DNA from: an uncultured Paracoccaceae bacterium
Lineage (GTDB): Bacteria; Pseudomonadota; Alphaproteobacteria; Rhodobacterales; Rhodobacteraceae
Length of the DNA: 64,000 nt
NCBI GenBank assembly: GCA_947501555.1
Contig: CANMWG010000001.1
Span: forward strand, 2,108,001-2,172,000
Direction: 5' to 3'
The position numbers and the translations under genes are program-made. The notes beneath the pieces were generated by a model. It had not been told where the DNA came from. It was given only the letters and a program-made list of their open reading frames with translations, and made no database searches. This document shows, piece by piece, positions 1 through 64,000 of this stretch (positions within the stretch are counted from its first letter, which is position 1; every line of letters begins with the position of its first letter).

Positions 1-1
1 G

Positions 2-907
2 GATGAAACCGTATACTGCCCGGGCTTCACGGACGTGTTCAACATTCGGTTCCACTGTTGGAAACGGGGTGGGCACGGGAACGTCAACCTGCACGAAAGC
101 CTCAAGCAATCCTGCGACTGCTATTACTATGAGATCAGCCAACGGGTCGGTATCGACAAGATGGCGGAAATGGCGCGCAAACTGGGGCTTGGGATCAGAC
201 ATGATCTGCCGCTCTCGGCTGTGGCGCAGGGGCTAGCCCCTGACAAGGCATGGAAAACCTCGGTGCGTGGTGAAGACTGGCGGATCGGGGACACCGTGAA
301 CGCGTCGATTGGGCAAGGCTACGTACTGGCATCGCCATTGCAACTGGCAGTTATGAGCGCGCGGATCGCCACCGGGCGCGAGGTCACGCCGCGTTTGGTT
401 AAGCTGATCGATGGGGTCGAACAACCCTCTGGGCTGGGCGAAAGCCTTGGGATCAATGAAAACACGCTGCGGCGGATCCGGGCCTCGATGGATGAAGTCT
501 GCAACCACAGACGGGGCACGGCCTATGGATCGCGGATTATTGATGATGCGCATAAGATGGCGGGCAAAACAGGTACCAGTCAGGTACGCCGGATCACACC
601 CGAAGAACGCGCGGCCGGAGTGACGCGGAACGAAGACCTGCCATGGGAACGTAGGGACCACGCGCTTTTTGTGGGCTTCGCGCCCTACGACAACCCACGC
701 TATGCAGTGTCGGTGGTGGTCGAGCACGGCGGCGGTGGGTCGCGTGCCGCAGCGCCCATCGCACGCGACATTATTCTGCAGGCACAATTCGGCGGGCCAC
801 CCCCGCTTGAAGTCTACCCCTCAGGCCTGCGCGATCAAATCGCAGCGCAACAACAGCGGATCGACTCACGGATCCCGCCCGGCGCCAAGGGGCGCAGCGA
901 AGTATGA
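2..907 (+). CDS. mrdA: Penicillin-binding protein 2 (PBP2), 3' part only
   Basis: This is the C-terminal ~300 residues of a peptidoglycan DD-transpeptidase that cross-links new wall during elongation. The frame is open from base 2, so the gene begins outside the window and the SxxK catalytic serine is not visible. What is seen is HCWKRGGHG and LHESLKQSCDCYYYE near the left edge, which is typical of PBP2, and the KTGTSQ box near bases 560-577 that forms part of the penicillin-binding site. The downstream rodA start overlaps its stop by four bases (ATGA at 904-907), so the two are translationally coupled. PBP2 and RodA work as one enzyme complex in the inner membrane. Family assignment is firm from the motifs and from the rodA neighbour. 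Confidence 0.95.
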   Translation, partial: DETVYCPGFTDVFNIRFHCWKRGGHGNVNLHESLKQSCDCYYYEISQRVGIDKMAEMARKLGLGIRHDLPLSAVAQGLAPDKAWKTSVRGEDWRIGDTVNASIGQGYVLASPLQLAVMSARIATGREVTPRLVKLIDGVEQPSGLGESLGINENTLRRIRASMDEVCNHRRGTAYGSRIIDDAHKMAGKTGTSQVRRITPEERAAGVTRNEDLPWERRDHALFVGFAPYDNPRYAVSVVVEHGGGGSRAAAPIARDIILQAQFGGPPPLEVYPSGLRDQIAAQQQRIDSRIPPGAKGRSEV

Positions 908-2043
908 GCTATCTTGAGTATAACACCAAATACGTGCCCACCGGGCTGCGTAAACTTTGGTACCTTCACTGGCCGATCATCATGCTGCTGATCGCCGTGG
1001 CTTCGGCGGGGTTTCTGATGCTCTATTCGGTCGCAGGCGGATCCACATCGCCCTGGGTCGAACCGCAGCTGAAGCGGTTCACGGCGGGCATGATCCTGAT
1101 GGTCTTTGTGGCCATGGTGCCAATCTGGTTCTGGCGAAACATGGCGTTCTTGGCCTATGGCGGCTCCGTTGTGCTGCTCTTGGGGGTGGAATTCTTCGGC
1201 GAAGTGAACATGGGCGCGCAGCGTTGGATCAACCTTGGGTTCATGCGGCTGCAACCGTCTGAGCTGACCAAAATAACCCTGGTGATGTTCCTTGCTGCCT
1301 ATTACGACTGGCTGCCGAACAACAAAACCTCGCACCCGCTTTGGGTGGCGCTGCCCGTGGTCTTCATCCTGGCACCCGTAGCACTGGTGCTGAACCAGCC
1401 CGACCTGGGAACAGCACTTTTGCTTCTGATGGGCGGGGCCACATTGATGTTTCTGGCAGGGGTTCATTGGCTTTATTTCGCGACCGTTGCCAGCGCCGGA
1501 ATTGGTTCCATCGTGGCGGTTTTTCAAAGCCGCGGAACGACTTGGCAACTTCTTAAAGACTACCAATACAGGCGGATCGATACGTTCCTTGACCCAGCAA
1601 ATGACCCGCTTGGCGCGGGCTATCACATCACACAAGCCAAGATCGCATTGGGGTCGGGTGGGTGGACTGGGCGCGGGTTCATGCAAGGGACACAATCGCG
1701 GCTGAATTTCCTGCCCGAGAAACATACCGATTTCATCTTTACGACGCTGGCCGAGGAATTCGGCTTTGTGGGGGCCATCACGCTGCTGTCGCTCTATCTG
1801 TTGATCGTGCTCTTCTGCATCGTATCTGCACTGGGAAACAAAGACAGGTTCGCCTCTCTTATGACACTCGGGATCGCGATGACGTTCTTTTTGTTCTTCG
1901 CGGTGAATATGGCGATGGTAACCGGGCTCGCCCCCGTTGTCGGGGTGCCGCTGCCGCTGGTCAGCTATGGGGGGTCCGCCATGCTGGTGCTGCTGGTCGC
2001 TTTCGGATTGGTACAAAGCGCACATGTGCACCGCCCCCGCTAA
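904..2043 (+). CDS. rodA: Rod shape-determining protein RodA, SEDS glycosyltransferase
   Basis: A 379-residue polytopic membrane protein of the SEDS family, which polymerises lipid II into glycan strands for lateral wall growth together with PBP2. Visible hallmarks are a string of about ten hydrophobic segments, the LQPSELTK motif around residue 117, the long periplasmic loop with LPEKHTDFIFTTLAEEFGF around residue 265, and a C-terminal GVPLPLVSYGGSAM stretch. Length is normal for RodA. Its ATG overlaps the mrdA stop, consistent with one transcript coming from upstream mre/mrd genes outside the window. Nothing unusual is seen in it. Confidence 0.97.
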   Translation: MSYLEYNTKYVPTGLRKLWYLHWPIIMLLIAVASAGFLMLYSVAGGSTSPWVEPQLKRFTAGMILMVFVAMVPIWFWRNMAFLAYGGSVVLLLGVEFFGEVNMGAQRWINLGFMRLQPSELTKITLVMFLAAYYDWLPNNKTSHPLWVALPVVFILAPVALVLNQPDLGTALLLLMGGATLMFLAGVHWLYFATVASAGIGSIVAVFQSRGTTWQLLKDYQYRRIDTFLDPANDPLGAGYHITQAKIALGSGGWTGRGFMQGTQSRLNFLPEKHTDFIFTTLAEEFGFVGAITLLSLYLLIVLFCIVSALGNKDRFASLMTLGIAMTFFLFFAVNMAMVTGLAPVVGVPLPLVSYGGSAMLVLLVAFGLVQSAHVHRPR

Positions 2044-2056
2044 GATATGCAACGCA

Positions 2057-2077
2057 GTCCCGGACGTGATCCGGGAC
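2057..2077. repeat. Short intergenic inverted repeat
   Basis: GTCCCGGA and TCCGGGAC form a perfect 8-bp stem around a 5-base loop (CGTGA) in the 53-base gap between rodA and the next gene. GTCCCGG/CCGGGAC palindromes recur in alphaproteobacterial intergenic DNA. It could weakly attenuate readthrough, but there is no T-run, so it is listed as a repeat and not as a terminator. Confidence 0.5.
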
Positions 2078-2096
2078 CTCCACCAAGGTCTCACCC

Positions 2097-3029
2097 ATGC
2101 TCAACATCCTCTTTTCTGCGCAACCTGAACGCTGGGACGAATACGAAGGCCCGCTCAAAGCGGCCTTCTCCAAGGCTGGGCTGCAGACCAATATCGGGCG
2201 CGACCACGCACCCGAAACTGTGGACTACATTATCTTCGCGCCCAACGGGCCGGTCACCGACTTCAGCCCCTATACCAAAACCAAAGCGATACTCAGCCTT
2301 TGGGCCGGGGTCGAAACCGTCGTTGACAATGCCACCCTGACGCAACCGCTTTGCCGGCTTGTGGACAAAAGCCTGACGGGCGGCATGGTCGAATGGGTCA
2401 CAGGGCACACCCTGCGCCACCATCTCGGGATGGACGATCATATCAGTAAACAAGACGGGAAATGGCGGGATTTCATCTATCCTCCGGTGGCCAAGAACCG
2501 CCCTGTAACAATCCTTGGGATCGGCGCATTGGGGGCGGCCTGCGGGCAAGCCCTGCATCACCTAGGGTTTCCCGTCACAGGGTGGAGCCGCAGCGCCAAA
2601 GACATCCCCAACATCCGCTGTCTGCATGGTGAGACAGGACTGACCCAAGCCCTCACGGATGCTGAAATCGTGATCCTGCTTTTGCCGCAGACCCCTGAAA
2701 CGACAAACATCCTAAACGCAGAAACACTGCGATTGCTGGCCCCCGGCGCGTTCATCATCAACCCCGGACGAGGACCTTTGATGGACGATGATGCACTTCT
2801 TTCAGCACTCGACAGCGGACAAGTCGCGCATGCAACGCTTGACGTCTTCCGGACCGAACCGCTGCCTCCGGAAAACCCTTACTGGGGGCACCCACAGGTG
2901 ACCGTCACGCCACACATCGCCTCAAGCACGCGGCCTGAAACCGCGGCCGAGGTGATCGCCGAAAACATCTTACGCGGGGAGGCAGGCAAACCATTCCTGA
3001 ATGTCGTGGATCGGTCCCTTGGCTACTGA
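2097..3029 (+). CDS. D-2-hydroxyacid dehydrogenase (glyoxylate/hydroxypyruvate reductase type)
   Basis: A 310-residue NAD(P)-dependent cytosolic oxidoreductase of the D-isomer 2-hydroxyacid dehydrogenase family, nearest in style to GhrA, which reduces glyoxylate and hydroxypyruvate. The Rossmann dinucleotide site is TILGIGALGAACGQALHHLG near residue 140. The catalytic residues fit the family: Arg in INPGRGPLMD, Glu in the FRTEPLPPENPYW region, and His in VTPHIASSTRP. The protein ends normally in NVVDRSLGY. It follows rodA after 53 bases and may share its transcript. Immediately after its stop the sequence runs into the decayed beta-helix gene, so the downstream flank looks rearranged. Exact substrate cannot be told from sequence. 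Confidence 0.88.
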   Translation: MLNILFSAQPERWDEYEGPLKAAFSKAGLQTNIGRDHAPETVDYIIFAPNGPVTDFSPYTKTKAILSLWAGVETVVDNATLTQPLCRLVDKSLTGGMVEWVTGHTLRHHLGMDDHISKQDGKWRDFIYPPVAKNRPVTILGIGALGAACGQALHHLGFPVTGWSRSAKDIPNIRCLHGETGLTQALTDAEIVILLLPQTPETTNILNAETLRLLAPGAFIINPGRGPLMDDDALLSALDSGQVAHATLDVFRTEPLPPENPYWGHPQVTVTPHIASSTRPETAAEVIAENILRGEAGKPFLNVVDRSLGY

Positions 3030-3032
3030 ACC

Positions 3033-4200
3033 GGTCGATTTCATCCGCTGGACCAGCCAGATCAAGACAACCCAACGGTTGGTGGCACCAAGGAGCAGGG
3101 TGATGACCGCGCTGACTGGTTGACCGACTTCTATATGCACGATGTGACGAATGTGACCGTTACAAATTCGCAGATCCTCAGATACGCGGATGAATACGCA
3201 CAAAACTCTGATGATCTGGTTGAAAAGATCGTGTCGATCCGGGGTGGCGAAAATATCGAATTCAGCGACAACATTATTTCCAACACGCTTTATGGTCTGA
3301 CTGTCACTGAAACAGTTGGCCTAACAATCACGGGCAATGAAATCACACAGCTGCAAGGCGACGGCATCCGCCTTGGCGGTGTGCAGGATGTCTTGATTGA
3401 TGACAACTACATCCACGACTTCCTGAGCTCGGACAATAGTCTGGTCCCTGATAACATGATCCAGATCTGGTCCTCCAACACGTATCTGCAGACCAAAGAT
3501 GTCACCATCACGAATAACACGTTCGAGCAAGGTGACGGCGAATGGTCACAGACGATCTTTATCGGTAACGAAAAGACCCGCGTTGACGGTTAGACAGAAG
3601 ACGACCTGCATGAAAATTTCGTCATCGAAAACAACTATATTCATAACGCGCACCTGTATGCCGTCTATCTGCAGGGTGTTGATGGTGCGCGCGTTGTCAT
3701 CAATACGATCCTTCAAAACGAAGAATATGTGGCCGAGCTGCTTGCCTAGGCAGAGGCCAATGGCACCTATATAAATTCAGGCACCTACCTGCCGCGCATC
3801 CGCGCCGAAAGCAACGTTTTCAACATTGAGATTGTCGACAACAAAGTCGTGAGCGTCATCGCTGAGGGTGACAACTTGACGGTTGCAGGCAACAGCCTGG
3901 ATGCCGCCGGCGCCGATCTTGAAACCCCCGTCACTGTTGATCCTGTTGATCCAGCGGAAGACCCAGAAGTACCAATCCCAGAGGAGACAGCCTTGTCACT
4001 TGTTGATCCAGATAGCTCACCGTTAGAAAGCGCGACTTACGACCTCGAAACGGGCGATTTGCAGCTGACATTTAGCTACGATAAGTTGGTGCAGGCCACT
4101 GGCAACTATGGCAATGCGCGCCACATCGATGCCTTTGTCTTTGAGGGCACAGCCTACGAAGTCGAGATCCACTCAGCCGATGGCCCCCGGGGATGCAAAC
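3033..4200 (+). pseudogene. Decayed 5' part of a beta-helix surface protein gene
   Basis: The frame through 3033-4187 reads as a right-handed parallel beta-helix protein. It is clearly paralogous to the later part of the downstream ORF: DFYMHDVTNVTVTNS here against DIYMHDVTNVTITNA there, and GDGIRLGGVQDVLIDDNYIH against GDGIRLGGVQDVLIDGNYIH. Three lesions are visible. The 5' end is missing, since homology starts a few bases after the dehydrogenase stop. Two in-frame TAG codons lie at 3591-3593 and 3747-3749. A one-base shift in the C run at 4184-4188 then moves the frame; removing one C joins it exactly to the downstream ORF. So this and the next entry were once a single gene. The product was probably secreted or surface-bound; no function is assigned. 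Confidence 0.8.
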
Positions 4201-6420
4201 GGGAACTACATATATGATGAGACGACGATGGAGAACAAGTTCACCGTCAACATCGGCGCCGGGCATGGTGCTGAAGGCGAAGCGCTGAGCTTCTATTTCA
4301 GCGACTATGCCAACGGGACCCGGCCGCTTTACAGCTTTGAAATCGCGGGCATGGATGCCCCTGTTGATGTGCCAGAGGTTCCCGTGGAAGAACCAGAGGT
4401 GCCAGAAGAACCCGAAACCCCTGTTGAGGAGCCTGAGACATCTGAAGAGCTTTCTGTTTTCCTGATCGACGCGGACACGGATACGCCGATTTATGAAATC
4501 GCTGCGGGTGAAGAATTTGCCTTTGACAAGAGCGCCTATGAAAACGTCAACCTGATGGTCGCCAGCAGTTTTGAAGGTATCGAAAGCGTCAAGCTGAGCC
4601 TGGATGGCGGCGCAAGCCGCACTGAAAGTGCTGCACCCTTTGCGGTCTTTGGTGACGATGGGCAGGGCGACTTCTTTGATGGGGTAGACCTTGCGGAAGG
4701 GGCGCATACGCTCAGCATTTCGGCCTATTCTGCCGATGGCGGCCGCGGCGAGTTGCTGTTTGAGACGGACTTCAGCTTCACAGCCGTGGACAGCAGCACG
4801 ACCGAAGAGCCAGAGGTGCCCGTCGGGGAGCCTGAAATGCCGGAAGAGCCCGAAACGCCGATGGAGCCTGAAACTCCGGTTGAAGAACCCGAAGTGCCCG
4901 CAGAACCAACCGGTGGTGTTATCACGGTATCCAGCAGCGAAGAGCTACAGGAAGCGCTGCTCAATGCCACCGGCGGTGAGGTGATTGAGTTCGTCAACAC
5001 CGGCGTCAACTACGAGTTCGGGCTTTACAAGAACTTCACCCCGGACAGCATGGTCACCGTTCGTGCGCAAGACCCCGATGATCCGGCCATCGTCCACTCG
5101 GTCTACATGCGCGAAGGGCAGAACCTGACCCTCGATGGGTTGCAGTTCGGCAGCAAGCCCGAAGAGGTCGCGGATCGGTCCGGATATATGACCGATATCT
5201 ACATGCATGATGTGACCAATGTGACGATCACCAATGCGAAGTTCATCGGAAGCGCGGAAGGCTATGCCGAAACGGCCGATGATCTGGTGGAAAACATCCT
5301 GCTGATCCGGGGCGGCGAGAATATCGAAGTGTCCAACACTTTCGTGTCGAACAGCAAATACGGGATGACCTTCCTGAATACGGCCGGGCTGACCATCACC
5401 GATAATGAAATCACCCAAGTGCAGGGCGACGGCATTCGTCTGGGCGGCGTGCAGGATGTGCTGATTGATGGCAACTACATCCATAACTTCCTCAGCTCGT
5501 CCAACGATCTGATCCATGATGACATGATCCAGATTTGGTCCAAGGACACCTATCTGCAGACCAAGAACGTCACGATCTCGAACAACATTCTTGATCAGGG
5601 CGATGGGGAATGGTCGCAAGGGATCTTTGTCGGCAACGAAAAGACCCGGACGCCGGACGGCGTGTTTGACGACGATGTGCTGCATGTCGACCTGGTGATT
5701 GAGAACAACTACATCAACACCTCGCACCTGCATGCTATCGCGCTTGAAGGTGTCGATGGGGCGGTGATCGCTAACAATTCGATCGTTGAAAACCCCGACT
5801 ATGTCGCCGAGCTGCAAGCGCGTGCCGAAGCGGCAGGAGAGAGCTTTAACGGCTCGGTCTACATCCCCGCGATCCGGGCGAACCGGAATGTGGAGAATAT
5901 CGAGATCATCGACAACGAAGTGCCCCGTGTCTTCGCCGAGGGCGAAGGTGTCGTAGAAAGCGGCAACGGCCCTGACGGGGTTGGCGCGGACCTGGAAAAC
6001 CCGGTGATCAGCGATGGCGGATCTGAGGTTGAAGAGCCTGAAACACCGGTGGGGGAGCCTGAGGCGCCAGCGTCGGATGTCACAGTTGTTCTGGTGAATG
6101 CTGATACGGATGAAGTCCTCGCGGAAATCACTGCCGGACAAGAGTTGGAATTTGACTTCACCCTGTATGACAACGTCAACATCGCCGTCTTCAGCGACGT
6201 CGAGGGGCTTGAGAGCGTGTCGTTGACCCTGAACGACGTGGACAGCCGGGTCGAGAATTTCGAACCATTCGCGTTGTTTGGCAACAATGGGCACGGCGAC
6301 TTCTTTGACGGCAAGCAGCTGCAGGCCGGTGAATTCATACTTGAGATTAGCGGATATTCAGAGGACCGCGCCCGTGGCGAGCTTCTGTTTGCGGAGGATT
6401 TCACCTTCTCAATTGCCTAG
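3090..6420 (+). repeat. Internal duplication: beta-helix block and ~110-aa beta domain, each twice
   Basis: The beta-helix block at about 3090-3940 is repeated at about 5150-6010. The domain encoded at about 4455-4790 is repeated at about 6075-6417, with matching phrases GDFFDGV/GDFFDGK and GRGELLF/ARGELLF. Acidic Pro/Glu/Val linkers separate the blocks at about 4370-4440, 4805-4905 and 6025-6065. The first helix copy carries the stop codons and the second is clean, so decay started in the 5' half. Confidence 0.75.
4108..6420 (+). CDS. Multi-domain beta-helix repeat protein, remaining open frame
   Basis: A 770-residue open frame, but only from about base 4189 does it match its paralogous sequence; the first ~28 residues are out-of-frame noise before the C-run frameshift. 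ATG 4228 is a possible restart. Domains in order: a short beta-rich piece; a Pro-Glu-Val-rich linker; a ~110-residue beta domain (DADTDTPIYEI to GELLFETDF); a second PEVPEEPETP-type linker; a parallel beta-helix of ~330 residues with right-handed turns such as NVTITNAKF and LTITDNEITQ; a third linker; and a second copy of the ~110-residue domain (NADTDEVLAEI to the end). It resembles adhesins or polysaccharide-active beta-helix proteins. No catalytic set is recognised. It is probably the 3' remainder of a pseudogene, with no signal peptide visible. Confidence 0.6.
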   Translation: MAMRATSMPLSLRAQPTKSRSTQPMAPGDANGNYIYDETTMENKFTVNIGAGHGAEGEALSFYFSDYANGTRPLYSFEIAGMDAPVDVPEVPVEEPEVPEEPETPVEEPETSEELSVFLIDADTDTPIYEIAAGEEFAFDKSAYENVNLMVASSFEGIESVKLSLDGGASRTESAAPFAVFGDDGQGDFFDGVDLAEGAHTLSISAYSADGGRGELLFETDFSFTAVDSSTTEEPEVPVGEPEMPEEPETPMEPETPVEEPEVPAEPTGGVITVSSSEELQEALLNATGGEVIEFVNTGVNYEFGLYKNFTPDSMVTVRAQDPDDPAIVHSVYMREGQNLTLDGLQFGSKPEEVADRSGYMTDIYMHDVTNVTITNAKFIGSAEGYAETADDLVENILLIRGGENIEVSNTFVSNSKYGMTFLNTAGLTITDNEITQVQGDGIRLGGVQDVLIDGNYIHNFLSSSNDLIHDDMIQIWSKDTYLQTKNVTISNNILDQGDGEWSQGIFVGNEKTRTPDGVFDDDVLHVDLVIENNYINTSHLHAIALEGVDGAVIANNSIVENPDYVAELQARAEAAGESFNGSVYIPAIRANRNVENIEIIDNEVPRVFAEGEGVVESGNGPDGVGADLENPVISDGGSEVEEPETPVGEPEAPASDVTVVLVNADTDEVLAEITAGQELEFDFTLYDNVNIAVFSDVEGLESVSLTLNDVDSRVENFEPFALFGNNGHGDFFDGKQLQAGEFILEISGYSEDRARGELLFAEDFTFSIA

Positions 6421-6436
6421 TCCGCAAAGAAATCGA

Positions 6437-6469
6437 GGGCGCCGGTGACTTGTCGGCGCCCCTATTTTT
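6437..6469 (+). terminator. Rho-independent terminator after the beta-helix gene
   Basis: GGGCGCCG (6437-6444) pairs perfectly with CGGCGCCC (6454-6461) across a 9-base loop and is followed by CTATTTTT. It starts 17 bases after the TAG stop at 6418-6420, the right place to end that transcript. Confidence 0.85.
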
Positions 6470-6746
6470 GGTGCCCGCGAAATCGTTTCCACCACCACAA
6501 CTCATTTCACAGTGGAATAGTAGCCGTACGGTCTGCCCGCTCTGGCTTGACAGAAGGGCGATCTGTCGCACTGCTATGGCAGCGTAAAAGCTATGCGACC
6601 GTTTCTTACGGTACCTTAGTTCTGCAGAGGAAGTGCCGCTTTATCAACCTGTCACCGGTAAGTACAAAGAATGCGGACATGTCCGCCGCTCGGACTATCG
6701 CGTACTAGGGTCACGTCCGACACGGTTCGCCTTTTGACATCGGGCG
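6470..6746. other. Non-coding stretch with no recognised gene
   Basis: About 280 bases between the terminator and the IS3 remnant. Short open frames exist on both strands, but none has a credible start, ribosome site or familiar protein pattern. It may be further eroded insertion-sequence DNA. Confidence 0.4.
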
Positions 6747-6878
6747 TCAGAAGTTTTTTGTCGCGAGATCCTTACATGCCGCATTGTCGAGCATCGCATC
6801 AGCCAGCATCCGCTTCAGGCTGTTGTTCTCATCCTCAAACGCCCACGGCTTCCTTGCGTCCGTCCGTTTCAGTCCCAT
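6747..6878 (-). pseudogene. IS3-family transposase OrfA remnant
   Basis: On the minus strand a 43-residue frame reads FEDENNSLKRMLADAMLDNA followed by a short Lys-rich end and TGA. This is the leucine-zipper-like C-terminal part of IS3-family OrfA, the first transposase frame. The N-terminal helix-turn-helix half is missing, and after the stop only a few OrfB-like residues (TPDVKRRTVSD) follow before similarity fades. It is a dead fragment marking an old insertion beside the glycosyltransferase genes. Confidence 0.75.
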
Positions 6879-7085
6879 GGTCAATCTCCTTTGCTACAGT
6901 AAATGCTATCAAAGGAGCGGCATCAAACCGCGACAGGTCCAAACATAGCAGCGGACTGATTTCAGAGCGCTGGGTCAACTTCAGTGTAGTAATAACCTTC
7001 GTAGAAGGTTTAAGGTCCTTAAATGGTCTTGATTCTGCCAAAAACTCGAAGCAGACAATGGCGCTTGCCAGACTAGGACTATGTC

Positions 7086-8075
7086 GTGAAATTGATCGTA
7101 CAGATTCCCGCGCTTAATGAGCAAGAAACGCTCGCCCAAACGATTGCGGAGATACCTCGCCAAATTGATGGCATCTCCGAAGTTGAAGTGCTTGTTATCG
7201 ATGACGGTTCGACGGACCGCACTGTCGAGGTCGCACGTGAGGCCGGGGCGGATCATATCTTGGCCATGCCAAGCAATGTGGGGCTAGCGCGCGCATTTTC
7301 GGCAGGTATCGAACAATGCTTGGCCCTTGGCGCAGATATCATCGTGAATACTGATGCGGACAACCAGTATTGCGCTAATGACATTCCAGCACTGATACGA
7401 CCTATTATCGAACGGCAGGCTCAGATTGTGGTTGGCGCAAGACCAATTATGGCAATCGAAAGCTTCTCACCGGTCAAGAAGCTGCTTCAAAGGCTCGGCA
7501 GTTGGGTCGTCCGGCAAGCAAGCGGCTCTACGATACCGGACGCTCCCTCGGGCTTCCGTGCCTATGCCAGAGACGCCGCTGCGCGCCTATGCGTTATCAG
7601 CACCTATACATATACACTAGAAACCATTATCCAAGCAGGCCGCAAGCGTATCCCGATGACTTCGGTTCCGGTACGCGTGAATACAGTTACCCGGCCATCG
7701 CGCCTGTTCAGCGGGATACGTGAATATGTCATGCGATCAATGGTGACGATTTTACGTGTCTTCGTAATCTATGCCCCGTTGCGCTTTTTCTTTTGCATTG
7801 CTGCGGTTACTGCCACCCCAGCGGTTATCGTCATCTTGCGGTTTCTGGGCAATTACCTGGCTGGAGAGGGTGGCGGCAATGTGCAATCACTTATTCTGGC
7901 TACGGGTCTCATTGCGATGGCGACAATTTTTCTGGCCGTGGGTGTACTTGCAGATTTGATTGCCGCCAACCGCACATTGCTAGAAGACATCCGTGCCCGT
8001 GAGTTGCTACGCTATGTAAAAGATCAGTCACCAGAGCATAAGGATAAGGCTATCAAAGAGCGTTGGACCGCTTGA
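7086..8075 (+). CDS. Family 2 glycosyltransferase, polyprenyl-phosphate sugar synthase type
   Basis: A 329-residue protein with a cytosolic GT-A domain followed by two C-terminal membrane helices, as in DPM1/ArnC/GtrB-like enzymes that move a sugar from a nucleotide donor to polyprenyl phosphate. Visible are IPALNEQETLAQTI at the N-terminus, VLVIDDGSTDRTVEVA near residue 35, and DADNQY near residue 88 (the metal-binding D-x-D-like site). Hydrophobic spans lie near residues 222-250 and 262-285. The start is GTG at 7086. The next gene begins one base after its stop and encodes a GT-C enzyme, so the pair probably makes and then uses a lipid-linked sugar. The sugar is not predictable. Confidence 0.88.
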   Translation: MKLIVQIPALNEQETLAQTIAEIPRQIDGISEVEVLVIDDGSTDRTVEVAREAGADHILAMPSNVGLARAFSAGIEQCLALGADIIVNTDADNQYCANDIPALIRPIIERQAQIVVGARPIMAIESFSPVKKLLQRLGSWVVRQASGSTIPDAPSGFRAYARDAAARLCVISTYTYTLETIIQAGRKRIPMTSVPVRVNTVTRPSRLFSGIREYVMRSMVTILRVFVIYAPLRFFFCIAAVTATPAVIVILRFLGNYLAGEGGGNVQSLILATGLIAMATIFLAVGVLADLIAANRTLLEDIRARELLRYVKDQSPEHKDKAIKERWTA

Positions 8076-8076
8076 T

Positions 8077-9741
8077 ATGGCTTTCATCTCAAACGGCTTG
8101 TTACACAGACGTTTTGCTGTGCTAGCGTCGCCTGTGTTCTTGCGTGCCTACATCTTTGCCGCATTTATTGTTCATGTTGTGCTGGCCTACACCCGAAACA
8201 TCAACTGGGATGAGTTCTTTTACCTGTCCCATGTCTATGCGCATCTTGATGGGCGCTTGGACCGTCCATTGCAAACCGCCTTCGTGCACGCTTTCGGCTG
8301 GGTTCAATATCTTCCCGGTTATGAAGCTGAACAAATCTCTGTACTCCGTTTACTGATGACAGGGTTCTTGGCCATCACTTGTTATGGGATTTATCGGATT
8401 GCCACGTCACTGTCGGATGCCAACGCCGCGCTGATTGCGGTCTTTGCTTTCATGACGTCAGGCTTTGTTTTTGGCTTTGGATCCAGCTTTCGCGCGGATC
8501 CAATGACTGCTGCGGGACTTATGTCAGCTCTTGCGATCATCATGATCAGCCGGATGTCGCCATTCCAGATGATCAGCGTGGCAATTTTGACAGCGCTGTC
8601 ATTGCTTGTGACGATCAAGGCCATTCTGTATCTGCCAGCGTTTTTGGGCGCTGTCGTGTGGCGTTGGAAGGATCCCGGAGTGCCCGGACGCGTCATTGTT
8701 TCCGGCTGCCTTGGTTTCGTATTGGCAGGGTTGCTTTACGCATTGCATAGCTCTGGCGTGGCTCCCGGCGTTGGCCGGGATACTTCATCTAACATGAATG
8801 ATGCTTTGCGCACTGGGTTGCTCGAAAACAGCCTGTTCCCACAGTGGCAGACGTTCAGGGTCTGGATACTTCTAAGCGCCGGTAGTGTTGTGTTGGCACT
8901 ATATGGCATAAGCCGCGCAGAAAACCGGCGCCTCACACTGGCCTTGGTCGCATTCACTCTGCCATTTATTGTCTCACTGATTTTCTATCGAAACGCGTTC
9001 GACTATTTCCTGCCTTATATCGTGCCACCGATGATGGTTGTAGTTGCCGTTGGTGTTGCGCGCGTTGGCATGGGCTTAGTGCGCACGATTTGTTTGATCT
9101 TCATGCTTGGCTTGGGCATCGGACAGGCAGCGTTAGCGCTTTCGCAAGACGCCAAGGATCAACGCGCGACACTGGAAGAAGTGCACCGGCTATTCCCCGA
9201 ACCTGTCTACTATATTGACCAATTTGGCATGGTTTCTAGCTTCAAGACATCTACCTTCTTTATGTCGAGTTGGGGCGTCAAGCGCTACCGCGCAATGGAG
9301 CGACCCGCAGTTCGGGAAGCGATTGCGCGCTACAATCCCCCGCTTCTGTTGGCCAATCGTATTTTGTTGCATATCGCGATGGAGCGGCCAGAGCAGCTTG
9401 ATAGTCCAACCCTGCTGCTAAAAGAGGATGCAGAGGCGCTGCGTCAAACATATGTGCATTATGCGGGTGTGATATGGCTTGCAGGACGCTCTTTTACGCT
9501 CTCATCTCAGACGCAAGAAGTGTCGTTGCCTTTCGATGGGCGCTACCGCCTTGACAGCCCCGTCAGCATCGTCGTGAATGGTGAAACAATGCAGTCTGGA
9601 GCGACGATCACGGTAGAGGGACCATTCACCATATCCGGAGTGGCGGGGTCGGTCGTTCGTTTCATTTGGGATACTGGCGTTGCGCCGAAAGACGAGATCA
9701 CACTAAAAAGAGATCTCTTTGCTGGATTTTGGTCATATTGA
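8077..9741 (+). CDS. GT-C fold integral membrane glycosyltransferase (ArnT/PMT-like)
   Basis: A 554-residue protein with about ten predicted membrane helices in its first ~380 residues and a soluble C-terminal domain. NINWDEFFYLSHVY near residue 45 carries the acidic pair expected in the first external loop of GT-C transferases, which take sugar from polyprenyl phosphate outside the membrane. FRADPMTAAG near residue 143 is also family-like. It is coupled to the GT2 gene by a one-base gap. The acceptor could be lipid A, a surface polymer or a protein. The secreted repeat protein encoded 1.1 kb downstream is one candidate, with no direct evidence. Confidence 0.82.
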   Translation: MAFISNGLLHRRFAVLASPVFLRAYIFAAFIVHVVLAYTRNINWDEFFYLSHVYAHLDGRLDRPLQTAFVHAFGWVQYLPGYEAEQISVLRLLMTGFLAITCYGIYRIATSLSDANAALIAVFAFMTSGFVFGFGSSFRADPMTAAGLMSALAIIMISRMSPFQMISVAILTALSLLVTIKAILYLPAFLGAVVWRWKDPGVPGRVIVSGCLGFVLAGLLYALHSSGVAPGVGRDTSSNMNDALRTGLLENSLFPQWQTFRVWILLSAGSVVLALYGISRAENRRLTLALVAFTLPFIVSLIFYRNAFDYFLPYIVPPMMVVVAVGVARVGMGLVRTICLIFMLGLGIGQAALALSQDAKDQRATLEEVHRLFPEPVYYIDQFGMVSSFKTSTFFMSSWGVKRYRAMERPAVREAIARYNPPLLLANRILLHIAMERPEQLDSPTLLLKEDAEALRQTYVHYAGVIWLAGRSFTLSSQTQEVSLPFDGRYRLDSPVSIVVNGETMQSGATITVEGPFTISGVAGSVVRFIWDTGVAPKDEITLKRDLFAGFWSY

Positions 9742-9919
9742 ACGCTGTAATTGCATCAAAACGTTTCTATAGCTCTCGTTGGATGCATTGATGATGCTGC
9801 ATTCAACAAGCACCGCATGAAGGTAAGAAATGGTCTACTGCAGATTTCGTGCGGCTTCTTGGCAATGTCACAAATTGCTATCAGACTTACAGCAGCCGAT
9901 GCTGAACTGAGGTAACATC

Positions 9920-10087
9920 GTGGCTTATAAAACCATGCCATACCACAGCGGCGAAATCGTCGTTTTGGGCGACCTGCATTATGACAGCTACCGAAGCCTG
10001 ACCCTGAACACGGTTGATGTTTGGGCACCCGCGAGCCAGTGGACAGCAGCCCGCAAAGGATGGGCCATTGGAACGCCATTGGTCTGA
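9920..10087 (+). pseudogene. Truncated metallophosphoesterase-like fragment
   Basis: A 55-residue GTG-started frame with a fair ribosome site (GAGGT at 9909-9913) contains EIVVLGDLHYDSYR. GDxHYDSY is the first metal-binding motif of calcineurin-like phosphoesterases. After about 25 further residues similarity stops and the frame ends just before the IS1182 remnant. It is most likely the 5' stump of a gene cut by an insertion. It is too short to encode a working enzyme, and the assignment rests on one motif. Confidence 0.4.
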
Positions 10088-10345
10088 GAGACAAAGGCGA
10101 ATGCTATCCTTGACTATTCGGACAACTACCTGATCGACACGGATCACGGTGTCGTCGCTTACATAGAAGCGACGCGGTCAATCAGGTAGGCTGAAGTGGG
10201 ATCAGCCAAGATCATGCTTGGCCTTCATCAAAGAGAAATTCGACCTGGATCCCGAGCGCCTGATCGCAGACACCGCCTATGGCTGGGGCCCGATGCTGGA
10301 CTGGCTTGTGCAGCGCAACATGGCACAGCACAATGGCCAAAAACC
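10088..10345 (+). pseudogene. IS1182-family transposase remnant
   Basis: The plus strand reads YSDNYLIDTDHGVVAYIEAT, then a TAG stop, then AEVGSAKIM, and after a frameshift FDLDPERLIADTAYGWGPML and DWLVQRN. This matches the DDE core of IS1182-type transposases (YLIDTDHGVIVDVEA, then ERLAADTAYGS). The stop codon, the frameshift and missing ends show that it is inactive. Confidence 0.8.
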
Positions 10346-10444
10346 TGCTCCAAGTACTGATCCCAGAGTGTCTTTCCGTTGAGAACCTGGAAGCGAAATC
10401 GTCGGCACCTAACGTTTCAAATCCGTCTGCCTAACGTAAGCAAC

Positions 10445-10605
10445 TTAGAGGTTGTTAGTTTCAATTCGCTGCCAGTAGACCACGGCAGTTGGTTTGCCAC
10501 CAAGGGCGAAATAGTGACGTTTGTGATTGTAGAAGTCGACCCACTTCCTGACGCCTGCTTTCGCCTCTGATCCGCTTTCCCAGGAATGCAGGTAAGGTCC
10601 CGCAT
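10445..10605 (-). pseudogene. IS3-family transposase OrfB C-terminal remnant
   Basis: On the minus strand, SEAKAGVRKWVDFYNHKRHY followed by FALGGKPTAVVYWQRIETNN and a TAA is the conserved C-terminus of IS3-family OrfB, the integrase-like DDE transposase. The D, D and most of the core are absent. Together with the OrfA piece at 6747-6878 it may bracket the glycosyltransferase genes, but the two pieces cannot be shown to come from one element. Confidence 0.8.
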
Positions 10606-10838
10606 GTACGGGACTAGGGCGACGGAGAGGAAAAACTGGGTTCACCTTGACAATCCAGCCGCCCTACCTTGCCATGAACTGACGAAATTCTACGACAGTG
10701 CCAGTCGGTCATCGTTTAGATAGCTCCTTAGTTAACACTTTCTTCTTTGGTTAACGCCTTATCTAGAGTCAGATAATTCAATTTATTTACAGCATCTTAC
10801 ACGTCACCACACGTTTCTGCCGTGAACGCTCCACAGCA
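10606..10838. other. AT-rich upstream region of the RTX gene
   Basis: About 230 bases noticeably richer in A and T than the surroundings, especially 10730-10800. Such a leader is where promoter and regulatory sites for the large secreted protein would lie, but no specific promoter could be read with confidence. Confidence 0.3.
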
Positions 10839-13800
10839 TTGGGCTCAAAGGGACGAAAACGCGATTTAGACGTTCTTAACCTGCTGGTGACATCGATGCA
10901 GGGGGTGTTTTTGGTAGGGTTCAAAACGATGGTGTCGTTCATTTCTAACTTCAAGTCGGCTTTCGTACGGTCCGATAATCAGTCGCAGTCAAAATCATCT
11001 ACGAATCAAAATGATCAGCAATCCGACGAGTTGGCCGATGAAATCAATGATACAAATGTCAGCGGAGCCGGCGCCGTTGCAGGTGGCGTTGCTGCCACAT
11101 TGGCAGTTCTATCGGGGCTGCTGAAACCATCAAATGCTGCAGCGCAGACGATCACTTTTGAGCAGCCAAGTTCTTCTCCTGCGGATGCAGACGCTGCTGA
11201 GAGCGGTTCGCGTGACACTGATCTCGTGCCGGTTACCAACGCTGGCCGACCAGACTCTGAAACAGATGTACCCGATGGACCAAATGACCCATCCAAGTCA
11301 GCCAATTTTGCGACGCCCCAGGCCCTGACCGATCTGAAACCGTCATTGGCCGCTCCAGCCTCAGTCGCCCCCGAATACTTCGCCCAAGACCCGGTAGATG
11401 TGGCGCCTCAAGCACGCACAGCACCTCAGACCACCTCAATAAAAGAATCTGACGATACCGCACAGGACGCAACGGACGCCAACCCCGAAACGGCGCCAGC
11501 GGACAGCCCACAAATCGAAAGCCACCCCCCGGGACAGCCAAACGTCACCGTTTCCACGTCTGTGACAGAAGCCGCTGATCCGACAACTGTCATCGGTACA
11601 ATTGAAGCAGCCGAAGCTGGCACGACCTTCCATATCGTCTCACAGGATGGCACGATCATCGACCACCCCGTCTTTGAGATCAGCGGCACAAAGATTCAGC
11701 TCAAGCCCGGTGTTACCTTGGATTTTGAACAGATCTCGGAAATCGATTTGAGCATTATTGCCAGCAATGCCGACGGGCAGTCCGTGCCAACGCAGATTAC
11801 TCTGACCATCAGCGATGAAGCCGAAGTAATCCAGCTTGCCAATGGTGGGGCCTCATTCATCGACATTGGTGTCACGGAGACGTCGGTCACGGGCGGCACT
11901 GGCGATGACACGATTATCGGTTCTGTTGGCGATGACACTCTGGCAGGCGCAGCAGGCGATGACGCGCTGGATGGCGGTGCGGGTGATGATATGTCTGTTT
12001 TCACCGGCAATTGGGCCGATTACACGATCACCCAAAGCGGTGATGTCACTACGGTCACCGACAATCGTGCAGGCAGTCCTGACGGGACCGACACGCTGTC
12101 CGGTATCGAAACACTACGCTTTGCCGATGGTGATCTGGCCATTGCAGATGCGCTCAATGATGCGCCCGAAATCACCGCGACCGTCGGGGTTGTTGCCGAA
12201 AATGCGAGCGGCGCCACCGTTGGCACCGTGACAGGCGCGGACGCGGCTGCAAGCGACACGTTGACCTACACCGTCGATGACGCGCGCTTTGAAATCGTGG
12301 ATGGAGACCTGAAACTGCGCGACGACGCAGCACTGGATTTTGAAGCGGACGGTGGCGCCGTGAACGTCATTGTAACCGCAACCGACGCCCACGGCGCTAC
12401 CGCGCACGAAACGGTTACCTTGACGATCAGCGACGAAGCCGAAGTGATCCAACTGGCCGACGGCGGTGCGACCTTCACTGATACCGGCGTCACCGAAACC
12501 TCGGTCACAGGAGGCGATGGCAGTGACAATATCCTTGGTAGCACGGGCAATGATACGCTTGCCGGGGCCGCGGGTGCCGATACGCTGACGGGCGGTGATG
12601 GCAGTGATACCGCTGTCTGGGACGGCGATTTTGCGGGTTTTGCGGTGTCTTATGATGGCGATACAGACACGTTTACGATCATCGATCAAAACGCCGGCGA
12701 CGCTGATGAAGGCACGGATACAGTCACCGGTGTCGAAACTTTTACCTTCAACGGGATCAGCTACACGGCGATTGAGATGCAAACCGAGGCTGCCCGACAG
12801 GCCAATACTGCCCCAGAGAACGCATCGGTTGCGTCTGGTGGCAGCGTTGTTGAAAACAGCGCCGATGGCACAGTTGTGGCGACGCTGACGGCGACAGATG
12901 TGGACGGCGATGCGCTCAGCTACACGATCACCGATGCGGCAGGCAACCCTGTGAGCGACAGCAACTTTGAGATCGTCGGCAATGAAATCCGGGTCAAACC
13001 CGTTGCGGATCTGGATTTTGAGGACGCCCAGAGCCACGATATCTACGTCACAGCGTCAGACGAATTTGAAACCAGCGCCCCGCAGCAAATCACCGTAACG
13101 GTTGATGACGTGGCCGAAGACATTCAACTGGCCGATGGTGGGGCCAGCTTTGTCGAAAGCGACACCACTGAGACATCCGTGACCGGGGGCACGGGCGGCG
13201 ATAGCATCAACGGCGGCGATGGCGATGATTTGATCAATGGCGGCGATGGGAATGACCACCTGCGCGGTGAAGGCGGCACCGATACAGCAGTATGGGACGG
13301 TGATCTGAGCGATTTTGATGTCAGCTATGATCCAAGCTCGGGCTTTTTCACTATCACCGATCAAAGCGCGGGCGATGGTGACGAAGGCCAAGATGTCGTT
13401 TCATTGGTTGAAGTATTCACGTTCAACGGGGTCAACTACACGGCTGATGAGATGCAGACCGAAGCGGCGCGTCAGGCCAACACTGCCCCTGAGGCACCCA
13501 CTGTTGCCTCTGGCGGAACCATTGCAGAAAACAGCGCGGCGGGTACCGTCGTCGCGACGCTGACTGCGACAGATGCGGACGGCGACGCGCTGAGCTATCA
13601 GATCACAGACGCAAACGGAGATCCGACAAGCGACAACAACTTTGAAATCGTCGGAAACGAAATCCAAGTTAAACTGGGTGCCGACATCGATTTTGAGACG
13701 GCCGAGAGCCACGACCTCTACGTCACAGCATCAGATGATTTTGAAACCTCCGCACCGCAGCAAATCACCCTGACCGTCAGCGACGAAGCCGAAGTGATCC

Positions 13801-16394
13801 AATTGGATGAAAGCGGTGGGACCTTTACCGACACGGGCGTGACGGAAATTTCGGTTACAGGTGGCGATGGACTTGACACTATAATCGGTGGCGCGGGCAA
13901 CGACACGTTGGCGGGAGGCAGGCATCACGACAATATTCAGGGTGGTGCTGGCGATGATACGATTTACGGTGATCGTGGTTTTGACACTATCCTGGGTGGT
14001 GCTGGCGATGATACAATTTTCGGCGGTAAGGGTCATGACAACCTCTCGGGAGGCGACGGTGATGATTTCCTTAGCGGTGATGTGGGTGACGACACTTTCG
14101 TCGGTGGCGCAGGCGATGATACCATCGTGGGTGGCGGCGGTTCTGACATCGCTGCCTGGGACGGCGATTTTGCGGATTTTGCGGTTTCTTATGACAGCGA
14201 TACGAGCACCTTCACGATTACGGATCAAAACACGGGTGACGCGGATGAAGGCACGGATACAGCCACCGGTGTCGAAACTTTTACCTTCAACGGGATCAGC
14301 TACACGGCGGCTGAGATGCAAACCGAGGCCGCCCGACAGGCCAACACGGGCCCGGGTGCCGCGTCGGTTGCCTCCGGTGGCAGCATCGCCGAAAACAGTG
14401 CCGAAGGCACGGTTGTGGCGACGTTGACGGCGACAGATGTGGACGGCGATACGCTCAGCTACACGATCACCGATGCAGCGGGCAACCCTGTGACCGACAG
14501 CAAATTTGAGATCGTCGGCAATGAAATCCGGGTCAAACCGGGTGCCGACATCGATTTTGAGACGACCGAGAGCCACGACCTCTACGTCACAGCATCAGAC
14601 GATTTTGAAACCAGCGCCCCGCAGCAAATCACCCTGACCGTCGGCGACGAAGCCGAAGTGATCCAATTGGATGATGGCGGCGTGACCTTCACCGACACGG
14701 GCGTGACTGAAACCTCGGTCACAGGTGGCGATGGTGACGACAATATCACGGGCAGTGCGGGGAATGACACACTCGCTGGGGCCGCGGGGGATGATACGCT
14801 GACGGGCGGTGATGGGCATGATGAACTGCGCGGTTGGTCTGGGCATGATACGCTGATCGGTGGGGCGGGGGATGATACGCTCTTTGGTGCGTCCAATGAG
14901 GATACTCTGCAGGGGGATGCTGGGAATGATGACCTGGACGGCGGTACCGGCGACGACATGCTGTCGGGTGGGGCGGATGATGACTGGCTGACCGGCGGCA
15001 CCCATGACGACACGCTTGATGGCGGCGATGGCAGTGATACGGCCGTCTGGGACGGCGACTTTGCGGATTTTGCGGTCTCTTATGACAGCGATATCGACAC
15101 CTTCGTGATCACTGATGAAAACGCGGGCGACGCTGATGAAGGCACCGATACCGTGACCGGCGTCGAAACATTCAGTTTTAACGGCGTGGAGTATTCCGCT
15201 GCCGACCTGCAAACCGAGGCCGCTCGACAGGCCAACACGGCCCCGGATGCCGCGTCGGTTGCCTCTGGTGGCAGCATCGCCGAAAACAGCGCCGATGGCG
15301 CGGTTGTGGCGACCCTGACGGCGACGGATGTGGACGGCGATACGCTCAGCTACACGATCACCGATGCAGTGGGCAACCCTGTGAGCGACAGCAACTTTGA
15401 GATCGTCGACAATGAAATCCGGGTCAAACCGGGTGCCGACATCGATTTTGAGACGGCCGAGAGCCACGACCTCTACGTCACGGCATCAGACGGTTTTGAA
15501 ACCAGCGCCCCGACCCAAATCACCCTGACGCTGACCGACGAAGCTGAGGTGATCCAATTGGGTGATGGCGGTGTCACCTTCACCGACACGGGCGTGACTG
15601 AAACCTCGGTCATAGGGGGTGATGGCGATGATATCATAACGGGGACCGACGGTCGCGATAACATTCAGGGCGGTGCTGGTAATGATACGATTTCGAGCGG
15701 CCGCGCTGGCGATGTCATTGATGGTGGAGAAGGATCGGACACTATTTTGCTTGATGACCTAAACTCTGGCCAAACGAACATTATTACTGACAGTGGCACT
15801 GCCGGTACCGACCGGATCGTATTATCGACCGGTGCGGGCTCTTACCGGATACAGGGCGATTTTTCCGCAAGCAGTGGCATTGAGATCATCGATGGATCAG
15901 ATGCTACCGGTGATTGGCTCGGCACCATGGACGAGAGTGCTAACTTTGACTTCACGGATGTGACCCTTGTTGGGGTTGGTGAAATTGCCGGCACAGGTGC
16001 AGATGACAGTATTATCGGGTCCGCCGGAAATGATACGATCACCATGAAAGCTGGCGATGATACCGTTGCTGGGGGTGCTGGCGACGACACGCTTGATGGT
16101 GGCGATGGCTCTGACACGTTTCAAGTTGCTGTAATGGAGGGACACGACACCGTTGTCGGCGGAAATGACGGCGGCTGGACTGATGTGATCGATCTGCAAG
16201 GCATGGGCTCTGGTGCGCTGGTCTCTGACGACACGGTTGATGGGGCGGGTTGGACCATGATTTTGGATAGTGGCAGTACCGTCACGGGGCAGTCGGGTGA
16301 CATACTTGATCTGTCGACCGATGCAGCCGGTGTCATTACCTTTGATGATGGCGGCACTGTGGATTTTGCTGGGATAGAGCGCATCACTTGGTGA
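10839..16394 (+). CDS. Large cadherin-like/RTX repeat protein, type I secretion substrate
   Basis: Up to 1851 residues (TTG 10839); ATG 10929 with GGTAGGG upstream is a likelier start. Order: a polar N-terminus; one hydrophobic segment (GAVAGGVAATLAVLSGLL); a ~200-residue Pro/Ala/Asp-rich stretch; then about five cycles. Each cycle holds a cadherin-like domain (ENSADGTVVATLTATDVDGD), RTX nonapeptides (GGAGDDTIxGxxGxD) and a ~65-residue module ending EAARQANTAP. The C-terminus is RTX-rich and ends in DFAGIERITW. RTX motifs bind Ca2+ and fold outside the cell. There is no Sec signal; export is expected through the C-terminus by the type I system encoded directly downstream. It is probably an adhesin or biofilm protein. 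No enzymatic domain is seen. Confidence 0.9.
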   Translation: MGSKGRKRDLDVLNLLVTSMQGVFLVGFKTMVSFISNFKSAFVRSDNQSQSKSSTNQNDQQSDELADEINDTNVSGAGAVAGGVAATLAVLSGLLKPSNAAAQTITFEQPSSSPADADAAESGSRDTDLVPVTNAGRPDSETDVPDGPNDPSKSANFATPQALTDLKPSLAAPASVAPEYFAQDPVDVAPQARTAPQTTSIKESDDTAQDATDANPETAPADSPQIESHPPGQPNVTVSTSVTEAADPTTVIGTIEAAEAGTTFHIVSQDGTIIDHPVFEISGTKIQLKPGVTLDFEQISEIDLSIIASNADGQSVPTQITLTISDEAEVIQLANGGASFIDIGVTETSVTGGTGDDTIIGSVGDDTLAGAAGDDALDGGAGDDMSVFTGNWADYTITQSGDVTTVTDNRAGSPDGTDTLSGIETLRFADGDLAIADALNDAPEITATVGVVAENASGATVGTVTGADAAASDTLTYTVDDARFEIVDGDLKLRDDAALDFEADGGAVNVIVTATDAHGATAHETVTLTISDEAEVIQLADGGATFTDTGVTETSVTGGDGSDNILGSTGNDTLAGAAGADTLTGGDGSDTAVWDGDFAGFAVSYDGDTDTFTIIDQNAGDADEGTDTVTGVETFTFNGISYTAIEMQTEAARQANTAPENASVASGGSVVENSADGTVVATLTATDVDGDALSYTITDAAGNPVSDSNFEIVGNEIRVKPVADLDFEDAQSHDIYVTASDEFETSAPQQITVTVDDVAEDIQLADGGASFVESDTTETSVTGGTGGDSINGGDGDDLINGGDGNDHLRGEGGTDTAVWDGDLSDFDVSYDPSSGFFTITDQSAGDGDEGQDVVSLVEVFTFNGVNYTADEMQTEAARQANTAPEAPTVASGGTIAENSAAGTVVATLTATDADGDALSYQITDANGDPTSDNNFEIVGNEIQVKLGADIDFETAESHDLYVTASDDFETSAPQQITLTVSDEAEVIQLDESGGTFTDTGVTEISVTGGDGLDTIIGGAGNDTLAGGRHHDNIQGGAGDDTIYGDRGFDTILGGAGDDTIFGGKGHDNLSGGDGDDFLSGDVGDDTFVGGAGDDTIVGGGGSDIAAWDGDFADFAVSYDSDTSTFTITDQNTGDADEGTDTATGVETFTFNGISYTAAEMQTEAARQANTGPGAASVASGGSIAENSAEGTVVATLTATDVDGDTLSYTITDAAGNPVTDSKFEIVGNEIRVKPGADIDFETTESHDLYVTASDDFETSAPQQITLTVGDEAEVIQLDDGGVTFTDTGVTETSVTGGDGDDNITGSAGNDTLAGAAGDDTLTGGDGHDELRGWSGHDTLIGGAGDDTLFGASNEDTLQGDAGNDDLDGGTGDDMLSGGADDDWLTGGTHDDTLDGGDGSDTAVWDGDFADFAVSYDSDIDTFVITDENAGDADEGTDTVTGVETFSFNGVEYSAADLQTEAARQANTAPDAASVASGGSIAENSADGAVVATLTATDVDGDTLSYTITDAVGNPVSDSNFEIVDNEIRVKPGADIDFETAESHDLYVTASDGFETSAPTQITLTLTDEAEVIQLGDGGVTFTDTGVTETSVIGGDGDDIITGTDGRDNIQGGAGNDTISSGRAGDVIDGGEGSDTILLDDLNSGQTNIITDSGTAGTDRIVLSTGAGSYRIQGDFSASSGIEIIDGSDATGDWLGTMDESANFDFTDVTLVGVGEIAGTGADDSIIGSAGNDTITMKAGDDTVAGGAGDDTLDGGDGSDTFQVAVMEGHDTVVGGNDGGWTDVIDLQGMGSGALVSDDTVDGAGWTMILDSGSTVTGQSGDILDLSTDAAGVITFDDGGTVDFAGIERITW
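11818..15600 (+). repeat. Tandem DNA repeats inside the RTX gene
   Basis: The phrase encoding DEAEVIQL (with variants) recurs at about 11815, 12432, 13111, 13780, 14646 and 15538, giving units of roughly 620, 680, 670, 865 and 890 bases. Units from 12432 onward share long near-identical DNA stretches. Unit size differs mainly by the number of RTX nonapeptides, with the longest blocks at 13870-14150 and 14720-15040. Such repeats can expand or shrink by recombination and can confuse assembly. Confidence 0.8.
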
Positions 16395-16427
16395 GAGTGA
16401 AAAAGTACTTTCGTTTGATGAAAATAC

Positions 16428-18194
16428 ATGCCGTTGGCGACCTGTGGCGATAAGAACAGGCCATCATCCAGAAAATTAACCGAATTTTTCTCCTATCGGG
16501 CCATACATTTGCCGACCGAGACAGGTGCAGACCAAATGGCAAACCAGATTAACATCCGTGCGTTGCGCCGGGATCCCCATATCGTTGTGGCATCGCTTGT
16601 GGCGAACGTGTTGGGCTTGGCTCTGCCATTGATGATGCTTCAGGTTTACGACCGGATTATTCCGCGGCAGGGTTATGAAACCTTAACTGTCATGACGCTC
16701 GGACTGATGGGTGCCGCAGTGGCAGAGTTTTGTATCAGAATGGCGCGGGGACATCTGTTTGCCCTCGGCAGTCTGCGTTTCGACAATTTCGCTTATGAGG
16801 AAAGCATCAAACGCATGCTTCAGTTTGGGGCACTGCGGCAGAACCATGATCGGGGCGTCGACCATGACAGGCTTGAAAGCATTGAACGGGTCCGCAAGAA
16901 TTATGGCAGTGAGGCCGCTACCGCGCTGTTGGATATTCCGTTCATCCTCATGTTCATTATGGTCATGACACTGATTTCGCCAGTGATGGGTTTGGCGATT
17001 TCCAGTATCTCAATTCTGTCGGTCAGCATTGTTTGGTTTCAACGAAAGCGCATCCTCAAAGACAGTCACGGTCGACAAGACAGAGACAGGCGGCGCTATT
17101 CCTTCTTGATGGAAACGCTTGAAGGCACCCAGATGATCAAAAGCCTCGGAATCGAGCAATTGATGCAGCGGCGCTACGAACGATTAATGTCGGTCAGTAC
17201 CTATATGACCTACCAGCTTAGCGGCCGGATCAACTTTACCCAAGGTATGTCGGCCGCCATTGGTCTGATCGCGCCAGTCCTGATGTCGGGGATTGGCTCG
17301 GTTCTGGTGATTGCCGGTCAGATTTCGATTGGTGGGCTGGCTGCCACGGTCTTGCTGACAAGCCGGGTGATCCAACCAACCTTGCGTATCGAGGCGTTGT
17401 TGGCGGGCCAGCGTGATACAAAGCGATCCGAAATGGATGTGCATCATTTGCTGCAAGGACCATTGCTCCACACCGGCCAAACTGAACTTGCGCGGATTGA
17501 CGAGATCGAACTGCAAGACGTGACCCTTTCGCTTGGGGAGCAAGATGATCTGATCCACCAGAATTTGTCAGTCAAACTGCGACGCGGCGATTGTGTGCTG
17601 CTATCGGGTGACGAAGCATCAGGACGATCGCTGCTGATGTCACTCCTTGCTGGGCATATCAGCCCGACGCAAGGGCGCATTTTGGTGAACGGCCTTCCGA
17701 TGGATCAGGTCGGAGGCCGAACCTTATCAGAACGCATCAGTTTGCTGAGTCCTGATTATACCTTGCTCGAAGGAACCTTACTGGAAAACCTGACCGCATT
17801 TGAAGTTGATCGTTACAATGCAACAGCTTTGAATTTGGCAAAGGAACTTGGGATCAGCGACTTCATTCTGCGTCATGCTGATGGGCTATCGATGCGGGTG
17901 GCTGCGGGGGCGACGACAAGTCTGCCAAAATCCGTGCATGATGGGATTCTCCTTATTTCAGGTTTGGTTCGTCAACCTGACATCATTTTATTCGATGAGG
18001 CAAATACCGGACTTGACCGCCAAACAGATCTTCGTTTGATCGAAATCCTGCGGCGGCGGATTCCTGAAACGATTACCTTATTGGTCACGCACCGGCCATC
18101 CTACATGGCGCTTGCGACCCGCGAATTGCGGTTGAACAATCACGTTCTTGAAGAAAAAACTGTTGTGTTCAAAGACGTTCGGGTTGCGTCATGA
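16428..18194 (+). CDS. Type I secretion ABC half-transporter with degenerate ATPase site
   Basis: A 588-residue ABC protein; ATG 16536 (ANQINIRALRRDPHIV) is a plausible later start. The membrane domain (LPLMMLQVYDRIIPRQGYET onward) is typical of HlyB/PrtD exporters, without the C39-like N-terminal domain. The nucleotide domain is unusual. Walker A reads GDEASGRS with Arg for the catalytic Lys. The LSGGQ signature is replaced by SLPKSVHDG. The Q-loop Gln is lacking. Walker B (IILFDEANTGLD) and the H-loop (VTHRP) remain. It overlaps the next ABC gene by four bases. I infer that it forms the less active half of a heterodimer exporting the repeat protein encoded 33 bases upstream. Confidence 0.85.
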   Translation: MPLATCGDKNRPSSRKLTEFFSYRAIHLPTETGADQMANQINIRALRRDPHIVVASLVANVLGLALPLMMLQVYDRIIPRQGYETLTVMTLGLMGAAVAEFCIRMARGHLFALGSLRFDNFAYEESIKRMLQFGALRQNHDRGVDHDRLESIERVRKNYGSEAATALLDIPFILMFIMVMTLISPVMGLAISSISILSVSIVWFQRKRILKDSHGRQDRDRRRYSFLMETLEGTQMIKSLGIEQLMQRRYERLMSVSTYMTYQLSGRINFTQGMSAAIGLIAPVLMSGIGSVLVIAGQISIGGLAATVLLTSRVIQPTLRIEALLAGQRDTKRSEMDVHHLLQGPLLHTGQTELARIDEIELQDVTLSLGEQDDLIHQNLSVKLRRGDCVLLSGDEASGRSLLMSLLAGHISPTQGRILVNGLPMDQVGGRTLSERISLLSPDYTLLEGTLLENLTAFEVDRYNATALNLAKELGISDFILRHADGLSMRVAAGATTSLPKSVHDGILLISGLVRQPDIILFDEANTGLDRQTDLRLIEILRRRIPETITLLVTHRPSYMALATRELRLNNHVLEEKTVVFKDVRVAS

Positions 18195-20401
18195 CCGCGG
18201 CGCAACCTCTTCTACTGAAGCGTCTGCTGTTGCCAGCATCGGACCTAAGCGGTGATTGGCGGCACGAGGCGGTCCTTGACCACGACGACCCCTACGACTC
18301 GCTGCTGGATGGGTTGCGTTCCGGCCGCTTTGGCGGCGTGCCTTGCGATACGGCGGCGGCAGCGGCCTTGGTCGAAACACTGCGCCTGACTGCCTGGCCT
18401 ATTAATTTTCGCGCTTTTGCTGGGGCAATTGCCCACTATCCACAGGTTTTCGGCCTATCAGAGGCGCGGACGAGCTTGCGGACATTGGGTTTTTGGTCCG
18501 AAACAGATCGGGTCAAAGGGGCGAACCTCGCGGCGCTTCCGGTTGGATCCTTCATCGTCACGACTGACAACCGCTGCCTGTTTTTACAGACGACTGACCG
18601 GGGCAAGCTGGTTTTGTTTGATCCCACAACATACAAAACCCAGCGGATCCGTCGCCGCAAAGTGTACGATTGTATCGTCATAACCCCTGCGGACGCGGTT
18701 CAAGGTTCACCGGCTGGGCGAAACGGCTGGATTGGGACAACCATCGCCCGCTTCGGACCAGAAAACCGCACAATTCTGGCGCTGACATTCTTGTCAAACA
18801 CGCTTGTCATTCTGGCATCTCTCTCGGTCGGCGTGATTTTCGATAAGGTCCTGCCGGCAAAGGCACCTGATACGCTGACGTTGCTCTTGATCGGGATCGG
18901 ATTGCTGTTCCTGTTAGATCTCTGGCTCCGGCGTATGAAATCACACATAATCGCACGTGTCTCTGGCAGGCTGGAATACATCGTCAGCAGCGCGCTTTAT
19001 GAAAAACTGCTCTCATTCCCGCTTGAGATGCTGCAGGCTTCAGCAGTCAGTGAACAGATAAACCGGTTGAAACAGTTTGAAACCATACGGGATTTTTATA
19101 GCGGCCCGATTGTCGCGGTTCTGTTTGAAATGCCCTTTGTTATCTTGATGTTGATTGCCATCGGCGTCCTTAACCTCCAGATCGCGCTGTTGCTGATGTG
19201 TGTTCTTGCTGTCTACCTGACGATCGCTTTGGTACTTTATCCAAAAATCTCCCGAAATTCCAAAGAAATGATGGTGTTAAGGGCAGAATGCATGCGGCTC
19301 AAAGAAGAAACCGTCAATCAACGCATGCAAATTGTGCAGCGCGGTTTGGGGGGTGCATGGTCGGCGCAGCTGGCACCTCGTTTTCGCAAATTGAGCATCG
19401 CAAGGCAGCGGCTTGAGTCGGTGTGGCGGATGCTCAACAATCTGATCGCAGTGGTGTCCCCACTGGCCAGCGGTGGCGTCATTGTCGTCGGGGCGATGCA
19501 AGTGATGGCAGGAAATATGACAGGCGGTACACTGATCGCCTGTATGATTTTGGCGTCACGGTTACTTAGTCCAGTGCAGCAAGCCTTGGTGTTGGCAGTT
19601 CGGGCACCAGAAATCAGCAACTTATTCAAACAGATCGACGCAATGATGCAGATCCCAAATGGCCAACCGGCCCGGCCCATCAATGCTGCGCAATATTTGC
19701 AAGCAGATAAAGCCGCACCGAGGATTGCGATCGATGGGTTAGTCCTCCGCTATCCACGATCAGTTGCGCCAGCATTGAAAGGCATAACCCTAGCATTGGA
19801 AGGCGGCACGTTGACCAGTCTGACTGGCCCGTCGGGTGCAGGAAAATCATCTCTGCTGTCCGCGCTCATGGGGCATTATAAACCACAAAGCGGCTCTGTA
19901 CTGATCGGCTCGGCAAATGTGCAACAGTTTGGCAGCAGTGAAAAAACGGACCTGATTGGCTTTCTAGGGCATAAGTCGCTTCAGATCCACGGCACGCTCA
20001 CGCAAAATCTGCGATTGACCAAGCCCGATGCAACCGAAGAACAATTACGCGACATTTGCGCAGAACTTGGGCTTTTGGATCAGATCTTGTCACTTCCTAA
20101 CGGGTTTGAAACCCGTCTTGATCACGCGCATCGCTATCGGATTTCTGCGTCTTTCAAGGCAAAGTTTGCCATTGCTCAATTGCTGCTGAAGCAACCCAAG
20201 GTCCTATTGTTGGACGAACCGGAATCTGGACTTTCCAATGACGACGAACATCGATTGATGAGCGTCTTAAAGGCCCGGGCAGACCGGATGACGACCGTCA
20301 TGGTCACGCATCGGCCCAGTCTTGTGAAACAAGCTGACCGGGTCTTGGAGCTACAGGACGGGCAAGTGAAATCTTTTGACCGCCCCAAAACCATATCTTA
20401 A
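18191..20401 (+). CDS. Type I secretion ABC half-transporter with C39-like domain
   Basis: A 736-residue ABC exporter subunit. Residues ~1-160 look like a C39-peptidase-like domain (end: RRRKVYDCIVITPAD) without an obvious catalytic Cys/His pair, as in substrate-docking C39-like domains of RTX exporters. Membrane helices follow from ~195 to ~470, then a nucleotide domain with intact Walker A (GPSGAGKSS), Walker B (LLLDEPESGLS) and H-loop (VTHRPS). The signature motif is abnormal (RISASFKAKFAIA in place of LSGGQ) and the Q-loop has His. It overlaps both neighbours' ends and is inferred to pair with the preceding half-transporter. That both subunits lack LSGGQ is odd, yet the open frames are undamaged. 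Confidence 0.85.
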   Translation: MTAAQPLLLKRLLLPASDLSGDWRHEAVLDHDDPYDSLLDGLRSGRFGGVPCDTAAAAALVETLRLTAWPINFRAFAGAIAHYPQVFGLSEARTSLRTLGFWSETDRVKGANLAALPVGSFIVTTDNRCLFLQTTDRGKLVLFDPTTYKTQRIRRRKVYDCIVITPADAVQGSPAGRNGWIGTTIARFGPENRTILALTFLSNTLVILASLSVGVIFDKVLPAKAPDTLTLLLIGIGLLFLLDLWLRRMKSHIIARVSGRLEYIVSSALYEKLLSFPLEMLQASAVSEQINRLKQFETIRDFYSGPIVAVLFEMPFVILMLIAIGVLNLQIALLLMCVLAVYLTIALVLYPKISRNSKEMMVLRAECMRLKEETVNQRMQIVQRGLGGAWSAQLAPRFRKLSIARQRLESVWRMLNNLIAVVSPLASGGVIVVGAMQVMAGNMTGGTLIACMILASRLLSPVQQALVLAVRAPEISNLFKQIDAMMQIPNGQPARPINAAQYLQADKAAPRIAIDGLVLRYPRSVAPALKGITLALEGGTLTSLTGPSGAGKSSLLSALMGHYKPQSGSVLIGSANVQQFGSSEKTDLIGFLGHKSLQIHGTLTQNLRLTKPDATEEQLRDICAELGLLDQILSLPNGFETRLDHAHRYRISASFKAKFAIAQLLLKQPKVLLLDEPESGLSNDDEHRLMSVLKARADRMTTVMVTHRPSLVKQADRVLELQDGQVKSFDRPKTIS

Positions 20402-20411
20402 GGACGTTGTG

Positions 20412-21773
20412 ATGTTGTGGACACGGAAAAAGACCAATTCGGCACTTCAAATGGGGAGCAACCGACACAAAAACGCGAAGCTCATCTCGGAATTAGTTGC
20501 AAGCCAGCACCTCAGTGAGGCGCAGAATGGCGGCTATGCACGATCCTTGATCTGGACAATTGTTCTAGGGTTTGGCGCGTTTCTGTTTTGGGCCTCCATA
20601 ACCCCCGTCTACGAGATTGTATCGGGCAATGGCACGATCAAACCAGAGGGGCTGTCAACGCGCATTGAACATCCTGAAGGCGGGATTGTCGCCAACATTT
20701 ACATCGCTGAGGGGGACACAGTCGAATCTGGCGATATTCTTGCCGTTCTAGATAACACCGACCTCCAGGCAGAGCTTAGTAAACTGCGTGCTACCCAGCA
20801 GGTTTTGGAGCGCGGCATCGCCCGCAATGAATGGGTCTTATCTGTGGATATGGCCCAATTCGACGCCACCGGAACGCCTACTGATCTCATCCAGAACGCA
20901 CCCAATCTAGTTGAAGAAGTGAAATACCGTGCCGCGCAATTGCACACCATGCGCGCCCAGCAAGACGTGGCAATCGCACAACGCAACGCGTTGCAAAATC
21001 AGTTGGTCACGGCAGCTCAAGAATTACGCATCCTGCGCGCCCAGGTTAGTCGTTTTGAAGCAGCTCGCGTCGACGATGTCATTCCATTGTCTCGACTTGA
21101 GAATCTTCAGCGCGAGATGCTTCGCCTGGAAAGCAATATCGCCCAATTGACGGGGCAAGTGGATGTCCAAACGACCACCATCGCACATATGCGCGCAACC
21201 GAGGCAGAGCTTGTATCCCAATACCGGCGCGAAGCCAGCCTGCAGTTGAACAACCAACGTGACGAAATGACTGGCTTGCGACAGTCCATTATGCAGATTC
21301 AGGACCGCCTTGAGCGAGCAGTACTGCGGGCGCCTGTATCAGGCATTGTCAACGCGATTTCGGTGCAAAACAACGGCGAAGTCCTAGGGGCGGGCGAACT
21401 TTTTGCAGAAATCATCCCCAACAACACCGGCGTATTCGCCGAGATTGAGGTGCAGGCTGACCAAATTGGCGGAATCAGCGTCGGACGCGAAGCCATGATA
21501 AAAGTGCTTACATACGACTTCACCCGCTACGGCGATGTTGCGGCAACGGTTGAGCGGATATCACCATCAAGTTTTGCAAAAGAAAACGGTGACGTAGTAT
21601 TCCGGGTTCAGCTCTCATTTGATCATGATGACGACAAAAACAGACCTAGGGGGCAGCCGGTGACTTCTGGAATGACAATCATCGCCGACATAAAATCAGA
21701 ACGTCGAACGGTCTTATCGTTCCTTTTGAAACCAGTCCGGGTCATCGCTGACCGTGCCTTAACAGAAGCATAG
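20412..21773 (+). CDS. HlyD-family membrane fusion protein of the type I secretion system
   Basis: The periplasmic adaptor that links the inner-membrane ABC exporter to an outer-membrane TolC-like channel. ATG 20412 is chosen because AAGGA (20400-20404) lies seven bases upstream; an in-frame ATG at 20376 overlaps the ABC gene. The 453-residue product has one N-terminal membrane helix (WTIVLGFGAFLFWASI), then the lipoyl half-motif (IEHPEGGIVANIYIAEGDTV), a long coiled coil (~120-290), the second lipoyl half (LRAPVSGIVNAISVQNNGEV), and a beta-barrel end with GQPVTSGMTIIADI. No TolC gene lies here, so the channel must be encoded elsewhere. It completes the RTX-ABC-ABC-HlyD operon. Confidence 0.93.
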   Translation: MLWTRKKTNSALQMGSNRHKNAKLISELVASQHLSEAQNGGYARSLIWTIVLGFGAFLFWASITPVYEIVSGNGTIKPEGLSTRIEHPEGGIVANIYIAEGDTVESGDILAVLDNTDLQAELSKLRATQQVLERGIARNEWVLSVDMAQFDATGTPTDLIQNAPNLVEEVKYRAAQLHTMRAQQDVAIAQRNALQNQLVTAAQELRILRAQVSRFEAARVDDVIPLSRLENLQREMLRLESNIAQLTGQVDVQTTTIAHMRATEAELVSQYRREASLQLNNQRDEMTGLRQSIMQIQDRLERAVLRAPVSGIVNAISVQNNGEVLGAGELFAEIIPNNTGVFAEIEVQADQIGGISVGREAMIKVLTYDFTRYGDVAATVERISPSSFAKENGDVVFRVQLSFDHDDDKNRPRGQPVTSGMTIIADIKSERRTVLSFLLKPVRVIADRALTEA

Positions 21774-22076
21774 ACAGTTGCCACCGCCAAGGCTGCCGAA
21801 CAAGGAGCTACTCCGGTCGAGCGCGTCGTAGGTGTAGATGATCGTCACGTCGGGCTAGCGGTTCGGTTCTATCACAAAGTTCTCGTCAGTTTTTAATGAG
21901 TCTTTTGTAAGCGCGACCTAGCGGACAATGCTTGCGTCCTTTGCGCGTTTGATCATGTCGACGGCGCTTGTGAGTGTCCTGACGGCGCCGAAGGCCTCGT
22001 GGTATGTCGAGCTTTTTGGTGGCCAGGAAGGCGTCCATGGACCTGTCGCGCAATAGTGTCGCCCCAAGGTGCTCGT
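21774..22076. other. Spacer after the secretion operon, no gene seen
   Basis: About 300 bases between hlyD and the IS3 remnant. No terminator hairpin with a T-run and no credible gene was found. Part of it is probably the eroded right end of the insertion sequence whose transposase remnant follows. Confidence 0.4.
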
Positions 22077-22382
22077 TTAAGCCACTTTCCGTTCGAAAGC
22101 GACGGGGTTTTTCCAGCCCAATGCTGAGTGTCGGCGGTGTGGATCATAAAACCCCTTGATGTATAGAAAGATCGCCATCTCAGCTTGCCGCCGCGTTTCC
22201 CAATGATGCGGCCAGATCAGTTCAGCTTTGATGGTCTTGAAGAACGTCTCGCCCCCCTCATTGTCATAGCAATTGCCCTTTCCGGACATCGATACCCTGA
22301 ACCTGTGCTGGCGCAGAATTTTCTGATAGTCGTGCGAACAATATTGCGACCCACGATCCGTGTGATGAATGCAGCCTTTGGG
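22077..22382 (-). pseudogene. IS3-family transposase OrfB remnant
   Basis: Minus-strand frame with HHTDRGSQYCSHDYQKILRQ, then MSGKGNCYDNEGGETFFKTI, then FYDPHRRHSALGWKNPVAFE and a stop. This is the last ~100 residues of an IS3-family OrfB, including the second Asp region (SDRGSQY type) and the catalytic Glu region (normally NxxxESFF, here GGETFF). OrfA and the first two thirds of OrfB are missing, so it is a 5'-truncated fossil. It closes the accessory region on the right, directly before the L-fucose operon. Confidence 0.85.
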
Positions 22383-22671
22383 TGGCTCCTATCAATTGCA
22401 GATATAGACAACTGCAGTATGACGCATTGCAACGCCGGTTGAAGCAGGAGCCATCCACCCCATCTGCTGTCGCGAAATTGGGAAATTTTTTTTCGCCAAA
22501 TGAAACGGCCTCATTCGGACTTTAGAGTGATGCCCGTTCAGCAGGCTGCGTTTCGTAAAGTCGGCTTTACACTGAAACGCAACGACCATTGATGCTTATG
22601 AAAGTGAATGAGTGTGGTATTCGAAAGCATAGATTTCCAACGGGCCTGGTGCTCATCGTCGCTGCACAGAA

Positions 22672-23646
22672 CTAAACGGCGAACGTGCCGATAAAACCTT
22701 CTGGTGGTACTTGTTCCAATGCGGTTAAGTTTCGTGTCAGCATGGAAGCTTCAGCGGTTCCGATAAGAACGGATGCGGCCAATGGGGTGCTTTTGGCGAA
22801 TTGAAGTGCTGCAGTTGCAAGAGGCATTCCAAGATTTTCAGCCTTTGCCTGCAGCGTTGCCACAGCGGTTCGCACGTCGTCTGACGCGGGCGCATAATCG
22901 TATGTTGCGCCCTTGATTGGCCCGGTCGCAAGAATGCCAGAGTTAAATACACCGCCCAGGACGAGCGACGTGCCCGCATTAAGACACATCGGCACAAGCG
23001 CTTCTTCGGCGGAGCGATCCAGCAAGGTCAACCGTCCCGCAAGCAATATCACATCCAAGGGATAGTCGTTCATAACCTCGATGCAAACTTCGTTCTCGTT
23101 CACGCCCAGACCAATTGCGCCGATACTACCTTTTTCCTTTAATCGAATAAGGCGTTCATATCCGTCGCCCAGGAACGTCTCCATGTGCGCCGCGTTTTTG
23201 ATCCCGTGCATGTAAGCTCCAATGTCATGCACATAGACGATATCGATGTAGTTGGTTCCAAGGCGTGTGCGGCTCCCCTCAAGCGCGGTTTCAATTCCGT
23301 CGCCGGAGTAATCATAACGCACATCGTTTGGCAGCGGATTGATAAAGCTGTCCGCTTCCGCAAGTTGCGCACCAGGTGACAAAACCCTACCGACCTTGGT
23401 CGAAATGACATAATCGTCACGGGCTTTGCCGGCCAGAAACGCCCCTAACCGCGCTTCGGACCGCCCGCGCCCATAATGAGGGGCCGTGTCAAAATAGCGA
23501 ATGCCGCCGTCCCATGCCGTGTTGAGCACGTCGCGGGCCTCCGCATCCGTCGCCTCAACGTAAAGATTGCCGATAGATGCGCTGCCAAACCCGACCGAGG
23601 TGACGCGCGTTGCGGTTTGGCCGATTTGGCGGGTGTCAAACATCAT
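22672..23646 (-). CDS. Aldo/keto reductase, probable L-fucose (D-threo-aldose) 1-dehydrogenase
   Basis: A 324-residue NAD(P)-dependent aldo/keto reductase. The catalytic pattern is visible as DTAPHYGRGRSEARLG (Asp53, Tyr58), ISTKVGR (Lys) and VYVHDIG (His). In the fucose pathway this enzyme type oxidises L-fucopyranose to L-fuconolactone. It is the last gene of a minus-strand operon whose other members fit the remaining steps, and its start overlaps the stop of the dehydratase gene by four bases. The family is secure; the L-fucose assignment is from context, and pyridoxal or other aldose dehydrogenases belong to the same subfamily. Confidence 0.85.
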   Translation of the reverse strand: MMFDTRQIGQTATRVTSVGFGSASIGNLYVEATDAEARDVLNTAWDGGIRYFDTAPHYGRGRSEARLGAFLAGKARDDYVISTKVGRVLSPGAQLAEADSFINPLPNDVRYDYSGDGIETALEGSRTRLGTNYIDIVYVHDIGAYMHGIKNAAHMETFLGDGYERLIRLKEKGSIGAIGLGVNENEVCIEVMNDYPLDVILLAGRLTLLDRSAEEALVPMCLNAGTSLVLGGVFNSGILATGPIKGATYDYAPASDDVRTAVATLQAKAENLGMPLATAALQFAKSTPLAASVLIGTAEASMLTRNLTALEQVPPEGFIGTFAV

Positions 23647-24932
23647 TCAGCTACCATTCTTGGACGATGCGCATAGGCCGCAATGGACTGCGGTTTCATC
23701 TCAATGGAAAATCCAGGCTGTGTGGGGGGGCGGTAGGCACCGTTTTCAACGATACAGGGGTCAATGAAGTGTTCGTGCAAGTGGTCGACGAACTCGATCC
23801 GCTTGCTGTCTTTGTCGCCCGTAATCGCGATGTAGTCGATCATTGACATATGTTGCACATATTCGCAAAGTCCGACGCCGCCTGCATGCGGCCAGACCGG
23901 CAATCCGTATTTCGCAGCCAATAGCATCACGGCCAGAACTTCGTTCAGCCCACCCATGCGGCAGCTGTCAATTTGAACGATGTCAATCGCGCCGCCCTTA
24001 ATGAACTGTTTGAACATGATCCGGTTCTGGCACATCTCGCCGGTCGCTACTTTGATCGGGGCAATGGCCTCGCGGATCGCTTTGTGGCCACTCACATCAT
24101 CGGGCGAAGTTGGTTCTTCGATAAAGAACGGCTTGGCGAAGGCCATTTCCTTGATCCAGTCGATGGCTTGACTGACCTCCCACACCTGATTGGCATCGAT
24201 CATGATTTTCATGTCCCAGCCAAGCTCTTCCCTTGCAATAGTGAGGCGTCGAATATCGTCTTCTAAATTGTGTCCCACTTTAAATTTAGTATGGGTAAAG
24301 CCCGCGTCCTTGGCCTCGCGGCACAGGCGGCGTAGCTTGTCGTCGGGATAGCCCAGCCAACCCGCCGAAGTTGTGTAGCATGGGTAGCCCTCTACTTTTA
24401 GCTTGGCGATCCGCTCTGCCTTGCCGGCCTCGGCCCGTTTCAAGATGCCAAGCGCTTCCTGCGGGTTAAGCGCATCCGTTAAGTAGCGAAAGTCGATCAG
24501 GCGCAGAATCTGTTCGGGCGACATTTCCGACACCAAGGCCCAAACGGGTTTGCCCGCGTCCTTGGCCCACAGATCCCAAACTGCGTTCACCACAGCGCCC
24601 GTGGCCAGATGGATCGCACCCTTGTCTGGCCCAATCCAGCGCAGCTGACTGTCCGACGTAACGTGACGCCAAAAACGCCCCATATCGTCCTTGATCCAAT
24701 CCAAATCAAGGCCAATCAAACGGTCCCGCAAAGCATGGATCGCGGCCACGCAAATTTCATTTCCGCGCCCGATGGTAAAGGTCAGTCCGTGGCCTTCGAG
24801 CGCGCCGTCAGTTTCCAGAACAACGTAGGCAGCCGAATAATCAGGATCAGGGTTCATGGCGTCCGATCCATCCAGGCTTTCCGAGGTTGGAAAGCGCAGA
24901 TCATGCGTGCGCAGAGCTGTGATTTTTGTCAT
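23643..24932 (-). CDS. L-fuconate dehydratase (enolase superfamily)
   Basis: A 429-residue Mg2+-dependent acid-sugar dehydratase that removes water from L-fuconate to give 2-keto-3-deoxy-L-fuconate. Features fit the mandelate-racemase group: the KxK motif in THTKFKVGHN, metal ligands in KIMIDANQVW (Asp), FFIEEPTSPDD (Glu) and the next strand, and the catalytic His in VWPHAGGVGLCEYVQH. Length matches characterised L-fuconate dehydratases (about 430-440). Overlaps of four bases on both sides show tight coupling with the hydrolase upstream and the reductase downstream. Confidence 0.92.
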   Translation of the reverse strand: MTKITALRTHDLRFPTSESLDGSDAMNPDPDYSAAYVVLETDGALEGHGLTFTIGRGNEICVAAIHALRDRLIGLDLDWIKDDMGRFWRHVTSDSQLRWIGPDKGAIHLATGAVVNAVWDLWAKDAGKPVWALVSEMSPEQILRLIDFRYLTDALNPQEALGILKRAEAGKAERIAKLKVEGYPCYTTSAGWLGYPDDKLRRLCREAKDAGFTHTKFKVGHNLEDDIRRLTIAREELGWDMKIMIDANQVWEVSQAIDWIKEMAFAKPFFIEEPTSPDDVSGHKAIREAIAPIKVATGEMCQNRIMFKQFIKGGAIDIVQIDSCRMGGLNEVLAVMLLAAKYGLPVWPHAGGVGLCEYVQHMSMIDYIAITGDKDSKRIEFVDHLHEHFIDPCIVENGAYRPPTQPGFSIEMKPQSIAAYAHRPRMVAE

Positions 24933-25774
24933 GCCGATGCCTTGACGGTCTGGCGTTGGATACCGAGCCCTTCGATCCCAAGCTCCATTTTGTCGCCGGG
25001 TTTCAGGTAGGTTTCCGGTTTCTGACCCATGCCCACGCCGGGGGGCGTCCCGGTAGAGATCACATCGCCCGGTTGCAGCGACATGAACTGCGACAAATGC
25101 GAGATGATCATAGCCACATTAAAGTGCATCGTTTTGGTACTGCCGTCTTGGTAACGCCGACCATTCACATCTAGGTACATCGATAAATTTTGCGGGTTAG
25201 GAACTTCGTCACGTGTCACAAGCCACGGGCCAATCGGGCCAAACGTATCAGCTGATTTTCCCTTCACCCACTGACCTGAACGATGAAGTTGAAAGTCACG
25301 TTCCGACAGATCGTTGATGACGCAAAAGCCCGCAACATGGTCCAGCGCATCCGCCTCTGAAACGTATTTCGCGGGCTTGCCAATGACGACGCCCAACTCG
25401 ACCTCCCAATCGGTTTTGACGGAATTGCGTGGGATATCAACCACATCATTTGGCCCAATAATGGACGACGTGGCCTTAAAAAAGACTACCGGCTCTTCCG
25501 GCAATTCCATGCCAGACTCTGCCGCGTGATCGGCGTAGTTCAAACCGATGCAGATGAACTTGCCAACGCCGCCAACACATGGACCAATGCGTGGGGCATC
25601 CGTGACAACGGGCAGGCTTGCGACATCAAGCGCGCCAATCACATTAAGCACTGCATCAGACAATGTGTCACCTGCAATGTCAGCGACATGCCCCGACAGA
25701 TCGCGGATCATACCATGATCGTCCAAAAGCCCCGGTTTTTCTTGGCCAAAAGGGCCATAGCGTAGCAGTTTCAT
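24929..25774 (-). CDS. Fumarylacetoacetate hydrolase family, probable 2,4-diketo-3-deoxy-L-fuconate hydrolase
   Basis: A 281-residue FAH-fold hydrolase. It would split 2,4-diketo-3-deoxy-L-fuconate into pyruvate and L-lactate, the last step of the non-phosphorylative fucose route. Visible are CIGLNYADHAAE near residue 93, the metal ligand region DWEVELGVVIGK near residue 143, and GDVISTGTPPGVGMGQKPE near residue 240. It sits between the SDR and the dehydratase genes, exactly where pathway logic expects it. Family members act on many keto-acids, so the substrate comes from context. Confidence 0.87.
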   Translation of the reverse strand: MKLLRYGPFGQEKPGLLDDHGMIRDLSGHVADIAGDTLSDAVLNVIGALDVASLPVVTDAPRIGPCVGGVGKFICIGLNYADHAAESGMELPEEPVVFFKATSSIIGPNDVVDIPRNSVKTDWEVELGVVIGKPAKYVSEADALDHVAGFCVINDLSERDFQLHRSGQWVKGKSADTFGPIGPWLVTRDEVPNPQNLSMYLDVNGRRYQDGSTKTMHFNVAMIISHLSQFMSLQPGDVISTGTPPGVGMGQKPETYLKPGDKMELGIEGLGIQRQTVKASA

Positions 25775-25791
25775 CTATCTCTCCGAGTGTT

Positions 25792-26532
25792 TTAAATTGA
25801 CCAGCCGCCGTCGGTGACGTGGCATTGTCCTGTGGTAAACGCGCTGTCGTCGCTGGCGAGGTAGAGCGCCAATCCGGCCATTTCTTCAGCCGTTCCAATC
25901 CGACCCATGGGCTGGCGCGCGATGAAGGCTTTAAGGGCCGCGTCATAATCGCCGGTATCGCGCAGGCGTTGGTGCATCGACGGGCTGTCGACCGTGCCGG
26001 GGCAAATCGCATTGCAGCGCACGTGCTCGGTCACATAATCCGCCGCAACTGCTTTGGTCAGACCAATTACTGCCGCTTTGGACGCGCAATACGCCAAGCG
26101 GTCCGGGACCCCTTTGATCGACGAAGCCACCGACGACATGTTGATAATCGATCCGCCGCCTTGCTCCAGCATTGCTGGCAAAACCAGTTGAATGAGCCGG
26201 TATTGTGCCTTTACGTTCAGATCAAAACTGAAGTCCCATTCCTTTTCTGTGCACTCCAAAATCGTCCCGTGGGCGACGTAGCCTGCGCAGTTGAATAACG
26301 TATCAACTGCGCCGATTTCCGCAACAAACGCGGTGACCGCGCCCCCATCCAATACATCCAAAACATGGGTTTCAATCCCGTCGATTGCTTCCATCTCAGA
26401 TAAGCCATTGGCGTTGATATCCGTTGCAATCACCCGCGCGCCTTCGTTTGCAAACAACTCAGCCGTTGCCCGCCCAATCCCCTGTGCCGCTGCTGTGATG
26501 AGTGTTGTTTTCCCATCCAATCGCCCCATCAC
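25792..26532 (-). CDS. SDR, probable 2-keto-3-deoxy-L-fuconate dehydrogenase
   Basis: A 246-residue short-chain dehydrogenase/reductase. The cofactor site is TAAAQGIGRATAELFANEG, with Asp after the second strand (IATDINANG) favouring NAD. The catalytic Ser and YxxxK are in INMSSVAS and LAYCASKAAV. It would oxidise 2-keto-3-deoxy-L-fuconate to the 2,4-diketo acid. Start ATG 26532 is followed by a second ATG at 26529. Its 5' end overlaps the stop of the lactonase gene. Context supports the substrate; SDR sequences alone do not. Confidence 0.85.
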   Translation of the reverse strand: MMGRLDGKTTLITAAAQGIGRATAELFANEGARVIATDINANGLSEMEAIDGIETHVLDVLDGGAVTAFVAEIGAVDTLFNCAGYVAHGTILECTEKEWDFSFDLNVKAQYRLIQLVLPAMLEQGGGSIINMSSVASSIKGVPDRLAYCASKAAVIGLTKAVAADYVTEHVRCNAICPGTVDSPSMHQRLRDTGDYDAALKAFIARQPMGRIGTAEEMAGLALYLASDDSAFTTGQCHVTDGGWSI

Positions 26533-27365
26533 GATGTTTCCCCTATTTTATACAAAAGTGCGGCGTTTCCGCCTAAGATTGCGTCACGCTCGGACACATC
26601 CAAACCAGCCAAGAGTTGGTCTGTAGCCGTGCACCATGCGTCATACGTGCTCGCCAGCGTACAGACGGGCCAGTCGCTGCCCCAGATGATGCGATAAGGA
26701 CCAAAATGATCTAGCAGGTGATCAATAAACGGGCGTAGCTGATTAACAGACCATTGAGCGCCGGCCTCTGTGACTAAGCCAGACAGTTTGACGGTGCCGG
26801 ATGTACTTTTGGCGAGTGCAGCCATGCCTGTCGCCCATTCATCGAACTGTCCCGTGGCGATTTCCGGTTTTGCGGCATGGTCGATCACAACGCTTAACGC
26901 AGGTTGGCTTCCCATCAAAGCCAGCAAATTCGGCAGATGTTTGGGCAAAACAAGCGCGTCAAACACAAGCTCAGAGGCAACCATCATCTCGATGATTGGC
27001 GCGTGTTTCTTCGACAACATCCAATCGACGTCCGGGATATCTTGGATCATCGGACGCAGCCCAACCAGCTTTGGGTGGGCCGCAAGTCGGGTGATCTGTG
27101 CGGCGGCATTCGCGGCATCAAAATCAACCCATCCAACAACGCCAAGGATGAAAGGATGATCGTCAGCCAACCCAAGCATGAATTCCGTTTCTGCGACAGT
27201 TGGCGCGGCCTGAACTAGAATTGTGCCCTCAACCCCGTTCGCCCGTAAGATTGGCGTAAGGTCATCCGGCAAAAAATCACGATAAAGTGGTGCCAACTCT
27301 GACGTCAGCCAGCCGTAATCACCTCGCCCTAAGGCCCAAAAGTGCTGATGCGCATCGATCTTCAT
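26529..27365 (-). CDS. Amidohydrolase-family L-fuconolactonase
   Basis: A 278-residue TIM-barrel hydrolase of the amidohydrolase_2/COG3618 type, which opens L-fucono-1,4-lactone to L-fuconate. The N-terminal MKIDAHQHFW metal motif, LSVVIDHAAKPEI in the middle (His) and IIWGSDWPVC near residue 229 (Asp) are typical. It overlaps fucU by four bases upstream and the SDR gene downstream. Related lactonases act on rhamnonolactone or 2-pyrone dicarboxylate; the FucU neighbour makes L-fucose the best choice. Confidence 0.88.
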   Translation of the reverse strand: MKIDAHQHFWALGRGDYGWLTSELAPLYRDFLPDDLTPILRANGVEGTILVQAAPTVAETEFMLGLADDHPFILGVVGWVDFDAANAAAQITRLAAHPKLVGLRPMIQDIPDVDWMLSKKHAPIIEMMVASELVFDALVLPKHLPNLLALMGSQPALSVVIDHAAKPEIATGQFDEWATGMAALAKSTSGTVKLSGLVTEAGAQWSVNQLRPFIDHLLDHFGPYRIIWGSDWPVCTLASTYDAWCTATDQLLAGLDVSERDAILGGNAALLYKIGETS

Positions 27366-27808
27366 TCGATTACGCCCTTGGTAAGAATGATGTTGCCATA
27401 AAGCCGCTTTTCGCCCGTTTGAACGACTGCAAATGCAGATCTGGCCAGGTCATAAAACGCAAATCGTTCAACAGACTTTATGTTACTCGGTGCGTCACCA
27501 ATTGCATCTATGGTGGCTTGGAAATCCGCGACGGCGTCGGGAATAAGCTGCGGATCGCCTACGACTTCCATGCAGATGGCGGGATCGTCAGCATAGGTAT
27601 CCAACGGCATCACTGACAGAACCGCCCTCAGGATCGCAGTCGTATCTGACCCGTCCGCACGAATACATCGTGGGCCAAGCCCCTCAGCGGGAAAGTTGGC
27701 GTCTGCCAGCACGATAGAGTTCCCATGACCCATTGCACACAAGATATGCAGTAAATCGGGCGAAAGCAGAGGATTGATGTTACGAAGCACGGCGGGGCTG
27801 ACTTTCAA
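27362..27808 (-). CDS. fucU: L-fucose mutarotase FucU (RbsD/FucU family)
   Basis: A 148-residue protein that interconverts the anomers of L-fucose, supplying the form the dehydrogenase uses. The sequence shows the family pattern: LLHILCAMGHGNSIVLADAN (with the active-site His), RADGSDTTAILRAVLSVMPL, and a C-terminal VVQTGEKRLYGNIILTKGV. Length fits FucU (about 140-150). The stop overlaps the lactonase start by four bases. Together with the neighbouring importer genes this is the strongest single pointer to L-fucose as the substrate of the operon. Confidence 0.93.
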   Translation of the reverse strand: MKVSPAVLRNINPLLSPDLLHILCAMGHGNSIVLADANFPAEGLGPRCIRADGSDTTAILRAVLSVMPLDTYADDPAICMEVVGDPQLIPDAVADFQATIDAIGDAPSNIKSVERFAFYDLARSAFAVVQTGEKRLYGNIILTKGVIE

Positions 27809-27866
27809 AACATTTGAGAAGGCTGTTGGGATTGAGTGGTTGGCCTGGAGAACTATTCATTGGTGT

Positions 27867-27895
27867 GTTGCAGCCCGCGGTCCGCGGGCCGCAAC
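27867..27895 (-). other. Strong intercistronic hairpin after the binding-protein gene
   Basis: GTTGCaGCCCGCGG and CCGCGGGCcGCAAC form a near-perfect ~14-bp stem around a single-base loop. It lies in the 98-base gap between the solute-binding-protein gene and fucU. No T-run follows on the minus strand, so partial termination or protection of the binding-protein mRNA from 3' decay is more likely than full termination. This is a common way to make more binding protein than enzymes. Confidence 0.65.
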
Positions 27896-27906
27896 AAGTT
27901 TGCGTA

Positions 27907-28851
27907 TTAATCGTATAGGACGGCCGCGATTTCAGGGGCGTCCATGTTATCGGCGGTGTAGTAGTAGAAGCCTGTATCGATGACCTTAGGGACAGCCTCC
28001 CCGTTGATTGTCATGACAGCGGCTTTCACCGTTTCATAACCGATCCCCACAGGATTTTGCGTGATCGCACCGGACATCAGCCCAGAGCGGACCGCCTCTT
28101 TTTGAGCCGCACCGCTGTCATAACCAATAATCACAATATCGGCGCCGCTTTCGGTCACACCGTTCAGGACACCAATGGCGGATCCTTCGTTTGCGCCAAA
28201 GATCCCTTTGATATCTGGGTTAGCGGTCAATATCGATTTGGTGATTTCGGTCGATATCAGGTGATCGCCCCCACCGTATTGGATCGAAACGATTTCAATA
28301 TCTGGGTATTTCGCAGCAACCTGTTCCTCAAAGCCTTGGACGCGTTCAATGCCTGTGACGCTTGTTTGGTCATGAGAAATGATGGCCACTTTGCCCGCAC
28401 CACCAATGGCGGCTGCCATTTCATCTGCAGCCAAAGCTGCGGATGCAAGGTTATCAGTCGTGCAGGTTGTCACCGGCAGGTCGCTCGCAACACCGCTGTC
28501 AAACGCGATGATTGGGACACCTGCCGCATCGATTTCTCGCAGCATTGGTATAGATGCTTGGCTATCCACCGCAGCAAATCCAATCGCTGCGGGGTTCTTT
28601 GCAAGGGCAGCGGCCAACATATCAATTTGGCGATCCACCTGACCTTCATTGTCAGGACCTTCAAACGTGACGTCGACACCAAATTCAGCCGCAGCCTGTT
28701 CGGAACCAAGTTTGACGGCTTGCCAAAACTGATGCGAGAAGCCTTTCGAAATCAACGGGACATAAGCCCTTGTTTGGCCGATAGCGACAGTCACACTGGA
28801 CATAACTGTCGTCGCACCGAGACCGGCAAAAACTGTTCTTCTGTTCATCAT
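27907..28851 (-). CDS. Sugar ABC transporter periplasmic binding protein (RbsB type)
   Basis: A 314-residue periplasmic binding protein of the ribose/galactose cluster, presumably binding L-fucose. The N-terminus has a twin-arginine-looking signal (NRRTVFAGLGATTVMSSVTV) ending near residue 26. Mature features are AYVPLISKGFSHQFWQAVK, DVTFEGPDNEGQVDRQIDML, AAGVPIIAFDSG and GIFGANEGSAIGVLNGV, all usual for this fold. It follows the permease gene after 66 bases, and the hairpin behind it suggests raised expression. Sugar identity comes from the operon. Confidence 0.9.
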   Translation of the reverse strand: MMNRRTVFAGLGATTVMSSVTVAIGQTRAYVPLISKGFSHQFWQAVKLGSEQAAAEFGVDVTFEGPDNEGQVDRQIDMLAAALAKNPAAIGFAAVDSQASIPMLREIDAAGVPIIAFDSGVASDLPVTTCTTDNLASAALAADEMAAAIGGAGKVAIISHDQTSVTGIERVQGFEEQVAAKYPDIEIVSIQYGGGDHLISTEITKSILTANPDIKGIFGANEGSAIGVLNGVTESGADIVIIGYDSGAAQKEAVRSGLMSGAITQNPVGIGYETVKAAVMTINGEAVPKVIDTGFYYYTADNMDAPEIAAVLYD

Positions 28852-28917
28852 TTTTTATTCCTCCATTGAAATGATGCTGTTGTTTTGGGGTCAGGGGCAT
28901 TGCCCTACGAGAATGTG

Positions 28918-29925
28918 CTAAACACTTTTTTGGCGGCGCACGTTGTCCGCATAGACTGCAAGAATAATGATCGCGCCCGTGACAACCGTCTGCCATTCCT
29001 GCGCAACAGACAGGATGCGAAGCCCGTTCAGCAAAACGGCCATAATGAGGGCGCCAATCAATGTGCCAAGGATTGTCCCACGTCCGCCGGACAAAGATGT
29101 GCCGCCAATCACCACAGCGGCAATCGCTTCCAGCTCATATCCAAGGCCAAGTGCCGGCTGCGCCGAGTTGAGGCGCGACGCGATAATCAAACCGCCAATT
29201 CCAACGATGGCCCCTGACAGGGTGTAGATCGCGATTTTCCAACGATCCGTATCGACCCCAGACAGACGTACCGCCTCTTCATTGCTGCCAAGCGCAAAGC
29301 AATAGCGGCCAAGGACCGTGCGGCTTAGAATGTATGATGCACCTGCTGCGACCAGAAACAGGATCAAAACACCATTTGGGATTGGCAGTGCTGGGAACAC
29401 TTCCCCAATCAGAGACCCGCGCGAGATAAGATCAAATCCGGGTGTATCATTAAAATAAATCGGACGTGTCCCAGATACGACAAGGCTCAGACCCTTAAGG
29501 ATCAGCATCAGCCCGAGCGTTGCAATGAATGGCGGGATCTTCATTTTTGCAACCAGCGTGCCTGAGACGAAACCACAAAACGCACCTGTCCCGATGCCTG
29601 CCAAAACCCCAAAGGGCAACGGAAGACCAAGGTTGGTTAACACAACGCCCGTTATCACGGCAGTAAAGGTCATCAGGGTCCCGACTGACAGATCAATACC
29701 GCCCGTGATGATCACAAGTGTAGCGGCAATCGCCAGCACGCCGTTGACCGATGTCGCCTGTAGGATCGCAATCATGTTCGACGTTTGCATGAAATTTGGG
29801 GACGCGATGCTGAACCCGATCAAAAGCGCCACAAGACTGGCAAACGCAAGAATTTTCTGGAACGCGCCGCTTGCCATCAATCTTTGTAACGCGCGGGAAG
29901 GCGCTTCTTGGCTCGTCACGGTCAT
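28918..29925 (-). CDS. Sugar ABC transporter permease (RbsC type)
   Basis: A 335-residue inner-membrane permease with about nine to ten hydrophobic segments. ATG 29925 ([11 protein letters not shown]) is chosen over longer in-frame starts because it overlaps the ATPase stop, and the extra N-terminal residues upstream are Arg/His-rich and unlike the family. Typical motifs are [18 protein letters not shown] near residue 73 and [20 protein letters not shown] near residue 255, the cytoplasmic loop that contacts the ATPase. It imports sugar together with the neighbouring ATPase and binding protein. Confidence 0.9.
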
Positions 29926-31436
29926 TTGGCGGGCTCCTTGATTTTGTCGGTCTGGGTTGCAAGTTCCATGATGGTCTCTTGTGTGGCACCCTCGCGTTGC
30001 ACGATGCCCGTCAGGCGGCCCTCGCACATCACAGCGATACGGTGGGACAGACGCAAAACTTCGGGAAGCTCGGATGAGATAACGATAATCGCGCGCCCTT
30101 GCGCAGCGAGGCTTTCTAAAAGGTCGTAAATCTCAGATTTTGCACCCACATCGATACCACGTGTCGGCTCATCAAAGATCAGTACGTCACAGTCGCGTAG
30201 TAGCCACTTTGCAATGACGACCTTTTGCTGGTTCCCACCTGAAAGCAGCCGAACATCTTGCATGTCAGAAGGGGTCTGAATGCCGAGTTGATCAACATAC
30301 TTACGGGCGGTCTCTTCCATTGCGGTTTCATTCAACACGCCCAAGGGGCTTGTAAACTTGGACATATACGCCATCACAACATTCGCGCGGACCGTCATGT
30401 CAACAGCAAGGCCAAAGTGTTTGCGATCCTCTGACAGATACCCAATACCCGCCTGCACGGCCTCATTTGGTGACCGAATGTCCAACGGCTGACCCTGGAC
30501 CAATATGTCCCCAGAGTCGCGCGGATCAGCGCCAAAGATAATGCGCGCCACCTCTGTGCGGCCAGCACCCATTAGGCCAGCAAAACCCAGAATTTCGCCT
30601 TTGCGCACTTCAAAGCTTACATCTTTAACGACGGAACTACGCGATAAATTGCGCACCTCAAGGGCGATTGGATTTCCAGAAAGATCGGGGGTTTTTGAGG
30701 CATCTTGCGTGACTTCACGACCAACCATCAAATGGATGATTGTAGAAAGCGGCGTGTCGGATGCCTTCACAGTATCGATGTATGCGCCGTCACGAAGGAT
30801 CGTGACGCGGTCCGCGATACGTTTAATTTCGTCCATTCGGTGACTAATATAAACAATGCCAACGCCATCAGCTTTGAGATTTTCAATGACCTTGAAAAGT
30901 TCATTGATCTCAACATCGTTCAGCGCCGCTGTCGGTTCATCCATGATCAGAACGCGGGGCTTGTAAGATAGAGTTTTTGCAATTTCGATCAACTGCTGGC
31001 GCGCGACCGTTTGGGTCCCGACCATTGTGCGCGGATCCATATCCAAGTTGAGCGATTTGAAAATTTCAGCGGCCTGCGCATTTAACGCGGCCTCATCCAA
31101 GCGACCAAACCGGAGGCGCGGTTCGCGACCAATCAGAACATTTTGCGCGGCCGTTAGATCATTCATTAGGCTGAGCTCTTGGTGAATAATCCCAATGCCA
31201 AGATCTTGCGCGGAGCGCGGTCCGTCTGGCGCGGCGGGTTTGCCATCTACAAACATTTCACCTTCGTCACGCGCATAGATGCCGGACATGATTTTCATCA
31301 AAGTTGACTTGCCTGCACCGTTCTCACCCATGAGTGCATGCACTTCACCCGGGCGCAGGTCGAACTGAACAGCCTTCAAAGCATGGACACCAGGGAAGCG
31401 TTTTTGAATTCCCTTCATTTCCACCAAGTTCGTCAT
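29922..31436 (-). CDS. Sugar ABC transporter ATP-binding protein, double domain (RbsA type)
   Basis: A 504-residue tandem ATPase. ATG 31436 ([14 protein letters not shown]) is preferred over an upstream in-frame start at 31577, because it has AGAGAG just upstream and leaves the usual N-terminus. Domain 1 has [12 protein letters not shown] and the Walker [13 protein letters not shown]. Domain 2 has the altered P-loop [13 protein letters not shown] usual for this family, [16 protein letters not shown] and [12 protein letters not shown]. First gene of the minus-strand fucose operon, reading away from the GntR regulator. Confidence 0.92.
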
Positions 31437-31570
31437 GCGCGCAGCTCTCTGCAACTGATCGCCCCGCGCGCCGGGGAAAGCACAAACGTGTTTTTGGGAA
31501 GGCGCATCATCCGCTCTCTGGCTGCTTTGGTTTCGTTGCGTTAGCATTGGAGTAGGTTGACTTGACTCAT

Positions 31571-32302
31571 ATGTCAACTAACATGTTAGTTATGGAAGGC
31601 CGCATGCAACAAACAACAATAGAGTTGGGAATAGACGGGCTTGATGGCACTTTGGGCCACCGGGTTTACACAGCCCTGCGCGATCAAATTCTGAATATGT
31701 CGCTTGAGCCGGGCTTCGTGCTGCGCAAGGGCGCTCTATGTGAACAGCTTGGTGTTTCAAGATCCCCAGTTGCCGAAGCCCTTGGCAAATTGTCCTCGGA
31801 GGGGCTAGTCGACATTGTTCCGCAATCCGCGACCCGTGTTTCGCGTCTATCGTTGTCAGCTATCAAAGAAGAGAGTTTCTTACGGGAAGCGATCGAGGTT
31901 GCTGCAGTGGCCAAAATTGCAAAGGACCGCGATGAAGCACAACTTTCCAAATTGTCTAGAAACCTGCGCCTGCAAAAGCTCTTGATTGAAGATGGCGATC
32001 AGAAAGGTTTCTTCGAAACTGACGTCGAATTTCATAGCCTTATTTTGCAGTTTACGGGTTTTCCCAAAGTCATTGCGGCGGCCGATCAACTTTCGCTTCA
32101 ACTATTGCGCGCCCGGATGCTTCTGTTGCCGGAAAAGGGGCGGCCAAAGGAGGCTGTCGACGAACATCAAGCAATCCTTGACGCGATCAAGAACAAGGAC
32201 GTCAAAGCGGCTCAATCAAGTATGGCCATCCACTTGCGCCAATTAATAGATCGACTCACACCCTTGGAGAAGACCCACCCGGAGTTCTTCCGAAAGGCGT
32301 GA
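31571..32302 (+). CDS. GntR-family transcriptional regulator (FadR-like), probable fucose operon regulator
   Basis: A regulator of ~243 residues with an N-terminal winged helix ([20 protein letters not shown]) and an all-helical FCD ligand domain ([15 protein letters not shown] helix, [27 protein letters not shown]). It is transcribed divergently from the fucose operon, with ~135 bases between start codons, a standard layout for local control. Starts are ambiguous: TTG 31562, ATG 31571, 31583, 31592 or 31604. The last has GGAAGG upstream, and only it leaves the palindrome at 31576-31591 outside the gene. The inducer is probably L-fucose or a pathway intermediate (inference). Confidence 0.87.
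31576..31591. promoter_or_regulatory. Probable GntR operator, perfect 16-bp palindrome
   Basis: AACTAACATGTTAGTT is its own reverse complement. It lies between the regulator and the divergent fucose operon (or overlaps the first codons of the longer regulator frame). Half-site spacing and the AT-rich symmetric form suit a FadR-type GntR dimer. Two TTGACT hexamers at 31557-31567 next to it could be -35 elements of the regulator promoter. Confidence 0.6.
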
Positions 32303-32667
32303 CTTAGATCATGCTACGGTCAGGAAGTTAAGTAAGCGCACCATTCTGGCTTACGTATCTTGATCAGGGTCCATCTTGGATGGCCAATTCACTCGTTGCT
32401 CGATCAGTCGCACATGAAAGAGTAACTAAAAGGCGACGAGCAAAGGCTGATGTCGCCCCTGCCCTAATCCCACCGTCAGCTCACTCATGACGAATAGGCG
32501 CAGCTGGGGACGAGTGGCTATGTCCCGTAGCAGGGTTCGTTTCGATGCCGTGATGTTTCCCCTTTGTGGCAAAATACCAAGTCACAGGAGCGGAACAATT
32601 CCGGGACTGGTCCACATTGACCGCCCACCCCCTTGCGCGTCTCTCGCCGCTGTCATAGCAGGCGGGC
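32303..32667. other. Intergenic region, no gene seen
   Basis: About 365 bases between two plus-strand genes. No frame with a reasonable start and composition stands out on either strand, and no terminator with a T-run was recognised. It should hold the end of the gntR transcript and the promoter of the ABC-F gene. Confidence 0.4.
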
Positions 32668-34479
32668 ATGGCACGTGCACCTTTACTCCAGATTTCCGAT
32701 ATCGCCCTGACATTCGGCGGCGATCCTGTTTTTGAAGACCTGTCGTTGGTCGTCCAACCCGGTGATCGGGTCGCTTTGGTGGGCCGAAATGGGTCGGGCA
32801 AGTCCACCTTGATGAAGGTCATGGCGGGCCTTGTTGAGGCTGATAGCGGCACCCGTGTCGCCTCGCCTGGAGTGCAGGTCGGCTATATGGAGCAGGACCC
32901 GACCATGGACGGGTTTGAAACGCTTGGTGAATATGCGGCCAGTGGGCTGGACCTAGATGAGGCCTATAAGGTCGATATGGTCGCCGAGGGCCTGAAATTT
33001 GACCCCGCCGGAAAGGTCGCCACCGCTTCAGGCGGAGAGCGCCGCCGCGCGGCTTTGGCCAAGCTGATGGCTGAAGCGCCTGAACTGATGCTGCTAGATG
33101 AGCCCACCAACCATCTGGATATTGAGGCGATTGCCTGGCTTGAGAATGAGCTGAAGACGACCCGTGCCGCATTCGTTTTGATTTCCCACGACCGCGCCTT
33201 TCTGCGGGCTTTGACCCGGGCGACTTTGTGGATTGATCGCGGCGCTGTTCGCCGGGCCGAACAGGGGTTTGATGGCTTTGAGGAATGGCGCGATAAGATC
33301 TGGGAAGAAGAAGACCAGCAGCGCCACAAGCTGAACCGCAAGATCAAGGCCGAGGCGCGCTGGGCGGTAGAGGGTATTTCTGCCCGTCGTACCCGCAATC
33401 AGGGCCGTCTGCGTGCCTTGCAGGATTTACGCGCCGAGAAGGCGGGTCAAATCAAGCGGCAAGGCACAGCAGCGATGGCTTTTGATGGTGGCAGCACTTC
33501 GGGCAAAAAAGTTGTCGAGGCCTTCGGTCTGACCAAAGCTTTTGACGGAAAGTCGATTGTACAGGGGTTTGACCTGACTGTGCAGCGCGGGGACCGGATT
33601 GCCTTTGTTGGTCCGAACGGCGTTGGCAAAACGACACTTATCAAAATGCTATTGGGGCAAGTTGAACCTGATGCCGGGTCGATCAAACTGGGCACAAATC
33701 TGGATATTGCGGTGTTTGACCAGACCCGTGCCGCACTGAACCCGGAAATGTCGCTGTGGGAAAACCTGGCCAATGATCCTGAATTGGGCGTGTCGGGGAA
33801 ATCCGATCAAGTCATGGTGCGGGGCAATCCCAAACATGTTGTGGGCTACCTCAAAGAGTTCCTGTTTGACGAAGCACAGGCACGCGCGCCGGTCCGGTCT
33901 TTGTCAGGGGGCGAGAAGGCCCGGCTGTTGTTGGCCCGCTTGATGGCCCGCGAAAGCAACCTGTTGATCCTGGATGAACCGACCAATGATCTGGATATCG
34001 AAACGCTGGATCTATTGCAGGACATCCTGGGGGACTATGACGGCACCGTGCTGCTGGTCAGCCACGATCGCGACTTTCTGGACAGGGTCGCCACGACAAC
34101 CATTGCAATGGAAGGTAACGGGCAAGCGGTGGTTTATGCGGGCGGCTGGACCGATTATCGCGCGCAGCGGGGCGGCGATTTTGTTGAGGCTGCGGTCGCC
34201 AGCAAACCTTTGGCGAAGAAGGCAAAGGTTGCTGAAAAAAAGACGGCATCCGGGGGGCTGTCGTTCACCGAACAGCACCGCCTAGAGGAACTGCCGGGTG
34301 TTATTGACCGCCTAACAGCCGAGATTGCCAAGTTGGAGGAGCTGCTGGCAGATCCTGAATTATTCACGCAGCAACCGGTAAAGTTTCAAAAGGCGATGGA
34401 TGCACTGGTAGCCCGGCAGAATTCACTTTCTGACGCGGAAGAAGAATGGTTGACGCTGGAGGAGAAAGCGAGCGCTTGA
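32668..34479 (+). CDS. uup: ABC-F family ATPase Uup
   Basis: A 603-residue soluble protein with two ABC domains and no membrane segments, the ABC-F type that acts on ribosomes or, for Uup, also in DNA-repair and transposon-excision contexts. Domain 1: GRNGSGKSTLMKVM, ASGGERRRAALAKLM, LMLLDEPTNHLD. Domain 2: GPNGVGKTTLIKML, LSGGEKARLLLARLM, LLILDEPTNDLD. Both Walker B glutamates are present. A charged linker separates the domains, and a C-terminal coiled coil of ~75 residues (EQHRLEELPGVIDRLTAEIA) is the Uup hallmark. It appears to be a single-gene unit. Confidence 0.9.
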   Translation: MARAPLLQISDIALTFGGDPVFEDLSLVVQPGDRVALVGRNGSGKSTLMKVMAGLVEADSGTRVASPGVQVGYMEQDPTMDGFETLGEYAASGLDLDEAYKVDMVAEGLKFDPAGKVATASGGERRRAALAKLMAEAPELMLLDEPTNHLDIEAIAWLENELKTTRAAFVLISHDRAFLRALTRATLWIDRGAVRRAEQGFDGFEEWRDKIWEEEDQQRHKLNRKIKAEARWAVEGISARRTRNQGRLRALQDLRAEKAGQIKRQGTAAMAFDGGSTSGKKVVEAFGLTKAFDGKSIVQGFDLTVQRGDRIAFVGPNGVGKTTLIKMLLGQVEPDAGSIKLGTNLDIAVFDQTRAALNPEMSLWENLANDPELGVSGKSDQVMVRGNPKHVVGYLKEFLFDEAQARAPVRSLSGGEKARLLLARLMARESNLLILDEPTNDLDIETLDLLQDILGDYDGTVLLVSHDRDFLDRVATTTIAMEGNGQAVVYAGGWTDYRAQRGGDFVEAAVASKPLAKKAKVAEKKTASGGLSFTEQHRLEELPGVIDRLTAEIAKLEELLADPELFTQQPVKFQKAMDALVARQNSLSDAEEEWLTLEEKASA

Positions 34480-34556
34480 GGGCGCGTCTTAGGCGTATCG
34501 TATGAAGTCGGTCACGCCTGCCATAAATTACCAACGGGCGACTTGAGAACGCGCAG

Positions 34557-35042
34557 TCAAAGGCCGAACTTAAATCCAATTGTAAAGAGGTGCGCGTAGT
34601 CTCCCAACTTTGTGTCACCTGGAAGGTATTGGATAAACACAGGAAATTGATTGTGTGTAAACTCTAGTCCCATCAAACCAATCACGTCTGAACCTTCGAT
34701 GCTGACAGGCAAATCGCGTCCGGTTTCGGGGTAGCGGGCGATTCCTACAAATGGATGTATGTTAGCGTCACCAAAGCTTAGGCTCAGAAACTCAGACGTA
34801 AACGTTACCGATGTTGACGGGTCAGAGAAACTGTTCTTGTGCAAACCTATTCGAATATTCACAAGCTCACAATCCCAAGAAAAGAACAGCCCTGGGTTGA
34901 ATTCGTTGAATTCGCGTTGGGCGTTTATGTGCTTAGAGCCCAGAAGCACAGCGCCTCCGTCAGGCCGAAATTCCCGGCAACTGTCTGCGAAACTGACTGT
35001 GCTGGACATGATAAGTGCCGCAGTAAAAAATGCGATTTTCAA
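34557..35042 (-). CDS. Small exported protein, probable outer-membrane beta-barrel
   Basis: TTG 35042 is chosen: AAGGGG (35050-35055) lies seven bases upstream, and the product then starts with a clean Sec signal (KIAFFTAALIMSSTVSFA, cleaved before DSC). The 161-residue protein has two cysteines near the mature N-terminus (DSCREF and SWDCEL) and alternating hydrophobic strands ending in HLFTIGFKFGL, whose terminal aromatic/hydrophobic pattern suits outer-membrane insertion. A longer frame back to 35135 adds residues with no signal. It resembles small barrel proteins, but I cannot name a family. No operon partner. Confidence 0.6.
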   Translation of the reverse strand: MKIAFFTAALIMSSTVSFADSCREFRPDGGAVLLGSKHINAQREFNEFNPGLFFSWDCELVNIRIGLHKNSFSDPSTSVTFTSEFLSLSFGDANIHPFVGIARYPETGRDLPVSIEGSDVIGLMGLEFTHNQFPVFIQYLPGDTKLGDYAHLFTIGFKFGL

Positions 35043-35350
35043 AAGCAATCCCCTTACGGTTTGCCGCGCTTTATTTTTTTCTGTGGGGTGCCTGCAGGCA
35101 GGTGAGCGGAGGAGAGACAAGTTTTGACAATTCAATATTGCGCCGAAGCGACGTGTATTCAGACAATGTCCAAAACATTAACGAAAGGTTAATTCGTGCG
35201 CTTTTGAATTTAATCAAAATTCCCCTCCATGATGACCAAAGACACCGTCTGCGGTTCACCATAAAGACCCCTTTGCAGAGTTCGTTGATTTGGATCAAAG
35301 CATGGGAAAGATGGCAAAAGGCCATTTTGCAGGTCTGGATCAGATGATCA
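35043..35350. other. Upstream region of the small barrel gene, no gene seen
   Basis: About 300 bases between two minus-strand genes, fairly AT-rich around 35130-35290. It probably holds the promoter for the small exported protein. No clear gene and no structured RNA was recognised. Confidence 0.35.
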
Positions 35351-35380
35351 GGATGCCCTGCGCTAGGGATCAGGGCATCC
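35351..35380 (-). terminator. Hairpin at the 3' end of the SDR gene
   Basis: GGATGCCCTG (35351-35360) pairs perfectly with CAGGGCATCC (35371-35380) over a 10-base loop; the SDR stop codon lies in the loop. No T-run follows on the minus strand, so it is a terminator-like or mRNA-stabilising hairpin for the mazG-HAD-SDR operon. Confidence 0.5.
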
Positions 35381-36086
35381 GGAGCGCCCCATCCAGCCGG
35401 ATAGTTGTCCCATTCAGATAGTCGCATTCCACAATAAAGCGGGCGAGTGCCGCGAATTCCGCAGGCTCGCCCAGCCGTGCAGGGTAGATGACGTCCTTGG
35501 CAAGCCCATCCATAACTTCTTGCCCCAACCCTTCCAGCATGGGGGTCCGGAAGATCCCTGGTGCGATGGCCATGACCCTGATCCCCATACGTGCAAGGTC
35601 CCGTGCCATGGGCAGCGATAGCCCTGCGATCCCAGCTTTCGATGCGGCATAAGCCGCCTGCCCTTTTTGCCCGTCAAAAGCGGCGACCGAGGCTGTATTG
35701 ATGATCACGCCACCGTCACTCATGCGGGCGGCTGCCAGCCTTGCAACATTAAAGGTCCCGTTCAGGTTGATGTCGACAGTGCGGGTGAAAGTGGATTGTG
35801 CGTGTGGTCCATCGCGCCCCAGCGTTTTTTCGGCGGTGGCAATACCAGCGCAGTTGATCACCACGTTGATCACACCGGCATGATCAAGGCCCTGTGTTAT
35901 ACTTGTTTCGTCAGTCACGTCGACAGCCGCGAACCCCGCACCGATGATTGCGGCGTAATCCGCTCCATCGGGATCGCGGTCGAAGATCGTGACCTTTGCC
36001 CCTGCCGAGGTGAAGGCTTTGGCCGTCGCCGCCCCAAGCCCGGATGCACCGCCGGTGATGATTGCTTTCGTGTTTTGTATATCCAT
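35370..36086 (-). CDS. Short-chain dehydrogenase/reductase (HSD17B10-like)
   Basis: A 238-residue NAD-dependent SDR. The cofactor motif is IITGGASGLGAATAKAFTSA with Asp in TIFDRDPDGA; catalytic residues are in INTASVAAFDG and AAYAASKAGIAG. The lack of residues between the second strand and the substrate loop, and the pattern VNCAGIATAEKTLGRDGPH, recall 3-hydroxyacyl-CoA dehydrogenase type II enzymes. Its start lies next to the HAD phosphatase stop, so it is co-transcribed with mazG and the HAD gene. Substrate unproven. Confidence 0.85.
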   Translation of the reverse strand: MDIQNTKAIITGGASGLGAATAKAFTSAGAKVTIFDRDPDGADYAAIIGAGFAAVDVTDETSITQGLDHAGVINVVINCAGIATAEKTLGRDGPHAQSTFTRTVDINLNGTFNVARLAAARMSDGGVIINTASVAAFDGQKGQAAYAASKAGIAGLSLPMARDLARMGIRVMAIAPGIFRTPMLEGLGQEVMDGLAKDVIYPARLGEPAEFAALARFIVECDYLNGTTIRLDGALRMP

Positions 36087-36740
36087 TCAGGTCTCATTTA
36101 GCTGCAGATGTCGCGCGCCCTCCAGCAGCGTATCCGCTATGTGGTGCCCGAGTTTGCGCAGATCGTCACTGGGCGGCTTGATGTCGGGTATTTGCACGGT
36201 CGTCATTCCTGCCGCTACTGCCGCCCGCACCCCGTTTTCAGAGTCCTCAAAAGCCGCGCAGAGCCGTGGATCGATCTTAAGGGTGCTGGCCGCTTTAAGG
36301 TAGATGTCGGGTGCCGGTTTGCCATTCTGCACCTGATCCCCACCGATGATCGTGTCAAACAGATCCCCCAGCCCTGCCCGCTCCAGGTGGTCGTGTGCCT
36401 TGGACGTAAAGGTGCTGGTGGCGATCGCATAAGGGATCTGCTGGTCTTGCAACTGCGTCATCAGGCGCCGCACCCCAGGTTTAGCAGGGATGCGCGCCGT
36501 CATGAGTTGCCGGATTTCATGCTCCCATTGCGCCTCAAACGCGTCAGTGGCAGCCCCCAGATGCGCCTCCAGCAAGGGGCGCCCGGCTGGTATTGGCAGC
36601 CCAATCAGTTCCATGAAGCCCGCGTCATAGGGCGCAAGCCCCATGGCGGTCCGTGCGTTCTGGTAGCCTTTGAAGTAAACCTTTTCGGTGTCCAGCAGCA
36701 GACCGTCCATGTCGAAGATGACGGCTTTGATGGCCTGCTT
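36087..36740 (-). CDS. HAD-superfamily phosphatase (beta-phosphoglucomutase-like)
   Basis: A 217-residue HAD subfamily IA enzyme. ATG 36740 (MKQAIKAVIFDMDGLL) is chosen over 36779 because the DxD nucleophile motif FDMDGLLLDT should start near residue 10, and this ATG overlaps the mazG stop. Further motifs: ATSTFTSKAHDHL (Thr/Ser motif II), GKPAPDIYLKAA (Lys motif III) and CAAFEDSENGVRAAVAAGM (Asp motif IV). Such enzymes dephosphorylate small sugar or nucleotide phosphates; the substrate is not predictable. Confidence 0.87.
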   Translation of the reverse strand, partial: KQAIKAVIFDMDGLLLDTEKVYFKGYQNARTAMGLAPYDAGFMELIGLPIPAGRPLLEAHLGAATDAFEAQWEHEIRQLMTARIPAKPGVRRLMTQLQDQQIPYAIATSTFTSKAHDHLERAGLGDLFDTIIGGDQVQNGKPAPDIYLKAASTLKIDPRLCAAFEDSENGVRAAVAAGMTTVQIPDIKPPSDDLRKLGHHIADTLLEGARHLQLNET

Positions 36741-37561
36741 CATTCCGCGGCTTTCTCGGTTGCTTTCACAGCATCCCAAAGCGCATCCATTTCGGCCAGA
36801 TCGCTGTCAGCCGGGGTCTTTCCGCGGGCGGCAAGCGCGTCTTCGACACCCTGAAAGCGTCTTGTGAATTTAGCATTGGCCGCGCGCAAGGCGGTTTCCG
36901 GATCAATGTCCAGATGCCGGGCCAGATTGGCCATGACAAACATCAGATCGCCGAATTCTTCTTCGGTCTCGGCCTGGGTCAGCGTGTCGCGCGCCTCAAC
37001 CAATTCGCCGGCCTCTTCAACGATCTTATCGATCACGTGCCCCGTGTCGGGCCAGTCAAACCCAACCCGTGCCGCCCGTTTTTGCAATTTGACCGCCCGC
37101 GTCAGCGCAGGCAGCCCGGTTGCGACCCCATCAAGCGTGCGTGTCTGTGCTTTGCCCGCCCGTTCCGCCGCTTTAATCTTTTCCCAATCTGCGGTTTGTT
37201 GTGCTGCTGACTTTTCCCGGCTTTCTCCCCCAAACACATGCGGATGCCGCGCGACCATCTTGTCCGAGATTGCCTTGACTACGCTGTCGAAACTAAAATG
37301 CCCGGCCTCAACCCCCATTTGAGTGTGATAGACGGTTTGCAGCAGCAGATCGCCTAATTCACCCTCAAGTTCCGCCCAATCGCTGCGTGCGATGGCATCT
37401 GCGACCTCATAGGCCTCTTCGATGGTGTAGGGGGCGATGCTGTTGAAATCCTGTTCAATATCCCACGGGCAGCCCGTGTCAGGATCACGCAAGCGGCGCA
37501 TGATTTCAAGAAGGCGGGGCATACCGCCGTTTGGATCGTGGATCAGTGTGTCGTCTGGCAT
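36740..37561 (-). CDS. mazG: Nucleoside triphosphate pyrophosphohydrolase MazG
   Basis: A 273-residue cytosolic enzyme that hydrolyses (d)NTPs to NMP and pyrophosphate, cleaning non-canonical nucleotides. Two all-alpha MazG domains are visible: the first with CPWDIEQDFNSIAPYTIEEA and ELEGELGDLLLQTVYH (ExxE...D metal site), the second with KIVEEAGELVEA and EEEFGDLMFVMANLARHL. Length is that of full two-domain MazG. It is the first gene of a three-gene minus-strand operon with the HAD and SDR genes. Confidence 0.95.
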   Translation of the reverse strand: MPDDTLIHDPNGGMPRLLEIMRRLRDPDTGCPWDIEQDFNSIAPYTIEEAYEVADAIARSDWAELEGELGDLLLQTVYHTQMGVEAGHFSFDSVVKAISDKMVARHPHVFGGESREKSAAQQTADWEKIKAAERAGKAQTRTLDGVATGLPALTRAVKLQKRAARVGFDWPDTGHVIDKIVEEAGELVEARDTLTQAETEEEFGDLMFVMANLARHLDIDPETALRAANAKFTRRFQGVEDALAARGKTPADSDLAEMDALWDAVKATEKAAE

Positions 37562-37603
37562 GGGGTCCCCGTTCGATTGAGGGCACGCTATGCAAATATG
37601 GAT

Positions 37604-37627
37604 GCCGCGCCAAGGGGGCGGCGCGGC
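37604..37627 (-). terminator. GC-rich hairpin between the barrel gene and mazG
   Basis: GCCGCGCC (37604-37611) pairs perfectly with GGCGCGGC (37620-37627) across an 8-base loop. It lies downstream of the outer-membrane protein gene and upstream of mazG, both on the minus strand, so it could separate the two transcripts. There is no T-run. Confidence 0.45.
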
Positions 37628-37654
37628 TTTGGCCGTAAGTTTGACCTGTCGTTG

Positions 37655-38242
37655 TCAGAATTTGAAGCCTGCCCGCAGACCAATAGAATTTACGATGGAT
37701 TCGTGTGTGACCTGAAATTCGGTTCCAACAGGCGTTGTCCCGTCGATTTGCCGAGACAGATACTCGGCCCCAAAAAATAGGTTGTCGTTAACTTGGTATT
37801 CGATACCAGCACCGTAGTTGAAACCTGACTGTTCGAAGTCGTCGAATAAATCGTTGGCAAAAGCGTATGATGAGATGCCAAATACGCCATAAGCCAGAAC
37901 ATCGCCAAATGTGACCCCGGCGCGCGCCCTGAAATCAAACACAAGGCCGTCGAGTTCCAAGTCGAAACCTGTGGCGACAGTTCCCCCGAGGTCAGAGAAG
38001 TTCGAGATTGCGACTTCACCGCCATAAACGACTGATCCATTCTGCGTCAAAAAGCCGGCAAAACCACCAAAATTATTGCTGTCGTCAAGGTCAATATCTG
38101 CTCCGACGCCAGATGTAATCGTAAATTCATTATTGGTTGATGAACCAGCTGATAGCCCCCCGTACCAACCAGTCCAATCTGCAAGTGCGGTCGTTGGCAA
38201 TAGTGCCGTCGCCAACAGTGCACTGACATACATTTTTTTCAT
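37655..38242 (-). CDS. Outer-membrane beta-barrel protein (OmpA/porin-like, 8-strand type)
   Basis: A 195-residue exported protein. The signal peptide is KKMYVSALLATALLPTTALA, cleaved before DWTGWYGGLSAG. The mature part is a series of amphipathic strands with Gly and aromatic residues (GWYGGLSAG, DFRARAGVTFGDVLAYGVFG, GFNYGAGIEYQVNDNLFFGA) and it ends in LRAGFKF, a C-terminal Phe typical of barrel recognition by BAM. It fits the outer-membrane protein beta-barrel family common in Alphaproteobacteria. It is a monocistronic gene with its own upstream region. Confidence 0.87.
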   Translation of the reverse strand: MKKMYVSALLATALLPTTALADWTGWYGGLSAGSSTNNEFTITSGVGADIDLDDSNNFGGFAGFLTQNGSVVYGGEVAISNFSDLGGTVATGFDLELDGLVFDFRARAGVTFGDVLAYGVFGISSYAFANDLFDDFEQSGFNYGAGIEYQVNDNLFFGAEYLSRQIDGTTPVGTEFQVTHESIVNSIGLRAGFKF

Positions 38243-38494
38243 GGTTTCAAATCCTTCTTAAAAAACTGTTTACGGCGGATTCCATTTATCACAACTAAGG
38301 CGCGAGCATGGCGAAACCACGGCGCTGTTATCCTTGCCGAGATTGTTGCTAGGTAATCAGACTTGGTAAAATTTTGCGCAATTCAACAACCAAAATTCGG
38401 TTGCCGTTCCGAAGTCCTATCGTCATGCTGGGACGCATGTGGCCTTGGGCCAACAATCTATAATGCGTTGTTTCAAAACGGAATCGGATAAATT

Positions 38495-39652
38495 ATGCCC
38501 GTCATCAACCGTATCGCTGATTTTACCGATGACATGACCGCCTGGCGCAGGCATCTGCATGCCCATCCTGAGTTGCAGTTTGAATGCTTTGAAACGGCGG
38601 CATTTGTGGTGGAGCGCCTGCGCGAATTCGGTGTGGATGAAATCCATGAGGGCATCGCTACGTCAGGTGTTGTCGCGATTATCGAAGGGAATGGTATCGG
38701 CCCCACGATTGGTCTGCGTGCGGATATGGATGCATTGCCCATGCTAGAAACCACAGGGCTGGACTATGCCTCGACTGTGAAGGGTAAGATGCATGCCTGC
38801 GGGCATGACGGCCATACAACCATGCTGCTGGGGGCTGCAAAATATCTGGCAGAGACCCGCAATTTCGCGGGGCGCGTCGCCTTGATCTTTCAACCTGCTG
38901 AAGAGGGCGGCGGCGGGGCCGAAGTGATGGTTCAAGAAGGCGTGCTGGATCGCTTTGAGATCGCGCAGGTTTATGCCTTGCACAATGCCCCCGGCACAGC
39001 TGTCGGTGCGTTTTATACGACCCCCGGTCCGATCATGGCTGCGGTTGATACGTTTCATATCCATATCACCGGTCGCGGCGGCCATGGTGCAATGCCCCAT
39101 GAAACCGCCGATCCCATTGTTGCCGCCGTGGGCATGGTTAATGCGATCCAGACCATTGTGAGCCGAAACCATTATGCGCAGGATGATCTGGTGGTCTCGG
39201 TCACCCAAATTCATACCGGATCTGCGGATAACATCATTCCTGAGACCGCCTATATCAACGGGACCGTCCGGACCTTTGATCGGGCCGTGCAAGGCATGGT
39301 TATGGCCCGGATGGAGGCGATTGTTGCGGGTCAAGCTGCCGCCTATGGGGTTGAGGCAGAGCTGACCTATGAGGTGGGCTATCCTGCCACGGTGAATAAT
39401 CCCGATCAGACGGAATTTGCCGCAGAAGTGGCCCGCGAGATCTCATCTGATGTTGTGGCGGATGCCGGGCGTGAAATGGGGGCCGAGGATTTCGCCTATA
39501 TGTTGGAGAAGCGCCCCGGGGCTTATTTGTTTGTGGGCAATGGGGATACCGCAGGATTGCATCATCCGGCCTATGACTTTGACGATACAATCGCGCCCGT
39601 TGGGGCATCATTTTTTGCACGTTTGGTCGAGCGGGCATTGCCGGTAGGGTGA
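38495..39652 (+). CDS. M20-family amidohydrolase (hippurate/N-acyl-amino-acid hydrolase type)
   Basis: A 385-residue metallohydrolase that removes acyl groups from amino acids or related amides. Motifs: WRRHLHAHPELQFE at the N-terminus, GLRADMDALPM near residue 75, HACGHDGHTTMLLGAAKYL near residue 102 (Cys/His metal ligands), FQPAEEGGGGAEVM near residue 134 (Glu-Glu), and EMGAEDFAYML near residue 328. The dimerisation insert is present (HITGRGGHGAMPHE). Substrate range in the family is wide. The next gene, an agmatinase-family enzyme, suggests nitrogen-compound use. Confidence 0.9.
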   Translation: MPVINRIADFTDDMTAWRRHLHAHPELQFECFETAAFVVERLREFGVDEIHEGIATSGVVAIIEGNGIGPTIGLRADMDALPMLETTGLDYASTVKGKMHACGHDGHTTMLLGAAKYLAETRNFAGRVALIFQPAEEGGGGAEVMVQEGVLDRFEIAQVYALHNAPGTAVGAFYTTPGPIMAAVDTFHIHITGRGGHGAMPHETADPIVAAVGMVNAIQTIVSRNHYAQDDLVVSVTQIHTGSADNIIPETAYINGTVRTFDRAVQGMVMARMEAIVAGQAAAYGVEAELTYEVGYPATVNNPDQTEFAAEVAREISSDVVADAGREMGAEDFAYMLEKRPGAYLFVGNGDTAGLHHPAYDFDDTIAPVGASFFARLVERALPVG

Positions 39653-39678
39653 TCAAATTTCTAGAAATTTGATCACCC
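39647..39678. terminator. Perfect 32-bp palindrome at the end of the M20 gene
   Basis: GGGTGATCAAATTT-CTAG-AAATTTGATCACCC is a perfect inverted repeat (14-bp arms plus a self-complementary CTAG centre) and includes the M20 stop codon. It can fold into a long hairpin between this gene and the next on the same strand. There is only a short CTT after it, so termination is likely but not classical; a protein-binding or cruciform site is the alternative. Confidence 0.55.
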
Positions 39679-39760
39679 CTTGCGAATGTTTGAGTGGACG
39701 CCGAAAATGCAAGACGGAGCGTGTTCAACGCCTGCCTTGCACTTTGAAAAAGGAAAAATA

Positions 39761-40702
39761 ATGCCGAATATGCCCATTTCCGGAAATGACCTCGCCCGGT
39801 TTTCTGGACCACAAAGTTTCATGCGCTTGCCAGAGGTCACGACGCCTGAGGGGTTGGATGTGGGCTTTATTGGCATTCCGATGGATATCGGCACAAGCTG
39901 GCGCTCGGGCACCCGGATGGGGCCGAAGCAATTGCGTGAACAATCGGCGATGATCCGTCCCTATAATATTCAGACTGGGGCGGCACCGTTTGATGCCTTG
40001 CAATGCGCGGATTTGGGTGATGTGCCGATTAACACGTTTTCGCTTAGCGAAAGTATCCGCATCATAACAAAGACTTATGCGAGATTTCTTGAACATGATT
40101 TCATTCCGATGACTTTGGGCGGTGATCATACGTTGACCCTGCCAGTCCTGCGCGCGGTTGCTGCCAAACACGGGCCCCTTGCGCTGGTGCATGTGGATGC
40201 CCATGCCGATGTGAATGATGAAATGTTTGGCGAGCGCGAGACCCACGGCACCGTCTTCCGTCGCGCCTATGAGGAAGGTTTGATCACTGCCAACAAGGTG
40301 TTTCAGATTGGGTTACGCGGAACAGGCTATACGGCGGATGACTTTAACGAGGCCGCTGATTGGGGGTTCAACCAGTATCTGGCACCGGACCTTTGGCACA
40401 AGCCACTTGGTCCCTTAGCAACTGAAATAAAATCAAAAATCGGCGATCAACCCTGTTACATCACCTATGATATCGACAGTCTTGACCCCGCCTATGCCCC
40501 CGGCACCGGCACGCCCGAGATTGGCGGGCTGACCACGCCGCAGGCCATGGAGCTGATCCGTGGTTTGCGCGGACTGAACATCGTCGGCTGTGATTTGGTT
40601 GAAGTCTCACCGCCCTATGATCCCTCTGGCAATACGGCCCTGACAGGTGCAAATCTCATGTTTGAAATGCTGTCGATCTTGCCGGGCGTGCCTTATCGGT
40701 AA
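39761..40702 (+). CDS. Agmatinase/guanidinobutyrase-family ureohydrolase
   Basis: A 313-residue Mn2+ enzyme that cleaves a guanidino compound to urea and an amine. ATG 39761 is chosen because AAGGA lies 7-12 bases upstream; a longer frame begins at 39680. The two-metal motifs are complete: TLGGDHTLTLPVL, LVHVDAHADVND, and DIDSLDPAYAPGTGTPEIGG. Substrate could be agmatine, guanidinobutyrate or guanidinopropionate; sequence alone does not decide. It lies downstream of an M20 hydrolase on the same strand, separated by the long palindrome. Confidence 0.9.
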   Translation: MPNMPISGNDLARFSGPQSFMRLPEVTTPEGLDVGFIGIPMDIGTSWRSGTRMGPKQLREQSAMIRPYNIQTGAAPFDALQCADLGDVPINTFSLSESIRIITKTYARFLEHDFIPMTLGGDHTLTLPVLRAVAAKHGPLALVHVDAHADVNDEMFGERETHGTVFRRAYEEGLITANKVFQIGLRGTGYTADDFNEAADWGFNQYLAPDLWHKPLGPLATEIKSKIGDQPCYITYDIDSLDPAYAPGTGTPEIGGLTTPQAMELIRGLRGLNIVGCDLVEVSPPYDPSGNTALTGANLMFEMLSILPGVPYR

Positions 40703-40754
40703 CCCGGTAAAGATCCCGTACAGATGTTGTACAGAACCTGTATGTACGGCGGCC

Positions 40755-41042
40755 CTAAATGTCAGACAGGTAGTCTGCTGAGACGTAGCCCGTCACTTGC
40801 GGTGTCTCTGCCAGGATAACCTCGCACCACAATTGCCCCACTTCGGTCACGCAGCTGCGGCGGTTGAGTACGGTTCCGTCAGGCAGCCCCATGATGATCT
40901 CAAAACCAAGCCCCGGACCCGCGCGCAATTTCAGCAGATCGTCCGGGCCTGTTCCGGTGACCACTGCGCGGTCCGCAATCACAGTGCTGCAACCGGCGGC
41001 GATCATAAGGGCGAAAATGACGGGGAAGGTGTGAGGGCGCAT
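40755..41042 (-). CDS. Small lipoprotein with SH3b domain
   Basis: ATG 41042 (MRPHTFPVIFALMIAAGC) gives a standard lipoprotein signal whose lipobox is IAAGC; a longer frame to 41066 only adds polar residues before it. The 95-residue protein then has a bacterial SH3 domain (LLKLRAGPGLGFEIIMGLPD, ending TGYVSADYLSDI), with Cys pair RRSCVTEVGQLWCEV. SH3b domains bind peptidoglycan or peptides. It is probably membrane-anchored in the periplasm. It converges with the ureohydrolase gene. Confidence 0.8.
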   Translation of the reverse strand: MRPHTFPVIFALMIAAGCSTVIADRAVVTGTGPDDLLKLRAGPGLGFEIIMGLPDGTVLNRRSCVTEVGQLWCEVILAETPQVTGYVSADYLSDI

Positions 41043-41093
41043 GGTCTGACCTTTTTCGTTTCCCAAATCAATAGCCGGACAGGGGGCGAATGC

Positions 41094-41361
41094 CTAGGGT
41101 CAGGACCCATTAATCTTGCACCGTCAGCGGCGATTTCACGAAACATCAGTGGTTTGCGCCGAGCGGCCATAGTTGTTCTACGGCCAAGCGGCACACGCCG
41201 CTGAGATGATGTGAAATCTTCGCCCTTCGGGCTTACCGGATTTCCCCTCTGATCTGCGGCACATCTGCTTGAAATATAACCACTATTCCTGCGCAGATGC
41301 TTCTTGTCAGAGAAAAAATCTGGCAAACTGACGGTGTAAGATTAATGGGTCCTGACCCTAG
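41094..41361. mobile_element. MITE-like element with 34-bp terminal inverted repeats
   Basis: The first 34 bases (41094-41127, CTAGGGTCAGGACCCATTAA...) match the reverse complement of the last 34 (41328-41361) at 33 of 34 positions. The 268-base element has no long convincing gene, so it is best read as a miniature inverted-repeat transposable element that needs a transposase elsewhere. Both ends begin with CTAG, which could be a target duplication, as for IS5-group elements (inference). A 13-base piece of the same end occurs at 50109-50121. Confidence 0.8.
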
Positions 41362-41368
41362 CCTGTGA

Positions 41369-41572
41369 TTACGGATCACACACAACGATTTTCGACAGCG
41401 TTGGTCCGCAGAGGCCAAGACATCTTTCACAGCCCAGCGCCAGATAGGCGGGCACCTGCTTGATCGCAGCATGTTGCCCATCTTCATAGGGGCCGTCACG
41501 GAATTGGGCATCTGGGTCATATGAGTGTTCACGCATGATGATCGCGTCTCTAGCGGCGAACCAGCCAAACAT
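41369..41572 (-). CDS. Possible small protein of unknown function
   Basis: A 67-residue frame directly beside the MITE. It has a sensible composition (FGWFAARDAIIMREHSYDPD, then AYLALGCERCLGLCGP with three close cysteines) and an ATG, but no strong ribosome site was seen. The CERCLGLC stretch could bind metal. I do not recognise a family. The MITE lies just past its stop, so its 3' end may have been altered by the insertion. Confidence 0.35.
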   Translation of the reverse strand: MFGWFAARDAIIMREHSYDPDAQFRDGPYEDGQHAAIKQVPAYLALGCERCLGLCGPTLSKIVVCDP

Positions 41573-41710
41573 GCAGCCCGCTGCAAAAGACCGCGACTGG
41601 AGATACGACAGTTGTAAGACCCAACTTTACCAGCAAGCGTCTATGGCAAGATCGTTTGTTATTGGTTACCGTCGGACAGATGGATCGGAGCAAGAAGCAA
41701 TGTTGTGTAC

Positions 41711-41986
41711 ATGGATATACTAAGGCGATCTGATCCAGACCAATCAGCGTTGACCTTTTTGTTGGTCGGAGATGTTGATCAAAGTGGCTTTGTTCCGTGG
41801 ATGGAAAGACATGCCGTCAAGCTTGGGGTTGGGTTTGCGGTATTGCAGCGCTCAACAAACAAGATGAAACTGCATGCCGTTGGTGCACCTGAGATGACCC
41901 ATGCCTTTGCGCTTGCCTGCAGCCTGGGGCCAAGCAGTGTTCATATCGATCACCTGCACATCCTTGAGGCCGCGGAAAATTTCTAA
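41711..41986 (+). CDS. Acylphosphatase-like protein lacking the catalytic arginine
   Basis: A 91-residue protein from ATG 41711 (GTG 41705 is an alternative). The core FLLVGDVDQSGFVPWMERHA lines up with the acylphosphatase motif (normally GxVQGVGFRxFVxRxA), and a helix/strand order continues to the end (AFALACSLGPSSVHIDHLHI). The catalytic Arg after GF is Val here, and the expected WVxN segment reads FAVLQRS, so hydrolase activity is unlikely. It may be a ligand-binding relative. It precedes the Rieske operon by 131 bases and could share its promoter region. Confidence 0.5.
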   Translation: MDILRRSDPDQSALTFLLVGDVDQSGFVPWMERHAVKLGVGFAVLQRSTNKMKLHAVGAPEMTHAFALACSLGPSSVHIDHLHILEAAENF

Positions 41987-42117
41987 ACCGATGAATTTTC
42001 GCGCAGTTCTTTGGGCCGACCCAACCCAAGGATGAAACCCCGCCTTAATCAGGCGTTAATTCTTGAAATAGGAGGGCAGCCGCTTCTACCTTCGGACCCG
42101 AGATTTACGAGGGTATT

Positions 42118-42717
42118 ATGGACTGGGTTGCTGTCGGCTTGTGTGAGGATGTGCCTGCGCGCACGGTTGTGCCTCGGCGTGTTCAGAACACGGATCTTGC
42201 AATCTGGTGCAGTACGGCAGGTGTCTTTCACGCTTGGGGTGATCGTTGTCCGCACCGAGGGATGCGCCTGTCACATGGGTTTGTGCGTGGTGAAACCTTG
42301 TCATGCATTTATCATGGGTGGACGTATGACGGCGATGGGGCCTGCGTTTCGATCCCGGCCCATCCCGATCTGACCCCACCCAAAAGCATATGTGCGGCGC
42401 AATATGCGTGTCGCGTTCAAGACGGGACGATCTGGGTTGCGTTGCAGCCCACCCAAGCTGCCGTGCCCGAACTTGGGGCCCGCCGCGCGATACGGTCGCT
42501 GGCTGTGCAGCTGTCCGCCGAAACACTGGCGACCCGGCTGAAACAACCATTTGGGCCTGTCATCACGCTTGGTGGGGCACATGACATCGCACTTGCGGTG
42601 CAGCCCAGCACCGATACCGATTGTCTGCTTCACGCCTTCGCGGCCCCCGACCAAGATCGCAAAGCAGTGTCATTGGCTCTTGAGCATTTGCGCGACGAGC
42701 TGGAGGCTGCGGCATGA
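42118..42717 (+). CDS. Stand-alone Rieske [2Fe-2S] protein
   Basis: A 199-residue soluble protein. Residues ~1-115 are an oxygenase-type Rieske domain with CPH at 44-46 and CIYHGW at 63-68, giving the C-x-H...C-x2-H set that binds the [2Fe-2S] cluster. The last ~85 residues (from about GARRAIRSLAV) are a separate small domain that I do not recognise. There is no catalytic iron domain. The next gene, overlapping by four bases, supplies exactly that missing part. The inferred role is passing electrons to the catalytic subunit. First gene of an eight-gene operon; GAGGG lies six bases before the ATG. Confidence 0.85.
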   Translation: MDWVAVGLCEDVPARTVVPRRVQNTDLAIWCSTAGVFHAWGDRCPHRGMRLSHGFVRGETLSCIYHGWTYDGDGACVSIPAHPDLTPPKSICAAQYACRVQDGTIWVALQPTQAAVPELGARRAIRSLAVQLSAETLATRLKQPFGPVITLGGAHDIALAVQPSTDTDCLLHAFAAPDQDRKAVSLALEHLRDELEAAA

Positions 42718-43550
42718 GCCGATCCATCAATGATTATTGGTATCCGGTTGGGCTTTTGTCCGGCATCGACGCACCGCACGCCACCTTGTTGTTGGGCGCA
42801 GACATCACTGTAGGCCGCACGCATTCTGCCTATTGGGTCACGGATGCGGCGGGCAAAGCGTTGCCGACCATTAAGCGGTTCGGCCACCTGTGGACATGCC
42901 CCGGCACGCCAATGGACGATCTGTTTACGATCCCAGAGGCGGATACAGCGGGGCGACAATTGGTCGATGTGGGCTCGGTCCGCGTGAAGTGCTCGCCTTT
43001 ACGGGCGGTTGAGAATTTTCTCGACATTGCACATTTTCCTTTCGTCCATACCGATATCTTGGGGGCTGAGCCACACACGGAGGTGGCGCGATACAATGTC
43101 GATATCCGCGAAGACGCCAACGAGGTTTGGGCAACCAAGGTGAAGTTTTTCCAGCCACAGGCGGCGAAATCGGCGGAAGGTGGGATCACAACGGAATACA
43201 TGTACCGTGTGGCCTCTCCTACCTGCGCTGTGCTTTACAAAACGTGCCCGCCCCGCCCCGGTGAATGGGATGTCATCACCCTGTTTGTGCAGCCTTTGAA
43301 CGAGGAATGGTGCGAGGTTTGGCCATGGATGGCCCTCTATGATGACGATTCAACAATGGCGGAGATGGTCAGCTTTCAGCAACTGATTTTCATGCAGGAT
43401 CGCTCAATTCTCGAAAACCAAATACCGACCAAATTGCCATTAGACCCAGGCATGGAGGTCCCGACGCAAGCTGATTTAACGTCCATTGCCTATCGCAGAT
43501 GGCTCAAGAAAATCGGTTACACCTATGGCGCACAGTTGGTCGCGGCATGA
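42714..43550 (+). CDS. Rieske-type oxygenase catalytic subunit without a Rieske domain
   Basis: A 278-residue protein with the mononuclear-iron domain of ring-hydroxylating/demethylating oxygenases. ENFLDIAHFPFVH near residue 101 gives the D-x2-H-x4-H set (bridging Asp and two His ligands), and QDRSILENQ near residue 225 offers the third Asp ligand. No C-x-H/C-x2-H Rieske site exists in it, while typical family members carry one in the first 120 residues. The N-terminal ~60 residues (NDYWYPVGLLSGI) instead resemble a remnant of that fold. With the Rieske protein upstream it forms a split oxygenase, as NdmC does with NdmD. Probable substrate: a purine derivative (context). Confidence 0.83.
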   Translation: MSRSINDYWYPVGLLSGIDAPHATLLLGADITVGRTHSAYWVTDAAGKALPTIKRFGHLWTCPGTPMDDLFTIPEADTAGRQLVDVGSVRVKCSPLRAVENFLDIAHFPFVHTDILGAEPHTEVARYNVDIREDANEVWATKVKFFQPQAAKSAEGGITTEYMYRVASPTCAVLYKTCPPRPGEWDVITLFVQPLNEEWCEVWPWMALYDDDSTMAEMVSFQQLIFMQDRSILENQIPTKLPLDPGMEVPTQADLTSIAYRRWLKKIGYTYGAQLVAA

Positions 43551-44158
43551 TCCTTTATGACTATGTTCTAAGCGCGAGTTGCTACAAAGTTCGGCTCATG
43601 GCTGCTTTGCTGGGTCAATCTTTGACGCTGCACACAGTCAATTTTCATCCAGCGCGTGAACATAAATCGGCGGACATGCTGGCGCTGAACCCAAAGGGCA
43701 CTCTGCCGGTGCTGCTAGACGGGGAAACCGTTCTAACGGACAGCGCTGATATCCTCCGGTATCTGACAAGGGATGCCCCCGAGTGGCGTGGCGATGATGA
43801 TCCTTGGCTCGCTCTGGCCGCAGATTTGAATGAGAGCCTTGGCATGGCCCGTCTCCATGACATTCTGCAATATGACGTCGATATCGATGCCGCCCGTGCC
43901 GCCGGCGTCAAACAATTGCGCAAGCTCGAGGCACATATGACTGCACAACGATTTGACGGCCATTTGTTCCTGACCGGTGCTGTGCCGGCCCTTGCGGATA
44001 TTGCCTGTTTTCCGAACGTTTCCCTGGCGCCTGATGGCGGGGTTAGCCTTGATACATACCCATCACTCCGGCTGTGGATGCGGGCGATCCGCTCTTTGCC
44101 CGGCTTCATTGAAATGCCGGGCATCCACCGCCTGCACGAGCTTGAGTTTCCCGAATGA
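43547..44158 (+). CDS. Glutathione S-transferase-like protein
   Basis: A 203-residue GST fold. ATG 43547 (MILYDYVLSASCYKVRLMAA) overlaps the oxygenase stop and puts the thioredoxin-like domain at the N-terminus; the longer frame from 43499 is inside the upstream gene. The SxxCYKVR segment is the zeta/maleylacetoacetate-isomerase style active-site region, NPKGTLPVLLDGETVLTDSA is the glutathione-binding strand (cis-Pro, Glu/Asp-Ser), and the alpha-helical C-domain follows. In the caffeine system a GST-like protein, NdmE, bridges the oxygenase parts; a similar scaffold role is proposed here. Confidence 0.85.
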   Translation: MILYDYVLSASCYKVRLMAALLGQSLTLHTVNFHPAREHKSADMLALNPKGTLPVLLDGETVLTDSADILRYLTRDAPEWRGDDDPWLALAADLNESLGMARLHDILQYDVDIDAARAAGVKQLRKLEAHMTAQRFDGHLFLTGAVPALADIACFPNVSLAPDGGVSLDTYPSLRLWMRAIRSLPGFIEMPGIHRLHELEFPE

Positions 44159-45543
44159 CCCCTGTTCTGTTTGAAAACTGCGCAGCCGTTGTTAGGTCTG
44201 CCCATGATCCGGTTCTTTGGGGTCACGACATCCTATGTGAAAAGGGCGCAATCACGGCCATAGGGAAAGACCTGCGCCGGACCGCCCCTGACGGTATCGA
44301 GATCGTGGATGGTGACGGATTGTTTGTCTATCCCGGTTTGGTGAATACGCATCACCACTTTTTCCAATGCTTCGTGCGCAACCGTGCCGAATTGGATTGG
44401 ACGCGCTATTCTGTGATTGAATGGCTTGACCGGATTTACCCGATTTTTTCGCGTCTGACCGAAGACTGCTTTTACCACAGTTCAGTTGTAGCCATGGCAG
44501 AGCTGATCAAGCACGGCTGTACGACGGCATTTGATCACCAATATTGTTTCCCGCGCCATGCAGGATCGCGCATCATCGACCGTCAGTTTGAAGCGGCAGC
44601 GTTGATGGGGATGCGGTTTCATGCCGGGCGGGGTGGCAACACGCTGCCAAAATCCGAAGGCAGCACGATCCCCGATGAGATGCTGGAAACCACCGACGGG
44701 TTCATCGCCGATTGTGAGCGCGTTATCGACACATATCATGATGCAGGCCCCCTTTCGATGCGGCAGGTCAGCGTCGCCCCATGCCAGCCAGTCAATTGCT
44801 ATCGCGAAACCTTTGAGCAATCCGTAGCGCTTGCCCGTGATAAAGGGGTGATCCTGCACAGTCATGTTGGCGAAGGCGAAAGCCCGGTGATCGAACAGGT
44901 CCACGGCATGCGCACCGTGGACTATTGCGAAAGCCTGGGTTTCGCGGGACCCGACACGTTCTATGCCCACGGTTGGGAACTGACCCGCGATGAATTGCGC
45001 AAGCTCGCGGCCTCTGGCACTGGCGTGTCCCATTGTTCCGAGCCCGTTTATCTTGTCGGGGCCGAAGTGACGGACATTCCGGCGATGGATGCCTTAGGCG
45101 TCCGGGTTGGTCTTGGGTGTGATGGGGCCGCGTCGAACGATAACTCAAACCTCCTACACTGCATCCATTCGTCATATATGTTGCAGTGCCTTGTCGCGGG
45201 CTCCCGCGCGGATCAGGTGCCAAAGCCGGCCACTTTCTTAAGCTACGCAACTGAAGGCGGCGCGTCGCTTTTGGGCCGCAATGACATCGGGGCATTGCGC
45301 CCCGGCATGGCGGCGGATCTTTTTGCAATTGATACCCGACGTCTGGATTATGTCGGCACGCGCCATGACCCGATCAGCTTGCTGGCCAAGGTCGGCATTG
45401 GATCAACGGTCGACCTAACCATGATCAATGGGCGCATTGTGTGGCGCAACGGCACCTTTCCACACTTAGATGAGGCCGCACTTTTCACCGCTGCCGAACA
45501 AGCACTTCACACAATATTACCGCATCAAACAGAGGAACTATAA
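44155..45543 (+). CDS. 8-Oxoguanine deaminase-like amidohydrolase
   Basis: A 462-residue metal-dependent deaminase of the TRZ/ATZ-guanine deaminase group. Metal and catalytic motifs: VNTHHHFFQCFVRN near residue 63 (HxH), ILHSHVGEGESP (His and Glu), FYAHGWELTRD (His), and RVGLGCDGAASNDNSN (Asp). This pattern and length match 8-oxoguanine deaminases, which turn 8-oxoguanine into urate; hydroxytriazine hydrolases are close relatives. Overlapping starts join it to the GST gene, and the importer genes follow directly. It gives the operon its purine link. Confidence 0.83.
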   Translation: MTPVLFENCAAVVRSAHDPVLWGHDILCEKGAITAIGKDLRRTAPDGIEIVDGDGLFVYPGLVNTHHHFFQCFVRNRAELDWTRYSVIEWLDRIYPIFSRLTEDCFYHSSVVAMAELIKHGCTTAFDHQYCFPRHAGSRIIDRQFEAAALMGMRFHAGRGGNTLPKSEGSTIPDEMLETTDGFIADCERVIDTYHDAGPLSMRQVSVAPCQPVNCYRETFEQSVALARDKGVILHSHVGEGESPVIEQVHGMRTVDYCESLGFAGPDTFYAHGWELTRDELRKLAASGTGVSHCSEPVYLVGAEVTDIPAMDALGVRVGLGCDGAASNDNSNLLHCIHSSYMLQCLVAGSRADQVPKPATFLSYATEGGASLLGRNDIGALRPGMAADLFAIDTRRLDYVGTRHDPISLLAKVGIGSTVDLTMINGRIVWRNGTFPHLDEAALFTAAEQALHTILPHQTEEL

Positions 45544-46638
45544 ATGCCAGATACCATAAAACGTCGCTCGTTTCTGAAAGGGTCGTTGGCGGCGACCACC
45601 GCGATCGCACTGCCGATGCGCGCATTGGCACAAGATGTGTTGAAGATGGGCGTTGTTCTGCCCTCACCAGAGGCCGACGTGGGATGGTCGCACACATTGA
45701 TGGAAGGCGTGCGGACCGTTCAAGAGGCTTACGGCGATACTATCGAAGTCACCGTTCTTGAAAACATCGCAGAAGGCCCGGACGCAGACCGGATCGCCAA
45801 CGGCTTGGTTGCCGAAGGCAACACCATGCTTTTACTTGGATCATTTGGGTATCAAAACGGCGGCATTCAAATCGCCCAACGTCGTCGCGATGTGTCAATC
45901 ATTCATGCGTCTGGCTATCTGACAGAGCCGAACTTTGCGCCCTTCACCGCCAAATACTGGCAGGGCACTTACCTGATGGGTATGGCGGCGGCATCCTTGA
46001 CCAAATCCAAGAAAATTGGCTGCGTTGGTGCATTTGCGATCCCGGAACTGATCACATCGATCAATGCCTTTATGTTGGGTGCGCAATCCATTGATCCTGA
46101 GATCGAGGTAAGCGTCGTTTGGGTCAACAGCTGGTTTGACCCCGCATCAGAACAAGAGGCGGCCAAGGCGCTGATTTCGCAGGATGTCGATGTGATCTTC
46201 TCAAATGCCCAAGACACGCCATCTGTGATCGCCGTAGCCGAAGAGGCTGGCGTCTATGCGTTCAACCTGAACTCGTCGATGAAAGAGTATGCGCCCTCAA
46301 AATATCTTGGCGTCGTCGGCACCGATTGGGGTCCGCATTTCAAGCGCCTGGTCGACGCCCATGTTGCAGGCGAATTCCCTGGCGGCAACTTCTGGCTCGG
46401 GATGGAAGATGATATCGTCTACACCGCCGATTGGAACCCGGATATCCCAGCCGATGTTGTAAGCCAGATCGAGGCAACGCAGGCCGCGATCCTGGACGGC
46501 TCTTTCACTGTGTTCAAAGGTCCGCTGCTCGATCAGGCCGGAACTGAACGTGTGGCTGACGGGGTGGCCATGACGGATGGTGAAATCCTTGGCATGGATT
46601 GGCACGTCGCTGGTGTCACATCGCCCCTGCCTTCATGA
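45544..46638 (+). CDS. BMP-family ABC transporter substrate-binding protein
   Basis: A 364-residue periplasmic binding protein of the Bmp/PnrA-like family, which binds nucleosides or nucleobases. The N-terminus is a clear Tat signal (IKRRSFLKGSLAATTAIALP, cleaved after ALA). Mature motifs include VLKMGVVLPSPEADVGWSHT, MLLLGSFGYQNGG and KIGCVGAFAIPELITSIN. It starts the base after the deaminase stop. A Tat route suggests folding before export. Purine or purine-like ligand is inferred from family plus neighbours. Confidence 0.88.
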   Translation: MPDTIKRRSFLKGSLAATTAIALPMRALAQDVLKMGVVLPSPEADVGWSHTLMEGVRTVQEAYGDTIEVTVLENIAEGPDADRIANGLVAEGNTMLLLGSFGYQNGGIQIAQRRRDVSIIHASGYLTEPNFAPFTAKYWQGTYLMGMAAASLTKSKKIGCVGAFAIPELITSINAFMLGAQSIDPEIEVSVVWVNSWFDPASEQEAAKALISQDVDVIFSNAQDTPSVIAVAEEAGVYAFNLNSSMKEYAPSKYLGVVGTDWGPHFKRLVDAHVAGEFPGGNFWLGMEDDIVYTADWNPDIPADVVSQIEATQAAILDGSFTVFKGPLLDQAGTERVADGVAMTDGEILGMDWHVAGVTSPLPS

Positions 46639-48134
46639 CCCAACCGGCACTATTGACCTTGGCGGGCGTGTCAAAACGCTACGGCAAGGTCCAAGCGAAT
46701 AAAGCGATTGATCTAGAGGTCCGTTCTGGATCAATCCACGCCGTCTTGGGCGAAAACGGCGCGGGCAAGTCCACACTGATGAAGCTGATCTATGGTGTGG
46801 AACGTCCCGACGAAGGCGTCATCATGTGGAACGGCGCGCCGGTGGCTTTCAACCGCCCGTCGGATGCACAGGCTTTGGGGATCGGGATGGTGTTTCAGCA
46901 CTTTTCCTTGTTCGAGACCCTGAACGTTGTGCAAAACGTTTCGCTGATGATCCCCGGCCGTCCGCAGGAATTGGCGCAAAAGATCAAAGATTTAGGTGAA
47001 AAATTCGGCCTGTCTGTTGATCCGGGTGCGATGGTGCACACACTGTCTGTTGGTGAGCGTCAGCGCGTCGAGATTATCCGTTGTTTGCTGCTTGACCCTA
47101 AGCTGTTGATCTTGGACGAGCCCACATCCGTTCTGCCGCCTCAAAGCGTACAGTTGCTGTTTGAAACATTGCGTAAACTGCAGGCCGCAGGCACCGCGAT
47201 CTTGTTTATTTCCCACAAGCTAGAAGAGATACGCGCGCTGTGTGATGAGGCAACCGTGCTGCGTGGCGGCGCGGTGACGGGGCGTGTTGATCCAAGAGCC
47301 AATGATGCGCGCGCATTGGCGCAGATGATGATTGGTCGCGACATGCCGCAGGTTGATGCCGCGCGCGCGAACCAACCGGGCGACCTGCGTTTGCAGCTCA
47401 AAGACCTCAGCCACCCGCGCGTGTCACGGTTTGGCACGACATTGACGGACATCAACCTAGATCTTCGCGCGGGCCAAATCGTTGGCATCGCGGGTATTTC
47501 TGGCAATGGGCAGCAGGAATTGGCGGCTCTGATCTCGGGCGAAACCCGCGCGCAGGCTAAGGACATGGTGCAGATCATGGGGCGGGGTGTCGGTCTGCTT
47601 GACGCACAACAACGTCGCCAACTTGGGTTTTCCTTTGTGCCAGAAGAACGTCTGGGCCGTGGGGCCATCCCGGAAATGTCCTTGGCAGACAACTCACTAT
47701 TAACCGCACACCGGCAAGATATGCTCAAAGGCGGTTTTATCAAACGCCAGGTTGAGCGGGCATTTACCCGCCGCTGCATCGAAGAATTTGACGTTCGCAC
47801 GCCCGGTCCTGATGCAGAGGCAGGTGCCATGTCCGGGGGCAACTTGCAAAAATTCATCCTTGGCCGTGAGATCATGTTGCAGCCTGATGTCATGCTGGTC
47901 TCGCAACCCACTTGGGGCGTCGATATCGGGGCCGCAACTGCGATCCGCCGCCGCCTGATCGATATGCGGGCCGAGGGTGCTGCAATCCTTGTGATCTCGG
48001 AAGAATTGGAAGAGCTGTTTGAGATTTGTGACAGCCTGCATGTGCTGCACGAAGGACATCTTTCAAAACCCTTGGTGGTATCAGAGACCACAGCCGAAGA
48101 GGTCGGCGCCTATATGATCGGGGCAACCGTATGA
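46635..48134 (+). CDS. BMP-type ABC transporter ATP-binding protein, double domain
   Basis: A 499-residue tandem ATPase of the NupA/YufO type. ATG 46635 (MTQPALLTLAGVSKRYGK) overlaps the binding-protein stop; the 46599 frame start is within the upstream gene. Domain 1: [31 protein letters not shown] and LLILDEPTSVL. Domain 2: GISGNGQQELAALISG (non-canonical P-loop usual for this family), SGGNLQKFILGREI and a degenerate Walker B MLVSQPTWGVD. The weak second site is normal for the class. Confidence 0.9.
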   Translation: MTQPALLTLAGVSKRYGKVQANKAIDLEVRSGSIHAVLGENGAGKSTLMKLIYGVERPDEGVIMWNGAPVAFNRPSDAQALGIGMVFQHFSLFETLNVVQNVSLMIPGRPQELAQKIKDLGEKFGLSVDPGAMVHTLSVGERQRVEIIRCLLLDPKLLILDEPTSVLPPQSVQLLFETLRKLQAAGTAILFISHKLEEIRALCDEATVLRGGAVTGRVDPRANDARALAQMMIGRDMPQVDAARANQPGDLRLQLKDLSHPRVSRFGTTLTDINLDLRAGQIVGIAGISGNGQQELAALISGETRAQAKDMVQIMGRGVGLLDAQQRRQLGFSFVPEERLGRGAIPEMSLADNSLLTAHRQDMLKGGFIKRQVERAFTRRCIEEFDVRTPGPDAEAGAMSGGNLQKFILGREIMLQPDVMLVSQPTWGVDIGAATAIRRRLIDMRAEGAAILVISEELEELFEICDSLHVLHEGHLSKPLVVSETTAEEVGAYMIGATV

Positions 48135-49201
48135 AGCTGCGCCTGATCCGCCGTGATGCCGCGTCTCGGCTAGCGATGTTTGGTGCGCCAGTTTTAGCGC
48201 TGGTGTTGACCTGTCTGACCAGTCTTGTTCTATTTGCCGCCCTCGGGCTCCCGGCTGGCAAAGCGCTGCATGCGCTTTTGCTCAAACCCTTTCTAAGCTG
48301 GTACAGCTTTTCCGAGGTTTTGCTGAAAATGGCGCCGCTGCTGCTCATCGCGCAAGGGCTGGCCATCGGGTTTCGCGCCAATGTGTTCAACATCGGGGCC
48401 GAAGGGCAGTTCATCATCGGTGCGCTCTGCGCGTCGGCCTTTCCGGTGTATTTCCCCGATGGAAACTTCCCCTTGATGTTGCTTGCCATGATCCTCGCCG
48501 GGGGGCTGGGTGGAATGGCGTTTGCGTCCATCGCCGCAGGGCTGCGCACAAGGTTCGGCGCGTCCGAAATCCTTGTGACTTTGATGCTGAGCCTGATTGC
48601 CGTGCAAATCCTGAATTACCTGCTTCTTGGCCCGTGGAAAGACCCGCGTGGCTTCAACTTTCCACAAACAGTCAGGTTCCCGGAAAACGCGCTGCTGCCT
48701 TTGCTGTTCGAAAACGTCCGGCCCAATATTTCACTAATATTCGCACTGGGCGGAAGCCTGTTTGCCTATCTGATGATGGAAAAGCACTTTCTTGGCTACC
48801 AACTGCGCACGGCCGGGTTGGCGCCAAAGGCGGCACTTTATGCTGGTTTCAGCACGCCGCGCATGATCTGGCTGACCCTCGCATTGGGCGGGCTTGCCGC
48901 AGGGATCGCCGGCGCCAGCGAGGTCGCGGGTCCCTTGGGGCAGCTGCAACGCTCTGTCTCATCAGGATACGGCTATGCGGCGATTATCGTGGCTTATGTC
49001 GGCGGGTTGCGCCCTGTTGGTATAGTGGCGTCTAGCTTCCTGATCTCGGTCCTCTATATCGGCGGTGACAGCGCGACCGTGTCAGCCGGACTGCCCGTTG
49101 CGGCGGTCGAAGTGTTCCAGGGCATGCTCTTGGCATTTTATCTGCTGACCTTCACGCTGATCCGGTTTCGCATACACTTTGAGCGGGGGGCGGCAGCATG
49201 A
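48131..49201 (+). CDS. BMP-type ABC transporter permease 1
   Basis: A 356-residue inner-membrane permease with about nine hydrophobic segments. FRANVFNIGAEGQFIIGAL near residue 78 and YGYAAIIVAYVGGLRPVGI near residue 277 are hallmarks of NupB/YufP-type permeases for nucleosides. The ATG overlaps the ATPase stop by four bases and its own stop overlaps the next permease, so all importer parts are made together. Confidence 0.9.
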   Translation: MKLRLIRRDAASRLAMFGAPVLALVLTCLTSLVLFAALGLPAGKALHALLLKPFLSWYSFSEVLLKMAPLLLIAQGLAIGFRANVFNIGAEGQFIIGALCASAFPVYFPDGNFPLMLLAMILAGGLGGMAFASIAAGLRTRFGASEILVTLMLSLIAVQILNYLLLGPWKDPRGFNFPQTVRFPENALLPLLFENVRPNISLIFALGGSLFAYLMMEKHFLGYQLRTAGLAPKAALYAGFSTPRMIWLTLALGGLAAGIAGASEVAGPLGQLQRSVSSGYGYAAIIVAYVGGLRPVGIVASSFLISVLYIGGDSATVSAGLPVAAVEVFQGMLLAFYLLTFTLIRFRIHFERGAAA

Positions 49202-50073
49202 GCGCGTTAGAATTCCTGCTGGCGGGCACGCTGGCTGCCGCCTTGCCCCTCTTGCTCGCCGCCTTGGGTGAGATGGTCGTCGAAAAGACGGGGCTTTTGA
49301 ACCTCGGGTTGGAAGGGATGATGGCCATTGGGGCAGCGATTGCGTTCATCTGTGTGTACCATACAGATGCGCATAGTCTCGGCTTTCTTGCGGCCGCTTT
49401 GGTAAGCGCTGTGCTTGCGCTGATATTCGCGGCACTTGTCATCGTGGTGCAGGCCAACCAAGTGGCTGCAGGGCTTGCTGTTGGCGTGTTAGGCTTAGGC
49501 CTATCCGCGCTTTTTGGGAAATCATACGAAAGCCAGACGATATCGGGACTTGAGGAGATCGGGTTGCCCGTCTTGTCGCAAATCCCAGTGGTTGGCCCAA
49601 CGCTTCTGACGCAAGATATTGTCGTTTGGCTGACACTGCTGGGGACCGTCGGTCTGTGGTATATGTTGAACAAGACCAAGTTGGGCCTCATCATCACAGC
49701 TGTTGGCGAAAGCGCCGAAGCCGCGCGCGCCATTGGCTACCCCGTTGGCTTGATCCGGACGATTGCTGTTGCATTCGGGGGGGCGATGTGTGGCCTTGCC
49801 GGGGCTTACGCGTCAACCGTTTACACACCACTTTGGGCCGATGGGATGATCGCAGGCCGCGGCTGGATAGCACTTGCGTTGGTTGTGTTTGGTACATGGC
49901 GAACGGGGCGCGTCGTCTTCGGTGCCATCCTTTTTGGCGTCTTGTCATTGGGTGAGTTGACCGCACAAGCCATTGGTGTAGCGATCCCATCCCAGGTCCT
50001 CGCAAGCCTTCCGTACATCGTGACAATTTTGATGCTTGTCGCAATCTCGCGTCATCAAACCCGCGTTGGCTAA
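49198..50073 (+). CDS. BMP-type ABC transporter permease 2
   Basis: A 291-residue permease with about eight hydrophobic segments. MVVEKTGLLNLGLEGMMAIG near residue 22 and GMIAGRGWIALALVVFGTW near residue 215 are typical of NupC/YufQ partners. It pairs with the preceding permease as the membrane channel of the importer. It is the last gene of the Rieske-deaminase-importer operon; the following minus-strand operon converges on it. Confidence 0.9.
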   Translation: MSALEFLLAGTLAAALPLLLAALGEMVVEKTGLLNLGLEGMMAIGAAIAFICVYHTDAHSLGFLAAALVSAVLALIFAALVIVVQANQVAAGLAVGVLGLGLSALFGKSYESQTISGLEEIGLPVLSQIPVVGPTLLTQDIVVWLTLLGTVGLWYMLNKTKLGLIITAVGESAEAARAIGYPVGLIRTIAVAFGGAMCGLAGAYASTVYTPLWADGMIAGRGWIALALVVFGTWRTGRVVFGAILFGVLSLGELTAQAIGVAIPSQVLASLPYIVTILMLVAISRHQTRVG

Positions 50074-50108
50074 ACGAAAAACGGGTCATCAGTCTTGTTT
50101 GCTGTCTG

Positions 50109-50121
50109 TAGGGTCAGGACC
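50109..50121. repeat. Short fragment of the MITE terminal repeat
   Basis: TAGGGTCAGGACC is identical to bases 2-14 of the terminal inverted repeat of the element at 41094-41361. After it the sequence diverges. It lies in the convergent gap between two operons and may be one end of a lost or related element; chance is possible at this length. Confidence 0.4.
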
Positions 50122-50171
50122 AGTACCATAATACCGGTTCAAGAACATTCATGCTTCGACATCAAATGCCG

Positions 50172-51260
50172 CTAAGAAATCATCTGCATATCCCGCGACA
50201 AGCCAGACAAAACCTCTGGTCCGTCGGCCCGCATGATCACGATGTCTTCCAAGCGCAATCCAAACCGCCCCGGCAGGTAGATGCCCGGCTCGATGGAAAA
50301 TACCATGCCTTCATCCAGAACCGATTGCGATGAGGCCGAGATATAGGGCGGTTCATGCACTTCGATGCCCATGCCGTGCCCGAGCCGGTGGACGAAGTAT
50401 TCGCCATAGCCCGCATCGGTGATCACCTTGCGCGCGGCATCATCAAGCACATGTGCTTTCACGCCGGGGCGCGCGACAGCGATAGCGGCTTGGACCGCCG
50501 CCTCCACAATCGCGTGTACCTCTGCATAACCTTCGGGGGCCTCACCCATCACCGCCATGCGGGTGATGTCAGAACTGAACCCGTCGCGGCCAGCGCCGAT
50601 GTCCATGACCACGGCTTGGCCCTTTTCCAACACCGTTTCGCCAGTTTGGTGGTGCGGCAGCGCACCGTTTTCGCCTGCACCGATGATGGTAAAGATCGGC
50701 TTTGCGCCAAGGCCAACAAAGGCTTCGCGCACAACTTCTGCCACTTGGGTTTCTGTCATGCCCGGCCGCATCGCAGCCCAAGCCGCTTGCATCGCCTTAT
50801 CCGCAATCAGGGCGTTGGCCTTTAGCGCTGCATATTCTTCAGGCCCTTTGCGAGCGCGCAACGCGCTGACGGTTGTTTCGCAGAACTGACGTTTGGCGTT
50901 CATCAACCTGTCTTGGATCAAGGCGGCGTGATCGGCACGCATGGTTTCGTCCAACACGATAGAGCGCGCGGCACTTGCGCCAAAGGTGTCTAGCATCTGT
51001 TCCAGTGCACCTGTCGGGCCGTCCGCATCCAGCCATTCAAAGAAAGGCAGATCAGTTTGCCGACGCGCGCTTTCGGTTTCCAAAGCAGGCATCAACAGGC
51101 CAGCGTGGTCCGCTGTAATACAGAAAATCAGCGGACGTTCATCCGCATGCGGGTGCATGCCCGTTAGCCATTCCAAATGTGCGCCGGGGCCAAGGGCCAC
51201 CAGATCAACGCCTTCATCGATCATTTTCGCGCGGAGTTTAGCTAGTCTATCCATGGTCAT
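50172..51260 (-). CDS. M24 family metallopeptidase (Xaa-Pro aminopeptidase/creatinase-like)
   Basis: A 362-residue two-domain pita-bread enzyme. The five metal ligands are all present: VVMDIGAG (Asp), FSSDITR (Asp), VHRLGHGMGIEVHE (His), VFSIEPGIYL (Glu) and LRLEDIVIM (Glu). Proline dipeptidases, aminopeptidase P and creatinase share this fold; no residue seen here decides between them. ATG 51260 or ATG 51254 are both possible, just overlapping the dehydrogenase stop. It is the last gene of the leftward hydantoinase operon, so a creatinase-like or dipeptide role fits. Confidence 0.88.
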   Translation of the reverse strand: MTMDRLAKLRAKMIDEGVDLVALGPGAHLEWLTGMHPHADERPLIFCITADHAGLLMPALETESARRQTDLPFFEWLDADGPTGALEQMLDTFGASAARSIVLDETMRADHAALIQDRLMNAKRQFCETTVSALRARKGPEEYAALKANALIADKAMQAAWAAMRPGMTETQVAEVVREAFVGLGAKPIFTIIGAGENGALPHHQTGETVLEKGQAVVMDIGAGRDGFSSDITRMAVMGEAPEGYAEVHAIVEAAVQAAIAVARPGVKAHVLDDAARKVITDAGYGEYFVHRLGHGMGIEVHEPPYISASSQSVLDEGMVFSIEPGIYLPGRFGLRLEDIVIMRADGPEVLSGLSRDMQMIS

Positions 51261-52255
51261 GCTCCTGTTTCGATGACGACTTTGCCGTGCTTCGCGCGCG
51301 GCTGTTCCATATAGCGCCAGCCCCCGATGTAGTCTTCCATCGGATAGACCTTGTCGATCAGCGGCTTAAGAGACCCATCAGATAACCCCGCATAGACATA
51401 ATCCGTGCCGCGTTTCTTGGCTGCATCGTCCTCGACGTAATTAAATAGGGAATACATGTGCAGCCAAGCGTTTGACTGCCACATATCTACAAAGGGAATA
51501 GCGGGAAATTTCTCGTTCAGTGTGCCGTAAAGCATGATCTTGGCGTTTTTGGCCAAGCAGGGCCCGTAGCGCGTCGGGAAATCCCCTCCGACAGGATCAA
51601 ACACGCCGTGTACGCCAACACCTGTCGTTACGTCTTTGATAAAGGCGGCAAGATCGCTTCCGTCATCCACAAAGACATGATCTGCGCCACTGTCCTTGAG
51701 GTAGCCAACAGAGCTGGCAGACCGCGTGGTGCCGATCATCGTCGCACCCGCTGCGCGACCGATCTGCAAGGCGGCATTGCCTGCGGTACCTGTAGCAGCA
51801 GTTGCAAGAATATTCACGCCGGGTCCGGCCTTAGACATCTCGATCACCGGATAATAGGCGGTCATGAACTGCATCCAAACCGAACAGGCCTCAACTGCGT
51901 TCATATTCTCGGGCGCGGGGGTCAGGTATTTGGCGGGGGTGGTCAGCGTGTCGGCGCTGGCACCGTTGTCATAGTAGAAATAGGGCAATGTGCAGTAGCG
52001 TTTGCCGATCTCGATGCCTGTAACGCCTTCTCCGATGGCCTTCACAATGCCTGTCGCTTCACAACCGATACGGGCGGGCAACCTCTCAAAGCTGAAGGAA
52101 TATTGGTCCTTCATCAGGTTCATATCCCCCCAGTTCAGGGCAAAAGCTTCGATCCGCAAGCGGACTTCGCCTGCTTTGGGCGGAACGTGCACGCAGTCTT
52201 GTAAGCGCAGGGCCTCATATCCGTTATAGGCGTCGATGACCCATTCTCTTGGCAT
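51257..52255 (-). CDS. Zinc-type MDR alcohol dehydrogenase/quinone reductase-like protein
   Basis: A 332-residue medium-chain oxidoreductase. The N-terminal GroES-like part has ALNWGDMNLMKDQY and PARIGCEATGIVKAIGEGV; the Rossmann part has ILATAATGTAGNAALQIGRA. The catalytic zinc Cys/His set of true alcohol dehydrogenases and the structural zinc cysteines are missing, so quinone-reductase-like chemistry is likely. It lies three bases after the hydantoinase B stop and is co-transcribed. Its role in the pathway is unknown. Confidence 0.8.
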   Translation of the reverse strand: MPREWVIDAYNGYEALRLQDCVHVPPKAGEVRLRIEAFALNWGDMNLMKDQYSFSFERLPARIGCEATGIVKAIGEGVTGIEIGKRYCTLPYFYYDNGASADTLTTPAKYLTPAPENMNAVEACSVWMQFMTAYYPVIEMSKAGPGVNILATAATGTAGNAALQIGRAAGATMIGTTRSASSVGYLKDSGADHVFVDDGSDLAAFIKDVTTGVGVHGVFDPVGGDFPTRYGPCLAKNAKIMLYGTLNEKFPAIPFVDMWQSNAWLHMYSLFNYVEDDAAKKRGTDYVYAGLSDGSLKPLIDKVYPMEDYIGGWRYMEQPRAKHGKVVIETGA

Positions 52256-52258
52256 TAT

Positions 52259-53896
52259 TTAGGCTCCATAGATTTCGGATGCACGGTCTGCCGTGATCAG
52301 ACCCGCCTTGATATCAGCATCCACCGCGTCACGGTCACGCTTTTTGGGATCGCCATAGCCCGCCCCCGAGGACGTGACGACGCGGATCACGTCATCTGTT
52401 GTCACATCTAGGCCCGAAACAAAGCTGTAGCGTTCGGTGCCGTCAGGCTTGATCACTTCAACATAGTTGCCGGACCCCTCATGGCCGCCTTCCATCGCCC
52501 AGGGCTTTACTTTGGATCGCGTGTAGCCAGCGGTCATGAACCCGTTGCTTGTGCGAATGCGGTATTCCAAAACCAAGCCGCGGCCACCGTTGAATTCGCC
52601 TTCGCCGCCCGGCACCGTGTTCAGCGCCATGCGGTCCACATAGAGCCCATTTCGTGCTTCAGAGATTTCGGCGGGTGTGTTGTAGGTCTCGCCATGGAAA
52701 TTGCAGAAGGTGCAGGAAATACCGTCATGATCATGCCCGGCACCCCAACCGCCGATTTGCGGTTCAATGATGGTATATTGCCGCCCTGTATCGGGGTGGA
52801 TGCCGCCGATGAACGTCCCGCAGATCGAACTGAAATGTCCCGCTGGCAGCAGGTCGGGAATATGTGGGGCCAAGCAACGCCAGATCAGATCGTTGCTGCG
52901 AATTTCGGTTTCGTAATAGAACCCAATCGCTGCGGGTTCCTTGGCATGAAAGATCGACCCTTCGCGTGTCAAAACTGTCAACGGTCGGAAGCTGCCGTCA
53001 TTGGCAGGCGTGTCCGGCCCGGTCAGCGCCTTAAAGATCATCTGCGCGCAAATCAGGGTGCCATCGCGGGTTGCGTTTGCGGGGCCTGATGTCTGATCGG
53101 GATTGTCACGAAAATCGACGACAAACTCATCGTCGCTGATCGTAACCTTCACGTTGAAAATCTGACCATCATCCTGCGGTTCATTCAATTCAAACGTGCC
53201 TTTGGGAAGTTTGGCCAGCTCGGCGCAGGCCGCCTTTTCACCAAAGTCCATAAAGCTGTCCATCGCCGCCAGAAACGTCTTGGATGTGTATTTCTCTGCA
53301 AGCATACCAAGGCGGCGTTCGCCCACACGTACAGCGGCAATCGCAGCCCAGACATCGCCCTTTAGGAAATCGGGCATCCGCGAGTTGCAGGTTAGAATAT
53401 CCATGACCGCGTCATCGGTGACACCTTCATTGACGATCTTAACGCAAGGTAGGCGCAGCCCCTCCTGAAACACCTCAGTCGCGTCGCCGGACAGTGAACC
53501 GGGAGCCATACCGCCAATGTCAGAATTATGCGCGATGTTCGCGGTCCAAGCGATCAATTGGCCCTCGACGAAGACGGGCATCGCCAGCACCAGATCGTTC
53601 AGATGGGTCACGCCACCATGCCAAGGATCATTGGTGATAAACACATCGCCGGGGCGGATATCGTTGTGCTTGGACAAGATAAACTGCACCGACTTATCAA
53701 GCACGCCAATAAACGCAGGGATGCCCGCGCCAGAAGACGCAAGCCGCCCATCGGCATCCGTAATGCCCGTGCCCATATCTAGCACTTCATAGATGATCGA
53801 GGACATCGCTGTTTTACGCATCGCAGCAAACATCTCATCCGCGGTGGCCTGCAAGGCGTTCTGGATGATTTCTAGTGTGATCGGATCTTCGCTCAT
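52259..53896 (-). CDS. hyuB: Hydantoinase/oxoprolinase B subunit
   Basis: A 545-residue HyuB-family subunit, which with HyuA opens hydantoin, N-methylhydantoin or 5-oxoproline rings using ATP. The N-terminus is typical: MFAAMRKTAMSSIIYEVLDM, GDVFITNDPWHGGVTHLNDL, ANIAHNSDIGGMAPGSLSGD; towards the C-terminus PQIGGWGAGHDHDGISCTFC is seen. It follows hyuA by three bases. A second hyuB-like gene (63443 onward) is more than half identical over the part visible, so the locus has two non-identical B subunits. Confidence 0.92.
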   Translation of the reverse strand: MSEDPITLEIIQNALQATADEMFAAMRKTAMSSIIYEVLDMGTGITDADGRLASSGAGIPAFIGVLDKSVQFILSKHNDIRPGDVFITNDPWHGGVTHLNDLVLAMPVFVEGQLIAWTANIAHNSDIGGMAPGSLSGDATEVFQEGLRLPCVKIVNEGVTDDAVMDILTCNSRMPDFLKGDVWAAIAAVRVGERRLGMLAEKYTSKTFLAAMDSFMDFGEKAACAELAKLPKGTFELNEPQDDGQIFNVKVTISDDEFVVDFRDNPDQTSGPANATRDGTLICAQMIFKALTGPDTPANDGSFRPLTVLTREGSIFHAKEPAAIGFYYETEIRSNDLIWRCLAPHIPDLLPAGHFSSICGTFIGGIHPDTGRQYTIIEPQIGGWGAGHDHDGISCTFCNFHGETYNTPAEISEARNGLYVDRMALNTVPGGEGEFNGGRGLVLEYRIRTSNGFMTAGYTRSKVKPWAMEGGHEGSGNYVEVIKPDGTERYSFVSGLDVTTDDVIRVVTSSGAGYGDPKKRDRDAVDADIKAGLITADRASEIYGA

Positions 53897-53899
53897 GGG

Positions 53900-55969
53900 T
53901 CAGGCCCTCAATTCGATATGAATATTGGAATAGGCATCGATCGACACCCGGTTCCCGGGATGGATCACAACCGTGGATCCGCTGTCTTCGATGATGGCGG
54001 GGCCAGTGAAAGACATGCCGGGCTTAAGTACGTCGCCGTCATAGATCGCCGCCTCATGCACACCTTCCAGCGCGTAATCCACTGAGCGGGTCGCCTTTAT
54101 GGCGCCTTGTGCGTCAGGTGTGCCAAGTTCAGCGGGTGCCATTGTCAGCTTTCCGACTTCAGCGCGGGCGACAAGGTGAATACCGACCATTTCGACCGGC
54201 GCATCCAAGCGATAGGTGTATTCCTTTTCATAGATCGCGTGGAATTCCTGCGCGATCTTGTCGAGCGAGGCATCGGTGATGTCGCCTGTCAACGGAACCT
54301 CGGTCGTGTGTTCTTGGTTCTGATACCGAAACTTTCCGTAGCGCAGGAAACTGATCTTGCTCGGTTCGACGCCTTCGGCCTCGAATGTCGCGCGGGCTTC
54401 GGATTCGGTTTCGGCAAAGATGCCTTCGATCCGCGCACCGGCCCCTTCCGTCAGGTCCATCAATTGCGTCGCGAAATAGTCGCGGCGCAGGTCGCTCATC
54501 ATCATGCCCCACGCAGAGAAAACGCTGGCCGCAGCAGGCACAATGACCTTCTTCATTTGCAATTCTTGCGCCAGGGCAACCGCATGCATCGACCCGCCAC
54601 CGCCAAAGGCCAGCAAGGTAAAGTCGCGGGTGTCATGGCCGCGGTTCAGGCTGACCAGCTTAAGCGCATTGACCATATTGTCATTTGCAATCCGCACGAT
54701 CCCGCGTGCTGCGTCATCGACAGTGACATCCAGCTTGCCCGCTAAATCGCTGAGAGCGCCTTCTGTCGCGGCCATGTCCGCCTCAACACTACCGCCACAG
54801 AAATAGTCACGGTTGATCCGGCCCAGCCACAGGTTGGCATCCGTCGTCGTGGCTTGAGTACCGCCTTTACCGTAGGCCGCTGGCCCGGGCAAAGCCCCTG
54901 CCGATTGCGGCCCGACATGCAGTTTGCCAAAATCATCGACACGCGCGATCGATCCGCCACCATTGCCGATCTCGACGAGATCAACCACAGGCACCATGAT
55001 CGGATAGCCTGCGGATTTACGGCTGCGTTCGATCCAGTAGTCGGTCATGATTTTGACCTCGCCCCCCTCGATCAAGGAGCATTTCGCCGTTGTGCCCCCG
55101 ATATCGAGCGCAAGTATATCGGGTTCTCCGATCAGCTTGCCAAGTTCCGCAGCGCCCCAGAAGCCGGATGCAGGGCCGCTTTCCACCATGGTGATCGGTA
55201 TTTTCGATGTCGCCGCAAGGCTGTCAATCCCGCAGTTGGACTGCATGATATATGGTGATTTGGGCAAGCCGCGTGATTTTAGACCCTCATCAAGCTGGCT
55301 CAGATACCGCGCGGCGACGGGCTGCACAAATGCGGATAGGACAGTCGTGTTGGTCCGCTCATACTCGCGCCATTCGCGGGTGATTTGGTGTGAGGCCACC
55401 ACAGACACCTCGGGCCACAGCTTTTCAACCTCGGCCAGTACCGACTTTTCATGTGTGGGGTTAGCATAGCCGTGTAGCAGGCAGATCGCGACAGCCTCGA
55501 CGCCTTCCGTGCGGAAACTGTCCAGAATAGCGGGCAGACCAGCAAGATCCAAAGCGTGTCGTTCTTCACCGAGATATGTCATACGCCCAGGCACTTCTGC
55601 ACGCAGATGGCGCGGCACGAAAGGAGCGGGTTTGACGTAGTGCAGGTTGAAGAAATCCGGGCGGTTGCCACGTGCGATTTCAAGGATGTCGCGGAACCCT
55701 TCGGTGGTGATCAAACCAACAGGCACGCCTTTGCGTTCGGTGAGCGCGTTGATTACGACCGTGGTGCCGTGGGCCATGAAGTCAACCGTTGCAGGATCAA
55801 TGCCGCCCTTTTCCAGCACGTTCAAAACGCCTGCTTCAAAGTTTGGCGGCGTTGTGTCTGATTTTGCAGTTGTGATCTTTAGCTGACCGTCAGCGCCGGT
55901 CTCAAAAGCCACGAGATCGGTGAATGTGCCGCCCACATCGGTGGCGACACGGCGTGTTGTATCACTCAT
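53900..55969 (-). CDS. hyuA: Hydantoinase/oxoprolinase A subunit
   Basis: A 689-residue HyuA-family subunit with an actin-like (ASKHA) ATP-binding fold: ATDVGGTFTDLVAFETG at the N-terminus and ILALDIGGTTAKCSLIEGGE near residue 290 are the two phosphate-binding loops. FMAHGTTVVINALTERKGVP and VEIGNGGGSIARVDDFGKL are further family signatures. It activates the ring carbonyl by phosphorylation for the B subunit. Its start overlaps the GAF gene stop by four bases. Target ring compound is not determined. Confidence 0.93.
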   Translation of the reverse strand: MSDTTRRVATDVGGTFTDLVAFETGADGQLKITTAKSDTTPPNFEAGVLNVLEKGGIDPATVDFMAHGTTVVINALTERKGVPVGLITTEGFRDILEIARGNRPDFFNLHYVKPAPFVPRHLRAEVPGRMTYLGEERHALDLAGLPAILDSFRTEGVEAVAICLLHGYANPTHEKSVLAEVEKLWPEVSVVASHQITREWREYERTNTTVLSAFVQPVAARYLSQLDEGLKSRGLPKSPYIMQSNCGIDSLAATSKIPITMVESGPASGFWGAAELGKLIGEPDILALDIGGTTAKCSLIEGGEVKIMTDYWIERSRKSAGYPIMVPVVDLVEIGNGGGSIARVDDFGKLHVGPQSAGALPGPAAYGKGGTQATTTDANLWLGRINRDYFCGGSVEADMAATEGALSDLAGKLDVTVDDAARGIVRIANDNMVNALKLVSLNRGHDTRDFTLLAFGGGGSMHAVALAQELQMKKVIVPAAASVFSAWGMMMSDLRRDYFATQLMDLTEGAGARIEGIFAETESEARATFEAEGVEPSKISFLRYGKFRYQNQEHTTEVPLTGDITDASLDKIAQEFHAIYEKEYTYRLDAPVEMVGIHLVARAEVGKLTMAPAELGTPDAQGAIKATRSVDYALEGVHEAAIYDGDVLKPGMSFTGPAIIEDSGSTVVIHPGNRVSIDAYSNIHIELRA

Positions 55970-56460
55970 GTTTTAGGTCCTGAGGTTTGAGCCGCGAGCA
56001 GGAATGCGGCGGCTCCGGGAAGCTTCAATTGGTTCGCAGCAGTGATGCGCTCCGGGGTGAAGTGGCCCGCGACGTTCAGACAATTCAGGGTCCCCATCAC
56101 GTGGCCATCAATGATGATCGGCAGGTTCAGGCAGCTTTCCAGCCCAAGGGATTGGATCTTTTCCCAATCGGGGAAGACCACGGCCAGCTCTTCGATTGTG
56201 TTGCCCACAAAGGTTTCTTGCCGTCCCAAAACGGTTTCTGTCCAGATCGTATCAAGGATTGGCTTTTCGCCACCCACCGGATAGGGTTCTGGGTCGTCCG
56301 AAAAGATGCGCGCCGCCACGCCACGGTCTAGATCAACGGCCATAACTGTGAATTGCTTGAGATGGAGAATATCATAGGCCAGTTGCGCCAATGCTTTGAA
56401 TGCGGCCTTTGATGCGTTCGGTCCGGCCAATGCCGCGACAAATGGGGCGAAATCAGCCAT
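55966..56460 (-). CDS. GAF-domain protein in the hydantoinase operon
   Basis: A 164-residue single GAF domain. ATG 56460 (MADFAPFVAALAG) overlaps the regulator stop and is preferred to the longer frame from 56595. The fold-like order is helix (AFKALAQLAYDILHLKQF), strand (FTVMAVDLDRGVAARIF), a loop with GRQETFVGNTIEELAVVFPD, then LGLESCLNLPIIIDGHVMGT and LNCLN. GAF domains bind small molecules; two cysteines lie near the ligand pocket. It has no output domain, so it may sense the substrate or its product, or have enzymatic use. Its place between regulator and hyuA is unusual. Confidence 0.7.
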   Translation of the reverse strand: MADFAPFVAALAGPNASKAAFKALAQLAYDILHLKQFTVMAVDLDRGVAARIFSDDPEPYPVGGEKPILDTIWTETVLGRQETFVGNTIEELAVVFPDWEKIQSLGLESCLNLPIIIDGHVMGTLNCLNVAGHFTPERITAANQLKLPGAAAFLLAAQTSGPKT

Positions 56461-57061
56461 TTGGTGGTCCTTTTGTGCGATCTTCACCGAATAGGTCCAT
56501 CGTGTTGACGACCAGAACCGTGACGGTTTCATTGGTTTCGTTTTGTACGGAATGTGGGCGCATGCTGTCGAAATGGATGGAATCGCCCACACCAAGGACG
56601 GTGCGCATGCCGTCCACCGTCATCGTCAACGCACCCTTGATGACGTAGTAGAATTCCTCCCCCTCGTGGACCATTTCTTCGATCACGAAACCGGGCGGGT
56701 GATGCACCAATAGGCCGTTCAGCGTGCTTCCCTTGAAGGACGTAGACAAGCGCTCGAAATCAAATCCTCCGCCAGGCGACGCGTAAAGCTCACGCATCTC
56801 TGCACGGCTTGTTTCTTCGGGCTTTGGTGGAGGGTCAAAGAAGTCGGCAATATGGGCGCCCAAGGCATCAGCCATTGCGGTCAAAGATGCCAGAGACGGA
56901 GACGTGATGTTGCGTTCGACTTGGCTGATGAAGCCTGTCGTGACCCCCGCCTCTTTCGCGACAGCCTCAAGCGTGAGGCCTAGCTCCTTGCGGCGTTGGC
57001 GCAATTTGCCGCCTAAATCGGCAGCTCCTTCGAAGGTTTGCATGGTGTTCGGTTTTAGCAT
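56453..57061 (-). CDS. XRE-family regulator with cupin domain
   Basis: A 202-residue regulator. Residues ~15-75 form a Cro/CI-type helix-turn-helix (RQRRKELGLTLEAVAKEAGV, TTGFISQVERNITSPSLASL), and residues ~105-190 a cupin_2 ligand domain (PGFVIEEMVHEGEEFYYVIK, GDSIHFDSMRPHSVQNE). This PuuR/MgsA-like class senses small metabolites. It is the first gene of the leftward operon and divergent from the importer genes, so it probably controls both through the operator at 57075-57098. ATG 57061 is used; ATG 57043 is an alternative. Confidence 0.88.
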   Translation of the reverse strand: MLKPNTMQTFEGAADLGGKLRQRRKELGLTLEAVAKEAGVTTGFISQVERNITSPSLASLTAMADALGAHIADFFDPPPKPEETSRAEMRELYASPGGGFDFERLSTSFKGSTLNGLLVHHPPGFVIEEMVHEGEEFYYVIKGALTMTVDGMRTVLGVGDSIHFDSMRPHSVQNETNETVTVLVVNTMDLFGEDRTKGPPNG

Positions 57062-57074
57062 GACTAAATTTATG

Positions 57075-57098
57075 TTGACAAACCCAGCCCTTTGTCAA
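57075..57098. promoter_or_regulatory. Probable operator for the XRE/cupin regulator
   Basis: TTGACAAA (57075-57082) and TTTGTCAA (57091-57098) form a perfect inverted repeat with 8 bases between the arms, in the 139-base gap between two divergent operons. TTGACA also resembles a -35 box, so binding there would block transcription. Arm spacing fits a helix-turn-helix dimer. Confidence 0.6.
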
Positions 57099-57200
57099 GA
57101 TGATTGCAGTAGGACTAAAAATATTACTCATGGCAGTCAGCTTATATTCAAAGGCTTTTGCCAAAATGGGTGAGTACTCTAACAGACAGGGGGATTCTTT

Positions 57201-58787
57201 ATGGGAATCAACATAAAGACTGCGCTTTTGAGCTCCACTATGCTGGCCTTGACGCTCGCTGCAGCACCCGTCGCTGCTGAGCGAATCCTACGCGCTGATG
57301 AAGTTGCGGTGGGTGAAATTGATCCGGCAAAAGGCACGGACTACGCCGATACAATTCTTGCGATCAATTTGTATGACACGTTGGTTTATCCAAAGCAGGG
57401 TGGGTCTGGTGTACAGGACCATCTGGCAACAGACTGGACCATCGATGGCGCCACATACACTTTCACGCTGCGCGACGATGTGACGTTTAACACCGGCAAC
57501 CCACTGACTGCAGCCGATGTTGCCTATTCGTATGAGCGGATGATGGCGATGGGCCAAGGCAATTCTAGCCTGTTTGCGGGTGTTGTGGACAGCGTTGAAG
57601 CGACAGGCGATAACACGGTTGTCTTCACTCTGACTGAGCCGTTTGCGCCGTTCCTTGCAACGCTTGTCCGGATGCCGATCGTCGATATGGCAACAGTAAA
57701 GGCCAACGAAGTTGATGGTGATTGGGCCTCGACTTGGATGTCGCAAAACAGCGCAGGGTCTGGCCAATACGTGATCACCAGCCACGATCCGCAGACAGAA
57801 ACTGTGATGTCTTATGACGCGGATTACTTCATGGAGCCGGTCGAAGGCTACCCTGAAACCGTTCGCTTCCGTTATGGTCTGGAACCATCCACAGTCCGCG
57901 CCTTGATGAGCCGGGGCGAGCATGACATCTCCAGCCAGTGGCTGCCGCCTGAGGTCTATGCAGGTTTGGCCGAAGACGGCGCGACATTGGTGACAGAAGC
58001 CGGTTTGACAGGTGAGTATTTCAAGCTGAACACACAACGTGCGCCACTGGATGACGTGCACTGCCGCCGCGCACTGGCCTATGCGTTTGACTACGCGACC
58101 ATGGCGCAGCTGACGCAAATCAATGCGGACACCTCAACAGGCAATCCAATGTCTGGTGCGATCCCTCAGGGTTTGACTGGGTATGACGCAAGCTTGCCAG
58201 TGTTTGCCCAAGATATGGCTTTGGCACAGGAAGAACTGGCGAAATGCGCCTATGATCCGGCGGATTACCCGATCAACGTTGCCTTCATCGCGGAAACGCC
58301 GGCGCGGGAACGCGGTGCGTTGATGATGCAAGCAATCTACAGCACACTTGGGTTTGACGTTGAAATCACACGTACACCATGGGCCCTTTTCACTGAACAG
58401 GTAACAGACCCAGCAACATCGCCGCATGTGGTTGAAATCGCGATCTCTGCAGCCTCGCCGGATACAGACTCATTGCTGTACGCAATGTATCACTCATCCC
58501 AGCCACCGACCTGGATTTCATCGTCCTTCTACGCGAATCCAGAGCTGGATGCACTGTTGGATCAAGGCCGTGTTGAAACCGATGCGGATGCCCGTCAGGA
58601 CATCTATGCAAAGGCGAACGCAATTCTTGCGCAAGAGGTGCCTGACATCTTTGCCTATGAACTTCTCAGCCCATTCGCAGTGCGCGAAGGTGTGACTTTC
58701 CATAACCTTGCAGACCCGGCGCGGACCTACCCGACGTCTGGATTCAACATGCGCTTTGCGGATATCTCGGTTCCTGAGACCGACTAA
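57201..58787 (+). CDS. Dipeptide/oligopeptide-type ABC transporter binding protein
   Basis: A 528-residue SBP family 5 periplasmic protein. Signal peptide NIKTALLSSTMLALTLAAAP is cleaved after VAA, followed by ERILRADEVAVGEIDPAKGT. Family patterns: LYDTLVYPKQGG, ATYTFTLRDDVTFNTGNPLT, AADVAYSYERM and GEYFKLNTQRAPLDDVHCRR. GGGGGA-like ribosome site (57189-57194) precedes the ATG. Relatives bind dipeptides, opines, nickel chelates or cyclic amides. With the hydantoinase and proline racemase-like neighbours, a small cyclic or amino-acid-derived ligand is the best guess. Confidence 0.9.
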   Translation: MGINIKTALLSSTMLALTLAAAPVAAERILRADEVAVGEIDPAKGTDYADTILAINLYDTLVYPKQGGSGVQDHLATDWTIDGATYTFTLRDDVTFNTGNPLTAADVAYSYERMMAMGQGNSSLFAGVVDSVEATGDNTVVFTLTEPFAPFLATLVRMPIVDMATVKANEVDGDWASTWMSQNSAGSGQYVITSHDPQTETVMSYDADYFMEPVEGYPETVRFRYGLEPSTVRALMSRGEHDISSQWLPPEVYAGLAEDGATLVTEAGLTGEYFKLNTQRAPLDDVHCRRALAYAFDYATMAQLTQINADTSTGNPMSGAIPQGLTGYDASLPVFAQDMALAQEELAKCAYDPADYPINVAFIAETPARERGALMMQAIYSTLGFDVEITRTPWALFTEQVTDPATSPHVVEIAISAASPDTDSLLYAMYHSSQPPTWISSSFYANPELDALLDQGRVETDADARQDIYAKANAILAQEVPDIFAYELLSPFAVREGVTFHNLADPARTYPTSGFNMRFADISVPETD

Positions 58788-58804
58788 TCCGTTCTCTCTG
58801 AATA

Positions 58805-58830
58805 GGGGCCGCGCTGAAAAGCATGGCCCC
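58805..58830 (+). other. Intercistronic hairpin after the binding-protein gene
   Basis: GGGGCC (58805-58810) pairs with GGCCCC (58825-58830), with partial further pairing inside. It lies 18 bases after the binding-protein stop and before the permease. The lack of a T-run suggests mRNA stabilisation or partial attenuation. It also argues against the ATG at 58823 being the permease start, since that codon would lie in the stem. Confidence 0.55.
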
Positions 58831-58858
58831 AATTTGCACGTTTACTGAAGGGTGCAGC

Positions 58859-59881
58859 TTGTCGATTTTCACAAGATTTCTTGGACGTCTGGGCGCGTCG
58901 TTGGTCGTTCTGATTGGCGTTTCGATGCTTATCTTCTTTATCGCGCGCATCATTCCCGGTGACCCTGCACGCATCGCCCTTGGTCCTCGAGCGACCGAAG
59001 CGCAGGTTGACCAGATGCGCGAAGCTTTGAACCTAAATGAACCTATCATCGTGCAATATGGCCTGTTCATCGGTGATCTGATGCGCGGCGACCTTGGGAT
59101 GTCGCTTTATTCTAACCGTCCCGTAATGACCGATCTGGTCGAATATCTGCCTGCCACGCTGGAATTGGTCCTATTGGCCGGGTCTATGATGGTGATGATT
59201 GGTCTGCCACTTGGCGCAATTTCAGCCCGGTATAGGGGACGATGGCCCGATAATCTGGTGCGTGTGATTTCACTGCTCGCCGTCTCGGCCCCGGCCTTTG
59301 TTTGGGCTGTCGGGCTTGTTTTGGTCTTTGCCTATTTCACACCGCTTTTCCCAATCACGGGACGTATCAGTGACACGCTAGAGTTGGAGCGCATCACCGG
59401 CTTTATGTTAATCGACACGCTCGCTGCAGGTCGCTTCGATGCCTTTGCTTCCGCTCTGCATCACCTGATCTTGCCCGCCTTTGCATTGTCTCTATCGGGC
59501 ATTGGACAAGCGGCACGTCTGACGCGGTCGAACATGATCGCAACTTATGAGCAGCCCGCAATCGAGATGGCGCAGGCCTATGGTTTTCCAGAAAACCGCA
59601 TTGCGCGGCGCTATGCGTTCAAGCCGTCGCTTATCCCGTCTTTGACGATCATCGGATTGGATTTCGCAGCCCTGCTTGGAAACGCCTTTCTGGTCGAGGT
59701 CATCTTTGCCTGGCCCGGTCTGTCCCGTTACGGCGTCGGCGTGATCTTACAAAAAGATCTGAACGCGATTGTCGGAACGGTTCTGATCATCTCGGCCACG
59801 TTCCTCATAACGAACCTTATCGTGGATTTTCTGGTGTCCGTCCTCAATCCACGGATCAGATTGTCTGAGGGCAACAAATGA
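58859..59881 (+). CDS. Dipeptide-type ABC transporter permease 1 (DppB-like)
   Basis: A 340-residue permease. TTG 58859 (SIFTRFLGRLGASLVVLIGV) has GAAGGG six bases upstream and starts right before the first helix, as DppB proteins do; ATG 58823 is the longer alternative. Six hydrophobic segments are seen; the DppB N-terminal loop motif IIPGDPARIALGPRATEAQV and the inner-membrane coupling loop with MAQAYGFPENRIARRYAFKP are clear. It overlaps the next permease by four bases. Confidence 0.9.
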   Translation: MSIFTRFLGRLGASLVVLIGVSMLIFFIARIIPGDPARIALGPRATEAQVDQMREALNLNEPIIVQYGLFIGDLMRGDLGMSLYSNRPVMTDLVEYLPATLELVLLAGSMMVMIGLPLGAISARYRGRWPDNLVRVISLLAVSAPAFVWAVGLVLVFAYFTPLFPITGRISDTLELERITGFMLIDTLAAGRFDAFASALHHLILPAFALSLSGIGQAARLTRSNMIATYEQPAIEMAQAYGFPENRIARRYAFKPSLIPSLTIIGLDFAALLGNAFLVEVIFAWPGLSRYGVGVILQKDLNAIVGTVLIISATFLITNLIVDFLVSVLNPRIRLSEGNK

Positions 59882-60708
59882 AGCGCGCCGCCTATATCTT
59901 GTTGTCGAACCCGCTGTCCGTGATCGGTCTGCTGCTCGTTGGTGCTGTGTTCTTCTGCGCCATCTTTGCAGATTTTATCGCACCTTATCCCGACCATGCT
60001 GGTGCTGTGATCAACTTCGCATTCGCGAACAAGCCGCCGTCGGCAGAGTATCTCTTGGGCACGGATGTTGTGGGACGCGATATCCTTACGCGGATCATCT
60101 ATGCCTACCAAGTGGCCCTTGGCATGGGGCTTGTCGTGCTACTGATCGCTCCACCCATCGGCGTCGCCGTCGGCTTGATTGCGGGCTATATCGGCGGCTG
60201 GACAGACTTCATTCTAATGCGGATATCTGACATCTTTCTGTCGATCCCGCCTTTGGTGCTGGCGCTTGCCATCATGGGCCTGCTTGAGCCTACGTTATTC
60301 AACGCCATGCTGGCCATCACCGCCATGTGGTGGCCGTGGTACGCGCGGCTGGTTTATAACATCACACGCGGCGAAAAGGTCGAAGGTTATGTGCTGGCGG
60401 CCGAAGTCATTGGCGCTTCCAAAGCCCATATCATGTTCCGTGAGATCCTACCCAATTGCGTGCCTGCCATCGTGACCAAGATGACGCTGGATTTTGGATT
60501 CGTGATCCTGATCGCCTCATCGCTCAGCTTCCTTGGATTGGGGGTGCAAGCGCCAACACCGGACCTCGGGTCAATGGTGTCTGAGGGCACGCGCTATCTG
60601 CCCGATAGTTGGTGGATGACGGTTTTTCCGGGGTTGGCGATTGTCATTGCGGTCTTCGGGTTTAACCTGATCGGCGACGTGCTGCGCGACGTGTTGGAGC
60701 CTGATTGA
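59878..60708 (+). CDS. Dipeptide-type ABC transporter permease 2 (DppC-like)
   Basis: A 276-residue permease with the DppC pattern: an N-terminal helix (NPLSVIGLLLVGAVFFCAIF), FADFIAPYP, LLGTDVVGRDILTRIIYAYQ near residue 60, the coupling loop YVLAAEVIGASKAHIMFREI near residue 180, and ASSLSFLGLGVQAPTPDLG near residue 222. It forms the channel with DppB-like permease 1. Both ends overlap neighbours. Confidence 0.92.
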   Translation: MKRAAYILLSNPLSVIGLLLVGAVFFCAIFADFIAPYPDHAGAVINFAFANKPPSAEYLLGTDVVGRDILTRIIYAYQVALGMGLVVLLIAPPIGVAVGLIAGYIGGWTDFILMRISDIFLSIPPLVLALAIMGLLEPTLFNAMLAITAMWWPWYARLVYNITRGEKVEGYVLAAEVIGASKAHIMFREILPNCVPAIVTKMTLDFGFVILIASSLSFLGLGVQAPTPDLGSMVSEGTRYLPDSWWMTVFPGLAIVIAVFGFNLIGDVLRDVLEPD

Positions 60709-61583
60709 TGTCTGAACCACTTACCCTTGATATCAAAGACCTCCGCTTGGCGTTCAAGAACTGGTCCGGCACGACCGAAGTGTTGCATGGCATTGATCTG
60801 AAAATCGCACAGAGCGAACGTGTCGCCCTTGTCGGTGAAAGCGGGTCGGGCAAATCGGTGACCTCGCGCATTGTGCTGGGCACGATGCAGGATGTGCGCA
60901 CGGCCCGGGTGACGGGTCAGGTGGCGTTCGAAGGCACGGACCTGTCTGCGCTGACATCTAGTGACCGCCGTGCCTTGCGCGGACGCGATATTTCGATGAT
61001 TTTCCAAGACCCGTCCTCGGCGTTGAACCCGGTGTTTAGAATTGGTGAGTTATTCCAAGAAGTGCTGAAGCGCCGCGATCCGAAGGTGACAAAGGCAGAA
61101 GCACGCAAGCGCGCCGCGAAAATCCTCCACGAAGTGTCAATCGAAGACCCCGACCGCGTGCTCGACAGCTATTCCTTTCAATTGTCAGGCGGCATGAACC
61201 AGCGCGTCATGATCGCGATGGCACTGATCAATAAACCGCGCTTATTGCTCGCAGATGAACCGGGCACAGCGCTGGATGTGACGGTGCAGGCGCAAACCCT
61301 GACCTTGATGCGCGATCTTGTCGAACAGCAAGGCACCTCGGTGTTGTTTATCTCGCACAACCTTGGTGTTGTGCGCGAATTCGCAGACCGGATTTACGTC
61401 ATCTATCAGGGTAGGATCGTCGAACACGGGGCGACCAAGGCCCTGTTTGATGCACCAAAGCACCCCTACACCCGCGCGCTTTTGTCCGCGATCCCGCGCC
61501 TGACAGGTGGCGGTGTGCCGGACATCGCAGAACGCTCGCCCGATTTCGACGCACCCTTCATTGACCATGCAGAGGTGCGCTGA
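60708..61583 (+). CDS. Dipeptide-type ABC transporter ATPase 1 (DppD-like)
   Basis: A 291-residue ATPase. ATG 60708 overlaps the permease stop (TGATG). Walker A is GESGSGKSVTSRIVLG, the signature is LSGGMNQRVMIAMAL, Walker B LLLADEPGTALDVT (DEPG in place of DEPT), and the H-loop FISHNLGVV. It lacks most of the cysteine-rich C-terminal cluster seen in some DppD proteins, ending soon after PHKHPYTRALLSAIPRLTG-like residues. Half of the importer's motor. Confidence 0.9.
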   Translation: MSEPLTLDIKDLRLAFKNWSGTTEVLHGIDLKIAQSERVALVGESGSGKSVTSRIVLGTMQDVRTARVTGQVAFEGTDLSALTSSDRRALRGRDISMIFQDPSSALNPVFRIGELFQEVLKRRDPKVTKAEARKRAAKILHEVSIEDPDRVLDSYSFQLSGGMNQRVMIAMALINKPRLLLADEPGTALDVTVQAQTLTLMRDLVEQQGTSVLFISHNLGVVREFADRIYVIYQGRIVEHGATKALFDAPKHPYTRALLSAIPRLTGGGVPDIAERSPDFDAPFIDHAEVR

Positions 61584-62389
61584 TGCCTGAACCGATCCTG
61601 TCGTTGCAAGCGGTCACAAAGGAATTTCGCGTCGGCAAATCCACCGTCACAGCCGTGGACAACGTGACGCTGGACGTGGCGGAAGGCGAGTGCTTGGCAA
61701 TCGTCGGCGAAAGCGGGTCAGGGAAAAGCACGATTGCCAATATGATCCTAGGGCTGTTCCCCGCGACCAAAGGCCAGATCAGCTATCAGGGCAATGAATT
61801 GCCTGCCAAACGCACGCTGGAACACCGCAGCCAAATCCAACTGGTTCAACAAAACCCGTTGTCAGCCTTGAATCCACGCCGCTCGGTTGGGGCGTCGCTA
61901 CGGTTGGCTTTGGATGTGCACAATCATGGTACCCCGTCCGAGAGACCCGCGATGGTTGCGGCTTTGCTTGAGGAGGTTGGGCTTGATCCGGCGTTGGCGT
62001 CGCGCGCGCCCTCTGGCATGTCGGGCGGGCAACGCCAGCGCATCGCGATTGCGCGTGCTTTGGCCTGCCAGTCGCGGATCGTGGTGCTGGATGAGCCGAC
62101 CTCAGCGCTTGACGTGTTAGTGCAGGCTCGTGTCTTGCGCCTACTGAATGAGTTGCGAGCAAAACGTAACCTGACCTATCTGTTCATCACCCATGACCTG
62201 TCCGTCGTGCGCAACATCGCTGACCGTGTGGCCGTGTTTCAACGGGGGAAATTGGTCGAACTGGCCGCAACCGAAGCCCTGTTTGAAAACCCAACCAACA
62301 GCTATACCCGCACGTTGATTTCAGCGGTGCCGGTCGTATCACAACCCGAAATCGCGCTGCGCGATAAACTCGCAGCAGGAGCGACCTAA
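61583..62389 (+). CDS. Dipeptide-type ABC transporter ATPase 2 (DppF-like)
   Basis: A 268-residue ATPase with Walker A GESGSGKSTIANMI, Q-loop IQLVQQNPLSALNPRR, signature MSGGQRQRIAIARALAC and Walker B IVVLDEPTSALDVL. NPTNSYTRTLISAVPV is the usual tail. The start shares its A with the previous stop (TGATG), and the stop overlaps the racemase start by one base, showing that the racemase-like enzyme is part of the same operon. Confidence 0.92.
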   Translation: MPEPILSLQAVTKEFRVGKSTVTAVDNVTLDVAEGECLAIVGESGSGKSTIANMILGLFPATKGQISYQGNELPAKRTLEHRSQIQLVQQNPLSALNPRRSVGASLRLALDVHNHGTPSERPAMVAALLEEVGLDPALASRAPSGMSGGQRQRIAIARALACQSRIVVLDEPTSALDVLVQARVLRLLNELRAKRNLTYLFITHDLSVVRNIADRVAVFQRGKLVELAATEALFENPTNSYTRTLISAVPVVSQPEIALRDKLAAGAT

Positions 62390-63438
62390 TGCACGCAAGC
62401 AAAGTCATCACAGCGGTGGAAGCCCATGCCGAAGGCGAAGGCGGGCGGGTGATCACCGCAGGCCTGCCGTTGCTGAAAGGCGCATCTGTCAAAGAAAAGA
62501 TGCTGTATATGGCGGAGCATCACGACGATATCCGCACCCTGATGCTGCAAGAACCTCGCGGCAACCCAGCGCTCTGTTGCAACGCCATTGTCCCGCCTTG
62601 CCATCCAGAGGCCGAGGCTGGTTTCATCATCATGGAGCAAACCGAATATCCGCCCATGTCCGGCAGCAACACGATTTGCGTCGTCACCGTGCTGCTGGAA
62701 ACGGGCGTGATCGCGATTCAGGAACCTGTCACGCATCTGACGCTCGAAGCACCCGCTGGACTCATTAAGGTCGAAGCAACCTGCAAGAACGGCAAGGTTG
62801 AGCGGGTCAAGTTCCTGAACGTGCCTGCCTTTGCCGTTCATTTGGATGTACAATTGGACGTGCCCGGATTTGGCCCGATCACAGCCGACATCGCGTGGGG
62901 CGGCATGTTCTATGTCATCGCGGACGCAAGCCAACTCGGACTTGGATTAACCTCGGACGAGGGCTTTGAAATTGTAAAAGCCTGCGAAGCAATGTTGGCC
63001 GCCAGTCAGGACCAGTTCCCAGTGACCCATCCCATTGACCCAGAATTTTCCGGCCCCACGATCTCGCAACTAACCCTGCCGCCTGATCAAGCCGGTCATG
63101 ACGGGATCAGTGCAGTGTCCGTCTCGGGTGGGGCATACAAGCCCGGCGGCATCACTGGCGCACTTGATCGCTCCCCCTGCGGCACTGGAACCAGTGCAAA
63201 GATGTCGGTGTTGCACGCCAAAGGGTTGCTTGCCCAAGGTGAGGATTATGTGAATGCCGGACCGCTGCGCACAAACTTTACAGGGCGGATCGAAGACACC
63301 ACCAAGGTCGGCCCTCATGAGGCCATTATCCCCAGCATTTCAGGCCGCGGCTGGATTTCGGGGATGAGCCAGTACCTCCTTGATCCCACCGATCCCTTCC
63401 AAACGGGCTTTACGGTAGGTGATATCTGGGCAGGGTAA
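62389..63438 (+). CDS. Proline racemase/4-hydroxyproline epimerase-like enzyme, Ser/Cys active site
   Basis: A 349-residue member of the proline racemase superfamily. The two catalytic positions can be read: the first, normally Cys in MCGHGT, is Ser in PPMSGSNTICVV near residue 90; the second Cys is kept in SPCGTGTSAKM near residue 263. The family is known to split into Cys/Cys racemases and epimerases, Cys/Thr dehydratases and a less studied Ser/Cys group, to which this belongs. It is translationally coupled to the importer ATPase and precedes a second hyuB, so the substrate is probably the imported compound or its ring-opened product. Confidence 0.87.
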   Translation: MHASKVITAVEAHAEGEGGRVITAGLPLLKGASVKEKMLYMAEHHDDIRTLMLQEPRGNPALCCNAIVPPCHPEAEAGFIIMEQTEYPPMSGSNTICVVTVLLETGVIAIQEPVTHLTLEAPAGLIKVEATCKNGKVERVKFLNVPAFAVHLDVQLDVPGFGPITADIAWGGMFYVIADASQLGLGLTSDEGFEIVKACEAMLAASQDQFPVTHPIDPEFSGPTISQLTLPPDQAGHDGISAVSVSGGAYKPGGITGALDRSPCGTGTSAKMSVLHAKGLLAQGEDYVNAGPLRTNFTGRIEDTTKVGPHEAIIPSISGRGWISGMSQYLLDPTDPFQTGFTVGDIWAG

Positions 63439-63442
63439 TCTG

Positions 63443-64000
63443 ATGCATGACCCTTTCACCCTGTCCGTGATCCAAGCCGGATTTGAAAACGCCGCGGAAG
63501 AGATGTTCGCGGTGCTGCGCAAAACCGCGATGAGCCCGATCATCTACGAAGTGCTCGACGTCGGGACAGGGATCACTGATGCGATGGGCCGCTTGGTCAG
63601 CTCCGGTGCGGGTATCCCCACCTTTGTCGGTGTGCTCGACAAGACCGTGAAGGTCATCGTCGAACGCTACGGCGGCACCATGCAGGACGGCGATATCTTC
63701 ATCACCAATGACCCCAACCATGGCGGTGTCACCCACCTGAATGATGTGGTTATCGCCAAGCCGGTATTTTTTGAAGGTCATTGCGTCGCTTTCACAGCCT
63801 CTATCGCGCATTGGGGCGATATTGGTGGCAAAGTACCTGGGTCGATGGCCAGCGATGTAACCGAAATCTTTGCGGAAGGTCTGCGCTTACCGCCCGTGCG
63901 TCTGTTTAACGCGGGCGTTCAAAACGCAGCTGTCTTCGAGATCATCCAGATCAATTCACGCCTGCCGGACTTTGTGCGCGGCGATCTTTGGGCGCAGGTG
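63443..64000 (+). CDS. Second hydantoinase/oxoprolinase B-type subunit, 5' part only
   Basis: An open frame of 186 codons that runs off the right edge. MFAVLRKTAMSPIIYEVLDV, GDIFITNDPNHGGVTHLNDV and ASIAHWGDIGGKVPGSMASD align without gaps with the hyuB gene at 52259-53896 at well over half the residues. It starts four bases after the racemase-like gene. A matching hyuA would be expected downstream, outside the window. Having a second, diverged B subunit in the rightward operon suggests two ring-opening steps or two substrates. Confidence 0.9.
   Translation, partial: MHDPFTLSVIQAGFENAAEEMFAVLRKTAMSPIIYEVLDVGTGITDAMGRLVSSGAGIPTFVGVLDKTVKVIVERYGGTMQDGDIFITNDPNHGGVTHLNDVVIAKPVFFEGHCVAFTASIAHWGDIGGKVPGSMASDVTEIFAEGLRLPPVRLFNAGVQNAAVFEIIQINSRLPDFVRGDLWAQV

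What the first reader, a model, noticed from the sequence alone, without database searches (positions are those of the whole stretch)
42118..50073. Split Rieske oxygenase with GST-like partner in a purine-uptake operon
The Rieske [2Fe-2S] domain (C44/H46...C63/H66) and the mononuclear-iron domain (D-x2-H-x4-H) are on separate genes, followed by a GST-like gene, an 8-oxoguanine-deaminase-like gene and a BMP-type nucleoside importer. All are coupled by overlaps of four bases or abut. Established knowledge: in caffeine N7-demethylation NdmC lacks a Rieske domain, NdmD carries the extra one, and GST-like NdmE is needed for the complex. Here the Rieske domain is on a small free protein with no reductase, and the set is joined to a purine deaminase and importer. 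I infer an N-demethylase or hydroxylase for a modified purine, built on a new arrangement. This is the best candidate for an undescribed system in the window.
Basis: partly seen in the sequence, partly recalled or inferred. Interest (0 to 1): 0.85.

Follow-up and report, generated by a model that had tools for sequence, protein, structure and literature searches.

The report
Two-piece Rieske enzyme for guanine derivatives
A nine-gene operon shared by many marine and root-nodule bacteria appears to import a guanine-like compound and oxidise it with an oxygenase whose two metal centres sit on separate proteins, probably a reductase-free cousin of the bacterial caffeine demethylase NdmCDE.

Summary
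At 42118-50073 a free Rieske protein, a Rieske-less catalytic subunit, a GST-like protein, a deaminase-like amidohydrolase and a BMP-type importer follow each other, overlapping by 4 bases or abutting.

The set is an old module. Of the best 80 GTDB loci, 80 hold Rieske, catalytic and GST genes, 78 the acylphosphatase-like gene, 73 the amidohydrolase; only one has a convincing reductase nearby. The catalytic subunit groups with NdmC-type proteins. In NdmCDE the Rieske domain is fused to the reductase; here it is free.

The catalytic protein is an oxygenase subunit with the cluster-binding part cut out. The Rieske protein carries what looks like a shrunken catalytic domain (fold evidence; sequence evidence weak). 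This suggests a duplicated oxygenase whose copies each lost the other's centre.

The importer has an AtzT-like guanine pocket, and some related clusters hold guanine and 8-oxoguanine deaminases. Best guess: N-demethylation of a methylated guanine or its deaminated product, with an unlinked reductase. Substrate and complex are inferred. New variant of a known kind.

The parts
41705..41986 (+). acylphosphatase-like protein (93 aa, GTG start) without the catalytic Arg and Asn; probable member of the module
   Evidence: Pfam PF00708 22.9 bits (cut-off 22.5); homologue (31-64 bits) in 78 of 80 GTDB loci; Arg 0 of 31 and Asn 1 of 31 in operon copies against 8 of 8 in canonical ones
42118..42717 (+). 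free Rieske [2Fe-2S] protein (199 aa): residues 1 to about 115 Rieske domain, 120-199 small beta-alpha-beta3-alpha domain
   Evidence: Pfam Rieske 6.7e-21; ligands C44/H46/C63/H66 invariant in 56 rows; model pLDDT 96.4; Foldseek TMq 0.80 to Rieske oxygenase subunits
42714..43550 (+). catalytic subunit (278 aa): mononuclear-iron domain, cluster-binding part of the Rieske domain missing
   Evidence: Pfam VanA_C 9.9e-19; hhalign end to end with intact alpha subunits, E 3.2e-47; D104/H107/H112/D229 invariant in 31 rows
43547..44158 (+). GST-like protein (203 aa), NdmE-like
   Evidence: Pfam GST_N_2 1.3e-14; 41-42% identity to GSTs of ndmCDE-type clusters L040 and L041; present in 80 of 80 GTDB loci, overlapping or within 30 bases of the catalytic gene
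44155..45543 (+). amidohydrolase of the 8-oxoguanine deaminase / AtzB branch (462 aa)
   Evidence: NF006055 368.8 bits, under cut-off 532; best solved structures 7ww2 (named 8-oxoguanine deaminase / hydroxydechloroatrazine ethylaminohydrolase) and 3hpa
45544..46638 (+). BMP-family periplasmic substrate-binding protein (364 aa) with Tat signal and AtzT-like guanine pocket
   Evidence: Pfam Bmp 9.8e-39, TAT_signal 5.6e-5; 3s99 1.4e-77 and AtzT 6pi5 1.4e-71; pocket residues
46635..48134 (+). importer ATPase with two ABC stretches (499 aa)
   Evidence: Pfam ABC_tran, 2 stretches, 6.3e-46
48131..49201 (+). importer permease 1 (356 aa)
   Evidence: Pfam BPD_transp_2 3.1e-34
49198..50073 (+). importer permease 2 (291 aa)
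   Evidence: Pfam BPD_transp_2 4.3e-30

Best explanation
A catabolic module for a guanine-type purine base. The Tat-exported BMP protein captures the base with an AtzT-like pocket and the ABC importer takes it up. The amidohydrolase removes an amino group. A two-piece Rieske oxygenase, most likely held together by the GST-like protein as in NdmCDE, oxidises the ring's N-methyl group (N-demethylation, N7 the first choice), giving formaldehyde and guanine or xanthine for the cell's own guanine deaminase and xanthine dehydrogenase. Electrons pass from an unlinked PDR/VanB-type reductase to the [2Fe-2S] cluster of the free Rieske protein and across the interface to the iron of the catalytic protein. 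Shown here: gene order and its conservation, the two metal sites on two proteins, end-to-end homology of the catalytic protein with intact oxygenase subunits, no NdmD-like reductase in the window and hardly any beside the 80 related operons, candidate reductases and downstream enzymes elsewhere in the genome, conservation of the SBP pocket. Inferred: that the proteins form one complex, the electron route, the order of steps, that the reaction is demethylation, and the substrate.
For: Catalytic subunit lies in the Rieske-less NdmC-type group (SH-aLRT 96; 100/98), whose characterised member works on N7 of 7-methylxanthine with a GST partner (PMC4408171 passages). Rieske, catalytic and GST genes together in 80 of 80 loci. 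AtzT binds guanine at 0.11 uM (PMC6834077 passages); window SBP keeps S, F, E, W, N of its pocket; S/F/E/W are identical in 73 of 73 SBPs, N in 69 of 73. Of 10 amidohydrolases scanned from five related loci, two pass the curated cut-off for guanine deaminase (L045 421, L057 380; cut-off 375.4) and two that for 8-oxoguanine deaminase (L045 604.7, L060 580.6; cut-off 532). Three of six fetched plasmid loci with an intact relative of the oxygenase have a purine mark (HpxD or HpxO annotation). Own genome has guanine deaminase, xanthine dehydrogenase and glutathione-dependent formaldehyde dehydrogenase over cut-off and three NdmD-reductase-like proteins, all outside the window. A kombucha Komagataeibacter plasmid holds a free-Rieske set next to a stand-alone PDR/VanB reductase.
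Against: No activity, expression or binding data. The amidohydrolase is under every curated cut-off shown, so its substrate need not be the reference one. Two SBP pocket residues differ from AtzT in all 73 sequences (Y45 to W, N220 to D); the aspartate may not suit a 7-methylated base. The closest solved structures of both oxygenase parts are the saxitoxin-pathway enzymes SxtT/GxtA, not NdmA or NdmB. Three of the six plasmid loci with intact relatives have no purine mark. Relatives of caffeine-cluster frmA/fghA are absent from the window and, apart from two weak frmA-like hits (24-25% identity), from the 80 loci, so no formaldehyde gene sits beside the operon as in caffeine clusters. The complex was not modelled.
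Confidence: 0.45

Rival explanations
1. A molybdenum-free C8 hydroxylase: the oxygenase turns guanine (or xanthine) into the 8-oxo form, and the amidohydrolase deaminates 8-oxoguanine to urate, in the manner of the xanthine hydroxylase HpxDE.
For: The amidohydrolase is nearest to 8-oxoguanine deaminase; the AtzT-like pocket fits unmethylated guanine; HpxD-type oxygenases are among the intact relatives; N7 and C8 are neighbouring ring atoms, so the iron need not move far (known purine chemistry).
Against: The catalytic subunit groups with NdmC-type proteins, not with the HpxD row. The genome already has guanine deaminase and xanthine dehydrogenase over cut-off, so a bypass is not needed here. 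HpxD is an intact alpha subunit with an adjacent PDR/VanB reductase.
Confidence: 0.22
2. A plain methylxanthine (caffeine, theobromine, 7-methylxanthine) N7-demethylase, same substrate as NdmCDE, with only the reductase unlinked.
For: NdmC-type phylogeny and GST partner; the Komagataeibacter free-Rieske sets come from tea fermentation.
Against: The usual partner is an amidohydrolase near enzymes of amino-purines and triazines, and the SBP pocket is that of a guanine binder; methylxanthines have no exocyclic amino group. Caffeine-type clusters carry further oxygenase subunits, frmA/fghA and NCS2 symporters; the window has no other Rieske protein and no relative of those frmA, fghA and NCS2 proteins.
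Confidence: 0.12
3. An oxygenase for a non-purine N-heterocycle or guanidine compound (s-triazine, pterin, saxitoxin-like or hydantoin-type).
For: Best solved relatives of both oxygenase parts are SxtT/GxtA; AtzB and triazine hydrolases are close to the amidohydrolase and AtzT to the SBP; hydantoinase and M24 genes lie next to the operon in the window and in L045 and L046.
Against: AtzT itself prefers guanine to 2-hydroxyatrazine (0.11 against 2.2 uM); record titles show legume symbionts and marine bacteria, which argues for a common natural compound; hydantoinase A was found near 4 and B near 3 of 108 loci, though most stretches end about where hyuA would lie.
Confidence: 0.15

Closest known systems
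NdmCDE, 7-methylxanthine N7-demethylase of Pseudomonas putida CBB5
   Same: Rieske-less catalytic subunit, Rieske domain on another protein, GST-like partner; catalytic subunits in one group; the linker of NdmD-like proteins aligns with the C-terminal part of the free Rieske protein, loosely. NdmC itself was not at hand: clusters on K. pneumoniae, P. putida and P. caffeinilytica plasmids stood in for it.
   Different: NdmD fuses the Rieske domain to a reductase; here no NdmD-like reductase lies in the window, and a pseudo-acylphosphatase is present instead (found in most free-Rieske loci, absent in 8 of 8 fused loci). Frequent link to amidohydrolase and importer.
SxtT / GxtA (SxtDIOX), saxitoxin-pathway Rieske oxygenases
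   Same: Closest solved structures for both parts by sequence and fold
   Different: One chain matches both parts, so both centres are on one protein; alpha3 and biosynthetic (recalled)
HpxDE, molybdenum-free xanthine hydroxylase
   Same: Purine substrate by annotation, distant homology of the catalytic domain (30%)
   Different: Intact alpha subunit and adjacent PDR/VanB reductase
AtzT / 3s99 purine-base binding proteins
   Same: Best solved relatives; five of seven listed pocket residues
   Different: Y45 to W and N220 to D in all 73 SBPs
8-oxoguanine deaminase / AtzB
   Same: Best families and structures
   Different: Under the curated cut-off, 368.8 against 532 bits

Membership tests
NdmCDE | catalytic subunit without a Rieske domain | tested here: met
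NdmCDE | Rieske domain fused to a reductase (NdmD) | tested here: not met
   P0001 is 199 aa, Rieske plus small domain; reductase-like hits near 3 of 80 loci, only L075 convincing
NdmCDE | GST-like NdmE partner gene | tested here: met
   41-42% identity to stand-ins for NdmE; 80 of 80 loci
NdmCDE | common origin of the catalytic subunit with NdmC | tested here: met
   trees, with stand-ins for NdmC; beside, not inside, the fused group (82/87 and 88/75 support, so moderate)
NdmCDE | N7-demethylase activity and tight three-protein complex | not testable with these tools
   needs biochemistry
Rieske non-heme iron oxygenase | Rieske ligands C-x-H...C-x2-H and iron ligands with bridging Asp | tested here: met
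   both present but on two proteins; roles of the residues recalled
8-oxoguanine deaminase (NF006055) | score over the curated cut-off | tested here: not met
   368.8 against 532 bits
acylphosphatase | catalytic Arg and Asn (recalled as catalytic) | tested here: not met
   window has V and Q; operon copies 0 of 31 and 1 of 31; canonical 8 of 8 and 8 of 8
AtzT-type purine-base SBP | guanine-contacting residues Y45, S97, F98, E165, W194, N218, N220 | tested here: inconclusive
   five kept, Y45 to W, N220 to D; ligand not testable
HpxDE | alpha subunit with its own Rieske domain | tested here: not met
   no Rieske domain in the window's catalytic subunit; the HpxD row is an intact subunit

The most novel reading that the evidence does not exclude
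A Rieske oxygenase remade as a complementing pair. Two copies of one ancestral subunit each lost the other's metal centre but kept a shrunken shell of that domain, so that only the mixed assembly works. The Rieske piece is a shared, exchangeable electron relay: in L058 and L060 single Rieske and GST genes sit beside two catalytic subunits, each next to its own deaminase-like gene. A catalytically dead acylphosphatase, seen only where the Rieske protein is not fused to a reductase, serves as the docking adaptor for an outside reductase. The whole serves a modified-guanine (RNA-derived methylguanine) diet, for which my searches found no described bacterial oxygenase.
Probability: 0.3. Interest if true: 0.8.

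Novelty: new variant of a known kind. Interest (0 to 1): 0.62.

Why it matters
In ordinary Rieske oxygenases the cluster and the iron lie on one chain and work across subunits (recalled). NdmCDE was described as very unique in splitting them (PMC4408171 passages). This module shows that the split is widespread, mainly in Alphaproteobacteria, and occurs without a fused reductase, and it offers small separable parts in which electron transfer, the role of the GST and the choice of catalytic subunit can each be tested. It also points to a route by which symbionts and marine bacteria could use modified guanine from RNA turnover, and gives a testable function to operons now annotated only as 'aromatic ring-hydroxylating dioxygenase'.

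Tried and rejected
Chance or local rearrangement: rejected, same order in Rhizobium plasmids and most of 80 loci. Intact Rieske domain hidden in the catalytic subunit: rejected. A reductase in the operon: the three NdmD-reductase-like proteins of the genome all lie outside the window; in the 80 loci three hits, L067 (53 aa, 28 bits) and L135 (179-aa frame on the other strand, 36 bits, beside another Rieske gene) doubtful, L075 (369 aa, 66 bits) plausible.

Sequence proof that the Rieske protein's C-terminal part is a catalytic-domain relic: weak only. Local hhalign gives E 0.002-0.011 and probability 4-14% for three overlapping catalytic profiles against E 0.09 and 0.16 for two unrelated controls, in the expected register; in global mode no profile stands out from the controls (E 0.36-0.54 against 0.44 and 0.77). 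The whole Rieske alignment against intact subunits stops at residue 119; against the catalytic alignment it finds 37 N-terminal columns at 32% probability, E 0.0005.

Hydantoinase, M24, M20 and ureohydrolase neighbours as part of the system: not supported; hyuA near 4, hyuB near 3, M24 near 2, M20 near 6, ureohydrolase near 1 of 108 loci. Most GTDB stretches end about 10 kb from the catalytic gene (64 of 80 hold 9 kb or more downstream), which is where hyuA would lie, so hyuA may be undercounted.

Trees: the first (77 rows) put all 54 free-Rieske rows on one side of a branch (SH-aLRT 91). The second (58 rows: 16 free-Rieske rows and 9 of 15 intact rows left out, 6 rows added) kept the free-Rieske rows in one group of 41 with only 82/87 support, with the long row L165a outside; which form is ancestral is left open. 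Both trees warn of long branches.

Literature: no paper in the held library has Rieske with '8-oxoguanine deaminase' or with '7-methylguanine', or four of acylphosphatase, Rieske, BMP family, amidohydrolase, ring-hydroxylating dioxygenase, 8-oxoguanine. Searches gave caffeine papers or nothing seen on this locus; of 81, 82 and 85 only the listed part (15 of 156, 15 of 113, 10 of 21) was seen. 'Undescribed' is limited to these searches. The canonical acylphosphatases on minus strands were first read on the wrong strand and done again; the alignment is void.


Full report
What is there. Translations and family scans: free Rieske protein of 199 aa (Pfam Rieske 6.7e-21), a 278-aa protein hitting catalytic-domain models but no Rieske model (VanA_C 9.9e-19), a GST-like protein of 203 aa, an amidohydrolase of 462 aa, a Bmp-family binding protein with a Tat signal, an ATPase with two ABC stretches and two permeases. 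A ninth gene, 41705-41986, codes for an acylphosphatase-like protein just over the Pfam cut-off (22.9 against 22.5 bits); it is the only acylphosphatase match in the genome at E up to 1.

Conservation. A search of 295 genomes of the same family with the catalytic subunit found matches in 47, of which 21 (the window's own included) are near full length at E 1.7e-63 or better. Neighbourhoods of the 20 others: a free Rieske gene in 17 (L046-L062), an NdmD-like fusion in 2 (L063, L064), neither beside the gene in 1 (L065); GST in 19. Of the 80, all have Rieske, catalytic and GST genes, 78 the acylphosphatase-like gene (31-64 bits), 73 the amidohydrolase, 73 the binding protein, 72 the ATPase and 72 each permease; 55 show exactly the window's order and no other hit. 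Only 71 of the 80 stretches reach as far as the second permease would lie. Median gaps are -4 (Rieske-catalytic, 80 pairs), -4 (catalytic-GST, 80), 1 (68), 23 (67), 3 (68), -4 (72) and -4 (72) bases on to the second permease, and 151 bases (78 pairs) between the acylphosphatase-like and Rieske genes; starts were chosen by similarity. Plasmids of Rhizobium johnstonii 3841 and Shinella zoogloeoides carry all nine genes as annotated; R. etli CFN 42 has the same order, its first gene annotated as hypothetical but matched by similarity. Record titles include Marivita, Sulfitobacter, Mesorhizobium, Rhizobium, Martelella, Geminicoccaceae and Granulosicoccaceae.

The two oxygenase parts. The alignment of 34 catalytic subunits (A3) runs end to end along 15 intact alpha subunits (A5): 268 columns, E 3.2e-47, with gaps where the [2Fe-2S]-binding part of the Rieske domain would be. 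So the catalytic protein is an ordinary subunit with the cluster-binding part removed. Its iron-site residues D104, H107, H112 and D229 are invariant in 31 rows; that D104 is the bridging aspartate and the other three the iron ligands is recalled knowledge of the family. The Rieske protein keeps the four ligands in 56 of 56 rows. Its model (mean pLDDT 96.4) has after the Rieske domain a beta-alpha-beta3-alpha unit. Foldseek aligns it to oxygenase subunits: GxtA 6wnc_A TMq 0.80 (rmsd 6.2 over 255 columns), NdmA 6ick_A TMq 0.80 (rmsd 3.5 over 259 columns). As the Rieske part is about 115 of 199 residues, it alone could give at most about 0.58; the rest should superpose on the catalytic domain (my arithmetic; the aligned ranges are not printed). 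Sequence support for this is weak, and absent in global mode. The catalytic model is less certain (84.6; blocks of 65 and 50 at residues 101-120, the iron helix) but matches GxtA 6wnd_C at TMq 0.84 over 325 columns. I read the pair as a duplicated subunit with complementary loss; the catalytic half of that claim is firm, the Rieske half moderate.

Kinship with NdmCDE. PMC4408171 (passages read) says NdmC lacks a Rieske cluster, NdmD carries an extra one, NdmE is a GST-like protein required for solubility and activity, and homologous clusters are known in 18 organisms, nearest those of Janthinobacterium, K. pneumoniae and Pseudomonas TJI-51, the others predominantly Sinorhizobium and Mesorhizobium. 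PMC13237722 (passages) says the structure of the complex is unsolved. I used plasmid clusters of P. putida (L040), K. pneumoniae (L041) and Paraburkholderia caffeinilytica (L155) as stand-ins for NdmCDE. Trees: all Rieske-less subunits are apart from intact ones (96; 100/98); the 54 free-Rieske rows form one side of a branch (91); a group of 41 rows at 82/87 holds the 39 free-Rieske rows, one Komagataeibacter row and one row of unknown partner, beside a group of 10 with the 9 fused rows at 88/75. The long row L165a stands outside both. The linker of NdmD-like proteins can be aligned with the C-terminal part of the free Rieske protein.

Electron supply. With the reductase part of an NdmD-like protein as query, 3 of 80 loci have a hit, one convincing: L075, a 369-aa frame about 900 bases upstream of its acylphosphatase-like gene. 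The window's genome has three such proteins, none in the window, the best (37%) about 2.2 kb from the Rieske match of another oxygenase. A Komagataeibacter nataicola plasmid from kombucha has two free-Rieske sets around a separate PDR/VanB reductase that is 40% identical to the NdmD reductase part; set b falls in the free-Rieske group, while the Rieske protein of set a has lost its second cysteine by eye (sequence).

The acylphosphatase-like protein. Against eight canonical sequences from family genomes the Arg is kept in 8 of 8 and 0 of 31 operon copies, the Asn in 8 of 8 and 1 of 31 (that these two residues are catalytic is recalled). A profile finds it in 15 of the 17 family loci with a free Rieske gene; L062 has none, and L046, the nearest relative, shows only what looks like a C-terminal remnant. 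It is found in L038, L039, L045, L165 and L166, in none of 8 loci with a fused NdmD (L040-L043, L063, L064, L155, L168), and not in L044, L065 and L167, which are intact or of unknown partner. It is thus tied to the unfused form but dispensable in at least one strain. A docking adaptor for the outside reductase is a guess.

Substrate. The binding protein's nearest structures are 3s99 and AtzT. AtzT was purified with guanine (Kd 0.11 uM; adenine 2.5, 2-hydroxyatrazine 2.2) and 3s99 has adenine modelled (PMC6834077 passages). The window protein keeps S97, F98, E165, W194 and N218 and changes Y45 to W48 and N220 to D224 (one gap makes the last ambiguous). W48, S100, F101, E168, W197 and D224 are the same in 73 of 73 proteins, the window's included; N221 in 69. 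The pocket is thus guanine-like yet fixed in a different form. The amidohydrolase is nearest 8-oxoguanine deaminase and AtzB. Of 10 amidohydrolases scanned from five related loci, two pass the guanine deaminase cut-off (L045, L057), two the 8-oxoguanine deaminase cut-off (L045, L060), three more come within 17 bits of the former (L056 373.6, L060 361.7, L058 358.8; cut-off 375.4), and three resemble triazine/adenosine-type enzymes below cut-off. L058 and L060 also have molybdenum hydroxylases of the xanthine dehydrogenase type, and in each a single Rieske and a single GST gene lie with two catalytic subunits. Of six plasmid loci with intact relatives, three carry an HpxD or HpxO annotation and three have no purine mark. 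The genome has guanine deaminase, xanthine dehydrogenase and glutathione-dependent formaldehyde dehydrogenase over cut-off. Caffeine-cluster frmA, fghA and NCS2 proteins have no relative in the window; in the 80 loci there are two weak frmA-like hits and one NCS2-like hit, in the 20 family loci none.

Mechanism. I favour N-demethylation of a methylated guanine or of its deaminated product, N7 first because NdmC acts there. The D224 change could speak for a base with N9-H, such as an 8-oxo form, and against 7-methylguanine; this rests on one ambiguous column and on my reading of hydrogen bonds. C8 hydroxylation is the chief rival. The general frame (guanine-type base, two-piece oxygenase with GST, outside reductase) I hold at about 0.75; the full statement with demethylation at 0.45.

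Novelty. NdmCDE and ndmCDE-like clusters in rhizobia are known. The reductase-free form, the pseudo-acylphosphatase and the nine-gene set were not found in print in the searches named under Tried and rejected, which cover only the held library. It fails one defining feature of NdmCDE (the fusion), so I call it a new variant that works like NdmCDE, not a member.

Noticed in passing
window 41094-41127 and 41328-41361: 34-base inverted repeat, 97% complementary, 200 bases between arms, just upstream of the module; looks like a small mobile element remnant.
   Followed up: no
window 50172-55969 (minus strand): M24 peptidase/creatinase-like gene, alcohol dehydrogenase-like gene and hydantoinase B and A genes (named by eye) next to the module; the M24 and hydantoinase genes also lie near related clusters in Rhizobium sp. 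BG6 (L045) and L046. Co-occurrence is rare in the stretches held, so the link is open.
   Followed up: partly
window 38495-40702: M20-type amidohydrolase and an agmatinase-like ureohydrolase upstream (named by eye); M20 relatives near 6 and ureohydrolase relatives near 1 of 108 loci.
   Followed up: partly
L165 5802-6335 (Komagataeibacter nataicola plasmid): Free Rieske protein whose second cluster cysteine is missing (LEGVYHG), beside a highly diverged catalytic subunit that keeps its D-x2-H-x4-H.
   Followed up: no
window 10839-16394 with 16428-21773: Large repeat-rich (RTX-like) protein followed by two ABC exporters and an HlyD-like protein, by eye from the ORF list.
   Followed up: no
L046 7300-8130: The nearest relative of the window's operon (catalytic subunit 91% identical) keeps only what looks like a C-terminal remnant of the acylphosphatase-like gene.
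   Followed up: partly
L044 (Leptolyngbya boryana plasmid): An intact Rieske oxygenase gene directly after a BMP importer operon, 34% identical to the window's catalytic subunit; a one-piece counterpart in a cyanobacterium.
   Followed up: no
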